From Armatimonadota bacterium (GTDB lineage: Bacteria > Sysuimicrobiota > Sysuimicrobiia > Sysuimicrobiales > Humicultoraceae): a DNA stretch of 64,000 nucleotides. Below the pieces are notes generated by a model that ran no database searches, was not told the origin of the DNA, and was given only the letters and a program-made list of their open reading frames with translations. The DNA lies in the NCBI GenBank assembly GCA_031081715.1, contig JAVHMA010000003.1:1-64000 (forward strand). Direction: 5' to 3'. Below, in pieces: positions 1 to 64,000 of this stretch. How positions within the stretch are numbered: the first letter of the stretch is position 1; each line of letters begins with the position of its first letter. The position numbers and the translations under genes are program-made.

Positions 1-996
1 GTCCACGCTGCGCGCGTCCGCCACGCTGACCTCGCCCACGTCGGTGTCGATGAGGTAGTCGGCGTAGGTACCCATGAAGAACGCCGTGCGGATGCGGCCG
101 GCCAGGCCCTCCCCGTCGGTGGCGACCCGGATCGCCTCGGGCCGCGCCATCAGGGTGGCCGCGCCCGCCGGTATCCCGGGCTGCCGGTAGGCGAAGCGGT
201 AGTCGCCCACGCGCACCATGCCGTCCTCGACCGTCGCCGGCAGCAGGTTGGCCTCGCCGATGAAGTCGGCGACGAACCGGGAGGCGGGCCGCCGGTACAG
301 ATCGGTCGGCGTGCCGATCTGCTCGATGCGACCCTGGTTCATCACCACGACCGTGTCGGAGATCGCCAGCGCCTCGGACTGGTCGTGGGTGACGTAGACG
401 CTGGTGATCCCCAGCTCCTGCTGGAGCACGCGGATATCGGCGCGCACGCGCTTGCGCAGCTTCGCGTCCAGGTTGGAGAGCGGCTCGTCGAAGAGCAGCA
501 CCCGCGGCTCCATGATCAGCGCCCGGGCGAGCGCCACGCGCTGCTGCTGGCCGCCCGACAGCTGGCCCGGCTGGCGGCCCTCCAGACCGGGCAGCCCCAC
601 GAGCTGGAGCACCTCGGCGACGCGGCGCCGGACCTCGGCCTCGGGCCGTCGCTGGACGCGGAGCCCGTAGGCCACGTTCTCGAAGACGCTCAGGTGCGGA
701 AAGAGCGCGTACGCCTGGAAGACCATCGTCACGCTGCGGTTGGCCGCCGGCAGCGGGGTCACGTCCTCGTCGCCGATGAAGACGCGGCCGCTCGTCGGCT
801 GCTCGAGGCCGGCGATGATCCGCAGCGTGGTGGTCTTGCCGCACCCCGACGGCCCGAGCAGCGTGACCAGACTGCCGGGCGGGATCTCCAGGCTCACGCG
901 ATCGGCGGCGATGACGCGGCCGAACCGCTTGGTGATCTCTTCGAGGCGCACGGGCGTCGCCTCGCCGTGCTGTCGTGGGCGCGTCTGCTCCGCCAC
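1..996 (-). CDS. ABC importer ATPase, FbpC/AfuC/PotA type (3' end off the window)
   Basis: This is the cytoplasmic ATPase of the first of two tandem importers. The minus-strand frame is open from a GTG at 996 (VAEQTRPR) to the left edge, giving about 332 residues with no stop, so the C-terminus lies outside. Walker A GPSGCGKTTT lies near residue 50, the signature LSGGQQQRV near residue 150, and a TOBE-like region occupies the end. The start follows the permease stop by 13 bases. An upstream GTG overlapping that stop is in another frame. In this family the ATPase pairs with one large double-domain permease and a periplasmic binding protein, and those are the next two genes upstream. The substrate is not readable from the ATPase. 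The family is certain; a sugar-phosphate substrate rather than iron is inferred from the operon. Confidence 0.93.
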   Translation of the reverse strand, partial: MAEQTRPRQHGEATPVRLEEITKRFGRVIAADRVSLEIPPGSLVTLLGPSGCGKTTTLRIIAGLEQPTSGRVFIGDEDVTPLPAANRSVTMVFQAYALFPHLSVFENVAYGLRVQRRPEAEVRRRVAEVLQLVGLPGLEGRQPGQLSGGQQQRVALARALIMEPRVLLFDEPLSNLDAKLRKRVRADIRVLQQELGITSVYVTHDQSEALAISDTVVVMNQGRIEQIGTPTDLYRRPASRFVADFIGEANLLPATVEDGMVRVGDYRFAYRQPGIPAGAATLMARPEAIRVATDGEGLAGRIRTAFFMGTYADYLIDTDVGEVSVADARSVD

Positions 997-1009
997 CGCC
1001 GGCTCCCCG

Positions 1010-3235
1010 TCACATGGTGGGCATGCCGCCGGCCGCCCGGCCGCCCAGGCGCTGGTTCAGCAGGTAGAGCCCCACGATCACCAGCGCCATGAACACGACC
1101 AGGACCCACGAGAGCGCCGCCCCCAGGCCGACGGTGCCGTAGTTAATGTACGAGAGGATCTGCGTGGTCGCCAGGTTGGTCCGCGGCGTGATCAGGAAGA
1201 TAACCTGGCTGATGGCGGTCATCGCGCGCACGAAGCTGAAGATCAGCCCCGAGAGGATGGCCGCGCGGACCAGCGGGAGCACGACCCGCCGCAGCGTGGT
1301 CGGCGAGCTCGCCCGCAGCATCGTGGACGCTTCTTCGAGCGAGCGGTCGATCTGCAGGACGGAGGCCACGCCCGCGCGCAGTGCCACGGGCATGTTCCGG
1401 AAGACGAACGCCAGGATGATGATGAGCTCGGTGCCCGTCAGCAGCAAGGCCCCCTGGTTGAAGGCGAGGATGTACCCGATGCCCATGACCGTGCCCGGCG
1501 TCGCGAATGAGAGCATCGAGCAGAACTCCAGCGCGCTCCGGCCTCGGAAGGTGTACCGGGTGACCAGGTAGCCGATCAGGAAGCCCACGATGGTCGAGGG
1601 GATCGCCGCGATCGCCGACAGCCAGGCGGTGGTCCGGAACACGGCCCACCCGGTGGGCGAGAGCCCTCTGAAGTGCTCGAGCGTGAACGTGTAGTCGAAG
1701 CCCCACAGCTTCGTGACGCTGCCCACCGCCACCGAGCCGTAGAGGACGACGATGACCGCGACCCAAGCGACGAAGACGCCGGTCACCGCGTAGTCCAGGG
1801 TCCGCGGCAAGGGCCGCACGACCCCCTGGGTCGGGCGTCCGGTCACGGTGACGTACGAGGTCAAGCCGACCCACCGATGTTGGATCAGGAAGATCGTCAG
1901 GGTGAGGGTGAGCAGCGCCGCGCCGAACACCGCCGCCTCGGACGTGCCGCGCCCGGTCGCGGCAAAGAAGATCTCTGTGGCGAGGTAGGGCAGCCCGCCG
2001 CCGACGACGACAGGGTTGCCGAAATCGGCCAGGCTCTCGATCGCGGTCAGCAGGAAGGCGTTCGCCACGCCCGGCCGGGCCAGCGGCCAGATCACGGTCC
2101 GCAGGATGTGCCAGCGGTTCGCACCGAGCGTCTCCGCCGCCTCCTCGAGCGCGACGTTGAGCTGCCGGACGACCCCCTGCAGGATGAGGAACGCGATGGG
2201 CGTGTAGGCCAAAACCTGCGCGATCCCGACGCCCAGCATCCCGAAGAAGATGGTGGTGTTGAGTCCAAGGAGGTGATGGGTAATATACCCCCGCCGGCCG
2301 AGCAGGTAGATAATGGCGAGCCCGAGCACGAACGGTGGGGTGATGATCGGCAGGATCGAGACCGGGCCGAAGAGCTTCCGCGTCGGCAGACTGGACCGTT
2401 CGGCCAGCAGCGCGAAGAGGAACCCGAGCGCGGTCGCGACGACGCCTACCACCAGCGCCAGCAGGATGCTGTTGCGCACCGCGCCGAACCCGAAGTAGAG
2501 CACGCCGAGCGCGCTCCCCCCCAGCCAGACGCCGAGCCCCCAGAGCGCCGTCGCGCGCGCGCGCCGCGTGAGCGCGGCCGCGACGAGCGCTCCCACGCCC
2601 CCGAGCACCGCGCCCGCCAGGAGCCCCTGGTGCATCTCGTTCTGCGGAGTCGCCGGGTTGTCGAGCAGCAGGAAGGCAGGCGAGGAGATCGTCTGCCGCA
2701 CCACGTCGAGCGTCAGGCGGCCGTCGATGTACACGCTGCCCTGGAGCACCGCCCAGAGCGGATAAAGGATGAAGACGAGCACGAACGCCGCGGCCCAGAC
2801 AATGCAGACGCCGATGAACGCGTCGGCCTGCACGTAGCCGCCGAGCGCCAGGCCGATCCCGACCAGCGCCAGGAAGCCGAGCGCGGCGACGAGCGCGCCG
2901 GGCCCGATGGCCTGCCCGCGGGTCGCAAGCGCCGTGAAGACCGCGAGCGCGCCCACCGCCCCGACGGCCAGGGCCAGCCGGCCGCGCCGGTAGAGCGGCA
3001 ACGGAGCAACGCCGAGCGACCCGGCCAGCGCGGCGCACAGCACGGCCACGGCGACCGTCCACTCGCCGGCGAGCAACTCGACGCCCAGGGTGCCAGGGAC
3101 GAACGTCCAGAGGTCGCGGCCCACGCGGCCCCATGGCAGCAACAGCGCGCCGGCGAGTGTAACGACGCCCCAGGCCACGACGGTGGCGTTCGCCCGGGGC
3201 GCCGCTCCAGCGAGGGTCAGAGTGCTCCGGCCCAT
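1010..3235 (-). CDS. ABC importer permease, two fused MetI-type domains plus N-terminal membrane extension
   Basis: This inner-membrane permease has 741 residues. Two transmembrane permease domains are fused, each ending in an EAA loop that docks the ATPase: EEAAETLGANRWHILRTVIW in the first half and EEASTMLRASSPTTLRRVVL in the second. FbpB/ThiP-type permeases are usually about 500-560 residues, like the sister permease at 5434-7077 with 547. The excess here is a run of hydrophobic segments over the first 200 or so residues, before the first permease domain. As I recall, AfuB-type hexose-phosphate permeases are also long, which fits the operon's carbohydrate enzymes, but I cannot confirm homology of the extension. 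The gene starts 12 bases after the binding-protein stop and ends 13 bases before the ATPase, so the three are clearly co-transcribed. Confidence 0.93.
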   Translation of the reverse strand: MGRSTLTLAGAAPRANATVVAWGVVTLAGALLLPWGRVGRDLWTFVPGTLGVELLAGEWTVAVAVLCAALAGSLGVAPLPLYRRGRLALAVGAVGALAVFTALATRGQAIGPGALVAALGFLALVGIGLALGGYVQADAFIGVCIVWAAAFVLVFILYPLWAVLQGSVYIDGRLTLDVVRQTISSPAFLLLDNPATPQNEMHQGLLAGAVLGGVGALVAAALTRRARATALWGLGVWLGGSALGVLYFGFGAVRNSILLALVVGVVATALGFLFALLAERSSLPTRKLFGPVSILPIITPPFVLGLAIIYLLGRRGYITHHLLGLNTTIFFGMLGVGIAQVLAYTPIAFLILQGVVRQLNVALEEAAETLGANRWHILRTVIWPLARPGVANAFLLTAIESLADFGNPVVVGGGLPYLATEIFFAATGRGTSEAAVFGAALLTLTLTIFLIQHRWVGLTSYVTVTGRPTQGVVRPLPRTLDYAVTGVFVAWVAVIVVLYGSVAVGSVTKLWGFDYTFTLEHFRGLSPTGWAVFRTTAWLSAIAAIPSTIVGFLIGYLVTRYTFRGRSALEFCSMLSFATPGTVMGIGYILAFNQGALLLTGTELIIILAFVFRNMPVALRAGVASVLQIDRSLEEASTMLRASSPTTLRRVVLPLVRAAILSGLIFSFVRAMTAISQVIFLITPRTNLATTQILSYINYGTVGLGAALSWVLVVFMALVIVGLYLLNQRLGGRAAGGMPTM

Positions 3236-3247
3236 GCCGGGCTCCTC

Positions 3248-4264
3248 CTATTTGGGCAGGGGGAACACCTCCCGCGTCCACCGCCCGACGAGCCCGTCGC
3301 GCACGGCCGCCGTGCCGTACTTGGGGAAGTCGTACCGGATAACGTTGAAGTCCTGGAAGCGCGGCGCCACACTGGGCACGGGCGTCTTCGCGTTGGACGG
3401 GAGCTGGTACGACTTCGCCTGAGCCGCCAGCGCCTGCGCCTCGGGCGTGAGCGCCCAGTCGATGAACGCGATCGCGTTGGCGCGGTTGGGCGCGCCCTTC
3501 ACCAGGCTGAGGCCCCCGATCTCGTACCCGGTGCCGTCGCGGGCGGAGCCGTAGGTCACCGGGAACCCGGAAAGGATCTGGAGCACCGCATCGTGGACGA
3601 ACGTCACGCCGATCGCCACCTCGCCGCGGCCCGCGAGCACGCCCGGTGCGGCGCCGGCGCGGGTGTACTCGGCGACATTGCGGTGGATGCGCTTGAGCAG
3701 GTCGAACGCCCTCGCCTCCCCGTAGAGCTGCACGATGGTGGCGATCATGGTGTACCCGGTGCCCGAGGTATTCGGGTTCGGGTAGGCCACCAGCCCGCGC
3801 AGCCGAGGGTCGGCCAGCGCCTCCCAGGTGCGGGGCTCGGGGATGTTCTTCTCGCGCAGCAGCGCGCCGTTCACCGCCCAGCCCAGCACGCCCGCGTAGA
3901 GCGGAATGTACTTGTTCTGGACGGCGTCACGCAGCGAGGGGCGGAGGTCGTCCCACGCCTTCGGCCGGTAGAACTCGGTCAGGCCTTCCTCGTTGGCGAC
4001 GAAGTGCGGGTCGCCCGTGCCGCCGAACCACACGTCGAAGACCGGGTTCGCGCGCTCGGCCCGCAGGCGCGCGAGCGCCTCCCCGGAACTCAGCCGGACG
4101 AAGTCGAGCTGGATGCCGGTCGCCCGCGGGAACTGCGCCTTGAGCAGGTCGCACCACTCCACGTTGGGGCTGCACAGCACGACCACCCGCCCGGCCGGGG
4201 CCGCCTGGGCGAGCCCCCCCGCCCCGAACGCCACCAGCAGTGCCAGGATCACGATACGCGTCAC
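3248..4264 (-). CDS. Periplasmic substrate-binding protein, FbpA/AfuA family (importer 1)
   Basis: The protein has 338 residues with a cleavable signal peptide (MTRIVILALLVAFGAGGLAQA) and then the extracellular solute-binding fold, starting RVVVLCSPNVEWCDLLKAQF. It captures the solute and delivers it to the permease encoded 12 bases downstream. The family includes iron(III)-binding FbpA, 2-aminoethylphosphonate binders and hexose-phosphate AfuA. The adjacent tyrosine pair that binds ferric iron in FbpA is not apparent in the corresponding region (VAEYTRAGAAPGVLAGRG), which argues against iron. A HAD phosphatase and a sugar-type isomerase and dehydrogenase in the same operon favour a phosphorylated or simple carbohydrate, but this is inference. 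A 72-base gap separates it from the preceding ATPase gene, and the ATG has a GGAGG-type ribosome site. Confidence 0.9.
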   Translation of the reverse strand: MTRIVILALLVAFGAGGLAQAAPAGRVVVLCSPNVEWCDLLKAQFPRATGIQLDFVRLSSGEALARLRAERANPVFDVWFGGTGDPHFVANEEGLTEFYRPKAWDDLRPSLRDAVQNKYIPLYAGVLGWAVNGALLREKNIPEPRTWEALADPRLRGLVAYPNPNTSGTGYTMIATIVQLYGEARAFDLLKRIHRNVAEYTRAGAAPGVLAGRGEVAIGVTFVHDAVLQILSGFPVTYGSARDGTGYEIGGLSLVKGAPNRANAIAFIDWALTPEAQALAAQAKSYQLPSNAKTPVPSVAPRFQDFNVIRYDFPKYGTAAVRDGLVGRWTREVFPLPK

Positions 4265-4336
4265 GGAACCACCTCCCAGGTCTCTTCCTCCGGTCCCGAA
4301 GGTCCCTGTATCAAGGTCCTACCGTGTACTACCGTG

Positions 4337-5433
<1,097 letters not shown>

Positions 5434-5437
<4 letters not shown>

Positions 5438-7077
5438 GCGCCCACCCGGGCCGGCAGCCCCCGCACCGCGCGCCCGAGCGCGACCTGCGCGATCCACACG
5501 GCCGCCAGCGTCAGCGCCAGCAGCATCGTGGTCAGCGCCGCGGCCGCGCCCCAGATGCCGTTACCGATCATGTTGAGAATGGCGAACGTCGCCACGACGT
5601 TGCCGGGCGCGACCAGAAAGACCACGATGCTCACGTTGGTGACCGCGCGGATGAACGACACGACGAAGGCGCCGGCGAAGGCACGCCGCAGCAGCGGCAG
5701 GTAGATATCCCACAGCACCCGCAGCCCGCTCGCGCCCAGGTTCGTGGCCGCCTCCTCAATCGACCGTTCGATCTGTTTCAGCGTGGCCACGGCCGCCTGG
5801 TAGCCCATGGGGAGATGCCAGAACGCGAGCGCGAGCGCAATGATCCAGACCGTGCCCACGAGCTCGAGCGGCGGCCGGTTGAATGCGAGCACGAAGCCCA
5901 CCCCGACGAAGACCCCGGGCAGGGCACCGGGCAGCACCGCCAGGAAGTCGAGCGCGGCCCGCAGCGGCAACGGCCGCGAGGTGAGGAACGCGACCGCCAC
6001 CGCCACCACGCCGGTGATCGCCCCCGCGAGCGCGCCGATCCGCACGCTCGCCCACAGCGTCGGCAGGCGGTCGGCGGCGAGCCGCCAGTGGGCCAGCGTC
6101 GGCGTCCAGTCGCGGCCCCACACGGTCGTGAACGCCCCCGCGATGACCCCGAGGTAGACGAGCACCACGAGCACCGTCATGGCGGCGCAGAAACTCGCGG
6201 CGGCCCACCGGAGCGCCGGGTGCGTGGGCGGGTGGTCGATCGGGGAGCCGCGGCCGGTCACGGTGACGTAGGCCCGCCGGCTCACCCAGTAGCGCTCCAG
6301 GAGGAACAGGACGGTCGTCGGCACGATCAGCATCGCCACGACGAGCGCGGCGCCCTTGAGGTCAGCCAACCCCTCCATGCGGAACCAGGCCTCGGTCGCC
6401 AGCAGCGGGAAGCCGCCCGCGATCACGACCGCGTTGCCGAAATCGGCGAGCACCGAGATCGCGACGACGAGGGCGGCCCCGGCGATGCCGGGCCGCGCGA
6501 GCGCCAGGGTGACCGTCCGCACGACGGTCCACTCGTCCGCGCCGAGGTTGCGCGCCGCGTGCTCCAGGCTGGGATTGATCGCCTCCAGCACGCCGATGAT
6601 GATGAGCATCGCCAGCGGGAAGAACGCCACCGTCTGCACCAGCCACAGTCCGTGCCACCCGAAGATGTTCACGTCCAGGCCCAGCAGCGTCCGCGTGATC
6701 AGCCCCTGGCGGCCAAACATCAGGATGTAGGCGAACGCCACCATGAACGGCGGCGCGAACAGCGGGAGGAGCGCGACGCCGCGGAAGAACCGGCGGCCGG
6801 GGACGTCGGGCCGCGTGGCCGCGAACGCGAACACCAGGCCCGCGAAGGTCGCGGTCACCGTCGAGAGCACCATCATCACCAGGCTGTTGCGGGCGGCCTG
6901 GAGCCACCGCACGCTGCGGGGAATCGCCAGGTAGTCGGCAAGCGCAGGGTAGACAAGCACGCGGAATGTCGGGTAGAGCACGAAGACCCCGAGCGTCGCC
7001 AGCGCGGCGAGGAAGGCGAGCGCGACCCCGGGGTCGGCGAGCTGACGCCGCAGGCCGCTCAGCGAGGTGGTCGCCAC
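5434..7077 (-). CDS. ABC importer permease, two fused MetI-type domains (importer 2)
   Basis: This 547-residue inner-membrane protein has about twelve hydrophobic segments in two homologous halves. Each half carries an ATPase-contacting EAA loop: EHAARNLGADEWTVVRTVTL and EEAATNLGASGLRVLWDIYL. The length is normal for the FbpB/ThiP family, unlike the longer paralogue at 1010-3235. The two are clearly related (RRxYVTVTGR occurs between the halves of both), so the tandem importers look like a duplication followed by divergence. The 3' end overlaps the ATPase start by four bases. The 72-base gap towards the upstream binding-protein gene holds a very strong hairpin (7098-7127) that may set the binding-protein to permease expression ratio. 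Confidence 0.93.
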
Positions 7078-7097
7078 GGTCGCCCGGCGGCCGGCAC

Positions 7098-7127
7098 CGG
7101 GGCGGCGGCCGTCCGGCCGCCGCCCCG
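7098..7127 (-). promoter_or_regulatory. Strong GC hairpin between binding-protein and permease genes
   Basis: Two perfect 13-base inverted arms (CGGGGCGGCGGCC and its complement) flank the four-base loop at 7111-7114. The hairpin lies in the 72-base gap between the binding-protein stop (7150) and the permease start (7077). No T-run follows, so it is not a classic intrinsic terminator. In ABC operons such hairpins commonly protect the binding-protein mRNA or attenuate downstream transcription. That role is inference here. Confidence 0.6.
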
Positions 7128-7149
7128 CGCCGTGGTCCTCACGGGTCGC

Positions 7150-8175
7150 CTACCGGCCGATCTCCCGCTGCCAGCGCTCCCGGATGCGGCTCATGTTCTG
7201 GATCGCCCAGTCGCGGTCGTAGCGGACGAACCGCAGCTGGTCGAAGGGCGTCGCGCCTGTGGGCACCGGGACGTCGCCGCGGACCGGATACCGGAACCCG
7301 TAGGACGCGTTGATGACCTGCGGAACCCGGGTCAGCAGGAAGTCCACGTAGGCCCGGGCCCCGTCGGGGTTGGGCCCGCCCTTGATGATGGAGGCCGCCC
7401 CGATCTCGAAGGCGGTGTCCGGAGGCACCAGGGTCTCTAGCGGCTGCATGTTGGCCAGCCGGGCGCCGATGCCCTCGTGCGCCCACTGCATGCCGACGAC
7501 CCCCTCGCCGCGGGCGAGCAGGGTGATCGTGCCGGGCGCGGTGGGCGTGTACTGCGAAGCGTTCGCGTTGAGCTGGCGCAGCCAGGCCCAGGCGCGGTCC
7601 TCGCCCAGACGGAAGATCTGGGCAGCCACGAAGATGAAGCCGCCGCCCGTGGTCATGGGGCTCGGCATGATGAACTGGCCGCGGAACTCGGGCCGGACCA
7701 GGTCGTCCCAGGTCGCGGGCTTCGCCACGCGGCGGGGCGCCATGTCGCGGTCCCACCGGTCGGTGTTGATGATGATCCCCAGCGCGCCCAGGTACCAGCC
7801 GTGCCAGAATCCGTTGGGGTCGCGGTAGGCCGGGTTGACCCTGGCCTCGGCCGCCACGGGCGACCGATACGCCAGCAACAGCCCCTCGGTCGCGAGCGGG
7901 GCGTGGAAGTCCGCCGACCCGCCGACGAAGATGTCGGCGCGCGGCCGGTCCTTCTCGGCGCGGATGCGCGCGGCCAGGGTGCCGGCCGCGGCGACGCTCA
8001 GCGCTTCCACCTGGATGCCGGTCCGCCGCGTGAACTCCCGGTGGACGAGCGTGGTCTCCAGGTCGGGCAGCGCCGAGTACACCACGATGCGGTTGGGCTG
8101 GGCGAAGGTCACGCCGGCGCCAGCCCCGGAGAGGACCAGCGTGGCCAGCACCCCCAGGATCAGGACTCGCCTCAT
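7150..8175 (-). CDS. Periplasmic substrate-binding protein, FbpA/AfuA family (importer 2)
   Basis: The protein has 341 residues. An ATG lies five codons upstream at 8190, but the purine run of that stretch (AGGGGGGAG) is a ribosome site for the ATG at 8175, so I start there. The signal peptide MRRVLILGVLATLVLSG ends near AGAGVTFAQ, followed by the binding fold beginning NRIVVYSALPDLETTLVHRE. It is a paralogue of 3248-4264. The equivalent of the FbpA iron-ligand tyrosine pair is not evident (ASQYTPTAPGTITLLARGEG), arguing against ferric iron. It belongs to the importer formed with 5434-7077 and 4337-5437, and is preceded 21 bases upstream by the HAD phosphatase. Solute unknown; a sugar acid, sugar phosphate or polyol is plausible from the enzymes at the head of the operon. 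Confidence 0.9.
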   Translation of the reverse strand: MRRVLILGVLATLVLSGAGAGVTFAQPNRIVVYSALPDLETTLVHREFTRRTGIQVEALSVAAAGTLAARIRAEKDRPRADIFVGGSADFHAPLATEGLLLAYRSPVAAEARVNPAYRDPNGFWHGWYLGALGIIINTDRWDRDMAPRRVAKPATWDDLVRPEFRGQFIMPSPMTTGGGFIFVAAQIFRLGEDRAWAWLRQLNANASQYTPTAPGTITLLARGEGVVGMQWAHEGIGARLANMQPLETLVPPDTAFEIGAASIIKGGPNPDGARAYVDFLLTRVPQVINASYGFRYPVRGDVPVPTGATPFDQLRFVRYDRDWAIQNMSRIRERWQREIGR

Positions 8176-8196
8176 GTTCTCCCCCCTCATGGTCGC

Positions 8197-9045
8197 TCAG
8201 GATGCGTGCGTGCCGTCCCGCCGTGCGCGGGACAGGATGAACCGTTCGATGACCTCTCCAAGCCCGCCCTCGTCGTTGCTGGGCGCGACGTAGTCGGCCC
8301 GCGCCCGGAGCGCATCGGGGGCATTCGCCATCGCCACCCCCAGGCCTGCGTACTCGACCATCGCCAGGTCGTTGAGGTTGTCGCCGACGGCGATGATCTC
8401 CTCTCGCGCGATTCCCAGATGCGTCGCGGCGGCCCGTAGCGCCTCGCCCTTGCTCACCCCTGGCGGCAGGACCTCCAGGTAGGTGGCCTCTGAGAACACG
8501 TGGTTGACCGGGAACGGCAGCGCGTCAAGCTCGGGCACCACCGCGGCCAGCGCCGCCGGCGGACCGATGATCAGGATCTTCATCGGATCGGTGGAGAGCC
8601 AGTCGGCCAGGTCGCCGACGGCCTCGGCCTGGAGGCTGTCCTTCTGCTGGTAGGCCGCGGTGATCTCGTTCATCCGCCCGATGTAGACCCGGTCGTCCAC
8701 GTAGAGGTGCGGCTGGACGGCCGGGTGCCGCCTGAGGAGACGCAGCACCGCGCGCGCGTGTTCTGCGGGCAGGGCCCGCCGGAGCCAGACCTCGTCGCGC
8801 GCGAAGTCGTAGACCAGCGCGCCGTTGTAGAGGATGGCGGGGGGATCGGCCCCCAGGCCCTCGACGAACCGGCGGGCGGAGGGCCAGATCCGGCCGGTCG
8901 CCAGACAGACCCGCACCCCCTGCGCCTGCGCGGCCCGCACCGCGTCGCGCACCGGCGCGGTGATCTCGCGCTGCGCGTTGACGAGCGTGCCGTCGATGTC
9001 CGCGACCAGCAGGCGGTAGCGCACGCGTCCCTCGGGCCCCGGCAC
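8197..9045 (-). CDS. Cof-type HAD superfamily phosphatase
   Basis: This 282-residue cytoplasmic phosphatase has a GTG start one base after the upstream dehydrogenase stop. HAD motif I is DIDGTLVNAQ, with the nucleophile Asp and the acid/base Asp two residues later. Motif II is CLATGRIWPSA, the motif III lysine is probably in PPGVSKGEAL, and motif IV is GDNLNDLAM. A Cof-type C2 cap lies between motifs II and III (roughly residues 85-200). Members dephosphorylate sugar phosphates and related metabolites with broad specificity. Its position between carbohydrate enzymes and two importers suggests it acts on the imported compound or a phosphorylated intermediate, which supports a sugar-phosphate reading of the transporters. 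The precise substrate cannot be read from sequence. Confidence 0.92.
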   Translation of the reverse strand: MPGPEGRVRYRLLVADIDGTLVNAQREITAPVRDAVRAAQAQGVRVCLATGRIWPSARRFVEGLGADPPAILYNGALVYDFARDEVWLRRALPAEHARAVLRLLRRHPAVQPHLYVDDRVYIGRMNEITAAYQQKDSLQAEAVGDLADWLSTDPMKILIIGPPAALAAVVPELDALPFPVNHVFSEATYLEVLPPGVSKGEALRAAATHLGIAREEIIAVGDNLNDLAMVEYAGLGVAMANAPDALRARADYVAPSNDEGGLGEVIERFILSRARRDGTHAS

Positions 9046-9046
9046 C

Positions 9047-10033
9047 TCAGCCGCCGAGCGGCAGCGCGACCGGCTGGCCGGTCCGCGCCGCGCGGTAGGT
9101 GGCCTCGACCAGCTCGGTGGCCCGGTAGCCGTCCTCGGCGGTGACGGCCGGCGGCCGCTCCCCGAGCACCGTGTCGATGAACAGCCGGTCCTCGGCGAGG
9201 TAGCCCCACTTCTCCTCGAACGTCATGTGGAAGCAGTCGATCGCTTCCACCTGCTCGCGCATGCCCGGCGCAAACCAGGCGCGCTCGAGCTCCTCGGTCA
9301 CGACCGTGCAGTGGTCGCCGTAGATCTCCACGCGCTCATAGGGGAAGAACCACGACGTGTGGGCCACGCTGGTGACCGAGGCCACGACCCCGCTCGCGAA
9401 CGTGAACAGCATGACGAACCCGTCGAGCTCGCGGTAGACGCTCTGCCGGGCCGCGCCCGCGACCGCCACCACCTCGCCGAACAGGTATCGGCCCATGTCG
9501 AAGAGGTGGACCGGGGTCTCGTACAGGTAGCCGCCCGTCACCGCGGGGTCGCCGGTCCACGGCGGCTGCACCAGCTCGCCGCGGTTGTGCTTCATCTGCG
9601 CCAGCCGCGGGGTGATGCGGCCTTCCTCGATGCGCTGGCGCGCGAAGCGGTACACGTTGGAGAACCGGCGGTTGAACCCGATCTGGTAGGCGCCCCGCGC
9701 CCGCGCGGCGGCGTCGCGGATTTGCCGCGCGCCGTCCAGCGACGTCGCCATCGGCTTCTCCGAGAACACGTGCAGCCCGGCCTCGAGGGCGGCCAGCACC
9801 GGCTCGACGTGTCGCGCGTTGGGCGTGCAGACGAAGACCGCCTGCGCGCCGGCGTCGATGAGGGCCTCCAGCCCGTCCATCGCCGGCACGCCGGCCTCGT
9901 CCGCCAGTCGCCGGGCCGCCGCGGGCACGACGTCCGCGACCCCGACGAGCGTGACGCGCGGATCGCGCCGCAGGCACGTGGCGTGGATGCGGCCGATGAA
10001 CCCGGCGCCCAGGATGCCGACCTTCGCGCTCAT
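9047..10033 (-). CDS. Gfo/Idh/MocA family NAD(P)-dependent oxidoreductase
   Basis: The protein has 328 residues. The N-terminal Rossmann fold begins VGILGAGFIGRIHATCL, with the glycine motif at about residues 8-13. The family motif EKPMATSL near residue 95 carries the catalytic-site lysine. The C-terminal part has the alpha/beta substrate fold, including TGGYLYETPVHLFDMGRYLF, where the aspartate and histidine shape the sugar site. The family oxidises hydroxyls of sugars, inositols and related compounds (for example myo-inositol 2-dehydrogenase). It starts 19 bases after the isomerase stop and ends one base before the phosphatase, so the three enzymes form one transcription unit feeding from the importers. 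The substrate is inferred to be a polyol or sugar and cannot be narrowed. Confidence 0.92.
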   Translation of the reverse strand: MSAKVGILGAGFIGRIHATCLRRDPRVTLVGVADVVPAAARRLADEAGVPAMDGLEALIDAGAQAVFVCTPNARHVEPVLAALEAGLHVFSEKPMATSLDGARQIRDAAARARGAYQIGFNRRFSNVYRFARQRIEEGRITPRLAQMKHNRGELVQPPWTGDPAVTGGYLYETPVHLFDMGRYLFGEVVAVAGAARQSVYRELDGFVMLFTFASGVVASVTSVAHTSWFFPYERVEIYGDHCTVVTEELERAWFAPGMREQVEAIDCFHMTFEEKWGYLAEDRLFIDTVLGERPPAVTAEDGYRATELVEATYRAARTGQPVALPLGG

Positions 10034-10052
10034 GCTTCGCCTCCCCGCGGCC

Positions 10053-10880
10053 TCAGGCGACGTACCGTCGCATGCGCTCCAGGCCCTCCCGCGCGAGCGC
10101 CGCCGGATCGCGCGCCCAGTACTCCGGACGGAACAGCTCCAGCGAGTAAGGACCGCCGTAGCCCGTCCGCCGGATGCGCTCGATGAGCGGCGCCAGCGGG
10201 ATCACGCCAAGCCCCGGGAGCAGCCGCTGCGCGTCGCCGAGCGCCGACGGCGCCCCCGCCTCGGCGTCGTCCAGGTGGACGATGAGCAGCCGCTCATCGT
10301 CCAGGCCGTCGAGGTCCTCCAGGCGCGAGCCCCCGACGTAGAAGTGGAACGCGTCGATGACGAGCCCCACGCGTGCCTCGCCCAGCTCGTCCAGCACGTC
10401 GCGCGCGGCGCGCAGCGTGTTGACCGAGCACGTGGGGAAGCCGAGGAACTCGAAGCCGACGCGCACGCCGGACTCCGCGGTGCCGGCCACGAGCGCCCTG
10501 AGCGCGGCCACGGTGCGCGCCCGCACCTCGGTCGCGCTCAGGCCATCTGGCGGCAGGAAGCTCGGCACGGCGACGATGGCCGGGCAGTCCAGCGCCCGCG
10601 CCCAGCGCGCCAGCAGGCGGCCGCGCTCCACGACGCGCGCGAGCGCCTCGCCGGTCCGGAGCGTGGCGTCCTCGAGGGCGTTGACGGTGTACACCTCCAG
10701 GCCGAGGGTGCGCGCCAGCGCGCGCGCGGCCTCGAGCGTCCCGCCCGCGGCGAGATACCGCTCGATCTTGGTGTCGCGGAGCTCGACCCCCTGGTAGCCC
10801 GCGGCAGCCGCGAGCCGGAGGTCGGCCTCCAGGCCGACGGCCTCGCCGGTCGTCGCGCCGTTCAGGCCGAACCGCGTCAT
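10053..10880 (-). CDS. TIM-barrel sugar isomerase/epimerase (AP endonuclease 2 fold)
   Basis: This 275-residue protein is the first gene of the nine-gene minus-strand operon. The ATG at 10880 follows a GGAGGGG ribosome site by a few bases. Longer in-frame starts add only a proline-rich leader without homology. Typical metal-site strands of this family are visible: VELRDTKIE, VGFEFLGFPT, VGLVIDAFHFYVGG, IVHLDDAE and SLELFRPEYW. The glutamates, aspartate and histidines in them are the usual divalent-metal ligands. Relatives include IolE/IolH-like, hydroxypyruvate isomerase-like and tagatose epimerase-like enzymes. With the adjacent Gfo/Idh dehydrogenase it resembles inositol or rare-sugar catabolism modules. 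A specific reaction is not assignable. Confidence 0.9.
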   Translation of the reverse strand: MTRFGLNGATTGEAVGLEADLRLAAAAGYQGVELRDTKIERYLAAGGTLEAARALARTLGLEVYTVNALEDATLRTGEALARVVERGRLLARWARALDCPAIVAVPSFLPPDGLSATEVRARTVAALRALVAGTAESGVRVGFEFLGFPTCSVNTLRAARDVLDELGEARVGLVIDAFHFYVGGSRLEDLDGLDDERLLIVHLDDAEAGAPSALGDAQRLLPGLGVIPLAPLIERIRRTGYGGPYSLELFRPEYWARDPAALAREGLERMRRYVA

Positions 10881-11121
10881 CGTCCCCTCCTGCTCCACCT
10901 GAGAGATTGGCGGCGGGCGGACCCGGCCCTCCAGCCGCCCGACCACTCCGCGGGCTGGTCGCGCGCGACCCGGACGCGCGCGCCGTCGCGGGGCCGCGAC
11001 ACGCGACGATCTCGTCCGCGCGGCCTCCTCCCCGCACGCTTCCCGGCGCCGGAGCGCAACCCCTCCCGGCGCGGCGCCGGAGCGCCTAGAATCGAGGGGA
11101 AGCCGACGTGGGAGGCGCCCG
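10881..11121. promoter_or_regulatory. Divergent intergenic region between sugar operon and gcdH
   Basis: This 241-base GC-rich spacer must hold promoters for both the minus-strand operon and the plus-strand acyl-CoA dehydrogenase. On the plus strand TAGAAT at 11087-11092 resembles a -10 box, but no good -35 sits 16-18 bases upstream. The sequence GGCGCCGGAGCGC occurs twice (11045-11057 and about 11073-11085), just before that box. Assignments are weak. Confidence 0.3.
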
Positions 11122-12300
11122 ATGCGCGAGTTGACGCTCCGCCCGACCGATTACTACCAGCTCGACGAGCTGCTCGACGACGACGCCCGGCTGGTGCGGG
11201 ACACGGTGCGGCGCTTCGTGGACCGCGAGGTCATCCCGCACATCGGCGGCTGGTGGCTGCGCGGCGAGTTCCCGCGCCACCTGCCCGCGGCGCTCGGCGA
11301 GCTCGGTGTGCTCGGCGCGAATCTGCCGGTTGAATACGGCGCGGCCGGGGTGAACAACGTCACCTACGGTCTGATCCTGCAGGAGCTGGAACGCGGCGAC
11401 TCCGGGCTGCGGTCCTTCGCCTCGGTGCAGGGCGCGCTGGTGATGTACCCGATCCACGCGTTCGGCAGCGAGGCGCAGAAACGGCACTGGCTCCCGCGTC
11501 TGGCCCGGGGCGACGCCGTGGGGTGCTTCGGGCTCACCGAGCCCGGTGCCGGCTCCGACCCGGGGGCGATGCAGACTCGCGCGCGTCGGCGTGGCGGTGG
11601 CTGGGAGCTCACGGGGACCAAGATGTGGATCACCAACGGCTCGCTCGCCGACGTCGCGGTCGTGTGGGCGAAAGACGACGAGGGCGAGATCCGCGGCTTC
11701 CTGGTCGAGCGCGGCACGCCCGGCTTTGTCGCGCACGAGATCACGACCAAGGCGAGCATGCGCGCCTCGGACACCTCAGAGCTCGTGCTCGAGGGCGTGC
11801 GGGTGGACGATGATGCGCGCCTCCCCGAGGCGAACGGGCTGCGCGCGCCGCTGTCGTGTCTGACGCAGGCGCGCTACGGCATCGCGTGGGGCGCCGTCGG
11901 CGCGGCGGCCGCGTGCTTCGAGGAGGCGCTCGCCTACGCGGGCGCGCGCACCGCCTTCGGCCGGCCGATCGCCGCGCGCCAGCTCATTCAGGCGCGCCTG
12001 GTGGACATGCTCACCGAGCTCACCAAGGGCCAGCTCCTGGCCTTCCGCCTGGGGCAGCTGAAGGACGCGGGCCGGATGCGCTACACGCACGTGTCGCTCG
12101 CCAAGCGCAACAACGTGCGCATGGCGCTGGAGGTCGCGCGCGCCGCGCGCACGATCCTGGGCGCCTACGGCGTCACGCTCGAGTACCACGCGATGCGCCA
12201 CGCGGCGAACCTGGAGTCGGTGGATACCTACGAGGGTACGCACGACATCCACACGTTGGTTGTGGGACGCGACCTGACCGGACTCGACGCGTTCCAGTAG
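11122..12300 (+). CDS. gcdH: Glutaryl-CoA dehydrogenase-like acyl-CoA dehydrogenase
   Basis: This 392-residue flavoenzyme would oxidise and decarboxylate glutaryl-CoA to crotonyl-CoA in lysine, tryptophan or aromatic degradation. The resemblance to glutaryl-CoA dehydrogenase rather than general acyl-CoA dehydrogenases is close: RSFASVQGALVMYPI retains the substrate-carboxylate arginine (R97), and GCFGLTEPGAGSDP and TGTKMWITNGS form the FAD loop. ARYGIAWG, LADMLTELT-like VDMLTELTKG, and DTYEGTHDIHTL with the catalytic base E371 follow the mammalian and bacterial enzyme closely. GGGAGG lies shortly before the ATG. It stands alone, divergent from the sugar operon, with a strong hairpin terminator after it. 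It might accept another dicarboxyl-CoA. Confidence 0.93.
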   Translation: MRELTLRPTDYYQLDELLDDDARLVRDTVRRFVDREVIPHIGGWWLRGEFPRHLPAALGELGVLGANLPVEYGAAGVNNVTYGLILQELERGDSGLRSFASVQGALVMYPIHAFGSEAQKRHWLPRLARGDAVGCFGLTEPGAGSDPGAMQTRARRRGGGWELTGTKMWITNGSLADVAVVWAKDDEGEIRGFLVERGTPGFVAHEITTKASMRASDTSELVLEGVRVDDDARLPEANGLRAPLSCLTQARYGIAWGAVGAAAACFEEALAYAGARTAFGRPIAARQLIQARLVDMLTELTKGQLLAFRLGQLKDAGRMRYTHVSLAKRNNVRMALEVARAARTILGAYGVTLEYHAMRHAANLESVDTYEGTHDIHTLVVGRDLTGLDAFQ

Positions 12301-12316
12301 GGCGCCCCAAGAACGC

Positions 12317-12351
12317 AAAGAAACGGCGGAAGCCGTTCCCGCCGTTTCTTT
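12317..12351. terminator. Bidirectional hairpin terminator after gcdH
   Basis: The 13-base arms AAAGAAACGGCGG (12317-12329) and CCGCCGTTTCTTT (12339-12351) are perfectly complementary around a nine-base loop. Outer bases GCCCCA and TGGGGC extend the stem after a bulge. The arms are T-rich at the 3' side in both directions, so it could end both the gcdH transcript and the small minus-strand reading frame at 12370-12484. Confidence 0.75.
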
Positions 12352-12369
12352 GGGGCAAGCGCAGGGCGG

Positions 12370-12484
12370 CTACTTGCCCTTCTTCTTAGCGGCCTTCTTC
12401 GCCTTCTTCGCCACCGTCCTCGCCTCCTTCTCCTGGAAGATGGACGGCAGGAGCGTGCCGTCGCATCCCCGTTCGATACCACAT
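12370..12484 (-). pseudogene. Small Lys/Ala-tailed ORF, apparently frameshifted
   Basis: On the minus strand GGAGGA lies eight bases before an ATG at 12484, an ideal start. That frame gives only 32 codons (MWYRTGMRRHAP...) and stops at 12386. The next frame (+1) reads DGTLLPSIFQEKEAR followed by a coding-looking basic tail, AKKAKKAAKKKGK, and a TAG at 12370-12372, directly before the terminator hairpin. It has no ATG or GTG start of its own after an in-frame TAA. The simplest reading is one small protein of about 38 residues interrupted by a single-base indel, or a programmed +1 shift. The tail resembles histone-H1-like or nucleoid-protein termini, but the composition alone does not prove a function. 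A sequencing error is equally possible. Confidence 0.4.
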
Positions 12485-12581
12485 ATAGAGATTCCTCCTT
12501 AGTCAAACACAATTTGTGGGGTAGAGGGCAACGGCACCGCCGGAGGAAGGAGACGCGTGAGTCCGCCAGAATCCGCAACGC

Positions 12582-14498
12582 GTGTCGAGGCGTCGCACCC
12601 TCCGGCTGGCGGTGCTCGTCGCCACCGCGGTTACCGGACTTGCCGGCCTGGTCGCAACCGCGCAGACGCGCCCGGCCGACATCGCCGGCCACTGGGCCGA
12701 GGAGCGGATCGCCGATCTGGCCGCGCGCGGTGTGGTAGCGCCGGCCGGGGACGGCACGTTCCGTCCCGACGAACCGGTCACGCGGGCGCAGTTCGTGGCC
12801 TGGGTCGTCGGCGCGCGGGGGCTGCCGCCGGCACGCGCCGAGCCGTTCGCCGACGTGCCGCTGACGCACCCGCTGGCCGCGGCCGTGGAGACGGCCGCGG
12901 CCTATGGTATCGTGCCGTCCGGCGGCGTGTTCCGGCCAAACCAGCCGCTGGCCCGCGGGGACGCGGTCACCTTCGCCGTGCGCACGCTCGGCTACACGTT
13001 CGAGTCGGGCTACATGGCGACCGCGGCCCTGCCGTTCCGCGACTTGGACGGATGGCCGCCGGCGGTCCGCGGCGCCGTGGCCGTCGCGGCACTCACCACG
13101 CCCCCGCTCCTGCGTGAACCCGCTTCCGACCGCTTCCGCCCCGCCGAGGCGATGACGCGCGCGGAGGCGGCGAGTCTGATCTGGGCCTACCTTCAGGCGG
13201 TCGAATCCGGCGTTGCCCTCACCTACAGCGTGGCGCTGGCGCCGGGCGTCACGTTGATTCTCGAGAAGCGCGGCGCGCTCCGGGCGCTGCCGGTGTGGCG
13301 CGTCCAGGTCGGCGCGTTCGCCGAGGAGGACCGCGCCCGGCGGTTGGCCGAGACGATGCGTGCGCGCGGCCTGGCCGCGGTCGTGGAGCTGGTCGACGAC
13401 CTCTACAAGGTGCGCGTCGGCGGCTTCAACGTGCGCGACGAGGCCGCAGCGCTCCAGCGCCGGCTGGCGGGCGACGGCCTGACCGGCGTCCCGATCCTGA
13501 CCGTGCACGACTACGAGGCGCTGCCAGGGCCGTTCTGGACCGGTGTGCTCCTCATCGAGCCTGCGGCGGGCGCGCGGCTACGGCCGGCGCCCGCGGGCGC
13601 CAACGGGCAGGGCCGGGCGCGGCCCAGTGAGGTGGCCCGGCGCACCGCCGCGCTGGCCGCGACGAACGGCGGGTTCTTCTCGGCCTCGGGCGACCCGCTC
13701 GGCTGCCTGGCCATCGACGGCGAGGTGCACAGCGAGCCGATCGCAGGCCGGACCTGCGCCGGGTTCACCGACGACGGCGGGGTGCTCTTCGACCTGATGC
13801 GCCTCGACGCCGCGGCCGCAACAGAGCTCGGCAGCGTGGCGATCGACGGGATCAACCGCGGCCGGGGCGCCAACGAGGTGATCCTCTACCGGCCGTCCTT
13901 CGGCCCGGCCACGCGCACCAACGCGTTCGGCGCCGAGGTCACAGTCGTCGATGACCTGGTGGGGAGCGTCACCGACGGCCGCGGCGGCGCCGCGATCCCG
14001 CCGGGGGGCTATGTGCTCTCCGGCCACGGCCGGGGCCGTGCCGCGCTGCTGGCGGCCTTCCGCCCCGGCGACCGCGTGGCGCTGCGCGCGCGTCTGGCGC
14101 CGGTCTCCGGCGACCCGCGATGGGAGCAAGTGCGCCACGTGATCGGCGGCGGCCCGCGGCTGCTGGCCGGCGGGCTCTTCGCCGGCGGCGAGGGGTTTCG
14201 CCCGTCGTTTGGCGAGCGCCGCCACCCGCGCACCGCGCTCGGCCGCCTGGCCGACGGCCGGATCGTCCTCGTGACGGTCGGTGGCCGGCAACCCTATCAC
14301 AGTCTCGGCATGACCCTGACCGAGCTCGCGGCATACCTGCGACAGCTCGGCGCCACCGACGCATTGAACCTGGACGGCGGGGGCTCGACGACGCTCGTCG
14401 TGCGCGGCGCCGTCATCAACCTGCCCTCCGACGAGACCGGCGAGCGGCCGGTCAGCGACGTGCTCCTGGTGCTCGCGCCGGGCGCCGGGGCGCCGTAA
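12582..14498 (+). CDS. Secreted SLH-SPOR-phosphodiester glycosidase (NAGPA/DUF2233) protein
   Basis: The protein has 638 residues. A signal peptide (RTLRLAVLVATAVTGLAGLV) is followed by three SLH repeats, marked by IAGHWAEERIADLAARGVV, GTFRPDEPVTRAQF and RFRPAEAMTRAEAASLIW (about residues 30-205), which attach to the cell wall. A SPOR-like domain (VWRVQVGAFAEEDRARRLAE, about 245-315) could bind denuded peptidoglycan. The C-terminal half is a phosphodiester glycosidase domain with AATNGGFFSASGDPLGCLAI and NLDGGGSTTLVVRG; this fold cleaves GlcNAc-phosphodiesters or caps. The architecture suggests a wall-anchored enzyme acting on envelope glycans or exopolysaccharide. The GTG at 12582 is the first in-frame start after a stop but has a weak ribosome site. 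A strong GGAGGAAGGAG lies 30 bases further upstream, so the start is uncertain. Confidence 0.88.
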   Translation: MSRRRTLRLAVLVATAVTGLAGLVATAQTRPADIAGHWAEERIADLAARGVVAPAGDGTFRPDEPVTRAQFVAWVVGARGLPPARAEPFADVPLTHPLAAAVETAAAYGIVPSGGVFRPNQPLARGDAVTFAVRTLGYTFESGYMATAALPFRDLDGWPPAVRGAVAVAALTTPPLLREPASDRFRPAEAMTRAEAASLIWAYLQAVESGVALTYSVALAPGVTLILEKRGALRALPVWRVQVGAFAEEDRARRLAETMRARGLAAVVELVDDLYKVRVGGFNVRDEAAALQRRLAGDGLTGVPILTVHDYEALPGPFWTGVLLIEPAAGARLRPAPAGANGQGRARPSEVARRTAALAATNGGFFSASGDPLGCLAIDGEVHSEPIAGRTCAGFTDDGGVLFDLMRLDAAAATELGSVAIDGINRGRGANEVILYRPSFGPATRTNAFGAEVTVVDDLVGSVTDGRGGAAIPPGGYVLSGHGRGRAALLAAFRPGDRVALRARLAPVSGDPRWEQVRHVIGGGPRLLAGGLFAGGEGFRPSFGERRHPRTALGRLADGRIVLVTVGGRQPYHSLGMTLTELAAYLRQLGATDALNLDGGGSTTLVVRGAVINLPSDETGERPVSDVLLVLAPGAGAP

Positions 14499-14521
14499 CC
14501 GCCGCACCGCGGAGCGCCCGG

Positions 14522-15406
14522 GTGCCCGAGCTGCCCGACGTCGTCGTATACGTGGAGCGTCTGGCCGCCCTCTTCGCAGGCCGGCGGCTCGACGAGGTCC
14601 GGCTGCGCTCGCCCTTCGTCCTGCGCACCGTGGACCCGCCGCTGGACGCGGCCGCCGGCCGGACGCTGCGCGCGGTGCGCCGGGTGGGCAAGCGCGTGGT
14701 GCTCGCGCTGGACGGCGACCTGTTCGTGGTCATCCACTTGATGATCGCGGGCCGGTTGCGGCTGCGTCGGGCCTCCGCGCGTCCGGGCCGCGACGCCCTC
14801 GCGGTGTTCCGGTTCGGCGCGGACGCACTCTGGTTGACCGAGGCCGGCACGCGCCGGCGCGCGTCGCTGCACGTCGTGCAGGGAGACGCCGCGCTGGCCG
14901 CGCTCGACCCCGGCGGCCTCGACGTGCTGACCGCCTCGCCCGAGGCGTTCACCGCGGCGCTGCGGCGCGAGCGGCATACGGTCAAGCGTGCGCTCACCGA
15001 CCCGGCGCTCTTCGACGGCATCGGCAACGCGTACTCCGACGAGATCCTCCACCTGGCGCGGCTCTCCCCGGTAATCCGCACCGACCGGCTCACCGACGAG
15101 GAGGTCGGCCGGCTCTACGCCGCCGCGCGCGAGACGCTGGCGGCCTGGATCGGCCGGCTGCGCGACGAGGTCGGCGAGGGCTTCCCAAAGAAGGTGACGG
15201 CCCACCGCGAGGGCATGCGCGTGCACGGCCGGTTCCGGCAGCCGTGCCCGGTCTGCGGGGCGCCGATCCAGCGCGTCGTGTGGGCGGAGAACGAGATGAA
15301 CTACTGCCCGGTCTGCCAGACCGGCGGGAAGGTGCTCTCCGACCGCGTGCTAGCGCGGCTGCTGGGTCGCGACTGGGCGGGCTGGGGCCTGCGAGGGGAG
15401 CGCTGA
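14522..15406 (+). CDS. Fpg/Nei family DNA glycosylase/AP lyase
   Basis: This 294-residue base-excision repair enzyme removes oxidised bases and cleaves abasic sites. The GTG at 14522 gives (M)PELPD, exposing the obligatory N-terminal proline nucleophile and glutamate; longer in-frame starts would bury it. The conserved lysine sits in RVGKRVVLAL (residue about 58). The helix-two-turn-helix is FDGIGNAYSDEILHLARLSP. A C-terminal zinc finger is present as CPVCGAPIQR and YCPVCQ. The remaining C-terminal tail after the finger (KVLSDRVLARLLGRDW) is longer than in typical MutM. I cannot choose between Fpg (8-oxoguanine) and Nei (oxidised pyrimidines) from sequence alone. It ends one base before the D-aminoacylase start, so the two are co-transcribed, probably without functional linkage. 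Confidence 0.93.
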   Translation: MPELPDVVVYVERLAALFAGRRLDEVRLRSPFVLRTVDPPLDAAAGRTLRAVRRVGKRVVLALDGDLFVVIHLMIAGRLRLRRASARPGRDALAVFRFGADALWLTEAGTRRRASLHVVQGDAALAALDPGGLDVLTASPEAFTAALRRERHTVKRALTDPALFDGIGNAYSDEILHLARLSPVIRTDRLTDEEVGRLYAAARETLAAWIGRLRDEVGEGFPKKVTAHREGMRVHGRFRQPCPVCGAPIQRVVWAENEMNYCPVCQTGGKVLSDRVLARLLGRDWAGWGLRGER

Positions 15407-15407
15407 C

Positions 15408-16991
15408 GTGCTGGACCTGCTGATCCGCGGTGCCCGAATCGTCGACGGCACCGGCAACCCCTGGTGGCCGGGCGACGTCGGCGTGCGCGGCGACCGGATC
15501 GTCGAAGTCGGCGACCTGCGCGCCGCGGCCGCGCGGCGGGTCCTCGACGCCGCCGGCGCCGTGGTCGCCCCGGGCTTCATCGACCTCCACACGCACGCCG
15601 ACTTCACGCTGCCGTGCTACCCGCGCGCCGCGGCCATGGTGCGCCAGGGCGTGACCACCCAGCTCGTGGGTAACTGCGGGTTCTCGCCGTTCCCGGTGGT
15701 TCCGCAGCGCCTCGACCTGCTCCGCGCCTACGCGGCGTTCGTGGACGCGGGGCTGTCGTGGGACTGGCGCGATGCGGCCGGCTACGCCGCGGCGCTGGAG
15801 CGCCTGCCGCTCGCGTGCAACGTCGCGCTCCAGGTGGGGCACGGCGCGGTGCGGATCGCCGTGATGGGATTCGACGACCGCCCGCCGTCGGCGGCCGAGC
15901 TCGACGCGATGCGTCGCCTGGTCGCCGGGGCCTTCGAGGAGGGGGTCTTCGCGCTCTCGACCGGGCTGATCTACGTGCCGGGCAGCTACGCGCGGACCGA
16001 CGAGCTGGTCGCGCTGGCCGAGGTGGCCGCGCGCTACGGCGGGTTCTACTCCTCGCACGTACGCGGGGAAGGCGACACGCTGGTCGGGGCGATCGAGGAA
16101 GCGGAGGTGGGCCGGCGGGCGGGGGTGCCGGTGCAGTTGAGCCACCACAAGGCCAGCGGCCGGCGGAACTGGGGACGCGTCGCGCAGACGCTGGCAATGG
16201 TGGACCGCGCGCGGGCGGCGGGGCAGGACGTGCTCGCCGACCAGTACCCGTACACCGCGGGCAGCACGACGCTGGCCGCGACCGTGCCCGCGTGGGCGAT
16301 GCAGGGCGGGCTGGACGCGTTGCTGGCGCGCCTGGCCGACCCGCCGACGCGCGAGCGCATCCGGACCGAGATGGCCGGCGGCGGCGCGCCGGGCGAAAGG
16401 GAGTTCGAGCCGGAAGCGATCATGATCAGCGCCCTCCCCCCGGGTCCCGACTCGGCCTGCGAGGGCATGATGCTCACCGAGATCGCGGCGGCGCGTGGCG
16501 AGGAGCCGGTGGACGCGGCGCTCGGCCTGCTCGAGCGGCACCGCGGCGCGGTGCAGATGGTGGTCTTCTCAATGTCCGAGGACGACGTGCGATGCGTGAT
16601 GCGCCACCCGGCGGTGGCCATCGCGAGCGACGGCTGGACGCTCGCGCCCGAGGCGGGCGGCCGGCCGCACCCCCGCAGCTACGGCACCTACGCGCGCGTG
16701 CTGGGCCGCTACGTCCGCGAGGAGGGCGTGCTCCGACTGGAGGAGGCGGTGCGCAAGATGACGTCGCTGCCGGCCCGGCGCCTGGGTCGGCGCGATCTCG
16801 GGCTCATCCGGCCAGGCTGCGCGGCCGACCTCGTGGTCTTCGACCCGGACCGCGTCGCCGACCTGGCGACGTTCCAGGAGCCCCACCGCTTCTGCGCGGG
16901 CGTCTCCCACGTCGTGGTGGGGGGCCAGCTCGTGATCGAGGACGGCCGCGACACCGGCGCGCGGGCCGGGCGCGTGCTGCGGCGCGCGTGA
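15408..16991 (+). CDS. N-acyl-D-amino-acid deacylase (D-aminoacylase) family amidohydrolase
   Basis: This 527-residue metal-dependent amidohydrolase would release D-amino acids from N-acyl-D-amino acids. The N-terminal composite beta fold starts LDLLIRGARIVDGTGNPWWP. The metal site begins FIDLHTHADF (His-x-His). GNCGFSPFP carries the cysteine characteristic of D-aminoacylases. Further TIM-barrel strands include SSHVRGEG, LSHHKASGRRNW and IASDGWT, whose His and Asp residues complete the site. The C-terminus returns to the beta fold (GLIRPGCAADLVVFDPDRV). Length is typical for the family (about 480-540). The GTG start lies one base after the glycosylase stop with GAGGGGAG as ribosome site. Related sequences include dihydroorotase-like and N-acyl-D-glutamate deacylases, so the exact substrate is open. 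Confidence 0.9.
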   Translation: MLDLLIRGARIVDGTGNPWWPGDVGVRGDRIVEVGDLRAAAARRVLDAAGAVVAPGFIDLHTHADFTLPCYPRAAAMVRQGVTTQLVGNCGFSPFPVVPQRLDLLRAYAAFVDAGLSWDWRDAAGYAAALERLPLACNVALQVGHGAVRIAVMGFDDRPPSAAELDAMRRLVAGAFEEGVFALSTGLIYVPGSYARTDELVALAEVAARYGGFYSSHVRGEGDTLVGAIEEAEVGRRAGVPVQLSHHKASGRRNWGRVAQTLAMVDRARAAGQDVLADQYPYTAGSTTLAATVPAWAMQGGLDALLARLADPPTRERIRTEMAGGGAPGEREFEPEAIMISALPPGPDSACEGMMLTEIAAARGEEPVDAALGLLERHRGAVQMVVFSMSEDDVRCVMRHPAVAIASDGWTLAPEAGGRPHPRSYGTYARVLGRYVREEGVLRLEEAVRKMTSLPARRLGRRDLGLIRPGCAADLVVFDPDRVADLATFQEPHRFCAGVSHVVVGGQLVIEDGRDTGARAGRVLRRA

Positions 16992-17021
16992 TGCGACACC
17001 GGGACGGCGAGCGGGGCCCCG

Positions 17022-17594
17022 CTATCGCGGGTTGACCTGCGCGTCCAGGTCTCGGAACACCCGCACGAACGGCGACGAGAGTGTTTGCTCGAACTCCTCG
17101 AGCCACCGCTCGATGTACGGCCGGTCGAGGCACTGTACCCTTGCCAGAATCGCCCGCGCATCCTCCACGTCCCTGGGGCGGCCAGCGACGATCTTGTGGA
17201 TGAGGACGTCCTCGGGAGCGGCGAAGCGCACCGGAACGCCCCCGATCGGCACCGCCCGGGTGCGCATCATGGCCTCCTGTTCGTAGGCCGACACGGAGAG
17301 AATGACATCCACGTCGATCTGCGTGGTTGGGTCGGTGCACGGCAGGACGTAGTTCCTGCGGGCCAGCTCCTCGGCCCCGACGGCCGGCATCAGCCCGAGG
17401 CCGCGTACCACACTCAGGAGTTCGTTGAGCCGGTCGGGACCTCTGGCGACCGTGATGTCGATGTCGCGGGTCAGGCGGGGCTCACCGTAGAGGATGGCCG
17501 CATGCCCCCCGATGACCATGTAAGGGATACCGCCAGCCTCAAGCGCGCTCGCGATCCTCGCCAGGAGTGCGGAGACGGTTGATGGCTCTGGCAT
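17022..17594 (-). CDS. Nucleotidyltransferase (DNA polymerase beta superfamily, AbiEii/MNT-like)
   Basis: This 190-residue protein has the nucleotidyltransferase signature: IGGHAAILYGEPRLTRDIDI, giving GG at 29-30 and the metal aspartates D44 and D46. A third acidic position is QIDVDVIL (about 94-96). A helical C-terminus follows. The ATG at 17594 lies inside the 3' end of the 74-residue gene 17539-17763, a 56-base overlap that implies coupling. Relatives are found as toxins or RNA-modifying enzymes in AbiE and MNT-type modules and as orphan enzymes of unknown role. The upstream partner is not a HEPN or AbiEi protein as far as I can see, so a toxin-antitoxin function is only a possibility. 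It converges on the D-aminoacylase with 30 bases between them. Confidence 0.85.
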   Translation of the reverse strand: MPEPSTVSALLARIASALEAGGIPYMVIGGHAAILYGEPRLTRDIDITVARGPDRLNELLSVVRGLGLMPAVGAEELARRNYVLPCTDPTTQIDVDVILSVSAYEQEAMMRTRAVPIGGVPVRFAAPEDVLIHKIVAGRPRDVEDARAILARVQCLDRPYIERWLEEFEQTLSSPFVRVFRDLDAQVNPR

Positions 17595-17763
17595 ACCGGA
17601 TGTCCGGGTGCAGGTCTTCCGGGTCACGGGGACGATCGAACGCTCCCATCTCCCGGGCGAACCGCCACAACTGTTCCAGGACGGCCAGGTTTTCCCTGTA
17701 GCCTGCCGGGCGGCGGAGCCGTTGCAGCTCGAAGGCATCGAGCTCCGGCGTGCGCTTGATCAT
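17539..17763 (-). CDS. Small partner protein of the nucleotidyltransferase
   Basis: The protein has 74 residues (MIKRTPELDAFELQRLRR...), charged and predicted helical, with no signal or membrane segment. The pattern of a helix LAVLEQLWRFAREMGAF, a short PRDPEDL linker and an ILARALN-like DIRYARAINRL is reminiscent of unnamed small proteins often encoded directly before nucleotidyltransferases of this type. I know no established function. Its last 56 bases overlap the nucleotidyltransferase start in another frame. It could be an adaptor or antitoxin. Confidence 0.7.
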   Translation of the reverse strand: MIKRTPELDAFELQRLRRPAGYRENLAVLEQLWRFAREMGAFDRPRDPEDLHPDIRYARAINRLRTPGEDRERA

Positions 17764-17811
17764 CGGGACCCCCCTTACGCCTACTGTACCAGTTCCCGCG
17801 GGCTCCCTTCG

Positions 17812-18393
17812 TCAGCCGTGGAGATCGGACGGCCGGTCCACATCCGCGGCAGCCTCCTCGGGCAGCGAGATGATCACCGCGTCCGCGGCGTGAGCCTCGA
17901 CGACCGCGCGCGCGCCGCGGTCCCCGTGCAGGGCGAGTAGCTCGGGGAACACGGCGCGCGCGAAGTACACCGGCGGCCCCACGACGCCACGCGCACGCGA
18001 CGCCGCGACGAGGGCGTCCGCGGCCCGCGCGATCAGGCTGTCGATGACCGCCGCGGTCACGAACGGCTGGTCGCCCAGCAGGATCACCGCGCCGTCCGCC
18101 TCGGGCGCCACGACGCGGATGCCGACCCGCAGCGAGCTCGCGATGCCCTCGCGATGGTCGGGGTTGTGCACGACCCGCACCGGCAGGTCGGCCAGGAGCG
18201 GCGCATAGAGGGGCGCGTCGGCACCGAGCACCACCACGACCTCCCGGCAGCGGGAGGCGAGCGCCGCCCGCGCCACCCGGCGCAACATGGCCTCGCCGTC
18301 GATCGCCAGCGCGAGCTTCGGCCGCCCCATGCGCGTGCTGCTGCCGGCGGCCAGGACGACCGCGCAGACGCGCGCCGCTCGCGGCGGTGTCAT
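17812..18393 (-). CDS. mocA: MocA-like molybdenum cofactor cytidylyltransferase
   Basis: This 193-residue cytoplasmic enzyme transfers CMP from CTP to molybdopterin, making the cytosine dinucleotide cofactor used by xanthine-oxidase-family enzymes. The nucleotide-binding N-terminus is VVLAAGSSTRMGRPKLAL, the MobA/MocA glycosyltransferase-like motif. LLGDQPFVTAAVID carries the metal aspartate, and GPPVYF contributes to the cofactor site. Its ATG overlaps the XdhC stop in an ATGA. It is last in the run FAD subunit, MoxR, VWA, XdhC, MocA, which is exactly the company a molybdenum-hydroxylase cofactor enzyme keeps. It probably serves all three molybdenum hydroxylases in the window. Guanylyl transfer is less likely given that association. 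Confidence 0.88.
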   Translation of the reverse strand: MTPPRAARVCAVVLAAGSSTRMGRPKLALAIDGEAMLRRVARAALASRCREVVVVLGADAPLYAPLLADLPVRVVHNPDHREGIASSLRVGIRVVAPEADGAVILLGDQPFVTAAVIDSLIARAADALVAASRARGVVGPPVYFARAVFPELLALHGDRGARAVVEAHAADAVIISLPEEAAADVDRPSDLHG

Positions 18394-19562
18394 CCTCGCC
18401 CGGCGGAGGCAGGAGGCGGCGTCGCGGGTGTCTGGTCGGGCGCCTGGTCAAGCGCTTCGTGGATGGGCCCGCGGCGGTCGCGCAGCAGGCCGCCAGGCCG
18501 GCCGCGCGCGACGGCCAGGATCTCGGCGAGCGCCGCGAGTGCGATCTCCTCCGGCGTCTCGCTACCGATGTCGAGGCCCACCGGCCCGTAGATCTGCCTG
18601 CGGCGCTCCGGCGAGATCACCACGCCCTCGGCCGCAAGCTCGCGCAGGATCTTCTCGGTCCGCGCGCGCGGGCCGAGCATCCCGAGGTAGGCGGCCGGCG
18701 TGGGGAGGAACGCGCGCAGCAGGTTGCGGTCGTGGATGTAGTTGTGCGTCATCACCAGCACGAAGGTGTGCGCGTCGGTGGGCACCATGCGGCCCGCGTC
18801 GGGGAACTCTGTGCGGACGAACGTCGCGCCCGGGAAGCGCTCGGCGGTCAGGAACGCCTCGCGCCGGTCCACGACCAGCACCCGCCAGCCGAGCTGGCCC
18901 GCCAGCCGGACGACCGGGATGGCATCGTGCCCGGCCCCGCACACGACCAGGCGGTAGGGCGGGTGGAGGACCTCGACGAACAGGCGCGCGGCGCGGCCCC
19001 GCACGGTCACCGGGTGGACGGCCGTGCGCAGCTCGCGCATCGCCTGACGCGCCAGGCGGTCGGCCTCGGCATCCAGCGCCGCCTCCCCGAGGGTGCCCTC
19101 GCGGCGGCCGTCCGGCCACACGAGCGCGCGGGCGCCCACCGGCCCGCCGTCACGCTCGACGACCGTCACGACCGCGACGGTCCCCTCGCTCGCGAGTGCC
19201 GCGCGGGCGGCCCGCCAGAACGGGTCGTCGCCGCGGGCCGGTTCGACGAACACCTCGATCGCCCCGTTGCACCCCAGGCCCAGCCCCCACACCGCGTCGT
19301 CGTCCGCGGTGAGGTCGTAGAGCATCAGGCGCGGGACGCCGGAGGCGAGCACCTCGGCGCCGACCACCGCGACGTCGCCCTCCAGGCACCCGCCGCTGAT
19401 GTTGCCGGCCTGCCGGCCGGACGGCGAGATGAGCAGGTGCGCGCCCGCGCGCCGGTAGGTGGACCCCCGCACGCCGATGATGGTGGCGAGCGCGGTCGCC
19501 TCGCCGGCCGCCGCGGCCTCGTCGAACGAGGCCAGGATGTCGGCCAGCTCCCTGCCGCTCAT
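18390..19562 (-). CDS. XdhC/CoxF family molybdenum hydroxylase maturation protein
   Basis: The protein has 390 residues. The N-terminal XdhC_CoxI region is visible as ADILASFDEA, ATIIGVRGSTYRRAGAHLLI and GNISGGCLEGDV (the Gly-Cys-Leu-Glu segment is conserved). The C-terminal part is a Rossmann-like XdhC_C domain (VVCGAGHDAIPVVRLAGQLG) ending in a helix, YGPVGLDIGSETPEEIALAA. The family binds molybdenum cofactor, promotes its sulfuration and inserts it into xanthine dehydrogenase or CO dehydrogenase-type enzymes. Both ends overlap neighbours by four bases (ATGA), so translation is coupled to the VWA gene upstream and mocA downstream. It is the only XdhC homologue in the window. Confidence 0.92.
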   Translation of the reverse strand: MSGRELADILASFDEAAAAGEATALATIIGVRGSTYRRAGAHLLISPSGRQAGNISGGCLEGDVAVVGAEVLASGVPRLMLYDLTADDDAVWGLGLGCNGAIEVFVEPARGDDPFWRAARAALASEGTVAVVTVVERDGGPVGARALVWPDGRREGTLGEAALDAEADRLARQAMRELRTAVHPVTVRGRAARLFVEVLHPPYRLVVCGAGHDAIPVVRLAGQLGWRVLVVDRREAFLTAERFPGATFVRTEFPDAGRMVPTDAHTFVLVMTHNYIHDRNLLRAFLPTPAAYLGMLGPRARTEKILRELAAEGVVISPERRRQIYGPVGLDIGSETPEEIALAALAEILAVARGRPGGLLRDRRGPIHEALDQAPDQTPATPPPASAGRG

Positions 19563-20656
19563 GAGGTGCGCGCCAGGTAGCGCTCGAGCCGGCGCAGGCT
19601 CTCCAGGTTGTGGGCGGGCGCGAACACGTCCACGTGGGGCAGCGCGACGCGCATGCCCTGGCAGATGGGCTCGTAGCCCGGGCTCGCGAGCAGCGGGTTC
19701 AGCCAGATCACGCGGCCCGCCCGACGCCGCAACTCGGCCATCGCCTCCTCCAGCACCTCGGCGTCGCCGGTGTCCCACCCGTCGCTGATGATGATGGCGA
19801 CGGTGCGGTGGTCCAGCGCCCCCGCGTGGCGGTCGAGGAACGCGCGGAGGCTACGCCCGATCTTGGTGCCGCCCGACCAGTCGGGCACCTGCCGCGCGAC
19901 CTCGTCGAGCGCGGCGCGCAGGTCGGTGCGGGCGAGGGAGCCCGTGACCTCCGACAGCCCGGTGCTGAAGACGAAGGTTTCCACGCGGCCGACCGCGTGC
20001 TGGAGCGCGTAGACGAACTGGATCAGGAAGCGGCTGTAGAGGTCCATCGAGCCGCTCACGTCGCAGAGCAGTACCACGCGCGTCTTGGTGATCTTGCGCT
20101 CGCGCCGCAGGATCTCGAGGATCTCGCCGCCCCGGCGCAGGCTGTGCCGGATGGTACGCCGCAGGTCCACCAGGTGGCCGCGCCGCGCGGCCCGCGTGCG
20201 GCGCGACAGCCGCGTCGCGACCCGGCGCGCGATCGCGAAGACGACCGCGGTGATCTCGTCGAGCTCGTCCGCGGAGAACGTGCTGAAGTCCTTGCGCGTG
20301 AGCACCTCGACCGGACTGTAGGCCGGCATGGACTCGCCGTCGGCGGCCGCCTCGCCCGCCTCCTCCCAGTCGAGCAGCGCGCGGTCGAGCGCCTGCTGGC
20401 CATCGGCCGCGGTCTCGCCCGGGGCGCGGCCGTCGGCGGGCTGCTCATCGCCGGTCGGCGGCATCCAGTACTCCCAGAACGCCGCGTCGAAGATGCGCTG
20501 CGCGTCCGGGCTCGAGGCGAGCACTGCCCGCAGGGCCAGGTACGCCTCGCGCCGGTCCGCCAGGTCCACGGCGTGCAGCGCGCGCAGGGCATCCGCCGCC
20601 TCCGCCGCGCCCACGGACAGCCCCCGGCGGCGCAGCAGGCGGCAGAAGCCCACCAC
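19559..20656 (-). CDS. CoxE-like von Willebrand factor A protein
   Basis: This protein of about 365 residues has a C-terminal VWA domain with the metal-ion-dependent adhesion motif DVSGSM (D199, S201, S203) and later SDGWDTGD. The N-terminal half is helical and CoxE-like. In CO dehydrogenase clusters CoxD (AAA ATPase) and CoxE work as a chaperone pair that completes the metal active site. Here the AAA partner is immediately upstream. The frame is open far upstream through the AAA gene on the same strand, so the start must be chosen: the GTG at 20656, 32 bases after the AAA stop, gives FCRLLRRRGLSVG near the N-terminus as in relatives. The stop overlaps the XdhC start by four bases. Confidence 0.87.
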   Translation of the reverse strand: MVGFCRLLRRRGLSVGAAEAADALRALHAVDLADRREAYLALRAVLASSPDAQRIFDAAFWEYWMPPTGDEQPADGRAPGETAADGQQALDRALLDWEEAGEAAADGESMPAYSPVEVLTRKDFSTFSADELDEITAVVFAIARRVATRLSRRTRAARRGHLVDLRRTIRHSLRRGGEILEILRRERKITKTRVVLLCDVSGSMDLYSRFLIQFVYALQHAVGRVETFVFSTGLSEVTGSLARTDLRAALDEVARQVPDWSGGTKIGRSLRAFLDRHAGALDHRTVAIIISDGWDTGDAEVLEEAMAELRRRAGRVIWLNPLLASPGYEPICQGMRVALPHVDVFAPAHNLESLRRLERYLARTS

Positions 20657-20688
20657 GTGGGCGACCAGGGTGCCCCGGCGCGGCCGGT

Positions 20689-21639
20689 CTAGCGCCGCGG
20701 CTGGAGCCGGTCGGCGATCCTCGCGACCGCTTCGCCGTTCCACGGCCGTCCCGCTCCCTCCAGGGTTCGGATGCCGTCCAGGATGCCGTCGAGCCACTGC
20801 CCGCGCACCGCGGCCGCATCGTCCTGGTGCTTGAAGAGCACACCCAGCGTCTCCTCGACCGCGGCGCGGTCGAGGTGCTCGCGGTGGAGCGCGATGAGCG
20901 CCGCGCTCCAGTCGAGGGTCTCGGCGACGCCCGGGGTCTTCTCCAGACGCACCCGCCGCACGAGCTGCATGAAGGCGCTGATCTGCTCCGCGAGGTGCGC
21001 GTCGATCCCCGGCACCTTGCGCTGGACGATCTCGAGCTCCTTGTCGAAGGTCGGGTAGTCGATCCACAGGTACAGGCAGCGCCGGCGCAGCGCGTCGCCG
21101 AGCTCCCGCGTCCGGTTGCTGGTCAGGACCACATAGGGGACGGTCGTGGCCGCCACCGTGCCGATCTCCGGGATGGAGACCTGGAAATCGGAGAGCACCT
21201 CGAGCAGGAACGCCTCGAACTCCTCGTCGGCGCGGTCGATCTCGTCCACCAGCAGCACCGGCGCCTGCGCCCGCGTGATCGCGTCGAGCAGCGGCCGCTT
21301 GAGCAGGAACGCCTCGCTGAAGATCTCGGCCTCGCGCTCCGCGACCGGCCGGTCGCTCCCCTCCATCAGCCGGATGTGGAGAAGCTGCTTCTGGTAGTTC
21401 CACTCGTACAGCGCGGTCGTCGCGTCCAGCCCCTCGTAGCACTGCAGGCGGATCAGGTCGGTCTCCAGCGCCCGCGCCATCACCTTGGCGACCTCGGTCT
21501 TGCCGACGCCCGCCGCGCCCTCGATGAGCAGCGGCTTGCGCAGCGCGATCGAGAGGTAGACGCTCGTCGCGATCGTGCGGTCGGCGATGTAGCCGCCGCG
21601 GGCGAGTAGCTCGTGAATGCGGGCAATCTCCGGATGCAT
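20689..21639 (-). CDS. MoxR/CoxD-type AAA+ ATPase
   Basis: This 316-residue AAA+ ATPase has Walker A GAAGVGKTE (41-49), Walker B VLLVDEIDRAD (about 127-137), sensor 1 LTSNRTRELG and an arginine finger region ALRRRCLYLWIDYP. The lid domain follows. In the MoxR family such proteins act as chaperones with a VWA partner; CoxD is required to form the functional metal cluster of CO dehydrogenase. The ATG at 21639 is preceded by GAGG and starts the conserved N-terminus; upstream in-frame sequence lacks homology. It sits 47 bases after the FAD subunit and before the VWA partner, matching coxM-coxD-coxE order. Confidence 0.93.
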   Translation of the reverse strand: MHPEIARIHELLARGGYIADRTIATSVYLSIALRKPLLIEGAAGVGKTEVAKVMARALETDLIRLQCYEGLDATTALYEWNYQKQLLHIRLMEGSDRPVAEREAEIFSEAFLLKRPLLDAITRAQAPVLLVDEIDRADEEFEAFLLEVLSDFQVSIPEIGTVAATTVPYVVLTSNRTRELGDALRRRCLYLWIDYPTFDKELEIVQRKVPGIDAHLAEQISAFMQLVRRVRLEKTPGVAETLDWSAALIALHREHLDRAAVEETLGVLFKHQDDAAAVRGQWLDGILDGIRTLEGAGRPWNGEAVARIADRLQPRR

Positions 21640-21686
21640 CCTCAACTCCGACGACGTCGTCGTGGCGCGCAGTCGCCCTGCGGGGC

Positions 21687-22574
21687 CTAGCGCCCTCCCC
21701 TGGCGCGGCCACGGGCACGCTCGACCGCCGCCGCCAGCGCGCGCCTCGTCATGACCCGCCCCAGGTGCAGACGGTACTCGGCGCTTGCGTGCGGGTCTTC
21801 GTTCGCGACGATACCGTCGGTGGCCAGCCGCGCGGCATCCGCGATCAACTCGTCGGTCGGCTCGCGGCCCACCAGCGCCGTCTCGACGCCGGTCGCCCGG
21901 TACGCCGCCGGCCCGACACCGGTCACGCCGACGCGCACATGTGCGCATCGCCCAGTCTCGTCGAGCCCGACCACCGCCGCCGCACCAGCGAGCGCAAAAC
22001 CTGACGCTGGGTTCGGCATCTTGTGGTACGCGCCGCCGACCCTCGTGCCCGATACCGGCAGACGAACCTCCGTCAGTAGTTCGCCGGGATCGGCAGCGGT
22101 CGTCATGATGCCTCGAAAGAACTCGCGCGCGGGCACCGTCCGATGACCGTCCGGGCCGTCCAGCGCGAACTCCGCGTCCAGCGCCAGCATCACCGCCGGG
22201 TAGTCCGCGGCCGGATCGCCGTGCACGAGTGCGCCGCCCAGGGTCCCCAGGTTGCGCACCTGCGGGTCACCAATCACGCCGGCGGTCTCCGCGAGGACCG
22301 GCGCGGCCCTGCGCACCGCCGGTGAGGACTCGATCATCCAATGGGTCGCCAGCGCCCCGATGATCAGCCAACCGTCACGCACGCGGATCTTACGCAGCGA
22401 CGCGATCCGGCCGATGTCCACGACGTGCGCGGGCTCCAGGAGCCTCAGCTTCATCATCGGCAACAGACTCTGCCCGCCGGCCAGCACCTTCGCGGCATCT
22501 CCGTACGCCCGCAGCAGCCGCAGGGCGGCCTGCACGGTGCGGGGACGATGATACGCGAACCCAGCTGGAATCAT
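21687..22574 (-). CDS. Molybdenum hydroxylase FAD subunit (CoxM-like), enzyme 1
   Basis: This 295-residue medium subunit of a xanthine-oxidase-family enzyme passes electrons from the iron-sulfur clusters to an acceptor through FAD. The FAD motifs are AGGQSLLPMMKLRLL (about residues 32-46) and NLGTLGGALVHGDPAADYP (about 107-125). The C-terminal CO_deh_flav_C domain ends EYRLHLGRVMTRRAL. Its presumed partners, the [2Fe-2S] and molybdopterin subunits, are on the opposite strand past the IclR gene (23517-26354), an unusual split of one enzyme over two divergent transcripts. It leads the maturation operon. The ATG at 22574 lies just inside the divergent promoter region. Confidence 0.92.
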   Translation of the reverse strand: MIPAGFAYHRPRTVQAALRLLRAYGDAAKVLAGGQSLLPMMKLRLLEPAHVVDIGRIASLRKIRVRDGWLIIGALATHWMIESSPAVRRAAPVLAETAGVIGDPQVRNLGTLGGALVHGDPAADYPAVMLALDAEFALDGPDGHRTVPAREFFRGIMTTAADPGELLTEVRLPVSGTRVGGAYHKMPNPASGFALAGAAAVVGLDETGRCAHVRVGVTGVGPAAYRATGVETALVGREPTDELIADAARLATDGIVANEDPHASAEYRLHLGRVMTRRALAAAVERARGRARGGR

Positions 22575-22638
22575 GGTGATGTGCCCGCCCCGGTTCTCCT
22601 TCGATCTCCACGGGGGAACGCCTCCGCCCGTGGTCGTG

Positions 22639-22668
22639 TTGACACAAGGTCCCCGACAGGGCCATTAT
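22639..22668 (+). promoter_or_regulatory. Putative sigma70-type promoter for the IclR-cox operon
   Basis: A perfect -35 TTGACA (22639-22644) and a CATTAT -10 (22663-22668) are separated by 18 bases. Transcription would start near 22675, about 50 bases before the IclR ATG and directly upstream of the palindrome at 22686-22698. This is one of the few clear consensus promoters in a very GC-rich window. Confidence 0.55.
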
Positions 22669-22685
22669 AGAGCCATCTCGATCCT

Positions 22686-22698
22686 GAAACAAAGTTTC
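22686..22698. promoter_or_regulatory. Palindromic operator GAAAC-AAA-GTTTC, likely IclR-family site
   Basis: The perfect inverted repeat GAAACAAAGTTTC lies in the 151-base gap between the divergent FAD-subunit gene and the iclR gene, just downstream of the predicted start of transcription. Its shape, TGAAAC-N3-GTTTC, resembles boxes of the IclR family such as the KdgR box (TGAAAC...GTTTCA). Binding by the adjacent regulator is inferred. Confidence 0.55.
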
Positions 22699-22725
22699 TC
22701 TATCCTGGGAGGGTATCGACCTCCA

Positions 22726-23520
22726 ATGCCGCAGGCACCCTGGGCGGCCGTCCTCGAGGCCCTCGCGGGCACTGCCGACGGTCTGACCGTGAGCGAACTG
22801 GCTGAGCGGCTCGCGACCCACCGGGGCGTCGTCTCCCGAACCCTCAGCACCTTGATCGCGCTGGACTACGTGCGTGCGAACGCCGCGGCCCGTCGGTACA
22901 CGCTCGGCCCGTCGCTTGTCGCCCTCGCGTTCCGCTTCGCCGACATGACGGGGTTCCCAGGCGTGTGTCAGCCCGTGCTCCAGGACCTGGCGGACGCGAC
23001 CGGTGAGCTCGTGCAACTGGCGGTGGCAGAGCGCCATCGCGTGCTCTTCATTGCCAAGGCCGAGGGGCGCGAGCAGCGCATCCGCATGGCCTCCCTCGTG
23101 GGCCAGACGCCGCCGCTGCACGCGACGGCTGCCGGCAAGCTCTATCTAGCCAGCTTGCCGGAGGACGAAGCGCTGGAGATCGCCGCCGGGGCCGGACTGC
23201 GCTCCTTCACCCGTCGCACGATCACCACACTGGCGCGGCTCCGGCGCGAACTGCGCGCCGTGCGACGGCGCGGGTTCGCGACCGTCGAGGAAGAACTGTT
23301 CGACGGCGCCGGTGCGGTCGGGGTCCCCATTCGGCTGGCGCGGCAGGGCGGCCGCGTCGTCGGCGCCGTCGTGCTGTCCGGACCGACATTCCGGCTCCCC
23401 GCGGCGCGGAAGCGCGAGAGTGTACCGCTGCTCCTAACCGCGGCCGACCGGATGAGCCGTCTGTGGCCGCTTCACGCACCCGAAGACGTGTCCGCGGCGG
23501 CCGTCTGGAACCGGCGGTGA
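22726..23520 (+). CDS. IclR family transcriptional regulator
   Basis: This 264-residue regulator has an N-terminal winged helix-turn-helix (LTVSELAERLATHRGVVSRT, about residues 22-45) and a C-terminal IclR effector domain with ELVQLAVAERHRVLFIAKAE, PPLHATAAGKLYLA and RRRGFATVEEELFDGAGAVG. IclR proteins bind small organic acids or ring-derived metabolites and control neighbouring catabolic operons. The ATG at 22726 is chosen because it starts just ahead of the DNA-binding domain and has GGGAGGG upstream. The frame is open further upstream but that stretch contains the promoter. The gene is first in the plus operon, overlapping the [2Fe-2S] subunit by four bases. It probably controls both this operon and the divergent cox maturation operon through the palindrome at 22686-22698. 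Confidence 0.93.
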   Translation: MPQAPWAAVLEALAGTADGLTVSELAERLATHRGVVSRTLSTLIALDYVRANAAARRYTLGPSLVALAFRFADMTGFPGVCQPVLQDLADATGELVQLAVAERHRVLFIAKAEGREQRIRMASLVGQTPPLHATAAGKLYLASLPEDEALEIAAGAGLRSFTRRTITTLARLRRELRAVRRRGFATVEEELFDGAGAVGVPIRLARQGGRVVGAVVLSGPTFRLPAARKRESVPLLLTAADRMSRLWPLHAPEDVSAAAVWNRR

Positions 23521-24038
23521 GTCGCGGCCGACCGCAGACGCTCATGCTCCCGCGGACGCGCCGGGTTCGAGTTGCCCTCGACGTCAACGGCCGTCGGCAT
23601 GTGCTCCAGATCCCCCCCCACCACACGCTTCTCGATCTGCTGCGCGCGCATCTCGGACTGCTCGGCACCAAAGAGTCCTGTGGCGAAGGCGTCTGCGGCG
23701 CGTGCACGGTCTTGCTCGATGGCCGGCCCATCAACGCCTGTGTGATGCTCGGGGCGTCGGCCCATGGCCGGTCGGTGACCACAGTCGAGGGGCTGAGCCA
23801 GGATGGGACGCTGCACCCGCTGCAACTGGCGTTCGTCGAGTGTGGCGCTATCCAGTGCGGGTACTGCACACCGGGCATGCTGCTCTCGGCCAAGGCGCTC
23901 CTCGACGTGTGCCCAGCCCCAAGCGACGAGCAGATCCGACAGAGCCTCTCGGGGAACCTCTGCCGCTGCACGGGGTTCGTCAAGATCATCGACGCGGTCC
24001 GCCTGGCCGCCCGACGGCTCGCCGCGGGGAGCGGGTAG
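23517..24038 (+). CDS. Molybdenum hydroxylase [2Fe-2S] subunit (CoxS-like), enzyme 1
   Basis: This small subunit of about 173 residues carries two [2Fe-2S] clusters. The plant-ferredoxin-type site is CGEGVCGACTVLLDG with an earlier LGLLGTKESCGEG loop. The second, helical-domain site is CGYCTPGM plus CRCTG near the C-terminus. It relays electrons from the molybdenum centre to FAD. I take the GTG at 23517, which overlaps the IclR stop as GTGA. The alternative ATG at 23544 gives 164 residues, nearer the family norm, but has no ribosome site. The molybdopterin subunit follows after three bases. Confidence 0.92.
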   Translation: MSRGRPQTLMLPRTRRVRVALDVNGRRHVLQIPPHHTLLDLLRAHLGLLGTKESCGEGVCGACTVLLDGRPINACVMLGASAHGRSVTTVEGLSQDGTLHPLQLAFVECGAIQCGYCTPGMLLSAKALLDVCPAPSDEQIRQSLSGNLCRCTGFVKIIDAVRLAARRLAAGSG

Positions 24039-24041
24039 CAC

Positions 24042-26354
24042 ATGGCGGCGGCGACAGACGGGCTGAGGAGCCCCGCGGGCCCGCTGATCGGGCGCTCGGT
24101 GCCGCGCCTGGACGGCTTTCACAAGGCGACCGGCCGCTTCGCCTACGGCACCGACGTCGTGGTCGCGGGCATGCTGCATGGCCGCGTTGCGCGAAGTCCC
24201 TACCCTCACGCCAGGATTCGCGCTATCGACACGTCGGCCGCGCTGGCCACACCGGGAGTCGTGGCAGTGGTCACCGGTCGCGATCTACCCGAACGACGCT
24301 TCGGCGCCCTTGTCAAAGACGAGACGGTGTTGGCCGTCGACGTCGTGCGCTACGTCGGGCAGCCCGTGGCCGCGGTGGCGGCCCTCGCCGTCGAGGCGGC
24401 GATCGAAGCGGCGGCGCGCATCGCCGTCGAGTACGACCCCCTTCCCGCGGTCGACACCCCCGAGGCCGCGCTGCGGGCGGGTGCGCCCCTGGTCCACGAG
24501 GCGTGGACGACGTATGTGGCACATCCTCAACTGATCCGAGCCGGCAACGTCTGCGGCGCCGCCACGATCGCCAAGGGCGACCCGTCGCGGGGTCTGGCTG
24601 ACGCCGATCATGTCTTCGAGGACGTCTTCACGACCGAGCCGGTCCACCAAGCGTATCTCGAGCCTCGCGTGGCCATCGCGGCCTGGGAGCCGCCCGGAGT
24701 CCTCACGGTGCACTCGAACACCCAACTGCCGTTCGAGGCTCAGACGGTGCTGGCTGACCTGCTCGGGATCCCCCCCGGACGCGTCCGCGTCATCACGACG
24801 GGGATCGGCGGCGCGTTCGGTGGCAAGCTCCGTGTCGGCGTGGAACACATCGCGGCCGTGCTGGCGCAGCGCGTCGGTCGGCCCGTGCGGATCGTCCTCA
24901 CGATGGCAGAAGAGTTCGCCGCCGCGTACCCGCGGCACGCGATGCGCATTACGCTGCGCACCGGCGTGCGACGCGACGGCACGATCGTGGCCAAGGAGGC
25001 ACACGCGTTGCTGGACGCGGGCGCCTTTGGCGGCTCGAGCCCCGGGCTCCCGTCGGTCGCGACGCTCGTGCTCGCCGGACCGTATCGCATTCCCCACCTG
25101 TCGATCGAGGCCACATCGGTCTACACCCACAAGCAGAACTTCGGTTCGTACCGCGCGCCGACCGGACCACAGTGTGCGTTCGCCGTCGAGTCGCAGATGG
25201 ACATGATCGCGCGGCGCCTCCGTCTCGACCCGCTGGAGTTTCGGCTGCGGAATATCGTGCGGGACGGCGACGAGGGACCCTCCGGGCAGGTGTTCGGCAA
25301 GGTCAGTCTGGAAGCGGCGCTCCGGAAGGCGGCCGCCGCGATCGGCTGGGGCCACCGCAGGCAGCCGCATCACGGCAAGGGGTTGGCGTGCAGCTGGTGG
25401 ACGACGACCGGTGGCCCCTCTGCCGTGTACGCGAGGTTGCATGCCGACGGGACGGCGACGCTCGCGACGGGCTGCGCCGAGATTGGCACCGGTGCCCTCA
25501 CCGCCGTTGCGCAGATCTTTGCCGACGACCTCGGACTGCCGGTCGAGAACGTCACGCTCATCAGCGCCGACACCCTCGCGACCCCGTACGATCACGGGGC
25601 CCAGGGGAGCCGGTCCACGTTCGCCGTCGGGAACGCCGCGCGCGCTGCGGCTGCGGACATCCGGCGACAGGTCCTGGGGCTGGCCGCCGAGGTCTTGGAA
25701 GCCAGGGTCTCGGACCTGGGCCTGCGCGATGGCAGGGTGTACGTGCGGGGCACGCCCTCTCGACAGGTGGAACTGGGCGATGTCGTCAGGCTAGCGATGC
25801 AGCGGCATGGCGGCCTCGTGTCCAGCGGCACCTTCGTTGCTCCGGCGACCCCGTACAAGACCGACTGTGTCAGCGGGCACTTCTATCCAGCGTTCCACGC
25901 GCCGAGTTTCCACGCCCACGCAGCCGAGGTGGTGGTGGATCCCGAGACCGGTACCGTGCGGGCGCTGCGGTACGTGGTCGCACAAGACGTGGGGAAAGCG
26001 ATCAACCCCCGCCTGATCGAGGGCCAGATCGAGGGTGGCGTGGTGCAGGGCCTGGGACAGGCGCTGCGGGAGCGCATTGCCTACCAGGGCGCCTATCCGC
26101 TGGTCCACAACTTCAGCGACTACGCGCTCCCTCGATGTGGCGATGTGCCCCAGATCACCAGCATCCTCATCGAGGAACCCAGCGATAGCGGCCCGCACGG
26201 TGCGCGCGGCGTGGGCGAGCCGCCGATCATCACGCCGCCCGCCGCCATCGCGAACGCCGTGCACGACGCGGTCGGCGCGCGGGTCACCGACCTGCCGCTG
26301 TCGCCGGAGCGCGTGCTGCGTGCCATGCGAGGCCGACTGGAGGGAGCGGCGTAA
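24042..26354 (+). CDS. Molybdenum hydroxylase large subunit (CoxL/XdhA-like), enzyme 1
   Basis: This 770-residue molybdopterin subunit of the xanthine-oxidase family begins with the aldehyde-oxidase hammerhead domain (GRSVPRLDGFHKATGRFAYG). The cofactor-binding motif GGIGGAFGGKL is at about residue 256, and the conserved C-terminal GARGVGEPPIITPPAAIAN holds the catalytic glutamate. The active-site loop reads SYRAPTGPQ, unlike CO dehydrogenase form I (AYRCSFR) or form II (AYRGAGR), so it is not a CO dehydrogenase. Such enzymes hydroxylate N-heterocycles, aldehydes or purines with water. Its stop TAA shares a base with the ATG of the RedY-like gene, and a flavin oxygenase follows, consistent with hydroxylation then ring attack on a heterocycle. 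Substrate unknown. Confidence 0.93.
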   Translation: MAAATDGLRSPAGPLIGRSVPRLDGFHKATGRFAYGTDVVVAGMLHGRVARSPYPHARIRAIDTSAALATPGVVAVVTGRDLPERRFGALVKDETVLAVDVVRYVGQPVAAVAALAVEAAIEAAARIAVEYDPLPAVDTPEAALRAGAPLVHEAWTTYVAHPQLIRAGNVCGAATIAKGDPSRGLADADHVFEDVFTTEPVHQAYLEPRVAIAAWEPPGVLTVHSNTQLPFEAQTVLADLLGIPPGRVRVITTGIGGAFGGKLRVGVEHIAAVLAQRVGRPVRIVLTMAEEFAAAYPRHAMRITLRTGVRRDGTIVAKEAHALLDAGAFGGSSPGLPSVATLVLAGPYRIPHLSIEATSVYTHKQNFGSYRAPTGPQCAFAVESQMDMIARRLRLDPLEFRLRNIVRDGDEGPSGQVFGKVSLEAALRKAAAAIGWGHRRQPHHGKGLACSWWTTTGGPSAVYARLHADGTATLATGCAEIGTGALTAVAQIFADDLGLPVENVTLISADTLATPYDHGAQGSRSTFAVGNAARAAAADIRRQVLGLAAEVLEARVSDLGLRDGRVYVRGTPSRQVELGDVVRLAMQRHGGLVSSGTFVAPATPYKTDCVSGHFYPAFHAPSFHAHAAEVVVDPETGTVRALRYVVAQDVGKAINPRLIEGQIEGGVVQGLGQALRERIAYQGAYPLVHNFSDYALPRCGDVPQITSILIEEPSDSGPHGARGVGEPPIITPPAAIANAVHDAVGARVTDLPLSPERVLRAMRGRLEGAA

Positions 26355-26662
26355 TGCCCATCGTGGTGTTCCTGGCCCGCCTGAAGCCGGGTGTGGACCC
26401 GGCCGCGTATGAACGGTGGGTTCGCGAGGTCGACTATCCACGGGCTCGTCGCCTGCCCAGTGTCATCTCCTATGTCAACCACCGCCTGCAGGCACCCCTG
26501 CGAAAAGCCGATGTCCACTACGACTACCTGGAGATCTTGCAGGTCACCGACCTCGACGCGTACAAGCAGGATCTCGCGCGTCCCGACATTCTCGACCTGC
26601 GGCGCCAGTTGATGGAGTTCATCGAACCGTCGGACAACTGGATCGGCGAGGTCATCGCATGA
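26354..26662 (+). CDS. RedY/HapK-like small protein
   Basis: This 102-residue cytoplasmic protein has a ferredoxin-like alpha+beta fold (dimeric alpha-beta barrel type). The sequence pattern VVFLARLKPGVDPAAYERWV, YDYLEILQVTDLDAYKQDL and a C-terminal WIGEVI matches the RedY/HapK family named from prodigiosin-type gene clusters. Members there act on bulky nitrogen-containing ring intermediates, but chemistry varies. It starts on the last base of the large-subunit stop (TAATG) and overlaps the flavin oxidoreductase by four bases, so it is translationally coupled to both. A second copy fused to a cupin lies at 27737-28402. It probably acts on the product of the molybdenum hydroxylase (inference). 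Confidence 0.8.
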   Translation: MPIVVFLARLKPGVDPAAYERWVREVDYPRARRLPSVISYVNHRLQAPLRKADVHYDYLEILQVTDLDAYKQDLARPDILDLRRQLMEFIEPSDNWIGEVIA

Positions 26663-27717
26663 CGCTCGATACCGGCGTCCTGCTACTGGGCGAGCACTCG
26701 CCGACGCGCCTCGCCGCGCTCGCCCAGCTGGCCGAAGCGCTCGGCTACGGCTACGTCTGGTATGCCGACGAACGATTCTTCCGAGAGGTGTACAGCGGCC
26801 TGACCGTCATCGCGACACGCACGTCCCGCGTACGGCTCGGCCCGTGCGTCACCGATCCTTACGCCCGACATCCGGCGCTGACCGCGATGGCGATTGCGAC
26901 GCTCGACGAGATCAGCGGCCACCGCGCCGTCCTCGGTCTCGGCGCCGGCGTCTCCGGCTTCAAAGAGTTGGGCGTCGCGCGCGACCGGCCGGCCGTCGCG
27001 ATGCGCGAAACCATCGAGATAGTCCGCGCGCTCCTGCGCGGCGAGCGTGTCGCCTACGACGGCGCGGTGGTTCGCGCAGCCGGGGTCCGATTGAACTTCG
27101 CCCCGCCGCGCGCCGCGGTGCCCATCTTCGTCGCCAGCAACGCGCCCCGCGGGCTGGAGGTCGCCGGCCGCCTCGCCGACGGCGCCATCATGCAGGGGTG
27201 CGTGGCAGACCGGGCGCTCCGGTACTTCAAGGAACACGTGGCGCGGGGGGCCACGGCCGCGGGCCGGCCGCCGGCCGATGTGGCGCTCGTGGCACGCATC
27301 AACGTCTGTATCGATGACGATCCGCGCGTTGCCAAGGATTTGATGCGGCGATCTATCGCCAACAGCCTGCTCGCGCAACAGCCGGACTTCCCCGGGTTCG
27401 TCGCCGCGGGCCTCGAGGTCCCGCAGGGGCTCCGCGAGAAGCTCCGCGGCCTGAGCTACGGCTACGGGAACGACGCGCTCGCGCGCATCGCTGCCGAGGT
27501 CCCCGACGTCTACGTCGACAGTCTCACGCTGGCGGGCACCGCAGACGACGTGGCCGCCGGCGTGGCACGCCTGACCGCAGCCGGCATCCGTCAGCTCCTG
27601 ATGTTCCCGATGGATCCGGCGGGGAAGATCGAGCGCACCATCGAGCGCTTCGCGACCGAGGTCCTCCCGCGTGCCGCGCGCCTGGCGGGCGGCACGACGG
27701 GTCGGATGCTCACCTGA
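26659..27717 (+). CDS. LLM-class (luciferase-like) flavin-dependent oxidoreductase
   Basis: This 352-residue TIM-barrel flavoprotein of the bacterial luciferase/F420 superfamily shows the barrel strands GVLLLGEHSPTRLAALAQLA, YVWYADERFF, LGPCVTDPYARHPALTA, VLGLGAGVSGFKELGV and PIFVASNAPRGLEVAGRLAD. The C-terminal part includes LTLAGTADDVAAGVARLTAAG. Members use FMN or F420 for monooxygenation or hydride transfer, including ring-opening oxygenations of N-heterocycles such as uracil by RutA. The choice of flavin cannot be read here, and no flavin reductase is encoded nearby. ATGA overlap with the RedY-like gene fixes the start. It is a strong candidate for the step after hydroxylation by enzyme 1. 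Confidence 0.9.
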   Translation: MTLDTGVLLLGEHSPTRLAALAQLAEALGYGYVWYADERFFREVYSGLTVIATRTSRVRLGPCVTDPYARHPALTAMAIATLDEISGHRAVLGLGAGVSGFKELGVARDRPAVAMRETIEIVRALLRGERVAYDGAVVRAAGVRLNFAPPRAAVPIFVASNAPRGLEVAGRLADGAIMQGCVADRALRYFKEHVARGATAAGRPPADVALVARINVCIDDDPRVAKDLMRRSIANSLLAQQPDFPGFVAAGLEVPQGLREKLRGLSYGYGNDALARIAAEVPDVYVDSLTLAGTADDVAAGVARLTAAGIRQLLMFPMDPAGKIERTIERFATEVLPRAARLAGGTTGRMLT

Positions 27718-27736
27718 CCGAGGAGGCCAACGCAAG

Positions 27737-28402
27737 ATGCCGACGCGCTTCGTGCTCGTGGGCCTGCAACCTGGCGTGGATCGGACCGCGTACGAAGAGT
27801 TCATCCGCGCGTTCGACTACCCGTGCCTCCCGGAGTTGTCGACGATCGTGCACTACCGGACGCACCGGATCGACGGCAGCACCGTCCAGGGGGCGCCGCT
27901 GCCGTACGACTACATCGAGCAGATCGTCGTGACCGATCCGGACGCATACTGGCGAGATCTGGATGCCTCCCCGCGTTTCGCCGAGTTCAGGCGGCGCAAT
28001 CCGGCGTTCGTGGCGCATCGGCTGGACTTCTGGGCCGAGGTCGTCCCGCCCGCGCCGATCGCGGACCACGGCCCCCGCGCGAACGGCGTCGCCCATCGAT
28101 GGGAGACCATTCCGCCCGACGAGTCCCGACCGGGGCTGAGCCTCCGGAGGCTGGAAGGACAAACGATGACCGCGATGGTGGTGACGCTGCATCCAGGCAT
28201 CGTCGTGACCCCGCAGCAACACCGGGAAGAGCAGCTGATCCACATGCTCTCGGGCCGGCTGCGCCTGCGGGTCGGCGGCGAGACCTGCGAGATCGAGGCG
28301 GGCGATGTCGCGCTGGTTCCGTCGCTGGTGCCCCACAGCGGTGAAGCGCTGGGCGCGGGTCCCGCAGTGTACCTGGAAGTGCTCGCGCGACGAAGCGGGT
28401 GA
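27737..28402 (+). CDS. RedY/HapK-like domain fused to a cupin
   Basis: The protein has 221 residues with two domains. Residues 1-105 resemble the small protein at 26354-26662 (FVLVGLQPGVDRTAYEEFI, YDYIEQIVVTDPDAYWRDL, FWAEVV). Residues about 125-221 form a cupin: EEQLIHMLSGRLRLRVGGE and EIEAGDVALVPSLVPHSGEA. The usual metal motif HxH...E is degenerate in the first half (PQQHREEQLIH), with a histidine in the second (VPHS), so metal binding is plausible but not certain. The ATG follows GAGGAGG by about 12 bases. This fusion suggests that the RedY-like chemistry and a cupin isomerase, dioxygenase or hydrolase step act on the same intermediate. I know of no characterised protein with this arrangement. 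Confidence 0.8.
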   Translation: MPTRFVLVGLQPGVDRTAYEEFIRAFDYPCLPELSTIVHYRTHRIDGSTVQGAPLPYDYIEQIVVTDPDAYWRDLDASPRFAEFRRRNPAFVAHRLDFWAEVVPPAPIADHGPRANGVAHRWETIPPDESRPGLSLRRLEGQTMTAMVVTLHPGIVVTPQQHREEQLIHMLSGRLRLRVGGETCEIEAGDVALVPSLVPHSGEALGAGPAVYLEVLARRSG

Positions 28403-28423
28403 CCACAGGGGGAGGTGCGTAAG

Positions 28424-30061
28424 ATGGACAGTCGCACGTCGGACGGCATCAAGCGTCGGGAACTGCTGATCCGATCGGCCCATGCCGCCGCGGGCGTCGG
28501 GCTCACCGGGCTCGCGGGGGCAGTCTGGGTTCGGCCGCTTGCGGCCCTGGCCGCGCCAGCCAGGGTCTCCACCCGCCCCCTGGTCTTCGTTGTGCGTACC
28601 GAGACGCTGACCCTCGACCCGCACCAGAATGACTTCATCTACTCGCAAAACGCCCAGCGCCCGGTCTACGAGCCCCTGGTCGACTACGCGCCCGACGGCA
28701 AGGGTGGCGCGACGATCGTCCCGGTCCTCGCGACAGACTGGCGGGTGTCCAACGACGCCAAGACCTACACGTTCCGACTGCGGCCGAACGTTCGCTTCAC
28801 CGACGGGACGCCCTTCGACGCCGCGGCCGCCAAGTGGAACTTCGACCGTCTCAAGGCGGTCAACAAAGGGCCGGCCGCGCGCCTCCCGGCCATCGACCGG
28901 GTCGAGACGCTGGATCGCTTGACCGTACGGGTGCACCTGAGGGCCCCGTTTGCGCCGTTCATCCAGGCCCTGGCCAAAGCGCCGTACATGATCAGCCCGG
29001 CAGCCCAGAGCCGCGAGAGCGGCGGCGACCTCGCGCAGCGGTGGCTCGACACCAACGCGGTCGGCACCGGGCCGTTCGTGGTCGACTCCTGGGTCCGCGG
29101 CCAACAGCTCACCTACGCCCGCAATCCGAACTACTGGCGCGGGTGGAGTGGACCGCACGCGGAGCGCGTCACCATTCGACTCGTCCGCGAGTCGGCGACA
29201 CAACGCCTGATGCTCGAAACGGGCGAGGCCGACTTGGCCGACGGGATCATCATCACGGACGCCGATGCGATGAAGAAGAACTCTGCGCTGGTCATCGAGG
29301 AGCACAGCACACCGGCGCAGATTCACGTCATGCTCCGAATGCGTGGCGCGATGCTGGACCCCAAGTTTCGTGAAGCGATGCGTGCGGTGTTTAGCTACAC
29401 GAGCTTCGTCGGTGGTGTGCTGCTGAACAAAGGCCGGGTGCCGAACGGCCCGATAGCGAAGGGTATCTGGGCGCACGATCCATCACTGCCGCAGTACCGC
29501 CGCGAGTTGGTACGGGCGCGTCAACTCATTCAGGAAGCCGCGCCGTCACAGCGCTCATTCGTGCTTCAGACGATCTCGCCGTTCTTCCCCTACTACCCGC
29601 AACTCGCACAGATCCTCCAGCAGAACCTCGCGGAAGTCGGGATCTCGCTGACCATCGAAGATCGGTTGGACGCCGCCGGTTTCATCGGTGCGCTCACGGC
29701 CCTCGAGCGTGGCCCGGACATGTACGGCTGGGCGATCAACCCGGCGTACGACGACCCGCACGACATCCTGCACCGCACCTACCACTCGACGTCCACGCCA
29801 CCGACCGCCCAAAACTTTACATTCTACAGGAACCCCCGCCTCGACGAACTGATCGATCGTGGGGTGTCCGCGGCGGACCGGGCCAGCCGGCAGCCGTTCT
29901 ACAACCAAGCACAACGGCTACTCCGCGAGGACGGCCCCGCGATCTATTGCGCACAGTTCTTCCAAATCTTTGGCCGGCGGAAACCGCTCCAGGGGTTCGT
30001 GTGGCATCCGTTTCTCTTCAACCTGCCGCCGGACTTCTACAACCTGTGGGTCGAAGCGTGA
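28424..30061 (+). CDS. ABC importer substrate-binding protein, family 5 (DppA/OppA-like)
   Basis: This exported binding protein has 545 residues. The N-terminus IKRRELLIRSAHAAAGVGL resembles a twin-arginine signal, suggesting export of a folded protein. Family-5 landmarks are LVFVVRTETLTLDPHQND, VYEPLVDYAPDGKG, LRPNVRFTDGTPFDAAAAKW and GTGPFVVDSWVRG. Despite the dipeptide label, this family also binds opines, glutathione, nickel, plant-derived compounds and aromatics. The ATG at 28424 follows GGGGGAGG by nine bases; a GTG nine bases earlier lies over that site. It precedes two permease genes of the same transporter. In the cluster it probably supplies the substrate of enzyme 1 (inference). 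No ATPase genes for it are in the window. Confidence 0.92.
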   Translation: MDSRTSDGIKRRELLIRSAHAAAGVGLTGLAGAVWVRPLAALAAPARVSTRPLVFVVRTETLTLDPHQNDFIYSQNAQRPVYEPLVDYAPDGKGGATIVPVLATDWRVSNDAKTYTFRLRPNVRFTDGTPFDAAAAKWNFDRLKAVNKGPAARLPAIDRVETLDRLTVRVHLRAPFAPFIQALAKAPYMISPAAQSRESGGDLAQRWLDTNAVGTGPFVVDSWVRGQQLTYARNPNYWRGWSGPHAERVTIRLVRESATQRLMLETGEADLADGIIITDADAMKKNSALVIEEHSTPAQIHVMLRMRGAMLDPKFREAMRAVFSYTSFVGGVLLNKGRVPNGPIAKGIWAHDPSLPQYRRELVRARQLIQEAAPSQRSFVLQTISPFFPYYPQLAQILQQNLAEVGISLTIEDRLDAAGFIGALTALERGPDMYGWAINPAYDDPHDILHRTYHSTSTPPTAQNFTFYRNPRLDELIDRGVSAADRASRQPFYNQAQRLLREDGPAIYCAQFFQIFGRRKPLQGFVWHPFLFNLPPDFYNLWVEA

Positions 30062-30124
30062 CCGACGGGCGTCAGGGTCTCGGAGCGGCGGCCTCGGCCT
30101 CGGGGGCTTGCTGAGCCGCCACGG

Positions 30125-31129
30125 ATGACGCTGTACGTCGCCCGGCGCCTCGTCAGCCTAGGCTTCGTCCTGCTGGGAATGTCCGTGCTCACGTTCACCC
30201 TTTCCCGCGTGATCCCAGCGGATCCGGCCGCCGCCGCGGCGGGATTCCACGCGACCGCGGAACAGGTCGCCCAATACCGCCGCGAGATGGGACTCGATCA
30301 ACCGCTCCACGCGCAGTACCTGCGGTACATGACCGGTATCGTGCTTCACGGGGACCTCGGCCGCTCGATCCTCAATCAACGACCGGTCGTCGAGGACATC
30401 GCGACGTTCCTCCCCGCGAGCCTGGAGCTTGCTATGGTGTCGCTCATCCTGTGCGTCCCGCTCGGCATTGGTCTCGGGACGTACACGGCGGTGCGGGCCG
30501 GACGCTTCTCGGACGCGGCGACGCGCGGGTTCGCCGTCCTGGGCGTGTCGATGCCGATCTTCATCGTGGCCTTGCTGCTGCAACTCGTGTTCTACAAAGC
30601 GCTACGCTGGTTTCCTTCGGGCGGTCGGCTCGGCAGCGAGTTCGCGCCACCGGAAGCCATCACCGGATTCCTCCTGGTCGACACGCTGCTGCGCGGCAGC
30701 TGGCCGATGTTCGTGAGCGCGGCGCACCACATCGCCCTGCCCGCCGCGACACTCGCGGTCGCCAACCTGGCGGTCATCACGCGGATGACCCGCAGCAGCC
30801 TCCTGGAGGTGCTCTCGGCCGACTACGTCCGGACGGCGCGCGCGAAGGGCCTGAGTGAGAGCCGCGTCCTGCGGCACGCGCTGAAGAACAGCCTGATCCC
30901 CGTGGTCACGGTCATCGGGCTGCAGTTTGCGTCGATGATCGCCTACGTGTTCTTGGTGGAGCACATCTTCTCGTGGCCCGGCATTGGCTCGTATGCGGTC
31001 CGGGCGATCGTCGGTCTCGACTTTCAACCCATCATGGCGATCACGCTGTTGTTCTCCGTCATCTATGTCGCGGTGAACTTCGCCGTGGACTTGAGTTACC
31101 TGGCGCTCGACCCGCGAATTCGCTACTAA
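30125..31129 (+). CDS. ABC importer permease, DppB type
   Basis: This 334-residue inner-membrane permease begins TLYVARRLVSLGFVLLGMSV, the typical first helix of DppB/OppB, then has GLDQPLHAQYLRYMTGIVLHGDLG before the conserved transmembrane domain. The EAA loop is YVRTARAKGLSESRVLRHAL, followed by LEHIFSWPGIGSY-like VEHIFSWPGIGSYAVRAIVG. All are diagnostic of this family. The 63-base gap after the binding-protein gene holds only a weak GGCGGC/GCCGCC inverted repeat. It pairs with the DppC-type permease that begins 17 bases downstream. Confidence 0.93.
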   Translation: MTLYVARRLVSLGFVLLGMSVLTFTLSRVIPADPAAAAAGFHATAEQVAQYRREMGLDQPLHAQYLRYMTGIVLHGDLGRSILNQRPVVEDIATFLPASLELAMVSLILCVPLGIGLGTYTAVRAGRFSDAATRGFAVLGVSMPIFIVALLLQLVFYKALRWFPSGGRLGSEFAPPEAITGFLLVDTLLRGSWPMFVSAAHHIALPAATLAVANLAVITRMTRSSLLEVLSADYVRTARAKGLSESRVLRHALKNSLIPVVTVIGLQFASMIAYVFLVEHIFSWPGIGSYAVRAIVGLDFQPIMAITLLFSVIYVAVNFAVDLSYLALDPRIRY

Positions 31130-31146
31130 ACCACACGGCGGCAGCG

Positions 31147-32052
31147 ATGCCTGACCATTTGGCCGCAGTGCCCCCTCAGAGCCGGTGGATGCCGCGTCAA
31201 GCGGCGGGGCCCGGGCGGGCGTTTGTGCACAGGATGCGGCGGAACGGCGGGGCGCTCCTCGGCGTGACGCTGCTCGCGATCCTCGGGGCCGTCGCGGTCC
31301 TCTCCTGGGTTGCCACGCCCGCTGACCCCTACACCATTGCCGTCGAACGACGCTTTCAAGGACCGAGCGCCGCGCACCCGTTCGGGACCGACGACCTCGG
31401 CCGCGACGTGCTCAGTCGGGTGATGGTGGGGACCCGAATCTCCTTCGGCGTCGCGTCGTTCGTGCTGGCGATCGCGAGCGGGCTCGGCGTACCACTGGGT
31501 GTGCTCTCGGGCTATCGAGGCGGCTGGCTGGACGAGATCATCATGCGCGCCAGCGACATCTTCCTGGCGTTTCCGTCGTTCCTGCTCGCCATGGCCATTG
31601 TCGCCGCCCTGGGCTCGAGCCTGACCAACGCCGTGCTGGCGCTGGGGATCGCCTGGTGGCCCCGCTACGCCAGGCTGCTCCGGGGGCAAGTGCTGTCGGT
31701 GAAACAGAGCCTGTACGTGGACGCGGCTCGCGCGGTTGGCGCACGGGACAACCGCGTGCTGGCTCGTCACATCCTTCCGAACTGCGGGGCCCCGCTGCTC
31801 GTGCAACTGGCGACGGACGCCGGCAACGCCATCCTGATCACCGCGAGCCTCAGCTTCGTGGGACTCGGCGCCAAGCCGCCATCGCCGGAGTGGGGGTTCA
31901 TGGTCGCCCAGGGTCGACAGTTCCTGCTGACGGCGTGGTGGGTTCCCATCTTCCCGGGCCTGGCCATCGCGACGATGGTGGCCGCGTTCCTGTTCATGGG
32001 CGACGGGCTACGAGACGTGCTCGACCCGCGCCTCCGGGGCAGCTCGACCTAG
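31147..32052 (+). CDS. ABC importer permease, DppC type
   Basis: This 301-residue inner-membrane permease shows the DppC/OppC signature N-terminal segment HPFGTDDLGRDVLSRVMVGT, then the permease domain with IIMRASDIFLAFPSFLLAMA. The EAA-type loop is YVDAARAVGARDNRVLARHI, and the end is LRDVLDPRLRG, the classic C-terminus. The ATG at 31147 precedes a polar leader; in-frame sequence upstream overlaps dppB. In a complete system two ATPases (DppD, DppF) would follow, but the next gene is on the opposite strand and ends 24 bases away, so the ATPases must come from elsewhere in the genome or are shared. The run of plus-strand genes begun at iclR ends here. Confidence 0.93.
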   Translation: MPDHLAAVPPQSRWMPRQAAGPGRAFVHRMRRNGGALLGVTLLAILGAVAVLSWVATPADPYTIAVERRFQGPSAAHPFGTDDLGRDVLSRVMVGTRISFGVASFVLAIASGLGVPLGVLSGYRGGWLDEIIMRASDIFLAFPSFLLAMAIVAALGSSLTNAVLALGIAWWPRYARLLRGQVLSVKQSLYVDAARAVGARDNRVLARHILPNCGAPLLVQLATDAGNAILITASLSFVGLGAKPPSPEWGFMVAQGRQFLLTAWWVPIFPGLAIATMVAAFLFMGDGLRDVLDPRLRGSST

Positions 32053-32076
32053 ATTGTCGCGTTCGGACTCGCTCCA

Positions 32077-32529
32077 CTAGCCCTTCTTGCCCCGCGCGGC
32101 CACCTCGCGCGCGACTGCCTTGAAGAACTCGCCCGCCATCTGCCGGGCGACGCCGGGGATGAGCCGGTGCCCGACGCTCAGCAGGACGCCCGTCACCTGC
32201 GCGTCCCCGACGTACCGCACCAGCGTCTGGTCGCCCTGGGCCTCGAGCGTGAGCGCACCGGTGGCCCGGATCGTGCCCGGCCGGCCACCGCCCTCGACGA
32301 TCAGGGTCATGGCTTCGGGCGGCCGCTTGTCGGTGATGCGGACCTTGCCGGCATACGCGCCCCGCACCGGGCCGACCGCGAGCTCGATCTCGGCGTCGTA
32401 GGCGTCCGGGCCGGTCGGGACCAGCGCTTTGAGCCCGGGCGTGGCGCGGGTGAGCACGGCCGGGTCGTTGAGCGCACGCCAGACCTGCTCGCGCGTCGCG
32501 GGCATCAGGTGCTCGCCTTCGATCTTCAT
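32077..32529 (-). CDS. CoxG-like SRPBCC-domain protein
   Basis: This 150-residue START/SRPBCC-fold protein of the CoxG family (carbon monoxide dehydrogenase subunit G) has the landmarks MKIEGEHLMPATREQVWRAL, LNDPAVLTRATPGLKAL and a C-terminal GDAQVTGVLLSVGHRLIPGVARQMAGEFF. In Cox clusters CoxG is membrane-associated and thought to recruit the enzyme to the membrane or respiratory chain; its exact role is unsettled. The ATG at 32529 has GGAGG five bases upstream. It lies on the minus strand at the 3' end of the enzyme-1 operon and most probably serves one or more molybdenum hydroxylases here. Confidence 0.88.
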   Translation of the reverse strand: MKIEGEHLMPATREQVWRALNDPAVLTRATPGLKALVPTGPDAYDAEIELAVGPVRGAYAGKVRITDKRPPEAMTLIVEGGGRPGTIRATGALTLEAQGDQTLVRYVGDAQVTGVLLSVGHRLIPGVARQMAGEFFKAVAREVAARGKKG

Positions 32530-32546
32530 GGCGACCTCCACAAGCC

Positions 32547-32590
32547 ACGCGGCGGAGCCGAAAGCCTGAGGCTTGCAGCACCCGCCGCGT
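32547..32590. repeat. Nested inverted repeats upstream of coxG
   Basis: ACGCGGCGG (32547-32555) pairs with CCGCCGCGT (32582-32590), enclosing a second perfect hairpin AAGCC-TGA-GGCTT (32562-32574). The plus strand continues TTATTTTC. On the minus strand the structure would lie in the leader of coxG, between it and the asparaginase gene, after a TATACT that could be a -10 box. It may be a terminator, attenuator or leader structure. Confidence 0.5.
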
Positions 32591-32603
32591 TATTTTCAGT
32601 ATA

Positions 32604-33581
32604 TCAGAACAGATCGTCGGCCAGGTAGTCCCGCAGCGCCTCGCCGCGCAGCCCGTTGCCCAGTCCGACCGCCAGCCGTAGCCGCGCCTTGTGACCGGGC
32701 AGGTCGTGGACGAAGGCGACCCCGCGGCGTTGCAGGTCGCGGAACGCGCCCTCGTACCCGTAGGCGTCCCACATCGCGCCGGCGTGGCAGCGGGTCGTCG
32801 CCACGACCGCCACCCCGCCGGCGATCGCCTGGTCGATCGCCGGCAGCAGCGCGGGTGGGACCCGGCCGCCGCCGAAGGCCTCGAGCACGATGCCGCGCGC
32901 GCCCGAGGCCAGGCTGCAGCGGATGAACCGGTCGTCGGCATCCACCGCCAGCCGGATCAAGTCCACGGCGGGTTCCAGGCGATTGGGCAGCACGCGTCGC
33001 GGTACCGGCGCGGTCACGAACGCGATCCGATCGCCGTAGCAGAGGCCGGCCGGCCCGGTCACCGGCGAGCGGTACGTGTCCTCCTTCTGCCCGTTGGTCT
33101 TGGTGACCCAGCGAGCCGAGTGCACCTCCTCGTTGAGCACCACGAGCACGCCGCGGCCGCGCGCGCCCGGCGCAGCCGCGGTGCGGATGGCATCGTAGAG
33201 GTTCCGGTAGCCGTCGAAGCCGATCTGCGAGGCGTTGCGCATCGCGCCGGTGAAGACGACCGGGACCTCCCCGGGGACCGTGAGGTGCAGGTAGTACGCC
33301 GTCTCCTCCAGCGTGTCGGTGCCGTGCGTCACGACGATCCCGTCGGTGCCGGGACGCGCCGCCAGCGCCGCGACGCGGTCGGCGAGGTCACGGATCATCG
33401 CCAGCGTGACGTGGGCGCCGGGCACGAACGCGAACTCCTCCACCTCGACCGTGGCCACGGCGTCCAGCCCCGGGATCTCGCGCAGCAGGTCGGCGCCCCG
33501 CAGCGCCGGCCGCGCGCCCCGGCCGTCGGTATCGCGCGTGGAGATGGTGCCGCCGGTTGTGACGACCACGATGTGGGGCAT
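32604..33581 (-). CDS. L-asparaginase (type I/II family)
   Basis: The protein has 325 residues. Active-site elements are the nucleophile threonine in TTGGTIST (T12), the second triad in VTHGTDTLEETAYYL (T88, D89) and the lysine in SARWVTKTNG (K161). No signal peptide is visible, so it is probably cytoplasmic. The enzyme hydrolyses asparagine to aspartate and ammonia, and relatives deamidate other small amides. The ATG at 33581 has GGAGG eight bases upstream. It is separated from coxG by the nested hairpin at 32547-32590 and may be co-transcribed with it. In this nitrogen-compound region it could release ammonia from an amide intermediate, but a housekeeping asparagine role is the default. Confidence 0.92.
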   Translation of the reverse strand: MPHIVVVTTGGTISTRDTDGRGARPALRGADLLREIPGLDAVATVEVEEFAFVPGAHVTLAMIRDLADRVAALAARPGTDGIVVTHGTDTLEETAYYLHLTVPGEVPVVFTGAMRNASQIGFDGYRNLYDAIRTAAAPGARGRGVLVVLNEEVHSARWVTKTNGQKEDTYRSPVTGPAGLCYGDRIAFVTAPVPRRVLPNRLEPAVDLIRLAVDADDRFIRCSLASGARGIVLEAFGGGRVPPALLPAIDQAIAGGVAVVATTRCHAGAMWDAYGYEGAFRDLQRRGVAFVHDLPGHKARLRLAVGLGNGLRGEALRDYLADDLF

Positions 33582-33692
33582 ACTAGCCTCCGAGGGCCCG
33601 CCCCGCGCATCGGGCGCCGGCGGCGGGTGGTACCACACCCTTTGATACGCGGGCGCGGGCGTCCTGCGCCCGCGCGAGCGAGGGGGTGCGCG

Positions 33693-34280
33693 ATGCGCAG
33701 GCGTGTCAGGGTCATCGCGGCGGCGGGGCTGGCGTTCGCCCTGATCGGCGCGCCCGCGCTCGCCCAGCCCGAGGGGCCGGGCAGCGGGGGCGCGCCCGGG
33801 CCGGGCAGCCGGGTGCTCGGAGACGGGTTGATCGTGCCGGGCCAGCGCATCGGCCCGGCGCGGCTCGCCATGACCGTCGAGCAGATCATCGCGGCGGTGG
33901 GCCGGCCGCCCACGCGCGACGAGTTCCCCGCCGACGGGGTCGTGCTCTACGAGTGGCGCGAGGAAGGCCTGTGGGTCTCACAGGTCGCGGGCACCGGCCG
34001 CATCCGGGTGATCAGCGTCTTTGGCACCTCCGATCGCTACCGCACCGACCGCGGTGTCGTCCTGCTGACGCCACGCGCGCGCATCGAGGCGGTCTACGGC
34101 CGGGGCTTTCGCGCCTACGACTACCCGGCGGAGGGCATCACGCTGCTCCGCTACCACGCGCTCGGGCTGCAGTTCGGCATCGTGAACCAGCCGTCCAACC
34201 CGACCATCCACGGCCGCGCGTTCCAGATCGGCGTGTTCCGCCCGGGCGACCTGCCGCCGGTGCGGCGGCCGGCGCCCTAG
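33693..34280 (+). CDS. Small secreted protein of unknown function
   Basis: The protein has 195 residues with a clear signal peptide (VRVIAAAGLAFALIGAPALA) ending before QPEGPG. A glycine/proline-rich linker follows, then a domain of about 140 residues rich in beta strands: RLAMTVEQIIAAVGRPPTRD, VLYEWREEGLWVSQVAGT and LLRYHALGLQFGIVNQ. The repeated pattern of a predicted regulator strand, a GTSDRYRT segment and a VYG turn resembles small periplasmic lipoprotein or SmpA/BamE-like folds, in which a G(M/L)T helix is followed by a hairpin, but I would not assign it. There are no cysteines, so it is not a lipoprotein. The ATG follows AGGGGG by six bases. It is divergent from asparaginase and converges on the aldehyde dehydrogenase. 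Confidence 0.7.
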   Translation: MRRRVRVIAAAGLAFALIGAPALAQPEGPGSGGAPGPGSRVLGDGLIVPGQRIGPARLAMTVEQIIAAVGRPPTRDEFPADGVVLYEWREEGLWVSQVAGTGRIRVISVFGTSDRYRTDRGVVLLTPRARIEAVYGRGFRAYDYPAEGITLLRYHALGLQFGIVNQPSNPTIHGRAFQIGVFRPGDLPPVRRPAP

Positions 34281-34304
34281 CGCGGCGCTGGCGGTCCCTC
34301 GTCC

Positions 34305-35798
34305 TCAGTAGAGGTTCCCGGTGCGCGGGACGCCCGTGTAGTCCAGGTAGACGACCTTCAGCTCGCTGTAGAAGTCGATCGCCACGCTGCCCTGCTCGCG
34401 TGGGCCGACGCCCGTGGCTTTGGTCCCGCCGAAGGGCAGGTGGGCCTCGCCGCCGACCGTCGGGTTGTTGACGTGGACGATGCCGACCTCGCTGCGGTCC
34501 ACGAACCGCATCGCCGCGCCGACGTCGCGCGTGTAGACGGAGGACGCCAGGCCGTAGGGCACCGCGTTGGCCGCCTCGAGCGCCGCGTCGAAGTCGGGCA
34601 CGCGGCAGACCGCGAGCACCGGCCCGAAGATCTCCTCCTGGAAGATACGCATGGACGGGGTGACGTGGTCGAAGACGGTCGGCGCGACGAACCAACCGGC
34701 CGCCAGCGCGCCGTCGGTCAGCCGCCGGCCGCCGGTGAGCAGCCGGGCACCCTCGCGGACGCCGATGTCGATGTAGTCGAGCACGGTGCGCATCTGGGCC
34801 TCGTCCACCGACGGCCCCACCTCGGTGGACGGCTGCAGTCCGTCGCCCACGACCAGGCGCGCGGCGCGGGCGACGACCTCCTCCACGAAGCGGTCCGCGA
34901 TGCCCGGGGTGACGATGACGCGGCTGGTGGCTGTACACCGCTGGCCGGTGCTCCCGTAGGCGCCCTGGATCGTCCCGGTGACAGCCAGCTCCAGGTCCGC
35001 GTCGTCGAGCACCACCACGGGGTTCTTGCCGCCCATCTCCGCCTGCACGCGCATGCCCGCCGCCGCGGCCTGGCGGTAGAGGCGCGTGCCGATCTCGTTG
35101 GAGCCGGTGAACGACACCGCCCGCACCGCGGGGTGCGTGAGGAGCTCCTCGCCCACGGTGCCGCCCGGACCGATGACCATGTTCACCACGCCCGGCGGCA
35201 TGCCGGCTTCGTGAAAGATCTCCATCAAGACCGAGGCGGTCCACGGGGTGAGCGTGGCCGGCTTGAGCACCACCGTGTTGCCACACACCAGCGCCGGCGC
35301 CAGCTTCCAGATCGGGATCGCCACCGGGAAGTTCCAAGGGGTGATCAGCGCCACCACCCCGAGCGGCTCGCGCTTCGTGTAGGTGAACGTATCGGGCCGC
35401 TCGCTGGGGAGCGTCTCGCCGCGCAGCCGGCGGCCCTCCCCGGCGATGTACTCGAGGATGTTGCGGCTGCGCTGGAGCTCACCCGTGGCCTCGGCCAGGG
35501 TCTTGCCCTCCTCGCGCGTGAGGATCTCGGCCAGCCGCGGGAGCTCGCGCTCGAAGAGCTCGAGCACGCGGAAGAGCATCCGGCCGCGCACCGGCCCGGG
35601 CGTATCGCGCCAGGCGGGGAAAGCCGCGGCGGCGGCCTCGATCGCCGCGGCCGCCTCCTCGCGGCTCGACTGCGGCACCTGGCCGAGCACCTCGCCGGTC
35701 GCCGGATTGCGGTTCGTGACGAAGCGGGTCGCGGCGGACTCCTGCCAGCGGCCGGCGATGAAGTTGCGATAGGTGTGCGTCCCGGCGGTGATAGCCAT
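34305..35798 (-). CDS. NAD(P)-dependent aldehyde dehydrogenase
   Basis: This 497-residue ALDH superfamily enzyme has the full catalytic set: TPWNFP with Asn156, EMGGKNP with the general base Glu254, and GQRCTATSR with the nucleophile Cys288. The cofactor loop is [12 protein letters not shown] and the end is [16 protein letters not shown]. The overall sequence resembles alpha-ketoglutarate-semialdehyde and related semialdehyde dehydrogenases, which finish sugar-acid or hydroxyproline degradation. That sub-assignment is tentative. The ATG at 35798 follows a GAGGAGGGG site and starts the conserved N-terminus; the upstream open frame is not homologous. It is monocistronic, with 83 bases of spacer to the phosphate transporter gene. 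Confidence 0.93.
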
Positions 35799-35881
35799 GG
35801 GGAACCCCTCCTCTGCCGCGCCCGAATCGGGGGAAACTTCCGGGCAGGTTCTACGGACGGGCCCGCCGGTCCTCGCGGCGG

Positions 35882-36817
35882 CTACCGGAGGAGGGCGTAG
35901 GCCTCGAAGAGCACGGACGCGATCAGCGAGGCGGCGGCCACGCTGGCCAGCCAGGTGGCGGGGATGAGCCAGAGCAGCCTCCGGTTGACGGCCATCATGC
36001 CCTTGGTCAGCCCCACCCCGGCGACGGCGCCCACGATCGCCTGCGAGGTGGAGACCGGCACCCCGACCTGCGTGAAGACGTGGGTGGTGAGCGCGGTCGC
36101 GGTCGCGGCGACCAGAGCCGAGACCGGGTCGAGCGCCGTGATCTGCTTGCCGACCAGCATGATGACGCGTCGGCTGAATGTGAGCACGCCCGAGGCGATC
36201 GCCACCCCGCCGAGCACCGCGCCCGCGGCCGGGCTGACGAGCCCCACCGCCACGAAGGGCGCCATGGCGTTGCCCACGTTGTTCGACCCAAGCGCGTACG
36301 CCGCGTAGCAACCGACCAGGACCCCGGCGACCCGGACCGTCTGCTGGAACGCCAGGGTCCCGCCCAGCCGGCGGGCCGAGAGCGCCGCGAGCGCGCGGTA
36401 CAGCACGTAGGCGATCGCCCCGGCCCCGAGTGGGGCGGTCACCATTGAGGCCACCACCCTGACCAGCGACGGCGCGTGGAACCCGGTCCGCTGGATCAGC
36501 CCCACCGCGACCAGCGCGCCGACGATCGCGTGCGAGGTCGAGATCGGGACCCCGTAGAGCGTGAGGACATTCACGACGACCGCCGCGGACAGCGCGGCCA
36601 CCACGCTCATCTCCAGGCTGAGCGGCGTCAGCCGGCCCAGCACACCGAAGACCTTCTGGCCTTCCACCACCGCGCCCAGGAAGGTGAAGATCGCGGCCAG
36701 CACGATTGCGCGGCGATAGGAGATGATGTTGGCGCCGATCTGCGGGCCGAAGGTGTTGGCCGCGTCGTTGGCGCCGACACCCCAGCCCAGGTAGAGCCCC
36801 GGCAGCAGGGCGAGCAT
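35882..36817 (-). CDS. Inorganic phosphate transporter, PiT family
   Basis: This 311-residue integral membrane protein of about ten segments has two PiT signatures: GANDAANTFGPQIG near the N-terminus and GSNNVGNAMAPFV in the second half. Each half also has a conserved re-entrant element, GVPISTSHAIVGAL and GVPVSTSQAIVGAV. Pit transporters couple metal-phosphate uptake to protons or sodium. The ATG at 36817 follows the DUF47 gene stop by ten bases, so the two form an operon. Length is at the short end for the family, typical of bacterial Pit paired with a DUF47 regulator. It was chosen over a longer frame that runs antisense-like and low-complexity upstream. Confidence 0.92.
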   Translation of the reverse strand: MLALLPGLYLGWGVGANDAANTFGPQIGANIISYRRAIVLAAIFTFLGAVVEGQKVFGVLGRLTPLSLEMSVVAALSAAVVVNVLTLYGVPISTSHAIVGALVAVGLIQRTGFHAPSLVRVVASMVTAPLGAGAIAYVLYRALAALSARRLGGTLAFQQTVRVAGVLVGCYAAYALGSNNVGNAMAPFVAVGLVSPAAGAVLGGVAIASGVLTFSRRVIMLVGKQITALDPVSALVAATATALTTHVFTQVGVPVSTSQAIVGAVAGVGLTKGMMAVNRRLLWLIPATWLASVAAASLIASVLFEAYALLR

Positions 36818-36827
36818 CGCCGGGGCG

Positions 36828-37496
36828 CTACAGGCTGGTCCCGATGTGCAGGATCTCCAGGCGGTCCCCCGTGTCCTCGACCTGGTCGGAGATCTCGGTG
36901 AGCGTCTCCAGGAACTGCTTCTGGTGGATCTTGTGCGCCAGCGTCGCGCCCGACGTGAAGATCTGGCGCGTGAGCTTCCACTCAATGTCGTCGATCTCGG
37001 ACTCGGTGACGCCCACGATGCGGAGCCGGTCACGCAGCACCCGCTCGTCGCCCGAACTGAAGAACGTCGTCACCGCGTCGTGCAGCGCCGCGAACGCGGC
37101 CTGCGTGCGCTCCGCGATCTGCCGCAGCGGCTCGGCGAGCTCCGCGGCCAGCTCGGGGCGCTGGCCCAGCAGGAAGTCGCACGTGGTCTCCGCGGCGTCA
37201 GCGACCATGTCCATGCGCTCCACGAACCCGTGGATGTCGGAACGGAAGATGGGCAGGAACGCGCCTCGGTAGAGCAGGTCGTTGACCGACCGGCGCAGGG
37301 CGTCGGCGTCGGTCTCCAGGTGGTCCACGTGGATGGCGCCGGCCTTCGCCGCCTCCAGCCGGCCCCCCAGGTAGTCGTCGAGCACCTCACGCGTGCGCGC
37401 CACGCACTCGCCGACCTTGTCCAGGTGCTGGAGGAGGAGCGTCCGGACCTCGCGCTCCCGGCCCTGTCCGAACAGAAACTGCACCGCCCGCGCCAT
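36828..37496 (-). CDS. DUF47/PhoU-like regulator of phosphate transporter
   Basis: This 222-residue all-helical protein has the PhoU_div/DUF47 pattern: LLLQHLDKVGECVARTREVL, HLETDADALRRSVNDLLYRG and FVERMDMVADAAETTCDFL. It ends with the usual KQFLETLTEISDQVEDTGDRLEI split by acidic residues that bind metal in PhoU-like folds. Genes of this family almost always precede pit and modulate phosphate uptake, as here. The ATG at 37496 has GGAGGG upstream. The divergent 103-base spacer towards the second molybdenum hydroxylase operon must contain both promoters; none stands out. Confidence 0.9.
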   Translation of the reverse strand: MARAVQFLFGQGREREVRTLLLQHLDKVGECVARTREVLDDYLGGRLEAAKAGAIHVDHLETDADALRRSVNDLLYRGAFLPIFRSDIHGFVERMDMVADAAETTCDFLLGQRPELAAELAEPLRQIAERTQAAFAALHDAVTTFFSSGDERVLRDRLRIVGVTESEIDDIEWKLTRQIFTSGATLAHKIHQKQFLETLTEISDQVEDTGDRLEILHIGTSL

Positions 37497-37599
37497 GGGG
37501 TCCCTCCACCGCAGTTTTCCCCCGACCTCTTCGTCGGCGCCCGCGACGCGCCCTCCGGGGGAGGACCGTCGCGCGAGCGCCGCGAAGGGGGAGGAGCCC

Positions 37600-39945
37600 A
37601 TGGGCACGCGGTATTTCGGCGAACCGGTGCGGCGCCGCGAGGACCCGCGCCTGCTGACCGGGCGGGGCACCTACGTGGACGACGTTCGGCCGCCGCTGCT
37701 CCTCCACGCGGCGGTGCTGCGCAGCCCGCACGCGCGCGCCCGCATCAGCCGGCTCGACGCCTCGCGCGCGGCGGCGGCGCCGGGCGTCGCGCTCGTGCTC
37801 ACGCACGCCGACCTGCCGCCGGCGCTGCGCGAGCCCCTGCCGCGGCTCATCCCCCACCCCGCGCTCGTCCACCACAAGACCCAGTACGCCCTGGCTCCGG
37901 GCCAGGTGCGGCACGTGGGCGAGCCCGTCGCGTTCGTGGTCGCCGAGAGCCGCTACCAGGCCGAGGACGCTCTCGACCTGATCGACGTCGCCTATGAGCC
38001 GCTGCCCGCGGTCACCGACCTGGAGGACGCGGTGCGGCCGGGCGCGCCGCTGGTGCACGACGACATGGGGACCAACGTGTGCGCCGAGTACACGCAGCGC
38101 GTGGGCGACCCCGACGCGGCGTTCGCGGCCGCGCCGCACGTCTTCCGCGAGCGGCTGCGCATGGACCGCGGCGCGGCGTCGCCCATCGAGACCCGCGGCG
38201 TGGTCGCGCTCTGGGACGCGCAGACGCGCGAGCTGGTGGTCTACGACTCGACGCAGGCGCCCATCCGAATCCGCAACTACCTGGCGGCCCTGCTCGGGCT
38301 CCCGCAGAACCACGTCCGCGTGATCGCGCCCGACGTGGGCGGGGGCTTCGGCCCGAAGATCATGATGTGCTATCCGGAGGAGCTCCTGGTGCCGCACGCG
38401 GCGATGCGCCTGGGGCGGCCCGTCAAGTGGATCGAGGACCGCCGCGAGAACTTCGTCTCGATGAACCAGGAGCGCGAGCAGATCCACGACGCGGAGATCG
38501 CCGTGGACGCCGACGGCCGCATCCTGGCCGTGCGCACGCGGTTCCTCTACGACTCGGGCGCCTACATCCCCTACGGGATCATCGTGCCCATCGTCGCGAG
38601 CACGCAGCTCGTGGGGCCTTACCGCATCCCCAACTACGAGTGCACCTTCAAAGCGGTCTTCACCAACAAGGTGATCGTGAGCCCCTACCGCGGCGCGGGC
38701 CGGCCGCACGGCTGCTTCGTCATGGAGCGGCTGATGGACCGGGTCGCCCGCGAGCTCGGGCTCGACCGCGCCGAGGTGCGGCGCCGGAACCTGATCCAGC
38801 CCCACGAGTTCCCCTACGACACCGGGCTGATCTTCCAGGACAACGCCCCGCTCATCTACGACAGCGGAAACTACCCGGCGCTGTTCGCGCGCGCGCTCGA
38901 GCTGATCGACTACGAGGGCTGGCCGGCGGCCCAGGCCGCGGCGCGCCGCGAGGGCCGCGCGCTCGGCCTCGGGCTCGCGCTGTACGTGGAGGGCACGGGG
39001 ATCGGCCCCTACGAGGGCTGCCGCGTCACCGTCGAGCCCAGCGGCAAGGTCTACGCCGCCACCAGCGTTGGCACCCAGGGCCAGGGACACTTCACGTCGT
39101 TCGCGCAGATCGTCGCCGATGCGCTCGGTGTGGACGTCGCGGACGTGACGGTGACCACCGGCGATTCGGGCGCGTTCGGCTGGGGCACCGGCACGTTCGC
39201 GAGCCGGGCCGCGGTCGTGGCCGGCAACGCCGTGGCGCTCGCGGCCCGCGCGGTTCGCGACAAGGCGCTGCTCGTCGCGGCGCGGCTGCTCGAGGCCCGT
39301 CCCGAGGATATCGAGCTCGCCGGCGGCCGCGCCTTCGTCCGCGGCGCGCCCGCGCGGTCGGTGGCGCTCGGCGAGGTGGCCGTGGCCGCGAACCCGCTGC
39401 GCGGCACCATCCCCGCGGAGTGGGAAGGACCGGGGCTGGAGGCCTCCCGCTACTTCGCGCCGCCGCGCGGGACGTTCGCCGCGGGCTGCCACGCCGCCGT
39501 GGTGGAGGTGGACCGCGAGACCGGCGCGCTGCGTGTCCTGCGCTACGTGGTCGTGCACGACTGCGGCCCGATTATCAACCCGCTCATTCTGACCGGTCAG
39601 ATCGAGGGCGGCGTCGCGCAGGGCATCGGCAACGCCTTCTACGAACAGATCGTCTACGATCCCGACGGGCAGGTCCTGACCCAAACCTTCATGGACTACC
39701 TGCTGCCCACCGCCTCGGAGGTGCCGCCGGTGGAGATCGCGCACATCGAGACCCCCTCGCCGCTGAACCCGCTGGGCGTCAAGGGGGCGGGTGAGGCCGG
39801 TGTCATCCCGGTCCCGGCAACGATCGCCTCGGCGATCGACGACGCGCTGGGAACCCGGATCACGCAGATGCCGCTGTCGCACCAGCGACTGCTTGAGCTG
39901 GCGCGGCGCGCGCCCGTGGGCGCGGCCGCTGGGGGCGCGGCGTGA
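37600..39945 (+). CDS. Molybdenum hydroxylase large subunit (CoxL form II-like), enzyme 2
   Basis: This 781-residue molybdopterin subunit begins with the hammerhead domain RRREDPRLLTGRGTYVDDV, a highly conserved CoxL-type N-terminus. The cofactor loop is APDVGGGFGPKIMMCYPEEL. The active-site loop is SPYRGAGRPHGCF, the form II-like AYRGAGR pattern rather than the AYRCSFR of genuine CO dehydrogenase. The C-terminal GAGEAGVIPVPATI carries the catalytic glutamate. The substrate is therefore probably an aldehyde, purine or aromatic heterocycle rather than CO. The ATG is preceded by GGGGGAGGAG. Gene order here is large, FAD, [2Fe-2S], with four-base overlaps, so the enzyme is encoded as a compact unit, unlike enzyme 1. 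Confidence 0.94.
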   Translation: MGTRYFGEPVRRREDPRLLTGRGTYVDDVRPPLLLHAAVLRSPHARARISRLDASRAAAAPGVALVLTHADLPPALREPLPRLIPHPALVHHKTQYALAPGQVRHVGEPVAFVVAESRYQAEDALDLIDVAYEPLPAVTDLEDAVRPGAPLVHDDMGTNVCAEYTQRVGDPDAAFAAAPHVFRERLRMDRGAASPIETRGVVALWDAQTRELVVYDSTQAPIRIRNYLAALLGLPQNHVRVIAPDVGGGFGPKIMMCYPEELLVPHAAMRLGRPVKWIEDRRENFVSMNQEREQIHDAEIAVDADGRILAVRTRFLYDSGAYIPYGIIVPIVASTQLVGPYRIPNYECTFKAVFTNKVIVSPYRGAGRPHGCFVMERLMDRVARELGLDRAEVRRRNLIQPHEFPYDTGLIFQDNAPLIYDSGNYPALFARALELIDYEGWPAAQAAARREGRALGLGLALYVEGTGIGPYEGCRVTVEPSGKVYAATSVGTQGQGHFTSFAQIVADALGVDVADVTVTTGDSGAFGWGTGTFASRAAVVAGNAVALAARAVRDKALLVAARLLEARPEDIELAGGRAFVRGAPARSVALGEVAVAANPLRGTIPAEWEGPGLEASRYFAPPRGTFAAGCHAAVVEVDRETGALRVLRYVVVHDCGPIINPLILTGQIEGGVAQGIGNAFYEQIVYDPDGQVLTQTFMDYLLPTASEVPPVEIAHIETPSPLNPLGVKGAGEAGVIPVPATIASAIDDALGTRITQMPLSHQRLLELARRAPVGAAAGGAA

Positions 39946-40817
39946 AGCCCGCGCCGTTTCGCTACGTGGCCCCGCGCACCCGCGCGGAGGCGCTCGACGC
40001 GCTGCGGCGGTACGGGTCGGACGCGAAGCTGCTCGCCGGCGGACAGAGCCTGGTGCCGCTGCTGGCGATGCGGCTCGCACGTCCGGGGATCGTCATCGAC
40101 CTCAACCGCATCGGTGACCTGGCCTACGTGCGGCCGGCGCGCGGGGGGGTGGCGATCGGGGCGATGACCCGGCAGCGCGCGGCCGAGGACGACCCGCTCA
40201 TCGCGTCCCGGTACCCGCTGATGGTCGCGGCCTTGCGCTGGGTGGGCCACCCGCAGATCCGGACCCGCGGCACGATCGGCGGCAGCCTGGCGCACGCCGA
40301 CCCCGCGGCCGAGCTCCCGGCGGTCGCCGCGGTGCTGGGCGCGCGCTTCGTGCTGGCGAACGCGCGGCGCGAGCGGATCGTGGACGCGGCCGACTTCTTC
40401 ACCGGGTACCTGACGACGGCGCTCGGGCCAGACGAGATGCTGACCGAGATCCGCCTCCCCCCACCGCCCGAACGGACCGGGTGGGCGTTCACCGAGGTCG
40501 CCCGCCGCCACGGTGACTTCGCCCTGGTCGGTGCGGCCGTACTGCTCGTCGGCGACGGCGAGGGCCGGTGCGCCGAAGCGCGCCTGGCGTTTGCGGGCGT
40601 GGGATACGGCCCGGTGCGTGTGCCCGAGGCGGAGCGTGCACTGGCCGGCGAGCGCGTGACCGAGGCGCTGGCCGCCGAGGTCCGCCGCATCGTCTCGCGC
40701 AGCGTCGAACCCGAGGGCGACATCCACGCGACGGCCGACTACCGCCGGCATGTCGCCGGCGTGCTGGCGGCGCGCGCCTTGATCGAAGCCGCCAGCCGCT
40801 TGGAGGTGCGAACATGA
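39942..40817 (+). CDS. Molybdenum hydroxylase FAD subunit (CoxM-like), enzyme 2
   Basis: The protein has 291 residues. FAD-binding motifs are AGGQSLVPLLAMRLARPG near residue 33 and TRGTIGGSLAHADPAAELP near 108. The C-terminal flavoprotein domain ends DYRRHVAGVLAARALIEA. The GTG start overlaps the large-subunit stop (GTGA) and its own stop overlaps the next ATG (ATGA), so the three subunits are translationally coupled. It is distinct in sequence from the enzyme-1 FAD subunit at 21687-22574 and from the partial one at 63169-64000. Confidence 0.93.
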   Translation: MKPAPFRYVAPRTRAEALDALRRYGSDAKLLAGGQSLVPLLAMRLARPGIVIDLNRIGDLAYVRPARGGVAIGAMTRQRAAEDDPLIASRYPLMVAALRWVGHPQIRTRGTIGGSLAHADPAAELPAVAAVLGARFVLANARRERIVDAADFFTGYLTTALGPDEMLTEIRLPPPPERTGWAFTEVARRHGDFALVGAAVLLVGDGEGRCAEARLAFAGVGYGPVRVPEAERALAGERVTEALAAEVRRIVSRSVEPEGDIHATADYRRHVAGVLAARALIEAASRLEVRT

Positions 40818-41467
40818 AGCGAGCGCCGAAGAACGCGCGTCGGAGCCGGACAGCGGGCGCGTCCCGGCCAAGGCCCGGACGGGCACGGCGCCGCGCCCCG
40901 GGCGGGCGGAAGGTCGCGGGGCCGCGGGCGGCCGCGACCAGAGCGACAGCCGCCCTGCGGGGTCGCGCCGGGCGCCTCGTACCGGTCGGCGAGGCCGAGG
41001 TGCGCCTGGTGGTCAACGGCGCCGAGGTGCGCCGCACGGTCGAGGTGCGCCGGACGCTCGCGGACTTCCTGCGGGAGAACCTGGGCCTGACCGGTACGCA
41101 CCTGGGCTGCGAGCACGGCGTCTGCGGCGCGTGCACCGTGCTCCTGGACGGCCAGCCCGTGCGGTCGTGCCTGCTGTTCGCGGTGCAGGCCACGGGCCAC
41201 GAGGTCACGACGGTCGAGGCGCTCGGCACGCCCGAGGCGCTCTCACCGTTGCAGCAGGCGTTTATGGACCACCACGGCCTACAGTGCGGCTTCTGCACCC
41301 CGGGCATCCTGATGAGCGCCCACGCGCTGCTCCGCGACCGCCCCCGCGCCACCGAAGAGGAGATCCGCGAGATGCTCGGCGGCCACCTCTGCCGCTGCAC
41401 CGGCTACCAGGGCATCCTCCGCGCGCTGCGCGCCGCCGCCGGCCTGCCACCGAACCCGGTGCACTGA
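40814..41467 (+). CDS. Molybdenum hydroxylase [2Fe-2S] subunit with basic N-terminal extension, enzyme 2
   Basis: The protein has 217 residues. From about residue 60 it is a normal CoxS-type subunit: VRLVVNGAEVRRTVEVRRTL, CEHGVCGACTVLLDG for the first cluster, and CGFCTPGILMSAHAL and HLCRCTGYQG for the second. The first 55 residues (KRAPKNARRSRTAGASRPRP...) are almost entirely Arg, Lys, Ala, Pro and Gly, and are absent from usual family members of about 155-165 residues. The ATG overlaps the FAD-subunit stop as ATGA, supporting this start; a GTG near codon 64 would remove the extension but cuts into the fold. No twin-arginine export signal is present, as the hydrophobic stretch is missing. 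Confidence 0.88.
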   Translation: MKRAPKNARRSRTAGASRPRPGRARRRAPGGRKVAGPRAAATRATAALRGRAGRLVPVGEAEVRLVVNGAEVRRTVEVRRTLADFLRENLGLTGTHLGCEHGVCGACTVLLDGQPVRSCLLFAVQATGHEVTTVEALGTPEALSPLQQAFMDHHGLQCGFCTPGILMSAHALLRDRPRATEEEIREMLGGHLCRCTGYQGILRALRAAAGLPPNPVH

Positions 41468-41492
41468 CCCGCAGCCGACGGGGCGCTGCCCA

Positions 41493-42428
41493 TTGCATCG
41501 GATCCGTCCTCGGCGCGGTCCTGATCCTGGCCCTCTACCGCGCCGTCAAGAAGCCGTCACGAGCATCGTCTTGCGCGCACGCTGGCTCCCGGCGCCGCTG
41601 GGCGGCTTCATCGGTGCCGCAGGTCGCGGGCGCGTGCTCGCCGCGTTCGCGCGCAGCGCCTACCTCGAGGTGCGCGGCGAGGTCGTGGCGCTGGCCGCCG
41701 CCGGCCTGGACCGCGGGCCGCTGGTGATCCTGGTGGACGGCTTCGACGGCGGGCGGCTGTCACCGGGCGACGAGGTGGCGCTCGCGGGCGGGCGGCTGCG
41801 CGTGGCCGCCTACGACATCGCGCTCGACGGCGCGGATCCGTGGGACCCCACCCTGCCGACTCCTCCGGCCGGTGCGGTCTCGCGCCTGCCCGACGTGGAG
41901 CGTGCGCTCGCCCGAGGGGCGCCGCCAGAGAGCGCTGCGGCGCTGCTCGGGCACCCGCCGGCCGCGGTGTCCGCCCGGCACCGGCGGCTCCTTGACAGTC
42001 TTTGCGCAGGGCTCGCCGTCCTGGAAGACACGCTGCGAGGCCTCGACGCGTGCGGCGATCTCGCCGCAGCCGTGGGCCACATCGCCGGCCGGGGCCCGGG
42101 GCTCACGCCGTCGGGCGACGACGTGCTGGTCGGCGTCCTGCACGCGATGACGGCATGGCCCGCCCTCGCCGCAACAGCGGGCGGCCCCGAGGTGCGACGC
42201 CGCATCGCCCGTGCGGCGAGTCCCCTGACCACGCGCATCAGCGCGGCCTACCTGCGGGCCGCATCCGAGGGATGGGCGGCCGAACCGTGGCACACGCTGG
42301 TGGGGGCGCTGGACGGGACGGACGAGGCGCTGGGGGCCGCGGTGGCGGCACTGCTTCGGGTGGGCGAGACATCCGGCGCCGACGCGTTGACTGGGTTCTG
42401 CTGGGCGGCGCGGAGGCTTGGCGCCTGA
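41493..42428 (+). CDS. DUF2877 (AllH/YlbF-like) protein
   Basis: This protein of about 311 residues (start uncertain) carries the hallmark GPGLTPSGDDVLVGVL at about residue 190 and a C-terminal LLRVGETSGADALTGFCW, which define DUF2877. E. coli YlbF, now called AllH, belongs here and is reported to act with FdrA (AllF) and YlbE (AllG, DUF1116) as oxamate carbamoyltransferase in anaerobic allantoin breakdown. Homologues of those two partners occur at 52813-55821, about ten kilobases away. Starts are poor: TTG at 41493 or TTG at 41571, neither with a ribosome site. It lies 25 bases after the enzyme-2 [2Fe-2S] subunit, so probably in its operon. Confidence 0.82.
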   Translation: MHRIRPRRGPDPGPLPRRQEAVTSIVLRARWLPAPLGGFIGAAGRGRVLAAFARSAYLEVRGEVVALAAAGLDRGPLVILVDGFDGGRLSPGDEVALAGGRLRVAAYDIALDGADPWDPTLPTPPAGAVSRLPDVERALARGAPPESAAALLGHPPAAVSARHRRLLDSLCAGLAVLEDTLRGLDACGDLAAAVGHIAGRGPGLTPSGDDVLVGVLHAMTAWPALAATAGGPEVRRRIARAASPLTTRISAAYLRAASEGWAAEPWHTLVGALDGTDEALGAAVAALLRVGETSGADALTGFCWAARRLGA

Positions 42429-42429
42429 G

Positions 42430-44193
42430 TCAGCCGGCCTGGCCGCCGCCGGCGCCCGCCGCAGAGGGCCCGGCCGGACGTCGCTGCAGCCGCTGCTCGA
42501 CCGACTCGAGCAGTTCCTGCACGCCGCGCGCCACCTCGCGCCAGGCGCTGCCGTACTGCCCCATGGTCCGGTACTTCCGGTAACGCCGCTCAACCAGCCG
42601 ACGCGGAGGCAGCCGCCCCAGCTCCGCGAGCGCGGAGACCACGTAGCGACGCACCGCGGCCGCGGCCGCGTCGTGGTCGGCGTGCGCGCCGCCGGCCGGC
42701 TCCGGGATAATGCCGTCGATGACCCCGAGGCGCAGCAGGTCGGCCGCGGTGAGCTTGAGAGCCGCGGCCACCTCGGGCGCGCGCGCGGCGTCGCGGTAGA
42801 GGATCGCGGCGGCCGCCTCTGGGGAGATGACCGAGTAGAACGCATGCTCCAGCATGTACACCCGGTCGGCGAGGCCCAGGGCGAGCGCCCCGCCGCTGCC
42901 GCCCTCGCCGATGACCACGGCCACCACGGGCGTCGGGAGCAGGGCCATTGCCTGGAGGTTGGCCGCCAGTGCCGGCGCGATGCCGCGCAGCTCGGCCTCG
43001 TAGCCGGGGTAGGCGCCGGGCGTGTCGATGAGCGTCAGCACCGGCAGGCCGAACGTGCCCGCGAGCCGCATCAGCCGCAGCGACTCGCGGTAGCCCTCGG
43101 GCAGCGGCATGCCCTGGTGGGGACCGCCGGGCCGGTCGGGCCACGACCCGCGCTCCTGGCCGATGACGACCACCGGCTGGCCGTCGATCTCGCCGAGCCC
43201 GCCGACGATCGAGGGGTCGTCGCCCGACTGGCGGTCGCCGTGGAGCTCGACGAACGAGGCGACCATCCGCCGGATGTAGGCGAGCGCCGTGGGCCGCTGC
43301 GGGTGACGCGCAGCCTGGACGACGTCCCAGGCTTCCGGTGGCTGCGTCTGCGGCGCACGCGGGAGCCGCTCGGCGGCCAGGTGTCCCCGCGGGCCGCGGC
43401 GGAGGTGGCGCAGGAGGTACTGCACGACCTCGCGCAGCCGCCGCCGGTCGAGCACCAGGTCCACCATGCCACCGGCAAACAGGCGCTCCGCGCGGTGCGA
43501 GTCCGGCGGCAGCACCTCGCCGACCGTGGCCTCGATCACGCGCGGGCCGACGAACCCGACCTGGGCACCCGGTTCCGCGATGAGGATATCTCCCAGCGAG
43601 GCGAAGCTCGCGGTCACGCCGCCGAACGTAGGGTGCGCGAGCACCGAGACGTACGCCAGCCCGGCCGCGTGGTGGCGCGCGCGCGCGGCCGCGGTCTTGG
43701 CCATCTGGACCAACGATAGCATGCCCTCCTGCATGCGCGCGCCGCCGCTGGCGGTCACCGTCACCACGGGCAGCCGCCGGCGTGTGGCAACCTCGAACGC
43801 CTTCGCGATCTTCTCGCCGACGACCGACCCCATGGTGCCGCCCAGGAACGCGAACTCGAAGACCGCGAGCACCACCGGGAGACCGCCGATGCGCGCCGCT
43901 CCGACCACGACCGCCTCGCGCAGGCCCGTGCGGCGGCGCGCCTCGATCAGGCGCGCGCGGTAGGCGCGCTGGTCCGCGAACCGTAGCGGGTCGGTGGAGA
44001 TGAGCCCGCGGTCGAACTCGCGGAACGTGCCAGCGTCGACCAGCGAGGCGATGCGATCGCGCGCCGGCATCCCGAGGTGCGCGCCACAGGCAGGACACAC
44101 CCACAGGCTCTGGCGCAGCGCGTCCTCCGACGCCTCGGCCCCGCAGGCCGGGCAACGGTGCACAGCCGGCCCGGCCGACCTAGACCGCGCCAT
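42430..44193 (-). CDS. accDA: Fused acetyl-CoA carboxylase carboxyltransferase (AccD-AccA)
   Basis: The protein has 587 residues. The N-terminal half is the beta subunit with its zinc ribbon (CPACG at 14-18 and CPACG at 33-37) and VVTVTASGGARMQEGMLSLV. The C-terminal half is the alpha subunit, with ERGSWPDRPGG-like substrate loop, GMPLPEGYRESLRLMRLAGT, IDTPGAYPGYEAELRG and GEGGSGGALALGLADRVYML. In most bacteria the two are separate; fused forms occur sporadically. The enzyme moves CO2 from biotin to acetyl-CoA to make malonyl-CoA for fatty acids. No biotin carboxylase or carrier gene is nearby. The ATG lies 14 bases inside the end of the CoA-transferase gene, an unusual pairing. Confidence 0.95.
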   Translation of the reverse strand: MARSRSAGPAVHRCPACGAEASEDALRQSLWVCPACGAHLGMPARDRIASLVDAGTFREFDRGLISTDPLRFADQRAYRARLIEARRRTGLREAVVVGAARIGGLPVVLAVFEFAFLGGTMGSVVGEKIAKAFEVATRRRLPVVTVTASGGARMQEGMLSLVQMAKTAAARARHHAAGLAYVSVLAHPTFGGVTASFASLGDILIAEPGAQVGFVGPRVIEATVGEVLPPDSHRAERLFAGGMVDLVLDRRRLREVVQYLLRHLRRGPRGHLAAERLPRAPQTQPPEAWDVVQAARHPQRPTALAYIRRMVASFVELHGDRQSGDDPSIVGGLGEIDGQPVVVIGQERGSWPDRPGGPHQGMPLPEGYRESLRLMRLAGTFGLPVLTLIDTPGAYPGYEAELRGIAPALAANLQAMALLPTPVVAVVIGEGGSGGALALGLADRVYMLEHAFYSVISPEAAAAILYRDAARAPEVAAALKLTAADLLRLGVIDGIIPEPAGGAHADHDAAAAAVRRYVVSALAELGRLPPRRLVERRYRKYRTMGQYGSAWREVARGVQELLESVEQRLQRRPAGPSAAGAGGGQAG

Positions 44194-45370
44194 CGCGGTG
44201 CATCGCGGCGATCGCCGCGTCGTCGAAACCGCATTCGCGCAGGATCGCGTCGGTGTGCTGACCCAGCACGGGTGGCGGCGCGGCGACGCGGCCCGGCGTC
44301 TCGGACAGCTTCACGGGCACACCGGTCTGCCGGATGCGGCCCGCGCGCGGGTGGTCGACCTCCACCACCATCCCGCGGTGACGCACCTGCGCATCCGCGA
44401 ACAGGTCGGCCATCAGGTAGATGGGGCCAGCGGGCACGCCGGCCGCCTCGAGGGCGCGCGTCCACTCCGCGGTCGTCCGCGACGCGAAGAGCTCCTCGAG
44501 CAGCGCCACCAGCGCGTCGCGGTGGGCCACCCGGTCAGCGTTGGTACGGAACCGGGCGTCCGCGGCCAGGTGGGGCGCGCCGACGGCCTGGGTGAAGCGG
44601 CTCCAGATCGCCTCGCTGCCGACGGCCACGTTGACGTAGCCATCGCGCGTGCGGAACGCCTGGTAGGGCACCAGCGAGGGATGCGCGCTGCCCAGCCGCC
44701 GCGGGTTCTCACCGGTCGCGAAGTAGTGCCCGGCCTGGTAGGTCATCCAGCCTACCTGGGCGTCGAGCATGGCGGCGTCCACGTGCTGGCCGCGGCCCGT
44801 CCGGGCGCGCACGTGCAGCGCCACCATGATGCCGAAGGCCGCGAACATGCCCGCGGCGATGTCGGTCACCGCCACCCCCACCTTCACGGGTGGCCGGCCC
44901 TCCTCCCCGGTCGTCCCCATCAGTCCGCCCATGCCCTGGACGATCAGATCGTAGGCGACGCGCTCGCGGTAGGGCCCGTCCTGGCCGAACCCCGAGATGG
45001 ACGCGTACACCAGCCGCGGGTGCGCGGCGGCCACCGCCGCGTAGCCGAAGCCGAGCCGGTCCATGATACCCGGCCGGAAGTTCTCGACCAGGACGTCGGC
45101 GCGGGCGAGCAGCCGCCGCAGCACCTCCTGGCCCGCCGGGTGCTTGAGGTTGAGGGTAAGGCTCTCCTTGTTGCGGTTCACCCCGAGGAAGTACGCGCTC
45201 TCGCCGCCCACGAACGGCGGGCCCCAGCCGCGGGTGTCGTCGCCGCCGTCGGGGCTCTCCACCTTGATGACGCGCGCCCCCATGTCGCCGAGCATGGTGG
45301 TGCAGTAGGGCCCGGCGAGCGCGCGGGTGAGGTCGAGGACCAGCAGGTCGCCCAGCGGACCGTCGCGCAT
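44180..45370 (-). CDS. CaiB/BaiF family class III CoA-transferase
   Basis: The protein has 396 residues. Family landmarks are LVLDLTRALAGPYCTTMLGDMG at the N-terminus, NRNKESLTLNLKHPAGQEVL, LVENFRPG and VKVGVAVTDIAAGMFA, where D170 corresponds to the catalytic aspartate of formyl-CoA transferase. The glycine-rich and C-terminal small domain follow. These enzymes move CoA between carboxylic acids. Neighbours are a putative cyclase/amidase upstream (18-base gap) and accDA downstream (14-base overlap), so CoA activation of a ring-cleavage acid is plausible. The substrate is not predictable; the family includes carnitine, formyl, succinyl and benzylsuccinate transferases. The ATG at 45370 starts the conserved fold directly. 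Confidence 0.94.
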   Translation of the reverse strand: MRDGPLGDLLVLDLTRALAGPYCTTMLGDMGARVIKVESPDGGDDTRGWGPPFVGGESAYFLGVNRNKESLTLNLKHPAGQEVLRRLLARADVLVENFRPGIMDRLGFGYAAVAAAHPRLVYASISGFGQDGPYRERVAYDLIVQGMGGLMGTTGEEGRPPVKVGVAVTDIAAGMFAAFGIMVALHVRARTGRGQHVDAAMLDAQVGWMTYQAGHYFATGENPRRLGSAHPSLVPYQAFRTRDGYVNVAVGSEAIWSRFTQAVGAPHLAADARFRTNADRVAHRDALVALLEELFASRTTAEWTRALEAAGVPAGPIYLMADLFADAQVRHRGMVVEVDHPRAGRIRQTGVPVKLSETPGRVAAPPPVLGQHTDAILRECGFDDAAIAAMHRDGAV

Positions 45371-45388
45371 GCTCAGAGGCCCGGGGGC

Positions 45389-46219
45389 CTACGCCTCCAC
45401 GAACGCGACGAGCCGGCAGAACGCCGCCTCGCCGCCCTTGAACCGGAACGGGAAGCAACCAACCCAGACCCTCTGGTCGAGCACCAGGTCGATATCCCCG
45501 CCGACGTTCTCCACGTGGAAGACGCCCCGGGGGAACAGCTTCGTGTGGGTCGCCTGGTAGTCGCGCGGCCAGGGGAACGCCTCGTCCATGGACATGCCGA
45601 TCTTCCGCTCGACCTCGGGGATCAGGTCACGCCGCGCGTCGCGCACCTTGGTGTTGAAGGGATGGTCGGTGGAAATGGCGTCGACCGCCATCCACCGGAT
45701 GCCCCGGTCCAGCACCCAGTCGCAGAACTCGGCGCGCGGGCCGGGGTGCCGGAGGAACGAGCGAGGCAGGTCGGGCCCGGCGTCGCGGTGCCGCCCCCTC
45801 GTGGCCTCGGACCAGTCCTCGTTGTAGTACGCGTGGTAGCCGGTGTGAATGACCAGGATGTCGCCGCGCTCGATCCGGATGCCGTGCGTCTTCTCCCATT
45901 GTTCGAAATGCTGCGGGCCGTAGATGTCGTAGTCGCCGATCCCGAACGGCTGCAGGTCCACGACGCACGCCGGGCCGACCAGGGTGGCGATCGGGATGCC
46001 CGCGACGTCGGGGCCGGGGTCGTTGAAGTGCAGCGGTGCGTCCAGATGCGTGGCGATGTGGTTGGTGCTGCTGATGTGCTGGGCGTTGACGCCCTCGAAG
46101 GCCATCTTCTTGACCCACTTGACGGTCGGACCCTCGTAGTAGGCGAACGGCGGCGAGTCCACGCTGAAGTTCTGCGAGAGGTCGAGCACGCGGCAGCGGG
46201 ACAGGTCGAACGGCTTCAT
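45389..46219 (-). CDS. Cyclase family (kynurenine formamidase-like) metal-dependent hydrolase
   Basis: This 276-residue protein has the signature of the cyclase/KynB family as HIATHLDAPLHFND, in which two His and an Asp bind zinc or manganese (the usual form is H-G-T-H-x-D-x-P). Other motifs are VLDLSQNFS, IERGDILVIHTGYHAYYNE, WMAVDAISTDHPFN and VFHVENVGGDID with the acidic ligand region. Known members hydrolyse N-formylkynurenine, isatin and other cyclic or aryl amides. The ATG follows GGAGGAG closely. It heads a likely operon with the CoA-transferase and accDA. Given the nitrogen-heterocycle genes around it, hydrolysis of a cyclic amide such as isatin-like or hydantoin-like compounds is a reasonable guess. 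Confidence 0.85.
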   Translation of the reverse strand: MKPFDLSRCRVLDLSQNFSVDSPPFAYYEGPTVKWVKKMAFEGVNAQHISSTNHIATHLDAPLHFNDPGPDVAGIPIATLVGPACVVDLQPFGIGDYDIYGPQHFEQWEKTHGIRIERGDILVIHTGYHAYYNEDWSEATRGRHRDAGPDLPRSFLRHPGPRAEFCDWVLDRGIRWMAVDAISTDHPFNTKVRDARRDLIPEVERKIGMSMDEAFPWPRDYQATHTKLFPRGVFHVENVGGDIDLVLDQRVWVGCFPFRFKGGEAAFCRLVAFVEA

Positions 46220-46288
46220 GCAGGCTCCTCCTCGGGCGGATCGATCTGGTGGGGACTAGCTTCGGCGCCGCGCCGGCGGTGCCTGCGT

Positions 46289-46303
46289 GCCGCCGGTGGC
46301 GGC
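46289..46303. repeat. Short GC hairpin in the kelch-cyclase gap
   Basis: GCCGCC and GGCGGC flank GGT in the 147-base noncoding gap between the kelch gene stop (46367) and the cyclase start (46219). No T-run follows. It could slow transcription between the two minus-strand genes. I see nothing else in this gap except the cyclase ribosome site. Confidence 0.35.
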
Positions 46304-46366
46304 GCGGCGACCGCACAGGCGGCCCTCGGGCTGTGGCGGGCGCGGCGCGCCTGACGCCGCACAGAA

Positions 46367-47392
46367 CTAGCCGGGGACGAACGCCTCGTGCGTGGTCGAG
46401 GGGCGGCTGCCGCCGACGGTGAGCCCGCCGCCGGGGATGTAGATCGTCCCGCCCACGGCCGCGGCCCCGGTACCGTGGCGCGGCGTGGGCATCGGCGGCA
46501 GCGCCGCCCACCCGTCGGCGCGGGGATCGTAGACCTCGGCCTCCTGGAAGACGCGGCCGGTCTCCTCGCCGCCGAACACGTACGCCCGGCCGCCCAGGGC
46601 CGCGGCCGCGGCGCCGCTGCGGGGCGTGGGCAGCGGCGCCCGCTCCTGCCACCGGTCGGCCGCGGGATCGTAGGCGTGGTGGCGCCCGGTGTTGTTCGCG
46701 AAGGTGTTGAACCGGCCGCCGATCGCGTGGATGCGGCCGTCGAGGACGACGAGCGCGATGTGGTCGCGGCCGTCGGGCAGCGGCGCCCGCGCGCTCCAGG
46801 TGTCGGCCGCTGGGTCGTAGACCTCGTGCGTGCCCACGCTGGTGACATCCCGACCGCCGACGACGTGGAGCCGGCCACCCACCTCGGCGACCGACATCGC
46901 GCCGCGCTTGGCGGGCAGCGGGGCGATCTCGCGCCAGGCGTTCGCCGCCACGTCGTAGACGAAGCAGTTGGCGATCGCGGTGCGGTTCTGCTCGATGAAC
47001 CCGCCGAACGCGTAGATGCGGCCGTTGAACCCGACCACGCCCACGTGGTTGAGGCCCCGCGGCATCGGGGCGAGCGTGCGCCAGGCATCGGTGGCCGGGT
47101 CGTAAACCTGATTGAGCGGCTGATCGACGCGGCCCTCGGCGTAGCCTCCGAGCACGTAGACCTTGCCGTCGAGGACGGCGACGCTGATCTCGGTACGCGC
47201 AAGCGGCAGCGCGGCCCGCGTGATCCACCGGCCGCCCCCGGTCTGCGCCACGCGCGGCGCCCCGGCCGGGGACGCCTGCGTCACACGGGCGAGCGTCCCG
47301 GCCGCGGCGGCCCATCCGAGCGCCGCGGCGCCCGCGACGAACGCGCGGCGGGTGATCCCATCGGCTGCGGTGTGGCGGCGGGTTTGCGACAT
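46367..47392 (-). CDS. Tat-exported kelch-repeat beta-propeller protein
   Basis: This 341-residue protein has a twin-arginine signal, ITRRAFVAGAAALGWAAAAG, followed by six kelch-type blades with the repeated pattern hydrophobic strand, GG, Tyr-Asp-Pro and Trp: VYVLGGYAEG, IYAFGGFIEQ, LHVVGGRDVT, IHAIGGRFNT, AYVFGGEETG and IYIPGGG. Each is followed by VYDPATDAW-like strands. It is probably a periplasmic or surface propeller acting as a scaffold or sialidase-like binder; no catalytic residues are identifiable. The ATG at 47392 is preceded by AGGAGGGGGAG. It is divergent from the cytosine-deaminase-like gene across 154 bases and upstream of the cyclase gene. Confidence 0.9.
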   Translation of the reverse strand: MSQTRRHTAADGITRRAFVAGAAALGWAAAAGTLARVTQASPAGAPRVAQTGGGRWITRAALPLARTEISVAVLDGKVYVLGGYAEGRVDQPLNQVYDPATDAWRTLAPMPRGLNHVGVVGFNGRIYAFGGFIEQNRTAIANCFVYDVAANAWREIAPLPAKRGAMSVAEVGGRLHVVGGRDVTSVGTHEVYDPAADTWSARAPLPDGRDHIALVVLDGRIHAIGGRFNTFANNTGRHHAYDPAADRWQERAPLPTPRSGAAAAALGGRAYVFGGEETGRVFQEAEVYDPRADGWAALPPMPTPRHGTGAAAVGGTIYIPGGGLTVGGSRPSTTHEAFVPG

Positions 47393-47546
47393 CTCCCCCT
47401 CCTGGCCGGCTGGTGCACCACGACCCTCGTACGCAGGGGGCGCCCGGCCGGTTCGCGCGCCCGGGAGATGCGGGCCACACGCGCCGTTCGGCCCGGCCCG
47501 GGCAGGGAAAGGCGCGGGTGGAGCGTAATCTCCCTGCGACCCCACG

Positions 47547-48815
47547 ATGGACCTCATCATCAGACGGGCGGCGACCCTGGCCCACCCCGGGCCCGTGGAC
47601 ATCGGGATCGACGGCGGGCGCATCGTCCGCCTCGCCCCGGCGCTGCCCGACCGCGCCGCCGAGGAGATCGACGCCGACGGACGCCTGGTCACCCCCGGGC
47701 TGGTCGAGCCGCACATCCACCTGGACGCCGCCCTCACCGCGGGCGAGCCGCGGTACAATGCGACGGGCTCGCTGTTCGAGGGGATCGAGATCTGGGGCGA
47801 GCGCGTCCGCTCGCTGACCCGCGACGACGTCCGGCGCCGCGCCCACGAGGCGATCACCTGGATGCTGGCCTGCGGGGTCACCCACATCCGCACCCACGTG
47901 GACGTCTGCGACCCGTCGCTCGTGGCGTTGCGCGCGCTGGTCGAGGTCCGGGACGCGTGGCGGGGCGTGGTCGGCATCCAGATCGTCGCGTTCCCCCAGC
48001 AGGGCATCTACTCGTTCCCCGACGGCGAGGCGCTCCTCGTCGAGGCCCTGGGGCTGGGCGCCGACGTGGTGGGCGGCATCCCGCACTACGAGTGGACCCG
48101 CGAGTATGGCGAGCGGGACGTTCGCACCGCGCTGCGGCTGGCCGCCGAGCACGATCGGCGGGCCGACCTGCATTGCGACGAGACCGACGACGACCAGAGC
48201 CGGTACCTCGAGCTGGTGGCTGCCGAGACGATCCGCCTGGGGCTCCAGGGCCGGGTGACCGCGAGCCACACCACCGCGATGCACTCGTACAACAACGCCT
48301 ACGCCTACCGGCTCATCCGGTGGATGCGCCACGCCGGGGTCCACATCGTCACCAACCCCCTGGACAACGCCGTGCTCCAGGGCCGCTTCGACGGCTACCC
48401 GGTGCGGCGCGGCTATACGCGCGTGCGCGAGTTGCTGGCGGCCGGCATCAACGTCTGCATCGGCCATGACTCGATCATGGACCCGTGGTACCCGCTGGGG
48501 GTCGGCGACCCGATCCAGGCCTGCTTCGTGATGGTGCACTACGGCCACATGTCGGCGCACGCCGACTTCACCACGCTGCTCGAGATGGTCACCACCCGCG
48601 CCGCGGCCGCGCTCGGGCTCGCGGACTACGGCCTGGCGGAGGGGTGCCGGGCGGACCTGGTGGTCTTCGACGCGCCCACGGCCATGGACGCCATCCGGCG
48701 GCTGGCACCGCGGGTAGCGGTCATCGCGGGCGGCCGCGTGGTGGCCCGCACGACGCCCGCGCGCACAGAGGTCCTCGCCGGCGGGGAGCGCCGGACGGTG
48801 ACGTTCCAGCGATGA
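47547..48815 (+). CDS. codA: Cytosine deaminase-like amidohydrolase
   Basis: This 422-residue metal-dependent deaminase has metal ligands visible as PHIHLD (H56, H58), DLHCDETDDDQSR (H209 and catalytic E212), ASHTTAM (H241) and GHDSIMDPWYPLG (D308). The last two motifs and FPQQGIYSFPDGEA are the same as in E. coli CodA, which turns cytosine into uracil and ammonia. Relatives deaminate isoguanine or creatinine-type rings, so the exact base is open. Its stop overlaps the ABC permease start (ATGA), and a binding protein and ATPase follow, making an uptake-plus-deamination operon for a pyrimidine-like compound. The start ATG at 47547 lacks a strong ribosome site but begins the conserved fold. Confidence 0.88.
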   Translation: MDLIIRRAATLAHPGPVDIGIDGGRIVRLAPALPDRAAEEIDADGRLVTPGLVEPHIHLDAALTAGEPRYNATGSLFEGIEIWGERVRSLTRDDVRRRAHEAITWMLACGVTHIRTHVDVCDPSLVALRALVEVRDAWRGVVGIQIVAFPQQGIYSFPDGEALLVEALGLGADVVGGIPHYEWTREYGERDVRTALRLAAEHDRRADLHCDETDDDQSRYLELVAAETIRLGLQGRVTASHTTAMHSYNNAYAYRLIRWMRHAGVHIVTNPLDNAVLQGRFDGYPVRRGYTRVRELLAAGINVCIGHDSIMDPWYPLGVGDPIQACFVMVHYGHMSAHADFTTLLEMVTTRAAAALGLADYGLAEGCRADLVVFDAPTAMDAIRRLAPRVAVIAGGRVVARTTPARTEVLAGGERRTVTFQR

Positions 48816-49630
48816 GCGCGGACGCCGCGCCGGCCCGGCCCGCCGCGCGCCCCGGCCCGCGGGTGCGGCTCCCGGTCGCGGAGCTGCGCTCCTGGGCGAT
48901 CTTCGGTGCGCTCGCCGTGGCCGCGTGGGAGGCGGCCTCCCGACTGTACGGGCAGCCCTACCTGCTGCCCGCGCCGTCGGCGATCGCCGCGGAGTTCCGC
49001 GAGCACTGGCCGCTGGTGCTCGGCTACGCGGCGATCACCAGCCAGGAGATCGTCGTCGGGTTCCTGGCGGGCGCCCTGGCGGCCCTGCTGTGCGCGATGG
49101 TGTTCCTGCGGCTCCCGCGCCTGGTCGAAGACTTCCTCTACCGGGTGATCGTCACGCTCAACAGCACGCCCTTCGTCGCGCTGGCTTCGCTGGCGGTGGT
49201 GTGGTTCGGGCTGGGGCTGCAGAGCAAGATCGTCATCGCGGGCATGTACACGTTCTTCGCGGTCCTCTACACGACGCACAAAGAGTTCATCTCGGTCGAG
49301 GTCATCCGCGAGCAGTTGATGGACATCTACAACGCGACCTGGTGGCAGCGGATCTTCCTGCTCAAGATCCCCTCGGCGCTGCCCATCATCTTCGTGAGCC
49401 TCAAGGGCGGGGTCATGGCCGCCGTGAATGGCGCGATCGTCGGCGAGCTCTTCGGCGCGTTCGAAGGGCTCGGCTACATGATCCTGGACTCGCGGTACGT
49501 GGGCAACACTGTGCGGGTGTTCCTGGCCGCGGTCTTCTGCACCGCTATCGGGTGGCTGCTCCTCGGCGCCGTCACGCTCGCCGAGCGCCTGCTGCTGCCC
49601 TGGCACGTGAGCATGGCCGGGCGCCGGTAG
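48812..49630 (+). CDS. ABC importer permease, SsuC/ThiX type
   Basis: This 272-residue inner-membrane permease has about six helices. The family loop is EQLMDIYNATWWQRIFLLKIP, in the position of the EAA motif, and PSALPIIFVSLKGGVMAAVNGAIVGE precedes the last helices. It belongs to the nitrate/sulfonate/taurine/pyrimidine-precursor group that works with NMT1-like binding proteins. ATGA overlap with the deaminase links substrate uptake to deamination. The N-terminal 25 residues are proline/alanine-rich and cytoplasmic. The binding-protein gene follows after 86 bases. Confidence 0.92.
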   Translation: MSADAAPARPAARPGPRVRLPVAELRSWAIFGALAVAAWEAASRLYGQPYLLPAPSAIAAEFREHWPLVLGYAAITSQEIVVGFLAGALAALLCAMVFLRLPRLVEDFLYRVIVTLNSTPFVALASLAVVWFGLGLQSKIVIAGMYTFFAVLYTTHKEFISVEVIREQLMDIYNATWWQRIFLLKIPSALPIIFVSLKGGVMAAVNGAIVGELFGAFEGLGYMILDSRYVGNTVRVFLAAVFCTAIGWLLLGAVTLAERLLLPWHVSMAGRR

Positions 49631-49716
49631 CGCCCGGCGCGAGAGGAGGACGGAGGCCCAGGGGCGCTGCCCGGCCAGCAGTACGGTTCCACCAGACGCA
49701 CGAGGGGGGAGACGCG

Positions 49717-50715
49717 ATGCGCATCGCACTGCGAATGGCCGCCCTGCTCGCCGCGGTCGTGCTGGCCAGCGCCGGGACGCTGGCGGCGCAGGGCCTAACG
49801 AAGGTCACGATCATCGAGGCGTGGTTCATCCACAACGAGTCCATGGGCGATCCGGTCGCCGTGGAGAAGGGGTTCTACCGGAACCTGGGGCTCGACGTCC
49901 GCGTCGTCGGCGGCGGCCCGGGGCTCTCTCCGATCGACCGCGTGATGGCCGAGTCCAAGAAGGGCACGATCGTCTTCGGCGTGGACTACCCTTACAACAT
50001 CCTCGACGCGCGGGAGAAGCAGCGACTCCCGCTGGTCGTCGTGGCGCACGACTTCCAGCGCTCCGCGGTGCGGCTCTTGTCGTGGAAGGAGCTGCGGGGC
50101 CCGCGCGATGTGGAGGGCACGGTGGCCACCTGGATCGGATACGACAAGCAGATCAAGGCGGCGATCGGTCCGGACTGGGAGCGCCGCATCCGAGTCGTCA
50201 ACCAGCAGGGCGACCCGGCCACCATCGGCTCCTGGCTGAAGAAGGACTACCAGTTCGCGCACGCGATGATCTACAACGAGGTGCTGGTCGCCAAGCGCAC
50301 CGCCAAGGAGCGGTACTACGTCTACGACTTCCCGTCCTGGGGGATCGACTGGCCGGAGAACGTCGTCTTCACCACCGAGGAGATCGTCCAGAAGCACCCG
50401 CAGGTCGTGCAGGCCTTCGTGACCGGCCGCTACCAGGGCTACAAGTACGCGCTGGCTAACCGGCAGGAGACCGTGCGGATCCTGGTCCAGTACAACAGCA
50501 ATCTCAAGGGCGGCGAGGCGCACGAGCTCGAGGGCATGGACGGCATCGCCTCGATCATGGTGACCGACACCTCGCGGCGCCACGGGCTGGGGTACGTGGA
50601 CCCGGCCGGCTGGCAGCGCGTGGGCCGCGACATGCAGCGAGCGGGCTTCTACCGCACGATGCCGAACGTCACCGCGGCCTACTCCACCCGGTTCCCGAGC
50701 AAGGTGATGCCGTAG
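49717..50715 (+). CDS. NMT1/THI5-like substrate-binding protein
   Basis: This 332-residue exported binding protein has the signal peptide RIALRMAALLAAVVLASAGTLAAQ. The NMT1-type fold follows: WFIHNESMGDPVAVEKGFY, LGLDVRVVGGGPGLSPIDRV (the glycine-rich ligand loop) and GVDYPYNIL. This family binds pyrimidine-like solutes such as thiamin pyrimidine or riboflavin precursors, and also taurine and nitrate. Beside a cytosine-deaminase-like enzyme a nucleobase is the natural guess. GGGGGGAG lies seven bases before the ATG. A very strong hairpin follows the stop (50724-50756), then the ATPase gene, the same arrangement as after the binding protein at 7150-8175. Confidence 0.9.
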   Translation: MRIALRMAALLAAVVLASAGTLAAQGLTKVTIIEAWFIHNESMGDPVAVEKGFYRNLGLDVRVVGGGPGLSPIDRVMAESKKGTIVFGVDYPYNILDAREKQRLPLVVVAHDFQRSAVRLLSWKELRGPRDVEGTVATWIGYDKQIKAAIGPDWERRIRVVNQQGDPATIGSWLKKDYQFAHAMIYNEVLVAKRTAKERYYVYDFPSWGIDWPENVVFTTEEIVQKHPQVVQAFVTGRYQGYKYALANRQETVRILVQYNSNLKGGEAHELEGMDGIASIMVTDTSRRHGLGYVDPAGWQRVGRDMQRAGFYRTMPNVTAAYSTRFPSKVMP

Positions 50716-50723
50716 GCACCGCC

Positions 50724-50756
50724 CGGGCGGGGGCGGCGGGCCGCCGCCCCCGCCCG
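50724..50756 (+). promoter_or_regulatory. Strong GC hairpin between binding-protein and ATPase genes
   Basis: Arms at 50724-50739 and 50741-50756 are perfectly complementary over 16 bases around a single central base, so at least 15 pairs form with a three-base loop. There is no T-run, so a complete terminator is unlikely. It probably stabilises the upstream binding-protein mRNA or reduces readthrough into the ATPase gene. Confidence 0.6.
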
Positions 50757-50773
50757 CCGCGGGTGTTCGCCCC

Positions 50774-51625
50774 ATGACCGCCGCCGTGACCGCGCCGATC
50801 ATCCGGCTGGAGGCCGTTTCGAAGACCTACGACCTGCCCCGCGCCGGCGCGCGCGGCGCCGCCGACCGCGCGCTCAACGTCGTCTACGACCTCTCGCTGG
50901 ACGTCCAACCGCGGGAGTTCGTCTCGATCGTGGGGCCCTCGGGGTGCGGCAAGACCACCGCGCTGTTCATGCTGGCCGGGCTGCGCGAGGCCAGCGCGGG
51001 CCGCATCGAGGTCTGCGGCCGGCCGCCGCGGGAGGCTGTACGCGCGGGGCTCTCGAGCGTGATCTTCCAGCAGCCGGTGCTGTTCGAGTGGCTCACGGCC
51101 GAGGAGAACGTGCTGCTGCCGCTGCGCATGCGCGACGCCCGCTGGTGGGCCTGGCCCGCGCGCCGGGGTCGCTACCTGGCCGCGGCGCGGCGCGCGCTCG
51201 AGACCGTCGAACTCTCCGGGTTCGAACACTACTACCCGGACGCGCTGTCGGGCGGCATGCAGCAGCGCGTGGCGATCGCCCGCGCGCTCACGCTCGACCC
51301 CCAGGTGCTGCTCATGGACGAGCCTTTCGGCGCGCTGGACGAGATCACGCGCGACCGCATGAACCTGGAGCTGATCCGTCTGGCCGAGGCCCGCGGGCTC
51401 ACCATCGTGTTCGTCACGCACTCGATCGAGGAGGCGGTCTTCCTCTCGGACCGTGTGGTCGTCATGAGCCGCGGGCCGTCGCCGGCCACGGGATCGAGCG
51501 TGGTGCGGGTGCTCGACGTCGGACTGCCCCACCCGCGGCAGCTCGCCCTCAAAGAGGAGCCGGCGTTCTTCCAGAAGGTGCGCGAGGGCCGCGAGGCGCT
51601 GCGCCAGACGCAGGGCGTGGCCTGA
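50774..51625 (+). CDS. ABC importer ATPase, SsuB/TauB type
   Basis: This 283-residue ATPase has Walker A GPSGCGKTTAL (about residues 55-65), Q-loop FQQPVLFEWLTAEENVLLPL, signature [15 protein letters not shown], Walker B VLLMDEPFGALDEITRDRMN and H-loop THSIEEAVFL. It is typical of importers with NMT1-type binding proteins. The N-terminus has a 20-residue insertion (LPRAGARGAADRALN) before the Walker A strand compared with the tightest family members. It completes the importer with the two preceding genes. Its stop lies within two bases of the ridA relic on the opposite strand. Confidence 0.94.
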   Translation: MTAAVTAPIIRLEAVSKTYDLPRAGARGAADRALNVVYDLSLDVQPREFVSIVGPSGCGKTTALFMLAGLREASAGRIEVCGRPPREAVRAGLSSVIFQQPVLFEWLTAEENVLLPLRMRDARWWAWPARRGRYLAAARRALETVELSGFEHYYPDALSGGMQQRVAIARALTLDPQVLLMDEPFGALDEITRDRMNLELIRLAEARGLTIVFVTHSIEEAVFLSDRVVVMSRGPSPATGSSVVRVLDVGLPHPRQLALKEEPAFFQKVREGREALRQTQGVA

Positions 51626-51629
51626 AGCC

Positions 51630-51920
51630 GCGCAGGCGCCCCTCTTCCTCGACCTCCAGCACCATCTCGATCTCGACCGCGATGTTCTGCGGTAGCGAGC
51701 CCGTCCCCACCGCCGAGCGCGCGTGCCGCCCGCCTCCCCGTAGAGCGCGACCAGCAGGTCCGCGGCGCCGTTGATCACCTGCGGCTGCTGCGCGAACTCG
51801 GGGTGCAGTGCACCATGCCGAGGAGCTTGACGACGCGCCGGACCCGGTCCAGGTCGCCGATCGCCTCCTTCACCGAGGCCAGGCAGTTGAGTGTTCCCAC
51901 CATCCTCTCGGTCTCGCCCC
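51630..51920 (-). pseudogene. RidA/YjgF-family pseudogene, frameshifted and 5'-truncated
   Basis: Translating the minus strand in three frames reconstructs the C-terminal two thirds of a RidA-type enamine/imine deaminase. The pieces are ETERMVGTLNCLASVKEAIG with LDRVRRVVKLLGMVHCTP, then PEFAQQPQVINGAADLLVAL with YGEAGG after a shift near 51803, then HARSAVGTGSLPQNIAVEIE after a second shift near 51725. The catalytic-type arginine segment (HARSAVG) is present. No N-terminal third is recognisable beyond about 51920. RidA proteins detoxify reactive enamines, and RutC in uracil degradation is one, so its presence beside a cytosine-deaminase operon is telling. Decay or two sequencing errors plus a rearrangement could explain it. 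Confidence 0.8.
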
Positions 51921-52042
51921 GGGGGCGGCCTCTTCCCCATCAGGCCCACCGGGGGTAATCTCTTGCCCAGATGGGCCGTTGCTACGCTGGTGCCTCCGCG
52001 ACGCCACGGAGCCTCGCCGCATCGAGGAAGGAGTGGCCTGAC

Positions 52043-52816
52043 ATGCATGCGATCCGTCCAGCCCTGGCCGCGGCGCGCCGCGCCGCCGGCCCGCTCGTTC
52101 TGGCGCTCGCCGCTGCCCTGGCGGGCGCCGCGGCGCCACCGCTGACGGGCGCCCAGTCCACCACCACCCCCGTCAGCATCGTCGGCAAGCTGCGCGAGCT
52201 GAACCAGGCCGCGGTCGAGATCCGCCACATCGCGTTCACCCCGTCGGTCGGCGCGGTCATCCTGCACGGCCGGAACGACGCGACCTGGATCCGCGTGCCC
52301 ACGAGCACCGGCGACAAGCTGCGCGAGCTCATCAATGCGGGATCGCTGATCCGCTACGTCGCTTTCGCCCCGGACGGCGGGTGGGTGATCTTGCACGGCA
52401 CGAACGAGGCCACCTGGAACGGCATCCCCACAGCCCTCGCTGACAAGATCCGCGAGCTCTACGGCGCCGGCAACCAGATGAAGGCCGTGGCCTTCACCCC
52501 CTCCGGCGGCTGGATCATCCTGCACGGCGGCAACGGCGCCAACTGGAGCACGGTGCCGCAGACCGCGGTGGACAAACTGCGCGAACTCAACCAGGCGGGC
52601 GAGACCTTCCGGGGCATCGCCTTCTCCGCCGGCGGCTGGGTCCTGCTCCACGGCGCCAACGAGGCCACCTGGAACGGCATCCCGCAGGGGACCGCCGATA
52701 AGATCCGCGAGCTCTACGCCGCCGGCAACCAGATGAAGCAGATCGCCTTCACCTCGGCGGGCGGCTGGATCATCCTGCACGGCACGAACGCCGCCGTGTG
52801 GAGCAACGTGCCCTAG
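52043..52816 (+). CDS. Secreted protein with five 42-43-residue tandem repeats
   Basis: This 257-residue protein has a signal peptide (about residues 1-37, ending in TGAQS) followed by five tandem repeats to the last residue. The consensus is K[L/I]REL..AG...[R/K].[I/V]AF, then GGW[V/I]ILHG.N..TW, then [I/V]P with a linking Asp. Repeat starts are K49, K92, K135, K178 and K220. Repeats 3 and 5 (YGAGNQMKAVAF and YAAGNQMKQIAF) and 2 and 4 are most alike, suggesting duplication of pairs. The GGW.ILHG strand pairs and a helix (KLREL) indicate a solenoid or propeller-like secreted protein. Function unknown; no cysteines or catalytic motif. GAAGGAG precedes the ATG. The stop overlaps the opposite gene stop by three bases. 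Confidence 0.85.
   Translation: MHAIRPALAAARRAAGPLVLALAAALAGAAAPPLTGAQSTTTPVSIVGKLRELNQAAVEIRHIAFTPSVGAVILHGRNDATWIRVPTSTGDKLRELINAGSLIRYVAFAPDGGWVILHGTNEATWNGIPTALADKIRELYGAGNQMKAVAFTPSGGWIILHGGNGANWSTVPQTAVDKLRELNQAGETFRGIAFSAGGWVLLHGANEATWNGIPQGTADKIRELYAAGNQMKQIAFTSAGGWIILHGTNAAVWSNVP
52187..52813 (+). repeat. Five tandem coding repeats of about 126-129 bp
   Basis: The repeat units begin at 52187, 52316, 52445, 52574 and 52700. The periods are 129, 129, 129 and 126 bases, and the fourth unit is one codon shorter. The unit is in frame, so copy number could change without disrupting the gene. Confidence 0.8.
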
Positions 52817-54054
52817 CGGCCCAGCGCCTCCGCCATCGCCTCGACGGCCTGCTCAAAGCAGGCCATCGGCGGCCGCACGAGCCCGGCGCCGATCTGGCCG
52901 ACGCCCGGGCGGTGGTGCGCGATCCCGGTGTTGACCCGCGGGGTGAGGCCGGTGCGCACGACCTTGCGGATATCGATGCCCGTGGGCGTGCCCCGGAAGT
53001 CGAGCGGCGGCAGCCCGAAGGTCGGGTTCTCGCCGACCGTAATCTCGTACATCTCGAGCGTGGCGGCGACGGCCTCGGCGGGCGTGCCCCCGACGAACTT
53101 GACAATCGCCGGGGCGGCCGCCATGGCGAAGGCGCCGATGCCGGCGGTCTCCGTGATGGTGGAATCGCCGATGTCCGGGTTGGCGTCGGCGGCGGAGAAT
53201 CCCGGGAAGTAGAGGCCGACCGGGACCTCGGCGGGCGCGACGAACCAGCGGTCGCCTAGCCCGCTGACGCGGATGCCGAAGTCCGTGCCGTTGCGCGCCA
53301 TGCAGGTCACGACCGTACTTCCGGCCACCCCGTGGGCCGCGTCCATGGTGACCTTGCAGGCGGCCATGACCGGGTTCAGCACCGCCAGGTCGTTGTCGGC
53401 GAAGTAGCGCAGCACCGCCTCGAGCGCCTCGGCTGGTAGCCCGACGCGCGCCAGGTGCGGCGCGAGCAGCCGGCCGAAGAGCGCCGAGCCGGCGCGGTTG
53501 CGGTTGTGTCCTTCGTCGCCCATCGTGAGCTGCTGGGCGATGAGGCTCTTGAGGTCGAGCCCGCCCATGCGCGCCAGGGCGTCAGCGACCGCGGGGCCCA
53601 GCACGTCGTTCATCCAGCGCAGCCGCGCGAGTACGTCGCCGGCGTAGGCGCCGTAGCGGAGCACCTTGCCGTAGCCCTCGTTCAGGTTGGAGTAGGCCCG
53701 CGCGCCCGACCCCCGGTCCTCCACAACGTACACCTGCATCGAGGCCGTGGTCACGCCGGCCATGGGTCCCACGGCGGCGTGGTGGTGGCAGGGTGCGAGC
53801 CGCACGTCGCCGCGCTCCACCAGGGCGACAGCCTCGGCCTCGGTCGCCGCGAGCCCCTCGAAGAGCAGTCCGCCGATCACCGCCCCGCGCAGCGGCCCGG
53901 ACGCGCGGTCCCACGTCACCGGTGGCCCGGCGTGGAGGATGAGGTCGGGCCGCATGCCCGGAATGACGTCCCGGGCGGGCGCGACGCCGACGAGCGCGGG
54001 CTGCGCGCCCAGAATGCGGTCGAGGGCGATCTGGTTGGCGGCGTTGATGTCCAT
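52813..54054 (-). CDS. DUF1116 (AllG/YlbE-like) protein
   Basis: The protein has 413 residues, close to E. coli YlbE. Conserved DUF1116 segments are visible: GPLRGAVIGGLLFEGLA, PCHHHAAVGPMAGVTTASM, LTMGDEGHNRNRAGSALF, AHGVAGSTVVTCMARNGTDF and PTGIDIRKVVRTGLTPRVNTG. The histidine-rich and GDEGHNRN motifs look like an active or ligand site. YlbE, with FdrA and YlbF, has been assigned as the elusive oxamate carbamoyltransferase (AllFGH), making carbamoyl phosphate from oxalurate. The gene follows fdrA directly (stop at 54055, ATG at 54054), so the pair is coupled. The third component (DUF2877) is at 41493-42428. No carbamate kinase is in the window. Confidence 0.88.
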   Translation of the reverse strand: MDINAANQIALDRILGAQPALVGVAPARDVIPGMRPDLILHAGPPVTWDRASGPLRGAVIGGLLFEGLAATEAEAVALVERGDVRLAPCHHHAAVGPMAGVTTASMQVYVVEDRGSGARAYSNLNEGYGKVLRYGAYAGDVLARLRWMNDVLGPAVADALARMGGLDLKSLIAQQLTMGDEGHNRNRAGSALFGRLLAPHLARVGLPAEALEAVLRYFADNDLAVLNPVMAACKVTMDAAHGVAGSTVVTCMARNGTDFGIRVSGLGDRWFVAPAEVPVGLYFPGFSAADANPDIGDSTITETAGIGAFAMAAAPAIVKFVGGTPAEAVAATLEMYEITVGENPTFGLPPLDFRGTPTGIDIRKVVRTGLTPRVNTGIAHHRPGVGQIGAGLVRPPMACFEQAVEAMAEALGR

Positions 54055-55821
54055 CTATGCCTCCAGCCGGTCCAGCAGGTCCATCAGGTGCGGCTTGCCG
54101 CCCGCGGGCGGCCGCCAGTCCACCGCGACCACCGGCACCCCTTGGGTCTGCAGGCTCTCCGTGAACAGGTCCAGCCCGACAGAGATCACCGCGGGGCGCC
54201 CGGCCAGCAGGCTGGCGATCGGCCCGACCTCGGGCCACGGCGGTGGAACGGCTGCCGGCGCGACGCGCGACGGCGTCCACGCCGCGCGGGGGGCGCCGCG
54301 GCCCTCCAGCACGAGCCCGGCGAGCCGCGCGGCGCGCGCGTTGCTGTCCTCGACCAGCATGCCGGCCTCGGCCAGAACCTCGCGCTGCGCCGCGGCGTCC
54401 TGGGGATCCTCGTCGGTGCCGCACACCGAGCCCACGACCACCAAGTAGCGGCCGGCCCGGCGGGCCGCCTCGCGCACCTCGCGTAGCACGGGGGCGAGCG
54501 CGGTCGCCGGATCGGGGTGCGCGCCGTAGCCCAGCACAACGTCGAGGTCGATGACCGCGGTCTCGGGATCGGCCGCCTCCTGCCGCAGGCGTTGCAGGCG
54601 CAGGGTCGGGTCGAGCATCGGGTGCAGGCGACCCTGGGTGAACTCGTCCCCGCCCATGTCCACCACCGCGTGCCCGCGGCTGCGGGTCACCGGGTCGAGG
54701 ACGTCCTCGGGCACCAGGGGCGCATTGGAGTAGATCGGGCCGATGTGCGGTCGAAGCAGGACCAGCGTCTCGTAGCACAGCGTGCCACCGGAGAACAGGC
54801 CTCGCAGGTAGCGCGCACCCGCGTGCAGGCGCGCGGCCTCCTGGGCCGGCAGGCCGCGCAGCGCCGGGGGACCCGGATCACCGCCGCCCACGAGCCGCAC
54901 AGCCTGACGCGCCGCGTCCTCCAGGCTGACTGCAGCGTGAACGTTGCCGCCGGCGGCGACCTGCGCGCCCAGAAACGCCACGACGACGGGCTTGCCGCAT
55001 GCCGCCGCGGCGGCCAGCACCGTCGCCGCGACCGCCGGCGCCGGCGGCTTGCTGACCAGCACGATGACCGCGGTCGCCGGGTCCAGGGCGAGCGCCCGCA
55101 GCCCCTGGAGCATCGTCACACCGCCCACCGCCTCGGAGAGGTCGCGGCTCCCGGTGCCGATGGCGTGGGTGATGCCGGCGCCGAACCGGTGGATGAGGGA
55201 CGTGACTTCCTGGAGCCCGGTGCCGGCCGCGCCGACGAGCCCGATGCGGCCGGCGCGCACGCGGTTGGCGAACCCGAGCGCGGCGCCCGCGATGATCGCG
55301 GTGCCGCAGTCCGGGCCCATCAACAGCAGGCCCGCGGCGCGGCTGCGGGCCTTGAGCTCGATCTCGTGCTCGAGCGGGACGTTGTCGGAAAACAGCAGGA
55401 CGTGCAGCCCTTCGTCGAGGGCCTCGGCGGCGACCGCCCGCGCGAACCGGCCGGGGACCGAGACGAGTGCGAGCCGCGCCTGTGGGAGCTGCCGGCGCGC
55501 CGCAGCGATGGTCTTCGGCCGGTAGGCGCCGCCCCCGGCGGTCTCGCGCCGCCGCACCAGCGCCTCCTGCGCGCGAGCCACCGCGGCCTCGGCCTGCTGG
55601 AGGGTCGCGGCGCGCGCGGCCACAACCAGATCGTCGGGGCCTGCGCGGTCCAGGTCGGGAAAGGCCAGCCCACCCTCGCGCAGGAGCGCCTTGTTGGCCT
55701 CGGTCGCCATGACGACGCCGGCCTCCTCGACGCCGGGCAACTCGCGCGCCTCGCGCTGCGCGAGCATCAGGGCCACGGAGTCGAAGTAGGCGCTGCGGCG
55801 GACGATCCCGACGACGGGCAC
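54055..55821 (-). CDS. fdrA: FdrA family acyl-CoA synthetase-like protein (AllF-like)
   Basis: The protein has 588 residues. FdrA proteins resemble succinyl-CoA synthetase: a CoA-binding-type N-terminal region (VVGIVRRSAYFDSVALMLAQ, then FSDNVPLEHEIELKARSRAA), GPDCGTAIIAGAALGFANRV and GLVGAAGTGLQEVTSLIHRF with a G-x-G loop. A ligase-like C-terminal half follows, with VDMGGDEFTQGRLHPMLDP and DLDVVLGYGAHPDPA. There is no phosphohistidine motif as in true ligases. In E. coli fdrA (allF) is part of the oxamate carbamoyltransferase set. The GTG at 55821 with GGGGGGAG upstream is the start. Its downstream neighbour is the DUF1116 partner. The role in purine or allantoin-derived nitrogen recovery is inferred from homology. 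Confidence 0.9.
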   Translation of the reverse strand: MPVVGIVRRSAYFDSVALMLAQREARELPGVEEAGVVMATEANKALLREGGLAFPDLDRAGPDDLVVAARAATLQQAEAAVARAQEALVRRRETAGGGAYRPKTIAAARRQLPQARLALVSVPGRFARAVAAEALDEGLHVLLFSDNVPLEHEIELKARSRAAGLLLMGPDCGTAIIAGAALGFANRVRAGRIGLVGAAGTGLQEVTSLIHRFGAGITHAIGTGSRDLSEAVGGVTMLQGLRALALDPATAVIVLVSKPPAPAVAATVLAAAAACGKPVVVAFLGAQVAAGGNVHAAVSLEDAARQAVRLVGGGDPGPPALRGLPAQEAARLHAGARYLRGLFSGGTLCYETLVLLRPHIGPIYSNAPLVPEDVLDPVTRSRGHAVVDMGGDEFTQGRLHPMLDPTLRLQRLRQEAADPETAVIDLDVVLGYGAHPDPATALAPVLREVREAARRAGRYLVVVGSVCGTDEDPQDAAAQREVLAEAGMLVEDSNARAARLAGLVLEGRGAPRAAWTPSRVAPAAVPPPWPEVGPIASLLAGRPAVISVGLDLFTESLQTQGVPVVAVDWRPPAGGKPHLMDLLDRLEA

Positions 55822-55857
55822 GCGTGGGCTCCCCCCGAGGCCGCGCCCCGGCCGCGG

Positions 55858-57183
55858 CTAGGGCGTACCGGTGGACGGCAGCGCCTGCGCGGTCTGTGTG
55901 AGCATCGCCACGGCGCGATTGAGCGGCGCGTCGTCCGGGCTGCCGATCGGCCCGGTGAAGGACACCTCGATGTCCGGGGGCAGCCCGCGGCCCTCGATGT
56001 CGCGGCCGGCGGGCGTGACATACCGGGACACGGTCACGCGCATGCCGCTGCCGTCGCGCAGGCGGTAGACCGCCTGAACCGTGGCCTTGCCATACGTGCG
56101 TGTCCCGATAAGTTTGACACCCGCGTCCTGGAGCGCGCCGGCCACGACCTCCGAGGCGCTGGCGCTCCCCCGGTCCACGAGCACGACGAGCGGGCCGGTG
56201 TACCGCGGCGCGCGCGGCCGCACCACATAGGCGGTGGACTGGCCCCGACCGCTCTCCAGCGTGACCACGACCCCGGCCTCCAGGAAGTGGCTCGCGATGT
56301 TGACCGCCGCCTCGAGCAGGCCGCCCGGGTTGCCGCGCATGTCGAGCACGATGCCCCGCGCGCCCTGCTCAAGCAGCGCCCGCAGGCCCTCGGCCACCAG
56401 CGCGTCCGAGCCCTGCGTGAACTGGGCCAGCCGAAGATAGCCGACCCCGGAGCCCAGGATGCGGGTGGTCACGACGCGTGGCGAGATCCGACGGCGCTCG
56501 ATTGTCAGGGTGACGGGCTCAACCTGGCCGTTGCGCTGGAGCCGGAGGGTGACCGTCGTGCCCTCGGCCCCCCGAATCATCTGACTGACCTCTTCCAGCG
56601 AGCGCCCCGCGGTCGGCACCCCGTCCACCGCCAGGATGACGTCGCCCCCCCGCACGCCCGCCTCGCCCGCGGGTGAGTTCTCGAGCACGTCGGTGATCAC
56701 CGGCTGGCCGGCGCGATCCTCGATGACGATGCCGATGCCGACGAACTCCTCGCGGCCGATGCGGCGGTTGAACTGCGCGAACGCCTCGGGCGTATAGAAC
56801 GCGCTGTTGGGATCGCGAAGCGCCGCCACCATGCCGGCGATCGCGGCGTGGGCGGCCTGGGCCGGCCGGCGCGACAGCGCGCGGGTGGCCTCGATGCGAT
56901 GCAGCACCTGATCGACGTCGGTGCGCTCGTCGCCGGTCAGCGTCAACGCGCCCAGCGACGCCGGGGCCTGGCCCTCTTCGCGGAGGAACTGCCGCAGCCC
57001 GGCATCGGCGCCCTGGAGGAGCGTCTCGACCGGCGGGCGGGCGAGCGCCTCGTCCCGGAGGACGCGGTACGCCTCGACGAAGACCAGCGCGCCGACATCC
57101 GTGGACTGCGCGGCGGCGGCGGGCGCGAGCAGCCCCACGATGAGGACGAGCGTAACGAGCAGGTGCGTCAATCGCGTGCGCAT
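55858..57183 (-). CDS. S41 family C-terminal processing protease (CtpA-like)
   Basis: This 441-residue exported serine protease has a signal peptide (RLTHLLVTLVLIVGLLAPAA), a helical N-terminal segment, a PDZ domain at about residues 147-232 (GIGIVIEDRAGQPV, ENSPAGEAGVRGGDVILAVD) and the S41 catalytic core. The catalytic serine is in SASASE (340-345) and the lysine base is K366 in TYGKATVQ. Such proteases trim or degrade periplasmic proteins, often lipoproteins or cell-wall hydrolases. The ATG at 57183 has GGAGG upstream. It follows the TolC-like gene across 125 bases on the same strand, so it may have its own promoter. The length agrees with bacterial CtpA. Confidence 0.93.
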   Translation of the reverse strand: MRTRLTHLLVTLVLIVGLLAPAAAAQSTDVGALVFVEAYRVLRDEALARPPVETLLQGADAGLRQFLREEGQAPASLGALTLTGDERTDVDQVLHRIEATRALSRRPAQAAHAAIAGMVAALRDPNSAFYTPEAFAQFNRRIGREEFVGIGIVIEDRAGQPVITDVLENSPAGEAGVRGGDVILAVDGVPTAGRSLEEVSQMIRGAEGTTVTLRLQRNGQVEPVTLTIERRRISPRVVTTRILGSGVGYLRLAQFTQGSDALVAEGLRALLEQGARGIVLDMRGNPGGLLEAAVNIASHFLEAGVVVTLESGRGQSTAYVVRPRAPRYTGPLVVLVDRGSASASEVVAGALQDAGVKLIGTRTYGKATVQAVYRLRDGSGMRVTVSRYVTPAGRDIEGRGLPPDIEVSFTGPIGSPDDAPLNRAVAMLTQTAQALPSTGTP

Positions 57184-57308
57184 GTCCGGCCTCCGACCCG
57201 GGCGTTCAGCGTCAGGTTCGTCGCCGCGACCCGAACCGCCTGCCGGGCGTCGAACCGCCGTGGCCTTCCCATACCCTACCATCGGCCCCTTCAGGCCGCT
57301 TTCCGGCT

Positions 57309-58577
57309 TCAGATGGCGCCGTCCACCACGGAGCGACCGAGCGCATAGCGGAGCGCGATCACCCCTGCCACCTCATCGAACTCGGCCGAGGCCAACGTGA
57401 CCTCCGCCGCCACCAGGGCGGTCTGCGCGTCCACCACCTCGAGGATTGACCCGGCGCCGGCGGCGTAGCGGCCCTGCGCGAGCCGCAGGGACTCCTGCGC
57501 GAACGCGAGACCGGCTCGGGCGCTGGCGATGCGGGCGCGCGCGTTGCCGACGGCAAGCAGCGCGGCCACGGCCTGCTGCTGCGCGGTCAACCGCGCCGCG
57601 GCCAGCCGCGCCCTCGCCGCGGCGACGGCCGCGGAGGCCGCCTCGACCTGCGCCTGCACCCGGCCGGCATCCGCCAGCGGCAGGCTGACCGTCCCGCCAA
57701 CCGTGTAGGTCGTGTTGGTGCTCGGGGTGATGCCCTGGGAGACGCTGCCGCTCAGGCTCACGCGGAGCCCGTTGCCCGCCTGGGCGAGGGCCAGCCCCGC
57801 CTCCGCCGCCTCCAGGTCGGCCTGCGCACGGCGCACGTCCGGCCGCTGCTCGACGAGCTCCGCCAGCGCGGCGGCGCTCACGGTCACCAGCGGGACGGCG
57901 GGCGCCGCGGCCACCGCGATCGGCGCGAGCGGCGGGCTGCCCAGGGCGGCGTTGAGCTGCGCGCGGCTCTGATCGGCCGCGTTCCGCGCCGCGATGAGCT
58001 CACCCTCGGCCGCCGTCAGGGTCGCCTGCGCGCGCACGACGTCGGCCCGGGGCACCACGCCCGCGGCGAACTGCCCCTCCGCCAGGCGCAGCAACTCGCG
58101 GTTCTGCACGACTGCCTGTTCGCGCTGCACTACGGCCCGCTCGGCCCGGAGCACCGCGACGTAGGCCAGGGCCGCGGTCTGGGCGACGTCCTGGCGGGCG
58201 GCGTCCAGGGCGAGCCGCGCCGCGCGCAGGTTCGCCTCGGCCTGGCGCACTGCGAGCGCGGTCTGGTTGCTGTCGTAGACCACGTAGGACGCGGCGACAC
58301 CGATGCTGCTCGAGAACCCGGCGGAGGTCGCGGTCCCGCCAGCCTGGGAGGCACCGCCCGAGGCCGAGACCGTCGGTCCCCGGCCGGCGCGGGCCAGGGC
58401 CACGCTGGCCTCGGCCGAACGCACGACCTGGCTCGCGGCGAGGACCGCAGGATTGCGGTCGACCGCCGCGGCCACCACGTCGGCGAGGCTCATCGGCCGT
58501 GGCACCTGCGCGGCCGCCGGGGTCCCGCCGGCGGTGGCGCCCAGCAGCATGAGGACGAACAGCGCACACGTGCGCAT
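57309..58577 (-). CDS. TolC-family outer membrane efflux channel
   Basis: This 422-residue protein has a signal peptide (RTCALFVLMLLGATAGGTPAAAQ) and two TolC/OEP repeats. The first contains ADVVAAAVDRNPAVLAAS and a long Ala/Arg/Gln coiled-coil helix. The second has DVRRAQADLEAAEAGLALAQ and AGSILEVVDAQTALVAAE. It forms the trimeric exit duct in the outer membrane for the MacAB pump encoded upstream in the same operon, and is evidence for a diderm envelope. Composition is unusually rich in Ala, Val and Gln even for this family. The gene follows the Spy-like gene after 32 bases. Confidence 0.92.
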   Translation of the reverse strand: MRTCALFVLMLLGATAGGTPAAAQVPRPMSLADVVAAAVDRNPAVLAASQVVRSAEASVALARAGRGPTVSASGGASQAGGTATSAGFSSSIGVAASYVVYDSNQTALAVRQAEANLRAARLALDAARQDVAQTAALAYVAVLRAERAVVQREQAVVQNRELLRLAEGQFAAGVVPRADVVRAQATLTAAEGELIAARNAADQSRAQLNAALGSPPLAPIAVAAAPAVPLVTVSAAALAELVEQRPDVRRAQADLEAAEAGLALAQAGNGLRVSLSGSVSQGITPSTNTTYTVGGTVSLPLADAGRVQAQVEAASAAVAAARARLAAARLTAQQQAVAALLAVGNARARIASARAGLAFAQESLRLAQGRYAAGAGSILEVVDAQTALVAAEVTLASAEFDEVAGVIALRYALGRSVVDGAI

Positions 58578-58609
58578 GCGGAGCCTCCTGACGCCTCGTC
58601 CGGGGAGTG

Positions 58610-59110
58610 CTACTGCATTCGCTGCTCGAGCGACCGGATCATGCCGTCGAACAGGCGCGCCCGCAGTTGGGCCCGCCGCTCCTCGGACGCGGCGGCCTGC
58701 CCACCGGGCCCGAGCGGCGAGAAGCCAAACGGCCTGGGCCCCGGCGGGCGGACGCCGTCTGTGGCCTCGGCGCGCTCGCGGAACCGCCGGCGTGCCTCAC
58801 GCAGCGCCTCGACCTGTTCCGGGGTGAGCGCCGCGCGGATCGACCGCGCGAGTGACGCGGCCGCGCGCACGTCGCCGGCCGGGACGTCGCGTAGCGCCCG
58901 CAGGAGCGGCAGGATGGTCGCGATCTGCTCCCTCGTCAGCCTGGTCTGTGGCCTCGACTCCAGCACCCGCAGCGCGACCAGCGTCGCCATCGCGGGGTCG
59001 CGCCGCCCGCCGGCCTCGGCGGGGGGCCGCTGCTGCGTGTAGTACCAGGCGGCGCCCGCCGCGACGACCACGGCCGCCGCGCCTGCCACTGCCAGCCACC
59101 TGCGCGTCAT
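58610..59110 (-). CDS. Small Spy/CpxP-like membrane-anchored protein
   Basis: This 166-residue protein has an N-terminal hydrophobic anchor or signal (LAVAGAAAVVVAAGAAWYYT) and a charged helical domain. The segments TREQIATILPLLRALRD, AALTPEQVEALREARRRFRE and a C-terminal RRAQLRARLFDGMIRSLEQR resemble the LTPEQ-helix motifs of the Spy/CpxP/LTXXQ periplasmic chaperone group. There is no cysteine for lipid modification. In this operon, between MacB permease and the TolC-like gene, it may sense or chaperone substrates of the pump. This is a loose assignment based on the motif and context. Confidence 0.65.
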   Translation of the reverse strand: MTRRWLAVAGAAAVVVAAGAAWYYTQQRPPAEAGGRRDPAMATLVALRVLESRPQTRLTREQIATILPLLRALRDVPAGDVRAAASLARSIRAALTPEQVEALREARRRFRERAEATDGVRPPGPRPFGFSPLGPGGQAAASEERRAQLRARLFDGMIRSLEQRMQ

Positions 59111-59131
59111 CGTCTCCTCCGCTCCACGGCG

Positions 59132-60343
59132 CTACTCGTGTCGCAGCGCCTCGATGGGGTCGAGCCGGGCCGCGCGCTGCGCCGGGTAGAGGCCGAAGAA
59201 GAGGCCCACCGCCAGCGCGAACGAGAACGCCAGCGCGACCGCTGACGGCGCGAGCAGCGTCGCCCAGCCCGCGAACTGCGCGATCAGGCGCGTGGCGAGC
59301 ACTCCGAGCCCGATCCCGAGGATCCCGCCGCCGGCGCTCAGCGCGACCGCTTCCACCAGGAACTGCATCAGGATGTCGCGCCGGCGCGCGCCCACGGCCT
59401 TGCGGATGCCGATCTCCCGGGTGCGCTCGGTCACCGACACCAGCATGATATTCATGATACCGATGCCGCCAACGACCAGCGACACCGCGGCGATCCCCCC
59501 CAGGAGCACGGTCATCGTCTGCGCGACCCCTGTCAGTGTCTGGAGGACGTCGGCCTGGCTGCGGATGGTGAAGTCGTCGGCCTGCCCCGGCGCCAGCCGG
59601 TGGCGGGTACGCATCAGCGCGGTCAGGGCCTCTTCCGCGTCGGGCATCTGCGCCTCCGAGGCCACCTGAACCTGGATCGAGCTGACCGAGCGCGTGCCAA
59701 ACAGCCGGCGCTGCGCCGTGGTGATCGGCACGAGCACGACGTCGTCCCGGTCGAAGAACGCGGTGGCGCCCTTGGACTCGAGCACCCCGACGACCGTAAA
59801 GGTCACCCCGCGGATCTTCACCTGGGCGCCCACGGGGTCGACCTCGCCGAACAGGCGCGCGGCCACGGTCTGGCCGAGCAGCGCGACACGGGCGCGGGCG
59901 CGCAGCTCGTCGTCGGTGAAGTAGCTGCCACGGACGGTCCGGAAGTTGCGGACGGTCTCGTACTCCGGGGTCACCCCCAGGACGCGCGTGAAGGTGTTCT
60001 CGGCACGGTAGACGACCTGGGCCTGCCGCTGCAGCTCGGCGCTCACGCCGGTGACGCCCGGCACCTCGGCGCGGATCGCCTCGGCGTCCTCCAGGGTGAG
60101 CGACTGCGCGGGCTCGGCGCGGGCCACCCCGCCCACCGACGGCGTGCCCGCGAAGACCGTCAGCAGGTTGCTGCCGAGCGCCTGCACCTGCTCGGTGGTC
60201 GCCTGGCGCGCGCCCTGGCCGATCGCCACCATGGTGACGACCGACGCGACGCCGATGATGACCCCGAGCGCGGTGAGCAGCGACCGGAGCGGGTTAGCCC
60301 ACATCGCTCGGACCGCCACGCGGGCGCTCGCGAGCAGGGTCAC
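59132..60343 (-). CDS. MacB/FtsX-type ABC efflux permease
   Basis: This 403-residue permease begins with a transmembrane helix just after the N-terminus ([22 protein letters not shown]), followed by a large periplasmic core domain (Mac[25 protein letters not shown] onward). Three helices follow at the C-terminus, with [20 protein letters not shown] and [17 protein letters not shown]. It works as a dimer with the separate ATPase at 60340-61044 and exports peptides, macrolides, siderophores or lipoproteins in partnership with MacA and TolC. In E. coli MacB the ATPase is fused to it; here they are separate proteins. The GTGA overlap with the ATPase stop couples translation. Confidence 0.94.
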
Positions 60344-61044
60344 CGCCCCGCCCCCCGCGCGGGGGCTCCCCGCAGTGGCGCGTCGCGCACGATCCGGCCA
60401 TCGCGGAACTGCACCAGCCGCCGGGCGTGCGCGGCGATGTCGGCCTCGTGCGTGACCAGGACGATGGTCATCCCCCCGCCCGCCAGATCCCGCAGCAGCC
60501 CCATGATCTCCTCGGCGGTCGCGGAGTCCAGGTTGCCCGTGGGCTCGTCCGCCAGGATGATCGCCGGCCGCATCACCAGCGCACGGGCGATCGCCACGCG
60601 CTGCTGCTCACCCCCGGAGAGCTGGGTCGGGAGGTGGCCGGCGCGCTCCCGGAGCCCGACCTGCTCGAGCGCCGCCAGCGCCCGCGCGCGCCGGTCGGCG
60701 ACCCCGGCGTAGATCATCGGCAGCTCGACGTTCTCCACCGCGGGCGTCCGCGGGAGCAGGTTGAACGACTGGAAGACGAACCCGATGCGCCGGTTCCGCA
60801 GCCGGGCGAGCGCGACGTCGTCCAGCGTCGAGGTGTCCGTGCCGTCCAGGCGGTACGTCCCCGCCGTGGGGCGGTCGAGCAGCCCCAGGATGTTCATGCA
60901 CGTGGACTTGCCCGACCCGCTCGGCCCCATGATCGCGACGAACTCGCCGGCGTCGATGCGGAGCGAGACGCCGCGCAGCGCCCAGACCTCCACGCCGTCC
61001 ATGCGGTAGACCTTCTCCACATCGCGCAGCTCGATCAGCGCCAC
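60340..61044 (-). CDS. MacB/LolD-type ABC efflux ATPase
   Basis: This 234-residue ATPase has Walker [10 protein letters not shown] at about residues 40-48, the loop [20 protein letters not shown], signature [15 protein letters not shown], Walker [13 protein letters not shown] and H-loop [13 protein letters not shown]. This set, especially DEPTGNLDS, is typical of the MacB/LolD/FtsE group. It energises the permease that overlaps its stop by four bases. The ATG at 61044 is six bases after the adaptor gene stop. Confidence 0.94.
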
Positions 61045-61050
61045 GGCCGG

Positions 61051-62514
61051 CTACCGCCGCTGCCGGAACTGCGGCTGGAAGGGGTTGACGGGCTGGCGGG
61101 GCGCGACGCTGTTGGCCGGCCGGCCGGCGCCCAGGTACACAATCTGCCCTTCCCGCAGGCCGCTTCTGATTTCCACCTGGCGCCCGTCGGTGGCGCCCAC
61201 GGTCACGGGCACCGGGGTGAGCGTCTCGCCCTCGACCACGAGCACCACGCGGGTCGGGTCGGCCCCGCGCACGGCCTCGGCCGGCACCAGCAGGACGTCG
61301 CGGCGCTCGAGCACCACGAACTCGGCGTCCACCGTCATGCCGAGCCGCAGCGCGCGGTCCGGGTTGGCCACCTCCACCACCACGGCGTACTGGGTGACGT
61401 TCTGCACCACCGTCGCCTGGGGCGCGATGCGGGCGACGCGGCCGTCGAACGTGCGATCGCGCAGCGCGTCCGCCGTGATCCGCACCGCCATCCCCACCCG
61501 CACCTGGGCGACGTCCGACTCGTCCACGTTCACCACGGCCTGCAGCGCGCGCAGGTCGGCGATGGTCATGACGAGCGTGCCGCCGCTCGTCAGCCCGCCG
61601 ATCACGCTCTGCCCGACCCCGACCGCGAGCTGGGCGACGATGCCGCCGATCGGCGCGGTGATCTGCGTCTCGGCCAGCCGGTCGCGGGCCTGCCCGGCCT
61701 GCGCGCGGGCATTGCGGACCTGCGCCTCGGCCGCGGCCACGTCCGCGGCCTGGACGCGCTCCGAGAGCTGCTGCGCGCGGGCCTGCTGCAGGGCGACCTC
61801 GGCCTCGCGCACCTGCGCGCGAGCGATGGCGACCTCCTCGGGCCGGCTGCCGGCCTCGGCCTCACGCAGCCGCGCCTGCGCCGCGCGCAGCTGCGCCTCG
61901 GCGACCTCGGCCTGGTTCTGCGCCTGGTCGAGCTGGGAGCGGGCGACCAGCCCACCGTCGTAGAGGGCCTGTGTGCGCTCCAGGTTCTGCCGCGCGAGCG
62001 CCGCGGCCAACTCGGCCTGGCGCAGCGCCTCCTTCGCCTGCTCCACCTGCTCGGGCCGCGTGCCCGCCAGCACCTGCGCGAGCCGCGCCCGCGCCGTGGC
62101 CAGCGCGCTCTCGGCCGCCGCCACGCGCGCCGCGTTCTGGGCCTGCGAGGCCGCCAGCGTGCTGCGCGCCTGCTGGAGACGGGCCTCCGCCGCGGTGAGC
62201 GAGGCCTCGGCCGTCTGGAGGCTCGCGCGCGCGTCACGGTCGTCGATCACCGCCAGGAGCTGCCCGCGCTCGACCCGGTCGCCCTCCTGCACCGCGAGTT
62301 GCACGACGGTGCCGGTGGCGCGCGAGCGCACCTCCACCTGAGCGTAGGGCCGCAGGGTCCCGGTCGCCGAGACGCTCGACGTCAGCGTGCCGCGGGTCAC
62401 GCGCGCGGTGCGGAGCGTCTCGGAGGCCGCTGGCGCGGCGGTGCGGGCGCGGTAGAACCAGACCCCGGCGCCAGCGGTCGCCAGGATCGCCAGCACGGCG
62501 AGCCAGCGTCTCAC
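61051..62514 (-). CDS. MacA/HlyD-type periplasmic efflux adaptor
   Basis: This 487-residue protein has an N-terminal membrane anchor (RRWLAVLAILATAGAGVWFY), a lipoyl-like half motif (GTLRPYAQVEVRSRATGTVV and EGDRVERGQLLAVID) and a very long coiled-coil hairpin rich in Ala, Gln, Glu and Arg (about residues 95-280). The second lipoyl half follows (TQITAPIGGIVAQLAVGVGQ), then beta-barrel and membrane-proximal domains. It bridges the inner-membrane pump and TolC. The hairpin is longer than the usual MacA hairpin. The GTG at 62514 is the only start after an in-frame stop; it overlaps a short reading frame ending TGA. This is the first gene of the efflux operon, whose 206-base upstream gap holds a hairpin at 62677-62692. 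Confidence 0.92.
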   Translation of the reverse strand: MRRWLAVLAILATAGAGVWFYRARTAAPAASETLRTARVTRGTLTSSVSATGTLRPYAQVEVRSRATGTVVQLAVQEGDRVERGQLLAVIDDRDARASLQTAEASLTAAEARLQQARSTLAASQAQNAARVAAAESALATARARLAQVLAGTRPEQVEQAKEALRQAELAAALARQNLERTQALYDGGLVARSQLDQAQNQAEVAEAQLRAAQARLREAEAGSRPEEVAIARAQVREAEVALQQARAQQLSERVQAADVAAAEAQVRNARAQAGQARDRLAETQITAPIGGIVAQLAVGVGQSVIGGLTSGGTLVMTIADLRALQAVVNVDESDVAQVRVGMAVRITADALRDRTFDGRVARIAPQATVVQNVTQYAVVVEVANPDRALRLGMTVDAEFVVLERRDVLLVPAEAVRGADPTRVVLVVEGETLTPVPVTVGATDGRQVEIRSGLREGQIVYLGAGRPANSVAPRQPVNPFQPQFRQRR

Positions 62515-62676
62515 GGCCGGCCCCGCATGGGCGTGTCGGTGCGCTCGCTCTCGATCATGCCGCCTCGCACACAGGGTGCAGGTGCGTATACGCGCCCGCC
62601 GAGGCCGCAGTTCCTCCGGCCGGCGGACGCCTTCACTGACTCCGACAGGGTGACGGGCCGAATGGTTGAGTGCGGT

Positions 62677-62692
62677 GCGCCGGTGCCGGCGC
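62677..62692. terminator. GC hairpin after the MaoC gene
   Basis: GCGCCGG-TG-CCGGCGC is a perfect seven-base inverted repeat in the 206-base gap between the MaoC gene (ends 62721) and the efflux operon. Without a T-run it is at best a weak or factor-dependent terminator. The rest of the gap shows no confident promoter. Confidence 0.4.
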
Positions 62693-62720
62693 CACGGGCG
62701 GACTCACGACCGCGGAATTC

Positions 62721-63167
62721 CTAGGTGGACGCCTCGACGAGCAGCACCGCCTCGCCGTCCAGCACCGTCTCCCCCCGCTGGTTCGTGCAGGTCGTCCGCA
62801 CCGTGAGGCGACGGCGCACCGGGTCGTAGGCCGTGACCTCGGCGGTCGCGGTGATGGCGTCCCCGGGACGCACGGGCCGGAGGAAGCGGAGACTCTGGCT
62901 CACGTAGATGCCCCCGGGCCCGGGCAGGTGCATGCCGAGCACGGTCGAGATCAGCCCGGCCGTTAGCAGGCCGTGCGCGATCCGGCCGCCGAAGCGGCTG
63001 CGCGCGGCGAACGCCTCGTCGAGGTGGAGCGGGTTGTGGTCGCCGACGAGCGCGGCGTAGGCGTCGATGTCGGAGGCCGCGAGCCTGCGGGTGACCGCGG
63101 CGCGCTGGCCCGGGACGAACGCCGGGCCGGCCCCAGGCCTCGCCGCCGGCGGGCCCTCCGCCGCCAC
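62721..63167 (-). CDS. MaoC-like (hotdog-fold) dehydratase
   Basis: This 148-residue protein has the MaoC/R-specific enoyl-CoA hydratase motif as DHNPLHLDEAFAARSRFGGR followed by IAHGLLTAGL, giving the catalytic Asp and His in the hotdog fold. The first 30 residues are a Pro/Ala-rich leader. The family hydrates or dehydrates acyl-CoA or acyl-ACP intermediates. The GTG start lies one base after the stop of the partial FAD subunit, which ends at 63169, so it belongs to that molybdenum-hydroxylase operon. A stand-alone MaoC in this place may act on the CoA-bound product or on the substrate; unknown. Confidence 0.87.
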   Translation of the reverse strand: MAAEGPPAARPGAGPAFVPGQRAAVTRRLAASDIDAYAALVGDHNPLHLDEAFAARSRFGGRIAHGLLTAGLISTVLGMHLPGPGGIYVSQSLRFLRPVRPGDAITATAEVTAYDPVRRRLTVRTTCTNQRGETVLDGEAVLLVEAST

Positions 63168-63168
63168 C

Positions 63169-64000
63169 CTACCCCAGCGCGGCCAGCACGGCCCTCGCCC
63201 CGTAGACGCGGACCAGCTGCGCGCGGTAGGCCGCGTCGGCCACCAGATCCTCGAGCAGGTCGACCCCCTCGGGTGCGCGCGCCATCGCCGCGCGCACCGC
63301 GGCCTCTGTCGGCTCCTGGCCGCGCAGGGCCTCCTCAGCGGCGCGGGCGCGGAACGCGTGCGAGGCCGCGCCGGTGAACGCGAGGCGCACGTCCGCGACC
63401 CTGCCGTCGCGTCCCAGGCGCACCACCGCCGCGGCGCCCACGACCGCGAAGCCGCTCGCCGGGTGCTTCATCTTCACGTACGCGCTCCGCGTGCCCGCGG
63501 GGAGGATCGGGAACTGCACCTCGACCACGATCTCGCCGCTCCGCAGCGCGGTCGCGAACAACCCGGTGAACCACTGCCCCGCGGGCACCTTGCGGGTGCC
63601 CCGCGGGCCGCGTACCACCACGACGCCGTCACAGGCAAGCAGAACCGCGGGGTAGTCGGCCGCCGGGTCGGCGTGCGCCAGGCTCCCGCCGATGGTGCCG
63701 ACGTTGCGCACCTGGAGGTCGCCGATCGCCTCCGCGGCCTGGGCGAGCGCGGGCAGCCGGCGCCGCACGAGGGCAGCGGCTGCCAGCGCCGCGTGGGTGG
63801 TCATCGCGCCGACGGCGATGGCGCCCTTGTCTTCCTTCACGTAGGCCAGGCGGCCGATCCGGCGCAGGTCGATGATGAACGACGGGCTCGCCACCCGCAG
63901 CTTCATCAGCGACAGCAGGCTCTGCCCGCCGGCCATGACCTTCGCGTGGCGGTGCCGCCGCAGCAGGCGCAGCGCTTCGTCGAGCGTCGCGGGCGCGGCG
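63169..64000 (-). CDS. Molybdenum hydroxylase FAD subunit (CoxM-like), enzyme 3, partial
   Basis: About 277 residues are visible and the N-terminus lies beyond the right edge: the frame is open to 64000 and already within the fold (DEALRLLRRHRHAKVMAGG). FAD motifs are AGGQSLLSLMKLRVASPS and NVGTIGGSLAHADPAADYP. The C-terminal flavoprotein domain ends YRAQLVRVYGARAVLAALG. It is the FAD subunit of a third xanthine-oxidase-family enzyme; the other two subunits would lie to the right. It is distinct from the two other FAD subunits here, and is followed at one base by the MaoC gene. Confidence 0.92.
   Translation of the reverse strand, partial: AAPATLDEALRLLRRHRHAKVMAGGQSLLSLMKLRVASPSFIIDLRRIGRLAYVKEDKGAIAVGAMTTHAALAAAALVRRRLPALAQAAEAIGDLQVRNVGTIGGSLAHADPAADYPAVLLACDGVVVVRGPRGTRKVPAGQWFTGLFATALRSGEIVVEVQFPILPAGTRSAYVKMKHPASGFAVVGAAAVVRLGRDGRVADVRLAFTGAASHAFRARAAEEALRGQEPTEAAVRAAMARAPEGVDLLEDLVADAAYRAQLVRVYGARAVLAALG

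Follow-up and report, generated by a model that had tools for sequence, protein, structure and literature searches.

A conserved AllFGH, cyclase, and molybdenum-hydroxylase locus in Sysuimicrobiota with a possible role in pyrimidine-type ring breakdown

The 64-kb window that we analyzed (G000:C7:1-64000, the whole stretch of DNA) encodes AllF, AllG, and AllH, the three subunits of the AllFGH carbamoyltransferase family, together with a PF04199 cyclase-fold hydrolase and a molybdenum hydroxylase (Mo-hydroxylase) that resembles CO dehydrogenase (CODH). For this gene cluster, the protein families, their conserved linkage, their co-loss, and the separate clade of its AllG were established directly, and the cluster was retained in two groups of uncultured bacteria, the Sysuimicrobiota and the Anaerolineae. 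We suggest that it carries out oxidative, phosphorolytic breakdown of a pyrimidine-type ring, a reading to which we give a probability of about 0.48 and for which we infer substrates and step order from the genes. AllFGH of the cyclase-linked clade is likely a carbamoyl-phosphate-forming enzyme, and there is good reason to expect that in this locus it forms that product from a ureide after ring opening by the cyclase.

Genes of the window and conservation of the locus

The relevant genes of the window are as follows.

37393..39945, + strand: Mo-hydroxylase large subunit, CODH-like (Pfam MoCoBD_1/2; NF040766 'CODH group 5' 1044 bits, cut-off 950)
39942..40817, + strand: Mo-hydroxylase FAD subunit (FAD_binding_5, CO_deh_flav_C)
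40568..41467, + strand: Mo-hydroxylase 2Fe-2S subunit (Fer2 and Fer2_2 in residues 149-287; the ORF start is too early)
41493..42428, + strand: AllH (DUF2877), carbamoyltransferase subunit (PF11392 86.4 bits, cut-off 25)
42430..44193, - strand: fused AccD-AccA-like carboxyltransferase (PF03255, PF01039; NCBIfam accA/accD)
44180..45370, - strand: family III CoA-transferase (PF02515 478 bits; every NCBIfam match below cut-off)
45389..46219, - strand: PF04199 cyclase-fold metal hydrolase, candidate ring opener (PF04199 115 bits)
47547..48815, + strand: cytosine deaminase (NF006685 505 bits, cut-off 483; CodA structures match)
48485..49630, + strand: ABC importer permease (PF00528; the true ORF start is probably later)
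48925..50715, + strand: ABC importer binding protein, NMT1/THI5-like (PF09084, domain in residues 307-515)
50774..51625, + strand: ABC importer ATPase (PF00005)
52813..54054, - strand: AllG (DUF1116), carbamoyltransferase subunit of the cyclase-linked clade (PF06545 314 bits, cut-off 27; tree)
54055..55821, - strand: AllF (FdrA), carbamoyltransferase subunit (NF004760 528 bits, cut-off 433; E. coli FdrA structure 3dmy matches)

Matches to NF004760, PF06545, and PF11392 above their cut-offs place all three subunits in the AllFGH family, with identities to the E. coli proteins of 39% for AllF, 51% for AllG, and 41% for AllH (the last over 114 residues). The window genome, G000, has a single AllG, a single AllH, and a single FdrA above cut-off. 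The profile scores bear out the positions and families that an earlier note on this DNA had given for DUF2877, DUF1116, and FdrA, and its cytosine-deaminase-like gene proved genuine; its 'cyclic amidase-like enzyme' is likewise present, but the family is the PF04199 cyclase. The AllH model had a mean pLDDT of 90.6, and neither Foldseek (at E 0.001 or better) nor VIA-align 2 (at Z >= 5) returned a match to it, which does not in itself make the fold new. Mo-hydroxylase subunits lie at 21687-26354, 37393-41467, and from 63169 onward in the window. A RutA-like role for a luciferase-like gene at 26416-27717 found no support, its best NCBIfam matches being F420-type oxidoreductases below cut-off.

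The same note had called the set 'dispersed', which is misleading, as these genes form one conserved locus across the phylum sample (43 genomes from one order): AllF-AllG, the PF04199 cyclase, the CoA-transferase, the carboxyltransferase, AllH, and a three-subunit Mo-hydroxylase. AllG and the cyclase (E 1e-20 or better) were each found in 38 genomes, AllH in 35, and FdrA above cut-off in 34. AllF, AllG, AllH, and the cyclase were all present in 31/43 genomes, a count that admits lower-scoring partial FdrA matches. All four were missing from three genomes (G035, G036, and G042), and one or two were missing from the other nine, seven of which are less than 90% complete (the exceptions are G015 and G023). 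On a single contig, as in 17 genomes, the four span 8-38 kb. AllH has Mo-hydroxylase subunits next to it in 25 of the 26 loci that we examined; the sole miss, in G015, lies at a contig edge. The other flank of AllH is usually occupied by the cyclase, CoA-transferase, and carboxyltransferase. The NF040766 Mo-hydroxylase exceeded its cut-off in 30/43 genomes, with the three genomes without the set not among them; by coordinates, 26 of these 30 copies lie on the same contig as AllH. This conserved linkage supports the single functional set proposed in the note, and the AllF, AllG, and AllH genes belong to one gene cluster. Among the nearest named AllG records is Armatimonadetes bacterium CSP1-3, of a lineage now named Sysuimicrobiota (PMC11604079), which points to a Sysuimicrobiota-like window genome.

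Scanning genome contigs with the window AllG as query yielded 214 relatives that were confirmed; we analyzed the best 80, most of them from Chloroflexota/Anaerolineales. Because such a scan selects close AllG relatives, it describes the cyclase-linked clade and not the whole AllG family. Of the loci among these best 80 of 214 with at least 2.5 kb downstream, 65/72 had a cyclase within 10 kb of AllG, and in 55/72 a same-strand cyclase began no more than 700 bp after AllG ended. In the 41 loci from the best 80 of 214 that had 5 kb on either side, neighbors included Mo-hydroxylase subunits (34), amidase (25), CoA-transferase (13), AllH (12), a uracil-permease-like NCS2 transporter (12), a malonyl-CoA-synthase-like gene (8), and carbamate kinase (only 1). 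Amide-cleaving genes in 65 loci were distributed as amidase only in 29, nitrilase only in 10, both in 3, and neither in 23; the two enzymes seemed to substitute for each other at one step. In the same 65 loci, a malonyl-CoA-synthase-like gene occurred in 8, a CoA-transferase in 13, both in 0, and neither in 44. Absences in these counts are soft because contig ends truncate many loci. An NmrA-like gene was seen in 23 loci, and some Chloroflexota carry a two-domain cyclase.

AllG phylogeny and the allantoin pathway

In E. coli, according to PMC11326118, AllFGH converts the acyl-urea oxalurate to oxamate and carbamoyl phosphate and back, and the earlier note had assigned the window genes to oxalurate/allantoin processing. 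A canonical oxamic transcarbamylase acting on oxalurate from allantoin or purines would have the same three subunits, at the identities given above, and purine-type genes are present elsewhere in the window genome. The AllG tree argues against that assignment. In this tree (80 sequences, quick search, SH-aLRT support only), cyclase-linked AllG proteins formed one clade (53 rows, SH-aLRT 99; 52 rows, 97), which includes the window AllG and is apart from E. coli AllG, from the AllG of AtzD-linked plasmids, and from allantoin-linked AllG of the same phylum (L063, L070, L077, L185, and L189). The neighbors of these five are a class V aminotransferase, an allantoinase-family gene, and mostly another Mo-hydroxylase; the phylum's allantoin genes accompany a different AllG paralogue. 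As the deep branches have weak support and several rows are long, we limit the claim to the cyclase-linked clade.

The distribution of allantoinase points the same way. Allantoinase matches above 450 bits occurred in only 13/43 phylum genomes, the best match in G000 reached 399 bits, and G042 has an allantoinase (506 bits) without AllF, AllG, or AllH. No allantoin genes were recognized in the window, and the window AllG neither is linked to nor groups with AllG of the allantoin pathway. The separate AllG clade and the lack of a high-scoring allantoinase in most AllFGH genomes make the canonical oxalurate role improbable, and we set aside the simple allantoin reading as the main explanation. 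The phylogeny that the note had named as a possible refutation counts against its oxalurate assignment, the clade being one without linkage to allantoin genes; its further suggestion of a non-canonical carbamoyltransferase is likely correct. Of the 19 genomes in which AllG matched at least twice, 15 have a single AllF match of at least 300 bits, in keeping with a tentative view of AllG as an exchangeable subunit that sets specificity.

Cyclase, molybdenum hydroxylase, and the candidate ring

The window cyclase belongs to the PF04199 cyclase/isatin hydrolase superfamily by both motif and fold. Its metal motif, HIATHLDAPLH, fits the pattern HxxTHxDxPxH, which was present in 67/70 single-domain cyclase copies, and its predicted fold is nearest to isatin hydrolase (E 3.8e-9, from a model of mediocre mean pLDDT, 72). 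No AtzD-type barbiturase was found in the window genome, which had 0 PF09663 matches; that family was found in 2/43 phylum genomes. The cyclase and Mo-hydroxylase families each act on many substrates.

The Mo-hydroxylase might in principle be a true aerobic CO dehydrogenase whose proximity to AllFGH is incidental. Its NCBI family is named aerobic CO dehydrogenase group 5, with a score above cut-off, and CoxG and XdhC genes lie nearby in many loci. The active-site motifs tell against this explanation, as the window large subunit carries SPYRGAGR, P[YVM]RGAGR occurred in 60/60 cluster-type large subunits, and the form I motif (A/S)YxCS(F/L)R occurred in 0/60; according to PMC13240472, CO oxidation has been experimentally validated for form I only. 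Given also the AllH adjacency in 25/26 loci and the co-absence with AllFGH, we regard a CO dehydrogenase here as very improbable.

In the route that we propose, a nucleobase would be imported by the ABC transporter in the window, or by NCS2 or BMP systems in other loci, and cytosine would be converted to uracil by cytosine deaminase. The CODH-like Mo-hydroxylase would then oxidize uracil to barbiturate, and the cyclase-fold hydrolase would open barbiturate to ureidomalonate. Barbiturate ring opening yields ureidomalonate (PMC3758960), which is an acyl-urea like oxalurate and is one carbon longer. With phosphate, AllF-AllG-AllH would cleave it to carbamoyl phosphate and malonamate, whose amide nitrogen an amidase or nitrilase would release. 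A CoA-transferase or malonyl-CoA synthase would convert malonate to malonyl-CoA, and carbamate kinase would use carbamoyl phosphate to make ATP, with release of ammonia and CO2. In this exact form, with barbiturate made by the Mo-hydroxylase, a second type of barbiturase in the unrelated PF04199 protein, and phosphorolysis of ureidomalonate by AllFGH, the proposal is tentative. Amidase and nitrilase are absent from the window cluster, and the carboxyltransferase and NmrA-like gene have no step in the route.

A pyrimidine is suggested as the ring type by the neighbors, namely cytosine deaminase, uracil-permease-like NCS2 transporters, and malonyl-CoA-synthase-like genes, and these support the earlier view that the gene set concerns nucleobase-type nitrogen. 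First, the NCS2 transporters of related loci are closest to uracil permease. Second, distant CodA relatives (217-227 bits, cut-off 483) were found in 8/20 genomes of the Chloroflexota set, with the gene inside the cluster in 5. Third, one malonyl-CoA-synthase match of at least 490 bits was found in each of 7/20 Chloroflexota-set genomes (the next best anywhere scored 374), only 1/7 being above the curated cut-off and 6/7 below. A malonyl-CoA-synthase-like gene lies in AllG loci of all seven genomes, with coordinates of both matched for L103 only. If malonate is the product, the ring would be barbiturate rather than hydantoin.

The same logic could apply to another cyclic ureide, such as hydantoin, a dihydropyrimidine, parabanate, or another N-CO-N ring, from which the Mo-hydroxylase and cyclase would yield a ureido acid for AllFGH phosphorolysis. 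Conserved linkage does not identify the ring, and a few clusters contain a D-hydantoinase-family gene. The nearest fold is that of isatin hydrolase, an enzyme that opens a lactam with carbonyls next to it, as in parabanate. The three kinds of neighbor listed above suit barbiturate better, and we consider a different ring rather unlikely, although less so than the oxalurate role.

Known AllFGH systems and carbamate kinase

The AllFGH family has been known since 2024, and its occurrence outside allantoin pathways was already noted in nitrifiers (PMC12625717). The window shares with the E. coli AllFGHK system, as presented in PMC11326118, all three subunits and a proposed reaction in which phosphate splits an acyl-urea into an amide and carbamoyl phosphate; it differs from that description in having no nearby allantoin genes, an AllG of a different clade, a cyclase and Mo-hydroxylase, AllH in a separate operon adjoining the Mo-hydroxylase, and a non-adjacent carbamate kinase. 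With the AtzD-family barbiturase/ureidomalonase pathway outlined in PMC3758960, our proposal shares the sequence uracil, barbiturate, ureidomalonate, and malonate. Unlike that pathway, the window genome has no AtzD-family protein, the ring opener would be PF04199, and ureidomalonate cleavage would use phosphate and conserve energy in place of hydrolysis to urea. Plasmids of Aminobacter SR38 and Citrobacter freundii carry FdrA-DUF1116-ring-opening amidohydrolase-carbamate kinase clusters. Like the window, these combine AllFGH with a ring opener for cyclic amides and with a transporter of the nucleobase or nucleoside type. They differ in their AtzD-family ring opener and adjacent carbamate kinase, with no Mo-hydroxylase recognized; through that ring opener, the AllFGH family is seen together with ring-opening enzymes. 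The nitrifier biuH-allFGHK-bmpA-nupABC clusters, as given in PMC12625717, also have AllFGH outside a complete allantoin pathway and a nucleoside-type ABC transporter, with biuret/triuret genes in place of the cyclase and Mo-hydroxylase.

In open-access PMC literature we found no link of AllFGH, FdrA, or DUF1116 to barbiturate, the cyclase, or a Mo-hydroxylase. If correct, the proposed route would give a function to a widespread uncharacterized cluster of Sysuimicrobiota and Anaerolineae, bring in a ring opener from outside the AtzD family, and mean that the AllFGH family serves several ureides. Phosphorolysis of ureidomalonate to carbamoyl phosphate would yield ATP from pyrimidine nitrogen rather than releasing urea, and genes named 'aerobic CO dehydrogenase group 5' would probably have been miscounted as those of CO oxidizers.

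The earlier note had held that absence of any carbamate kinase from the genome would speak against its proposal. The window genome has one above cut-off (TIGR00746 365.8 bits, cut-off 358.25), which removes that objection; it lies at G000:C14, not next to AllFGH, in a separate yge-like cluster. By tblastn, this cluster has genes similar to E. coli ygeW (34%), hyuA (40%), ygeY (40%), and yqeA (50% over 256 residues), and ygeX gave no match there; an ATCase-family protein adjoins the kinase. In E. coli, the yge genes are linked with purine breakdown. The kinase of G000 is not dedicated to the AllFGH locus. Three other genomes, G023, G026, and G032, contain an extra AllF-AllG pair with an adjacent carbamate kinase, the kinase in loci being recognized by protein cluster c48, which coincides with annotated or over-cut-off carbamate kinases.

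Subunits of the proposed carbamoyltransferase

At least two AllG (DUF1116) matches were found in 19 of the 43 genomes of the phylum (G000-G042), and because 15 of these 19 had only one FdrA match of at least 300 bits, the counts suggest that a single AllF (and AllH) may be common to several AllG paralogues. AllH itself (window 41493-42428) gave a high-confidence model (m2eb7ddbac4b4; mean pLDDT 90.6), in which the N-terminal part is predicted to be rich in strands and the C-terminal part to be helical; comparison of this predicted structure with the PDB found no clear match.

In an Enterococcus faecalis record (L167:7249-10260), FdrA is annotated as a single long CDS of about 1000 residues that spans the AllG match. 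This apparent AllF-AllG fusion fits the idea that the subunits form a physical complex.

Unmatched reading frames and tandem cyclases

46216-47202, (-) strand: long ORF without Pfam or NCBIfam match
32691-34280, (+) strand: long ORF without Pfam match

The first of these ORFs, a possible gene, overlaps the start of the PF04199 cyclase by 4 bases. Two PF04199 domains are fused in tandem in about 23 cyclase proteins of about 557 residues, encoded at L143-L149, L090, and other Chloroflexota loci. In the L145 protein, the sole tandem cyclase read, the metal motif of the first domain is degenerate.

Related clusters elsewhere

G000:C14:85500-105400: yge-like cluster (L061) of the source genome

This cluster, which encodes a carbamate kinase, a D-hydantoinase, a YgeY-like protein, two carbamoyltransferases (one YgeW-like, one ATCase-like), and a PLP enzyme of threonine-synthase fold, probably represents a separate purine route within the same genome.

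Clusters of AllFGH and carbamate kinase are common on enterobacterial plasmids (L163, L164, and 193 plasmid records), where the accompanying enzyme belongs to the AtzD family or is a cysteine hydrolase; many of these plasmids are conjugative.
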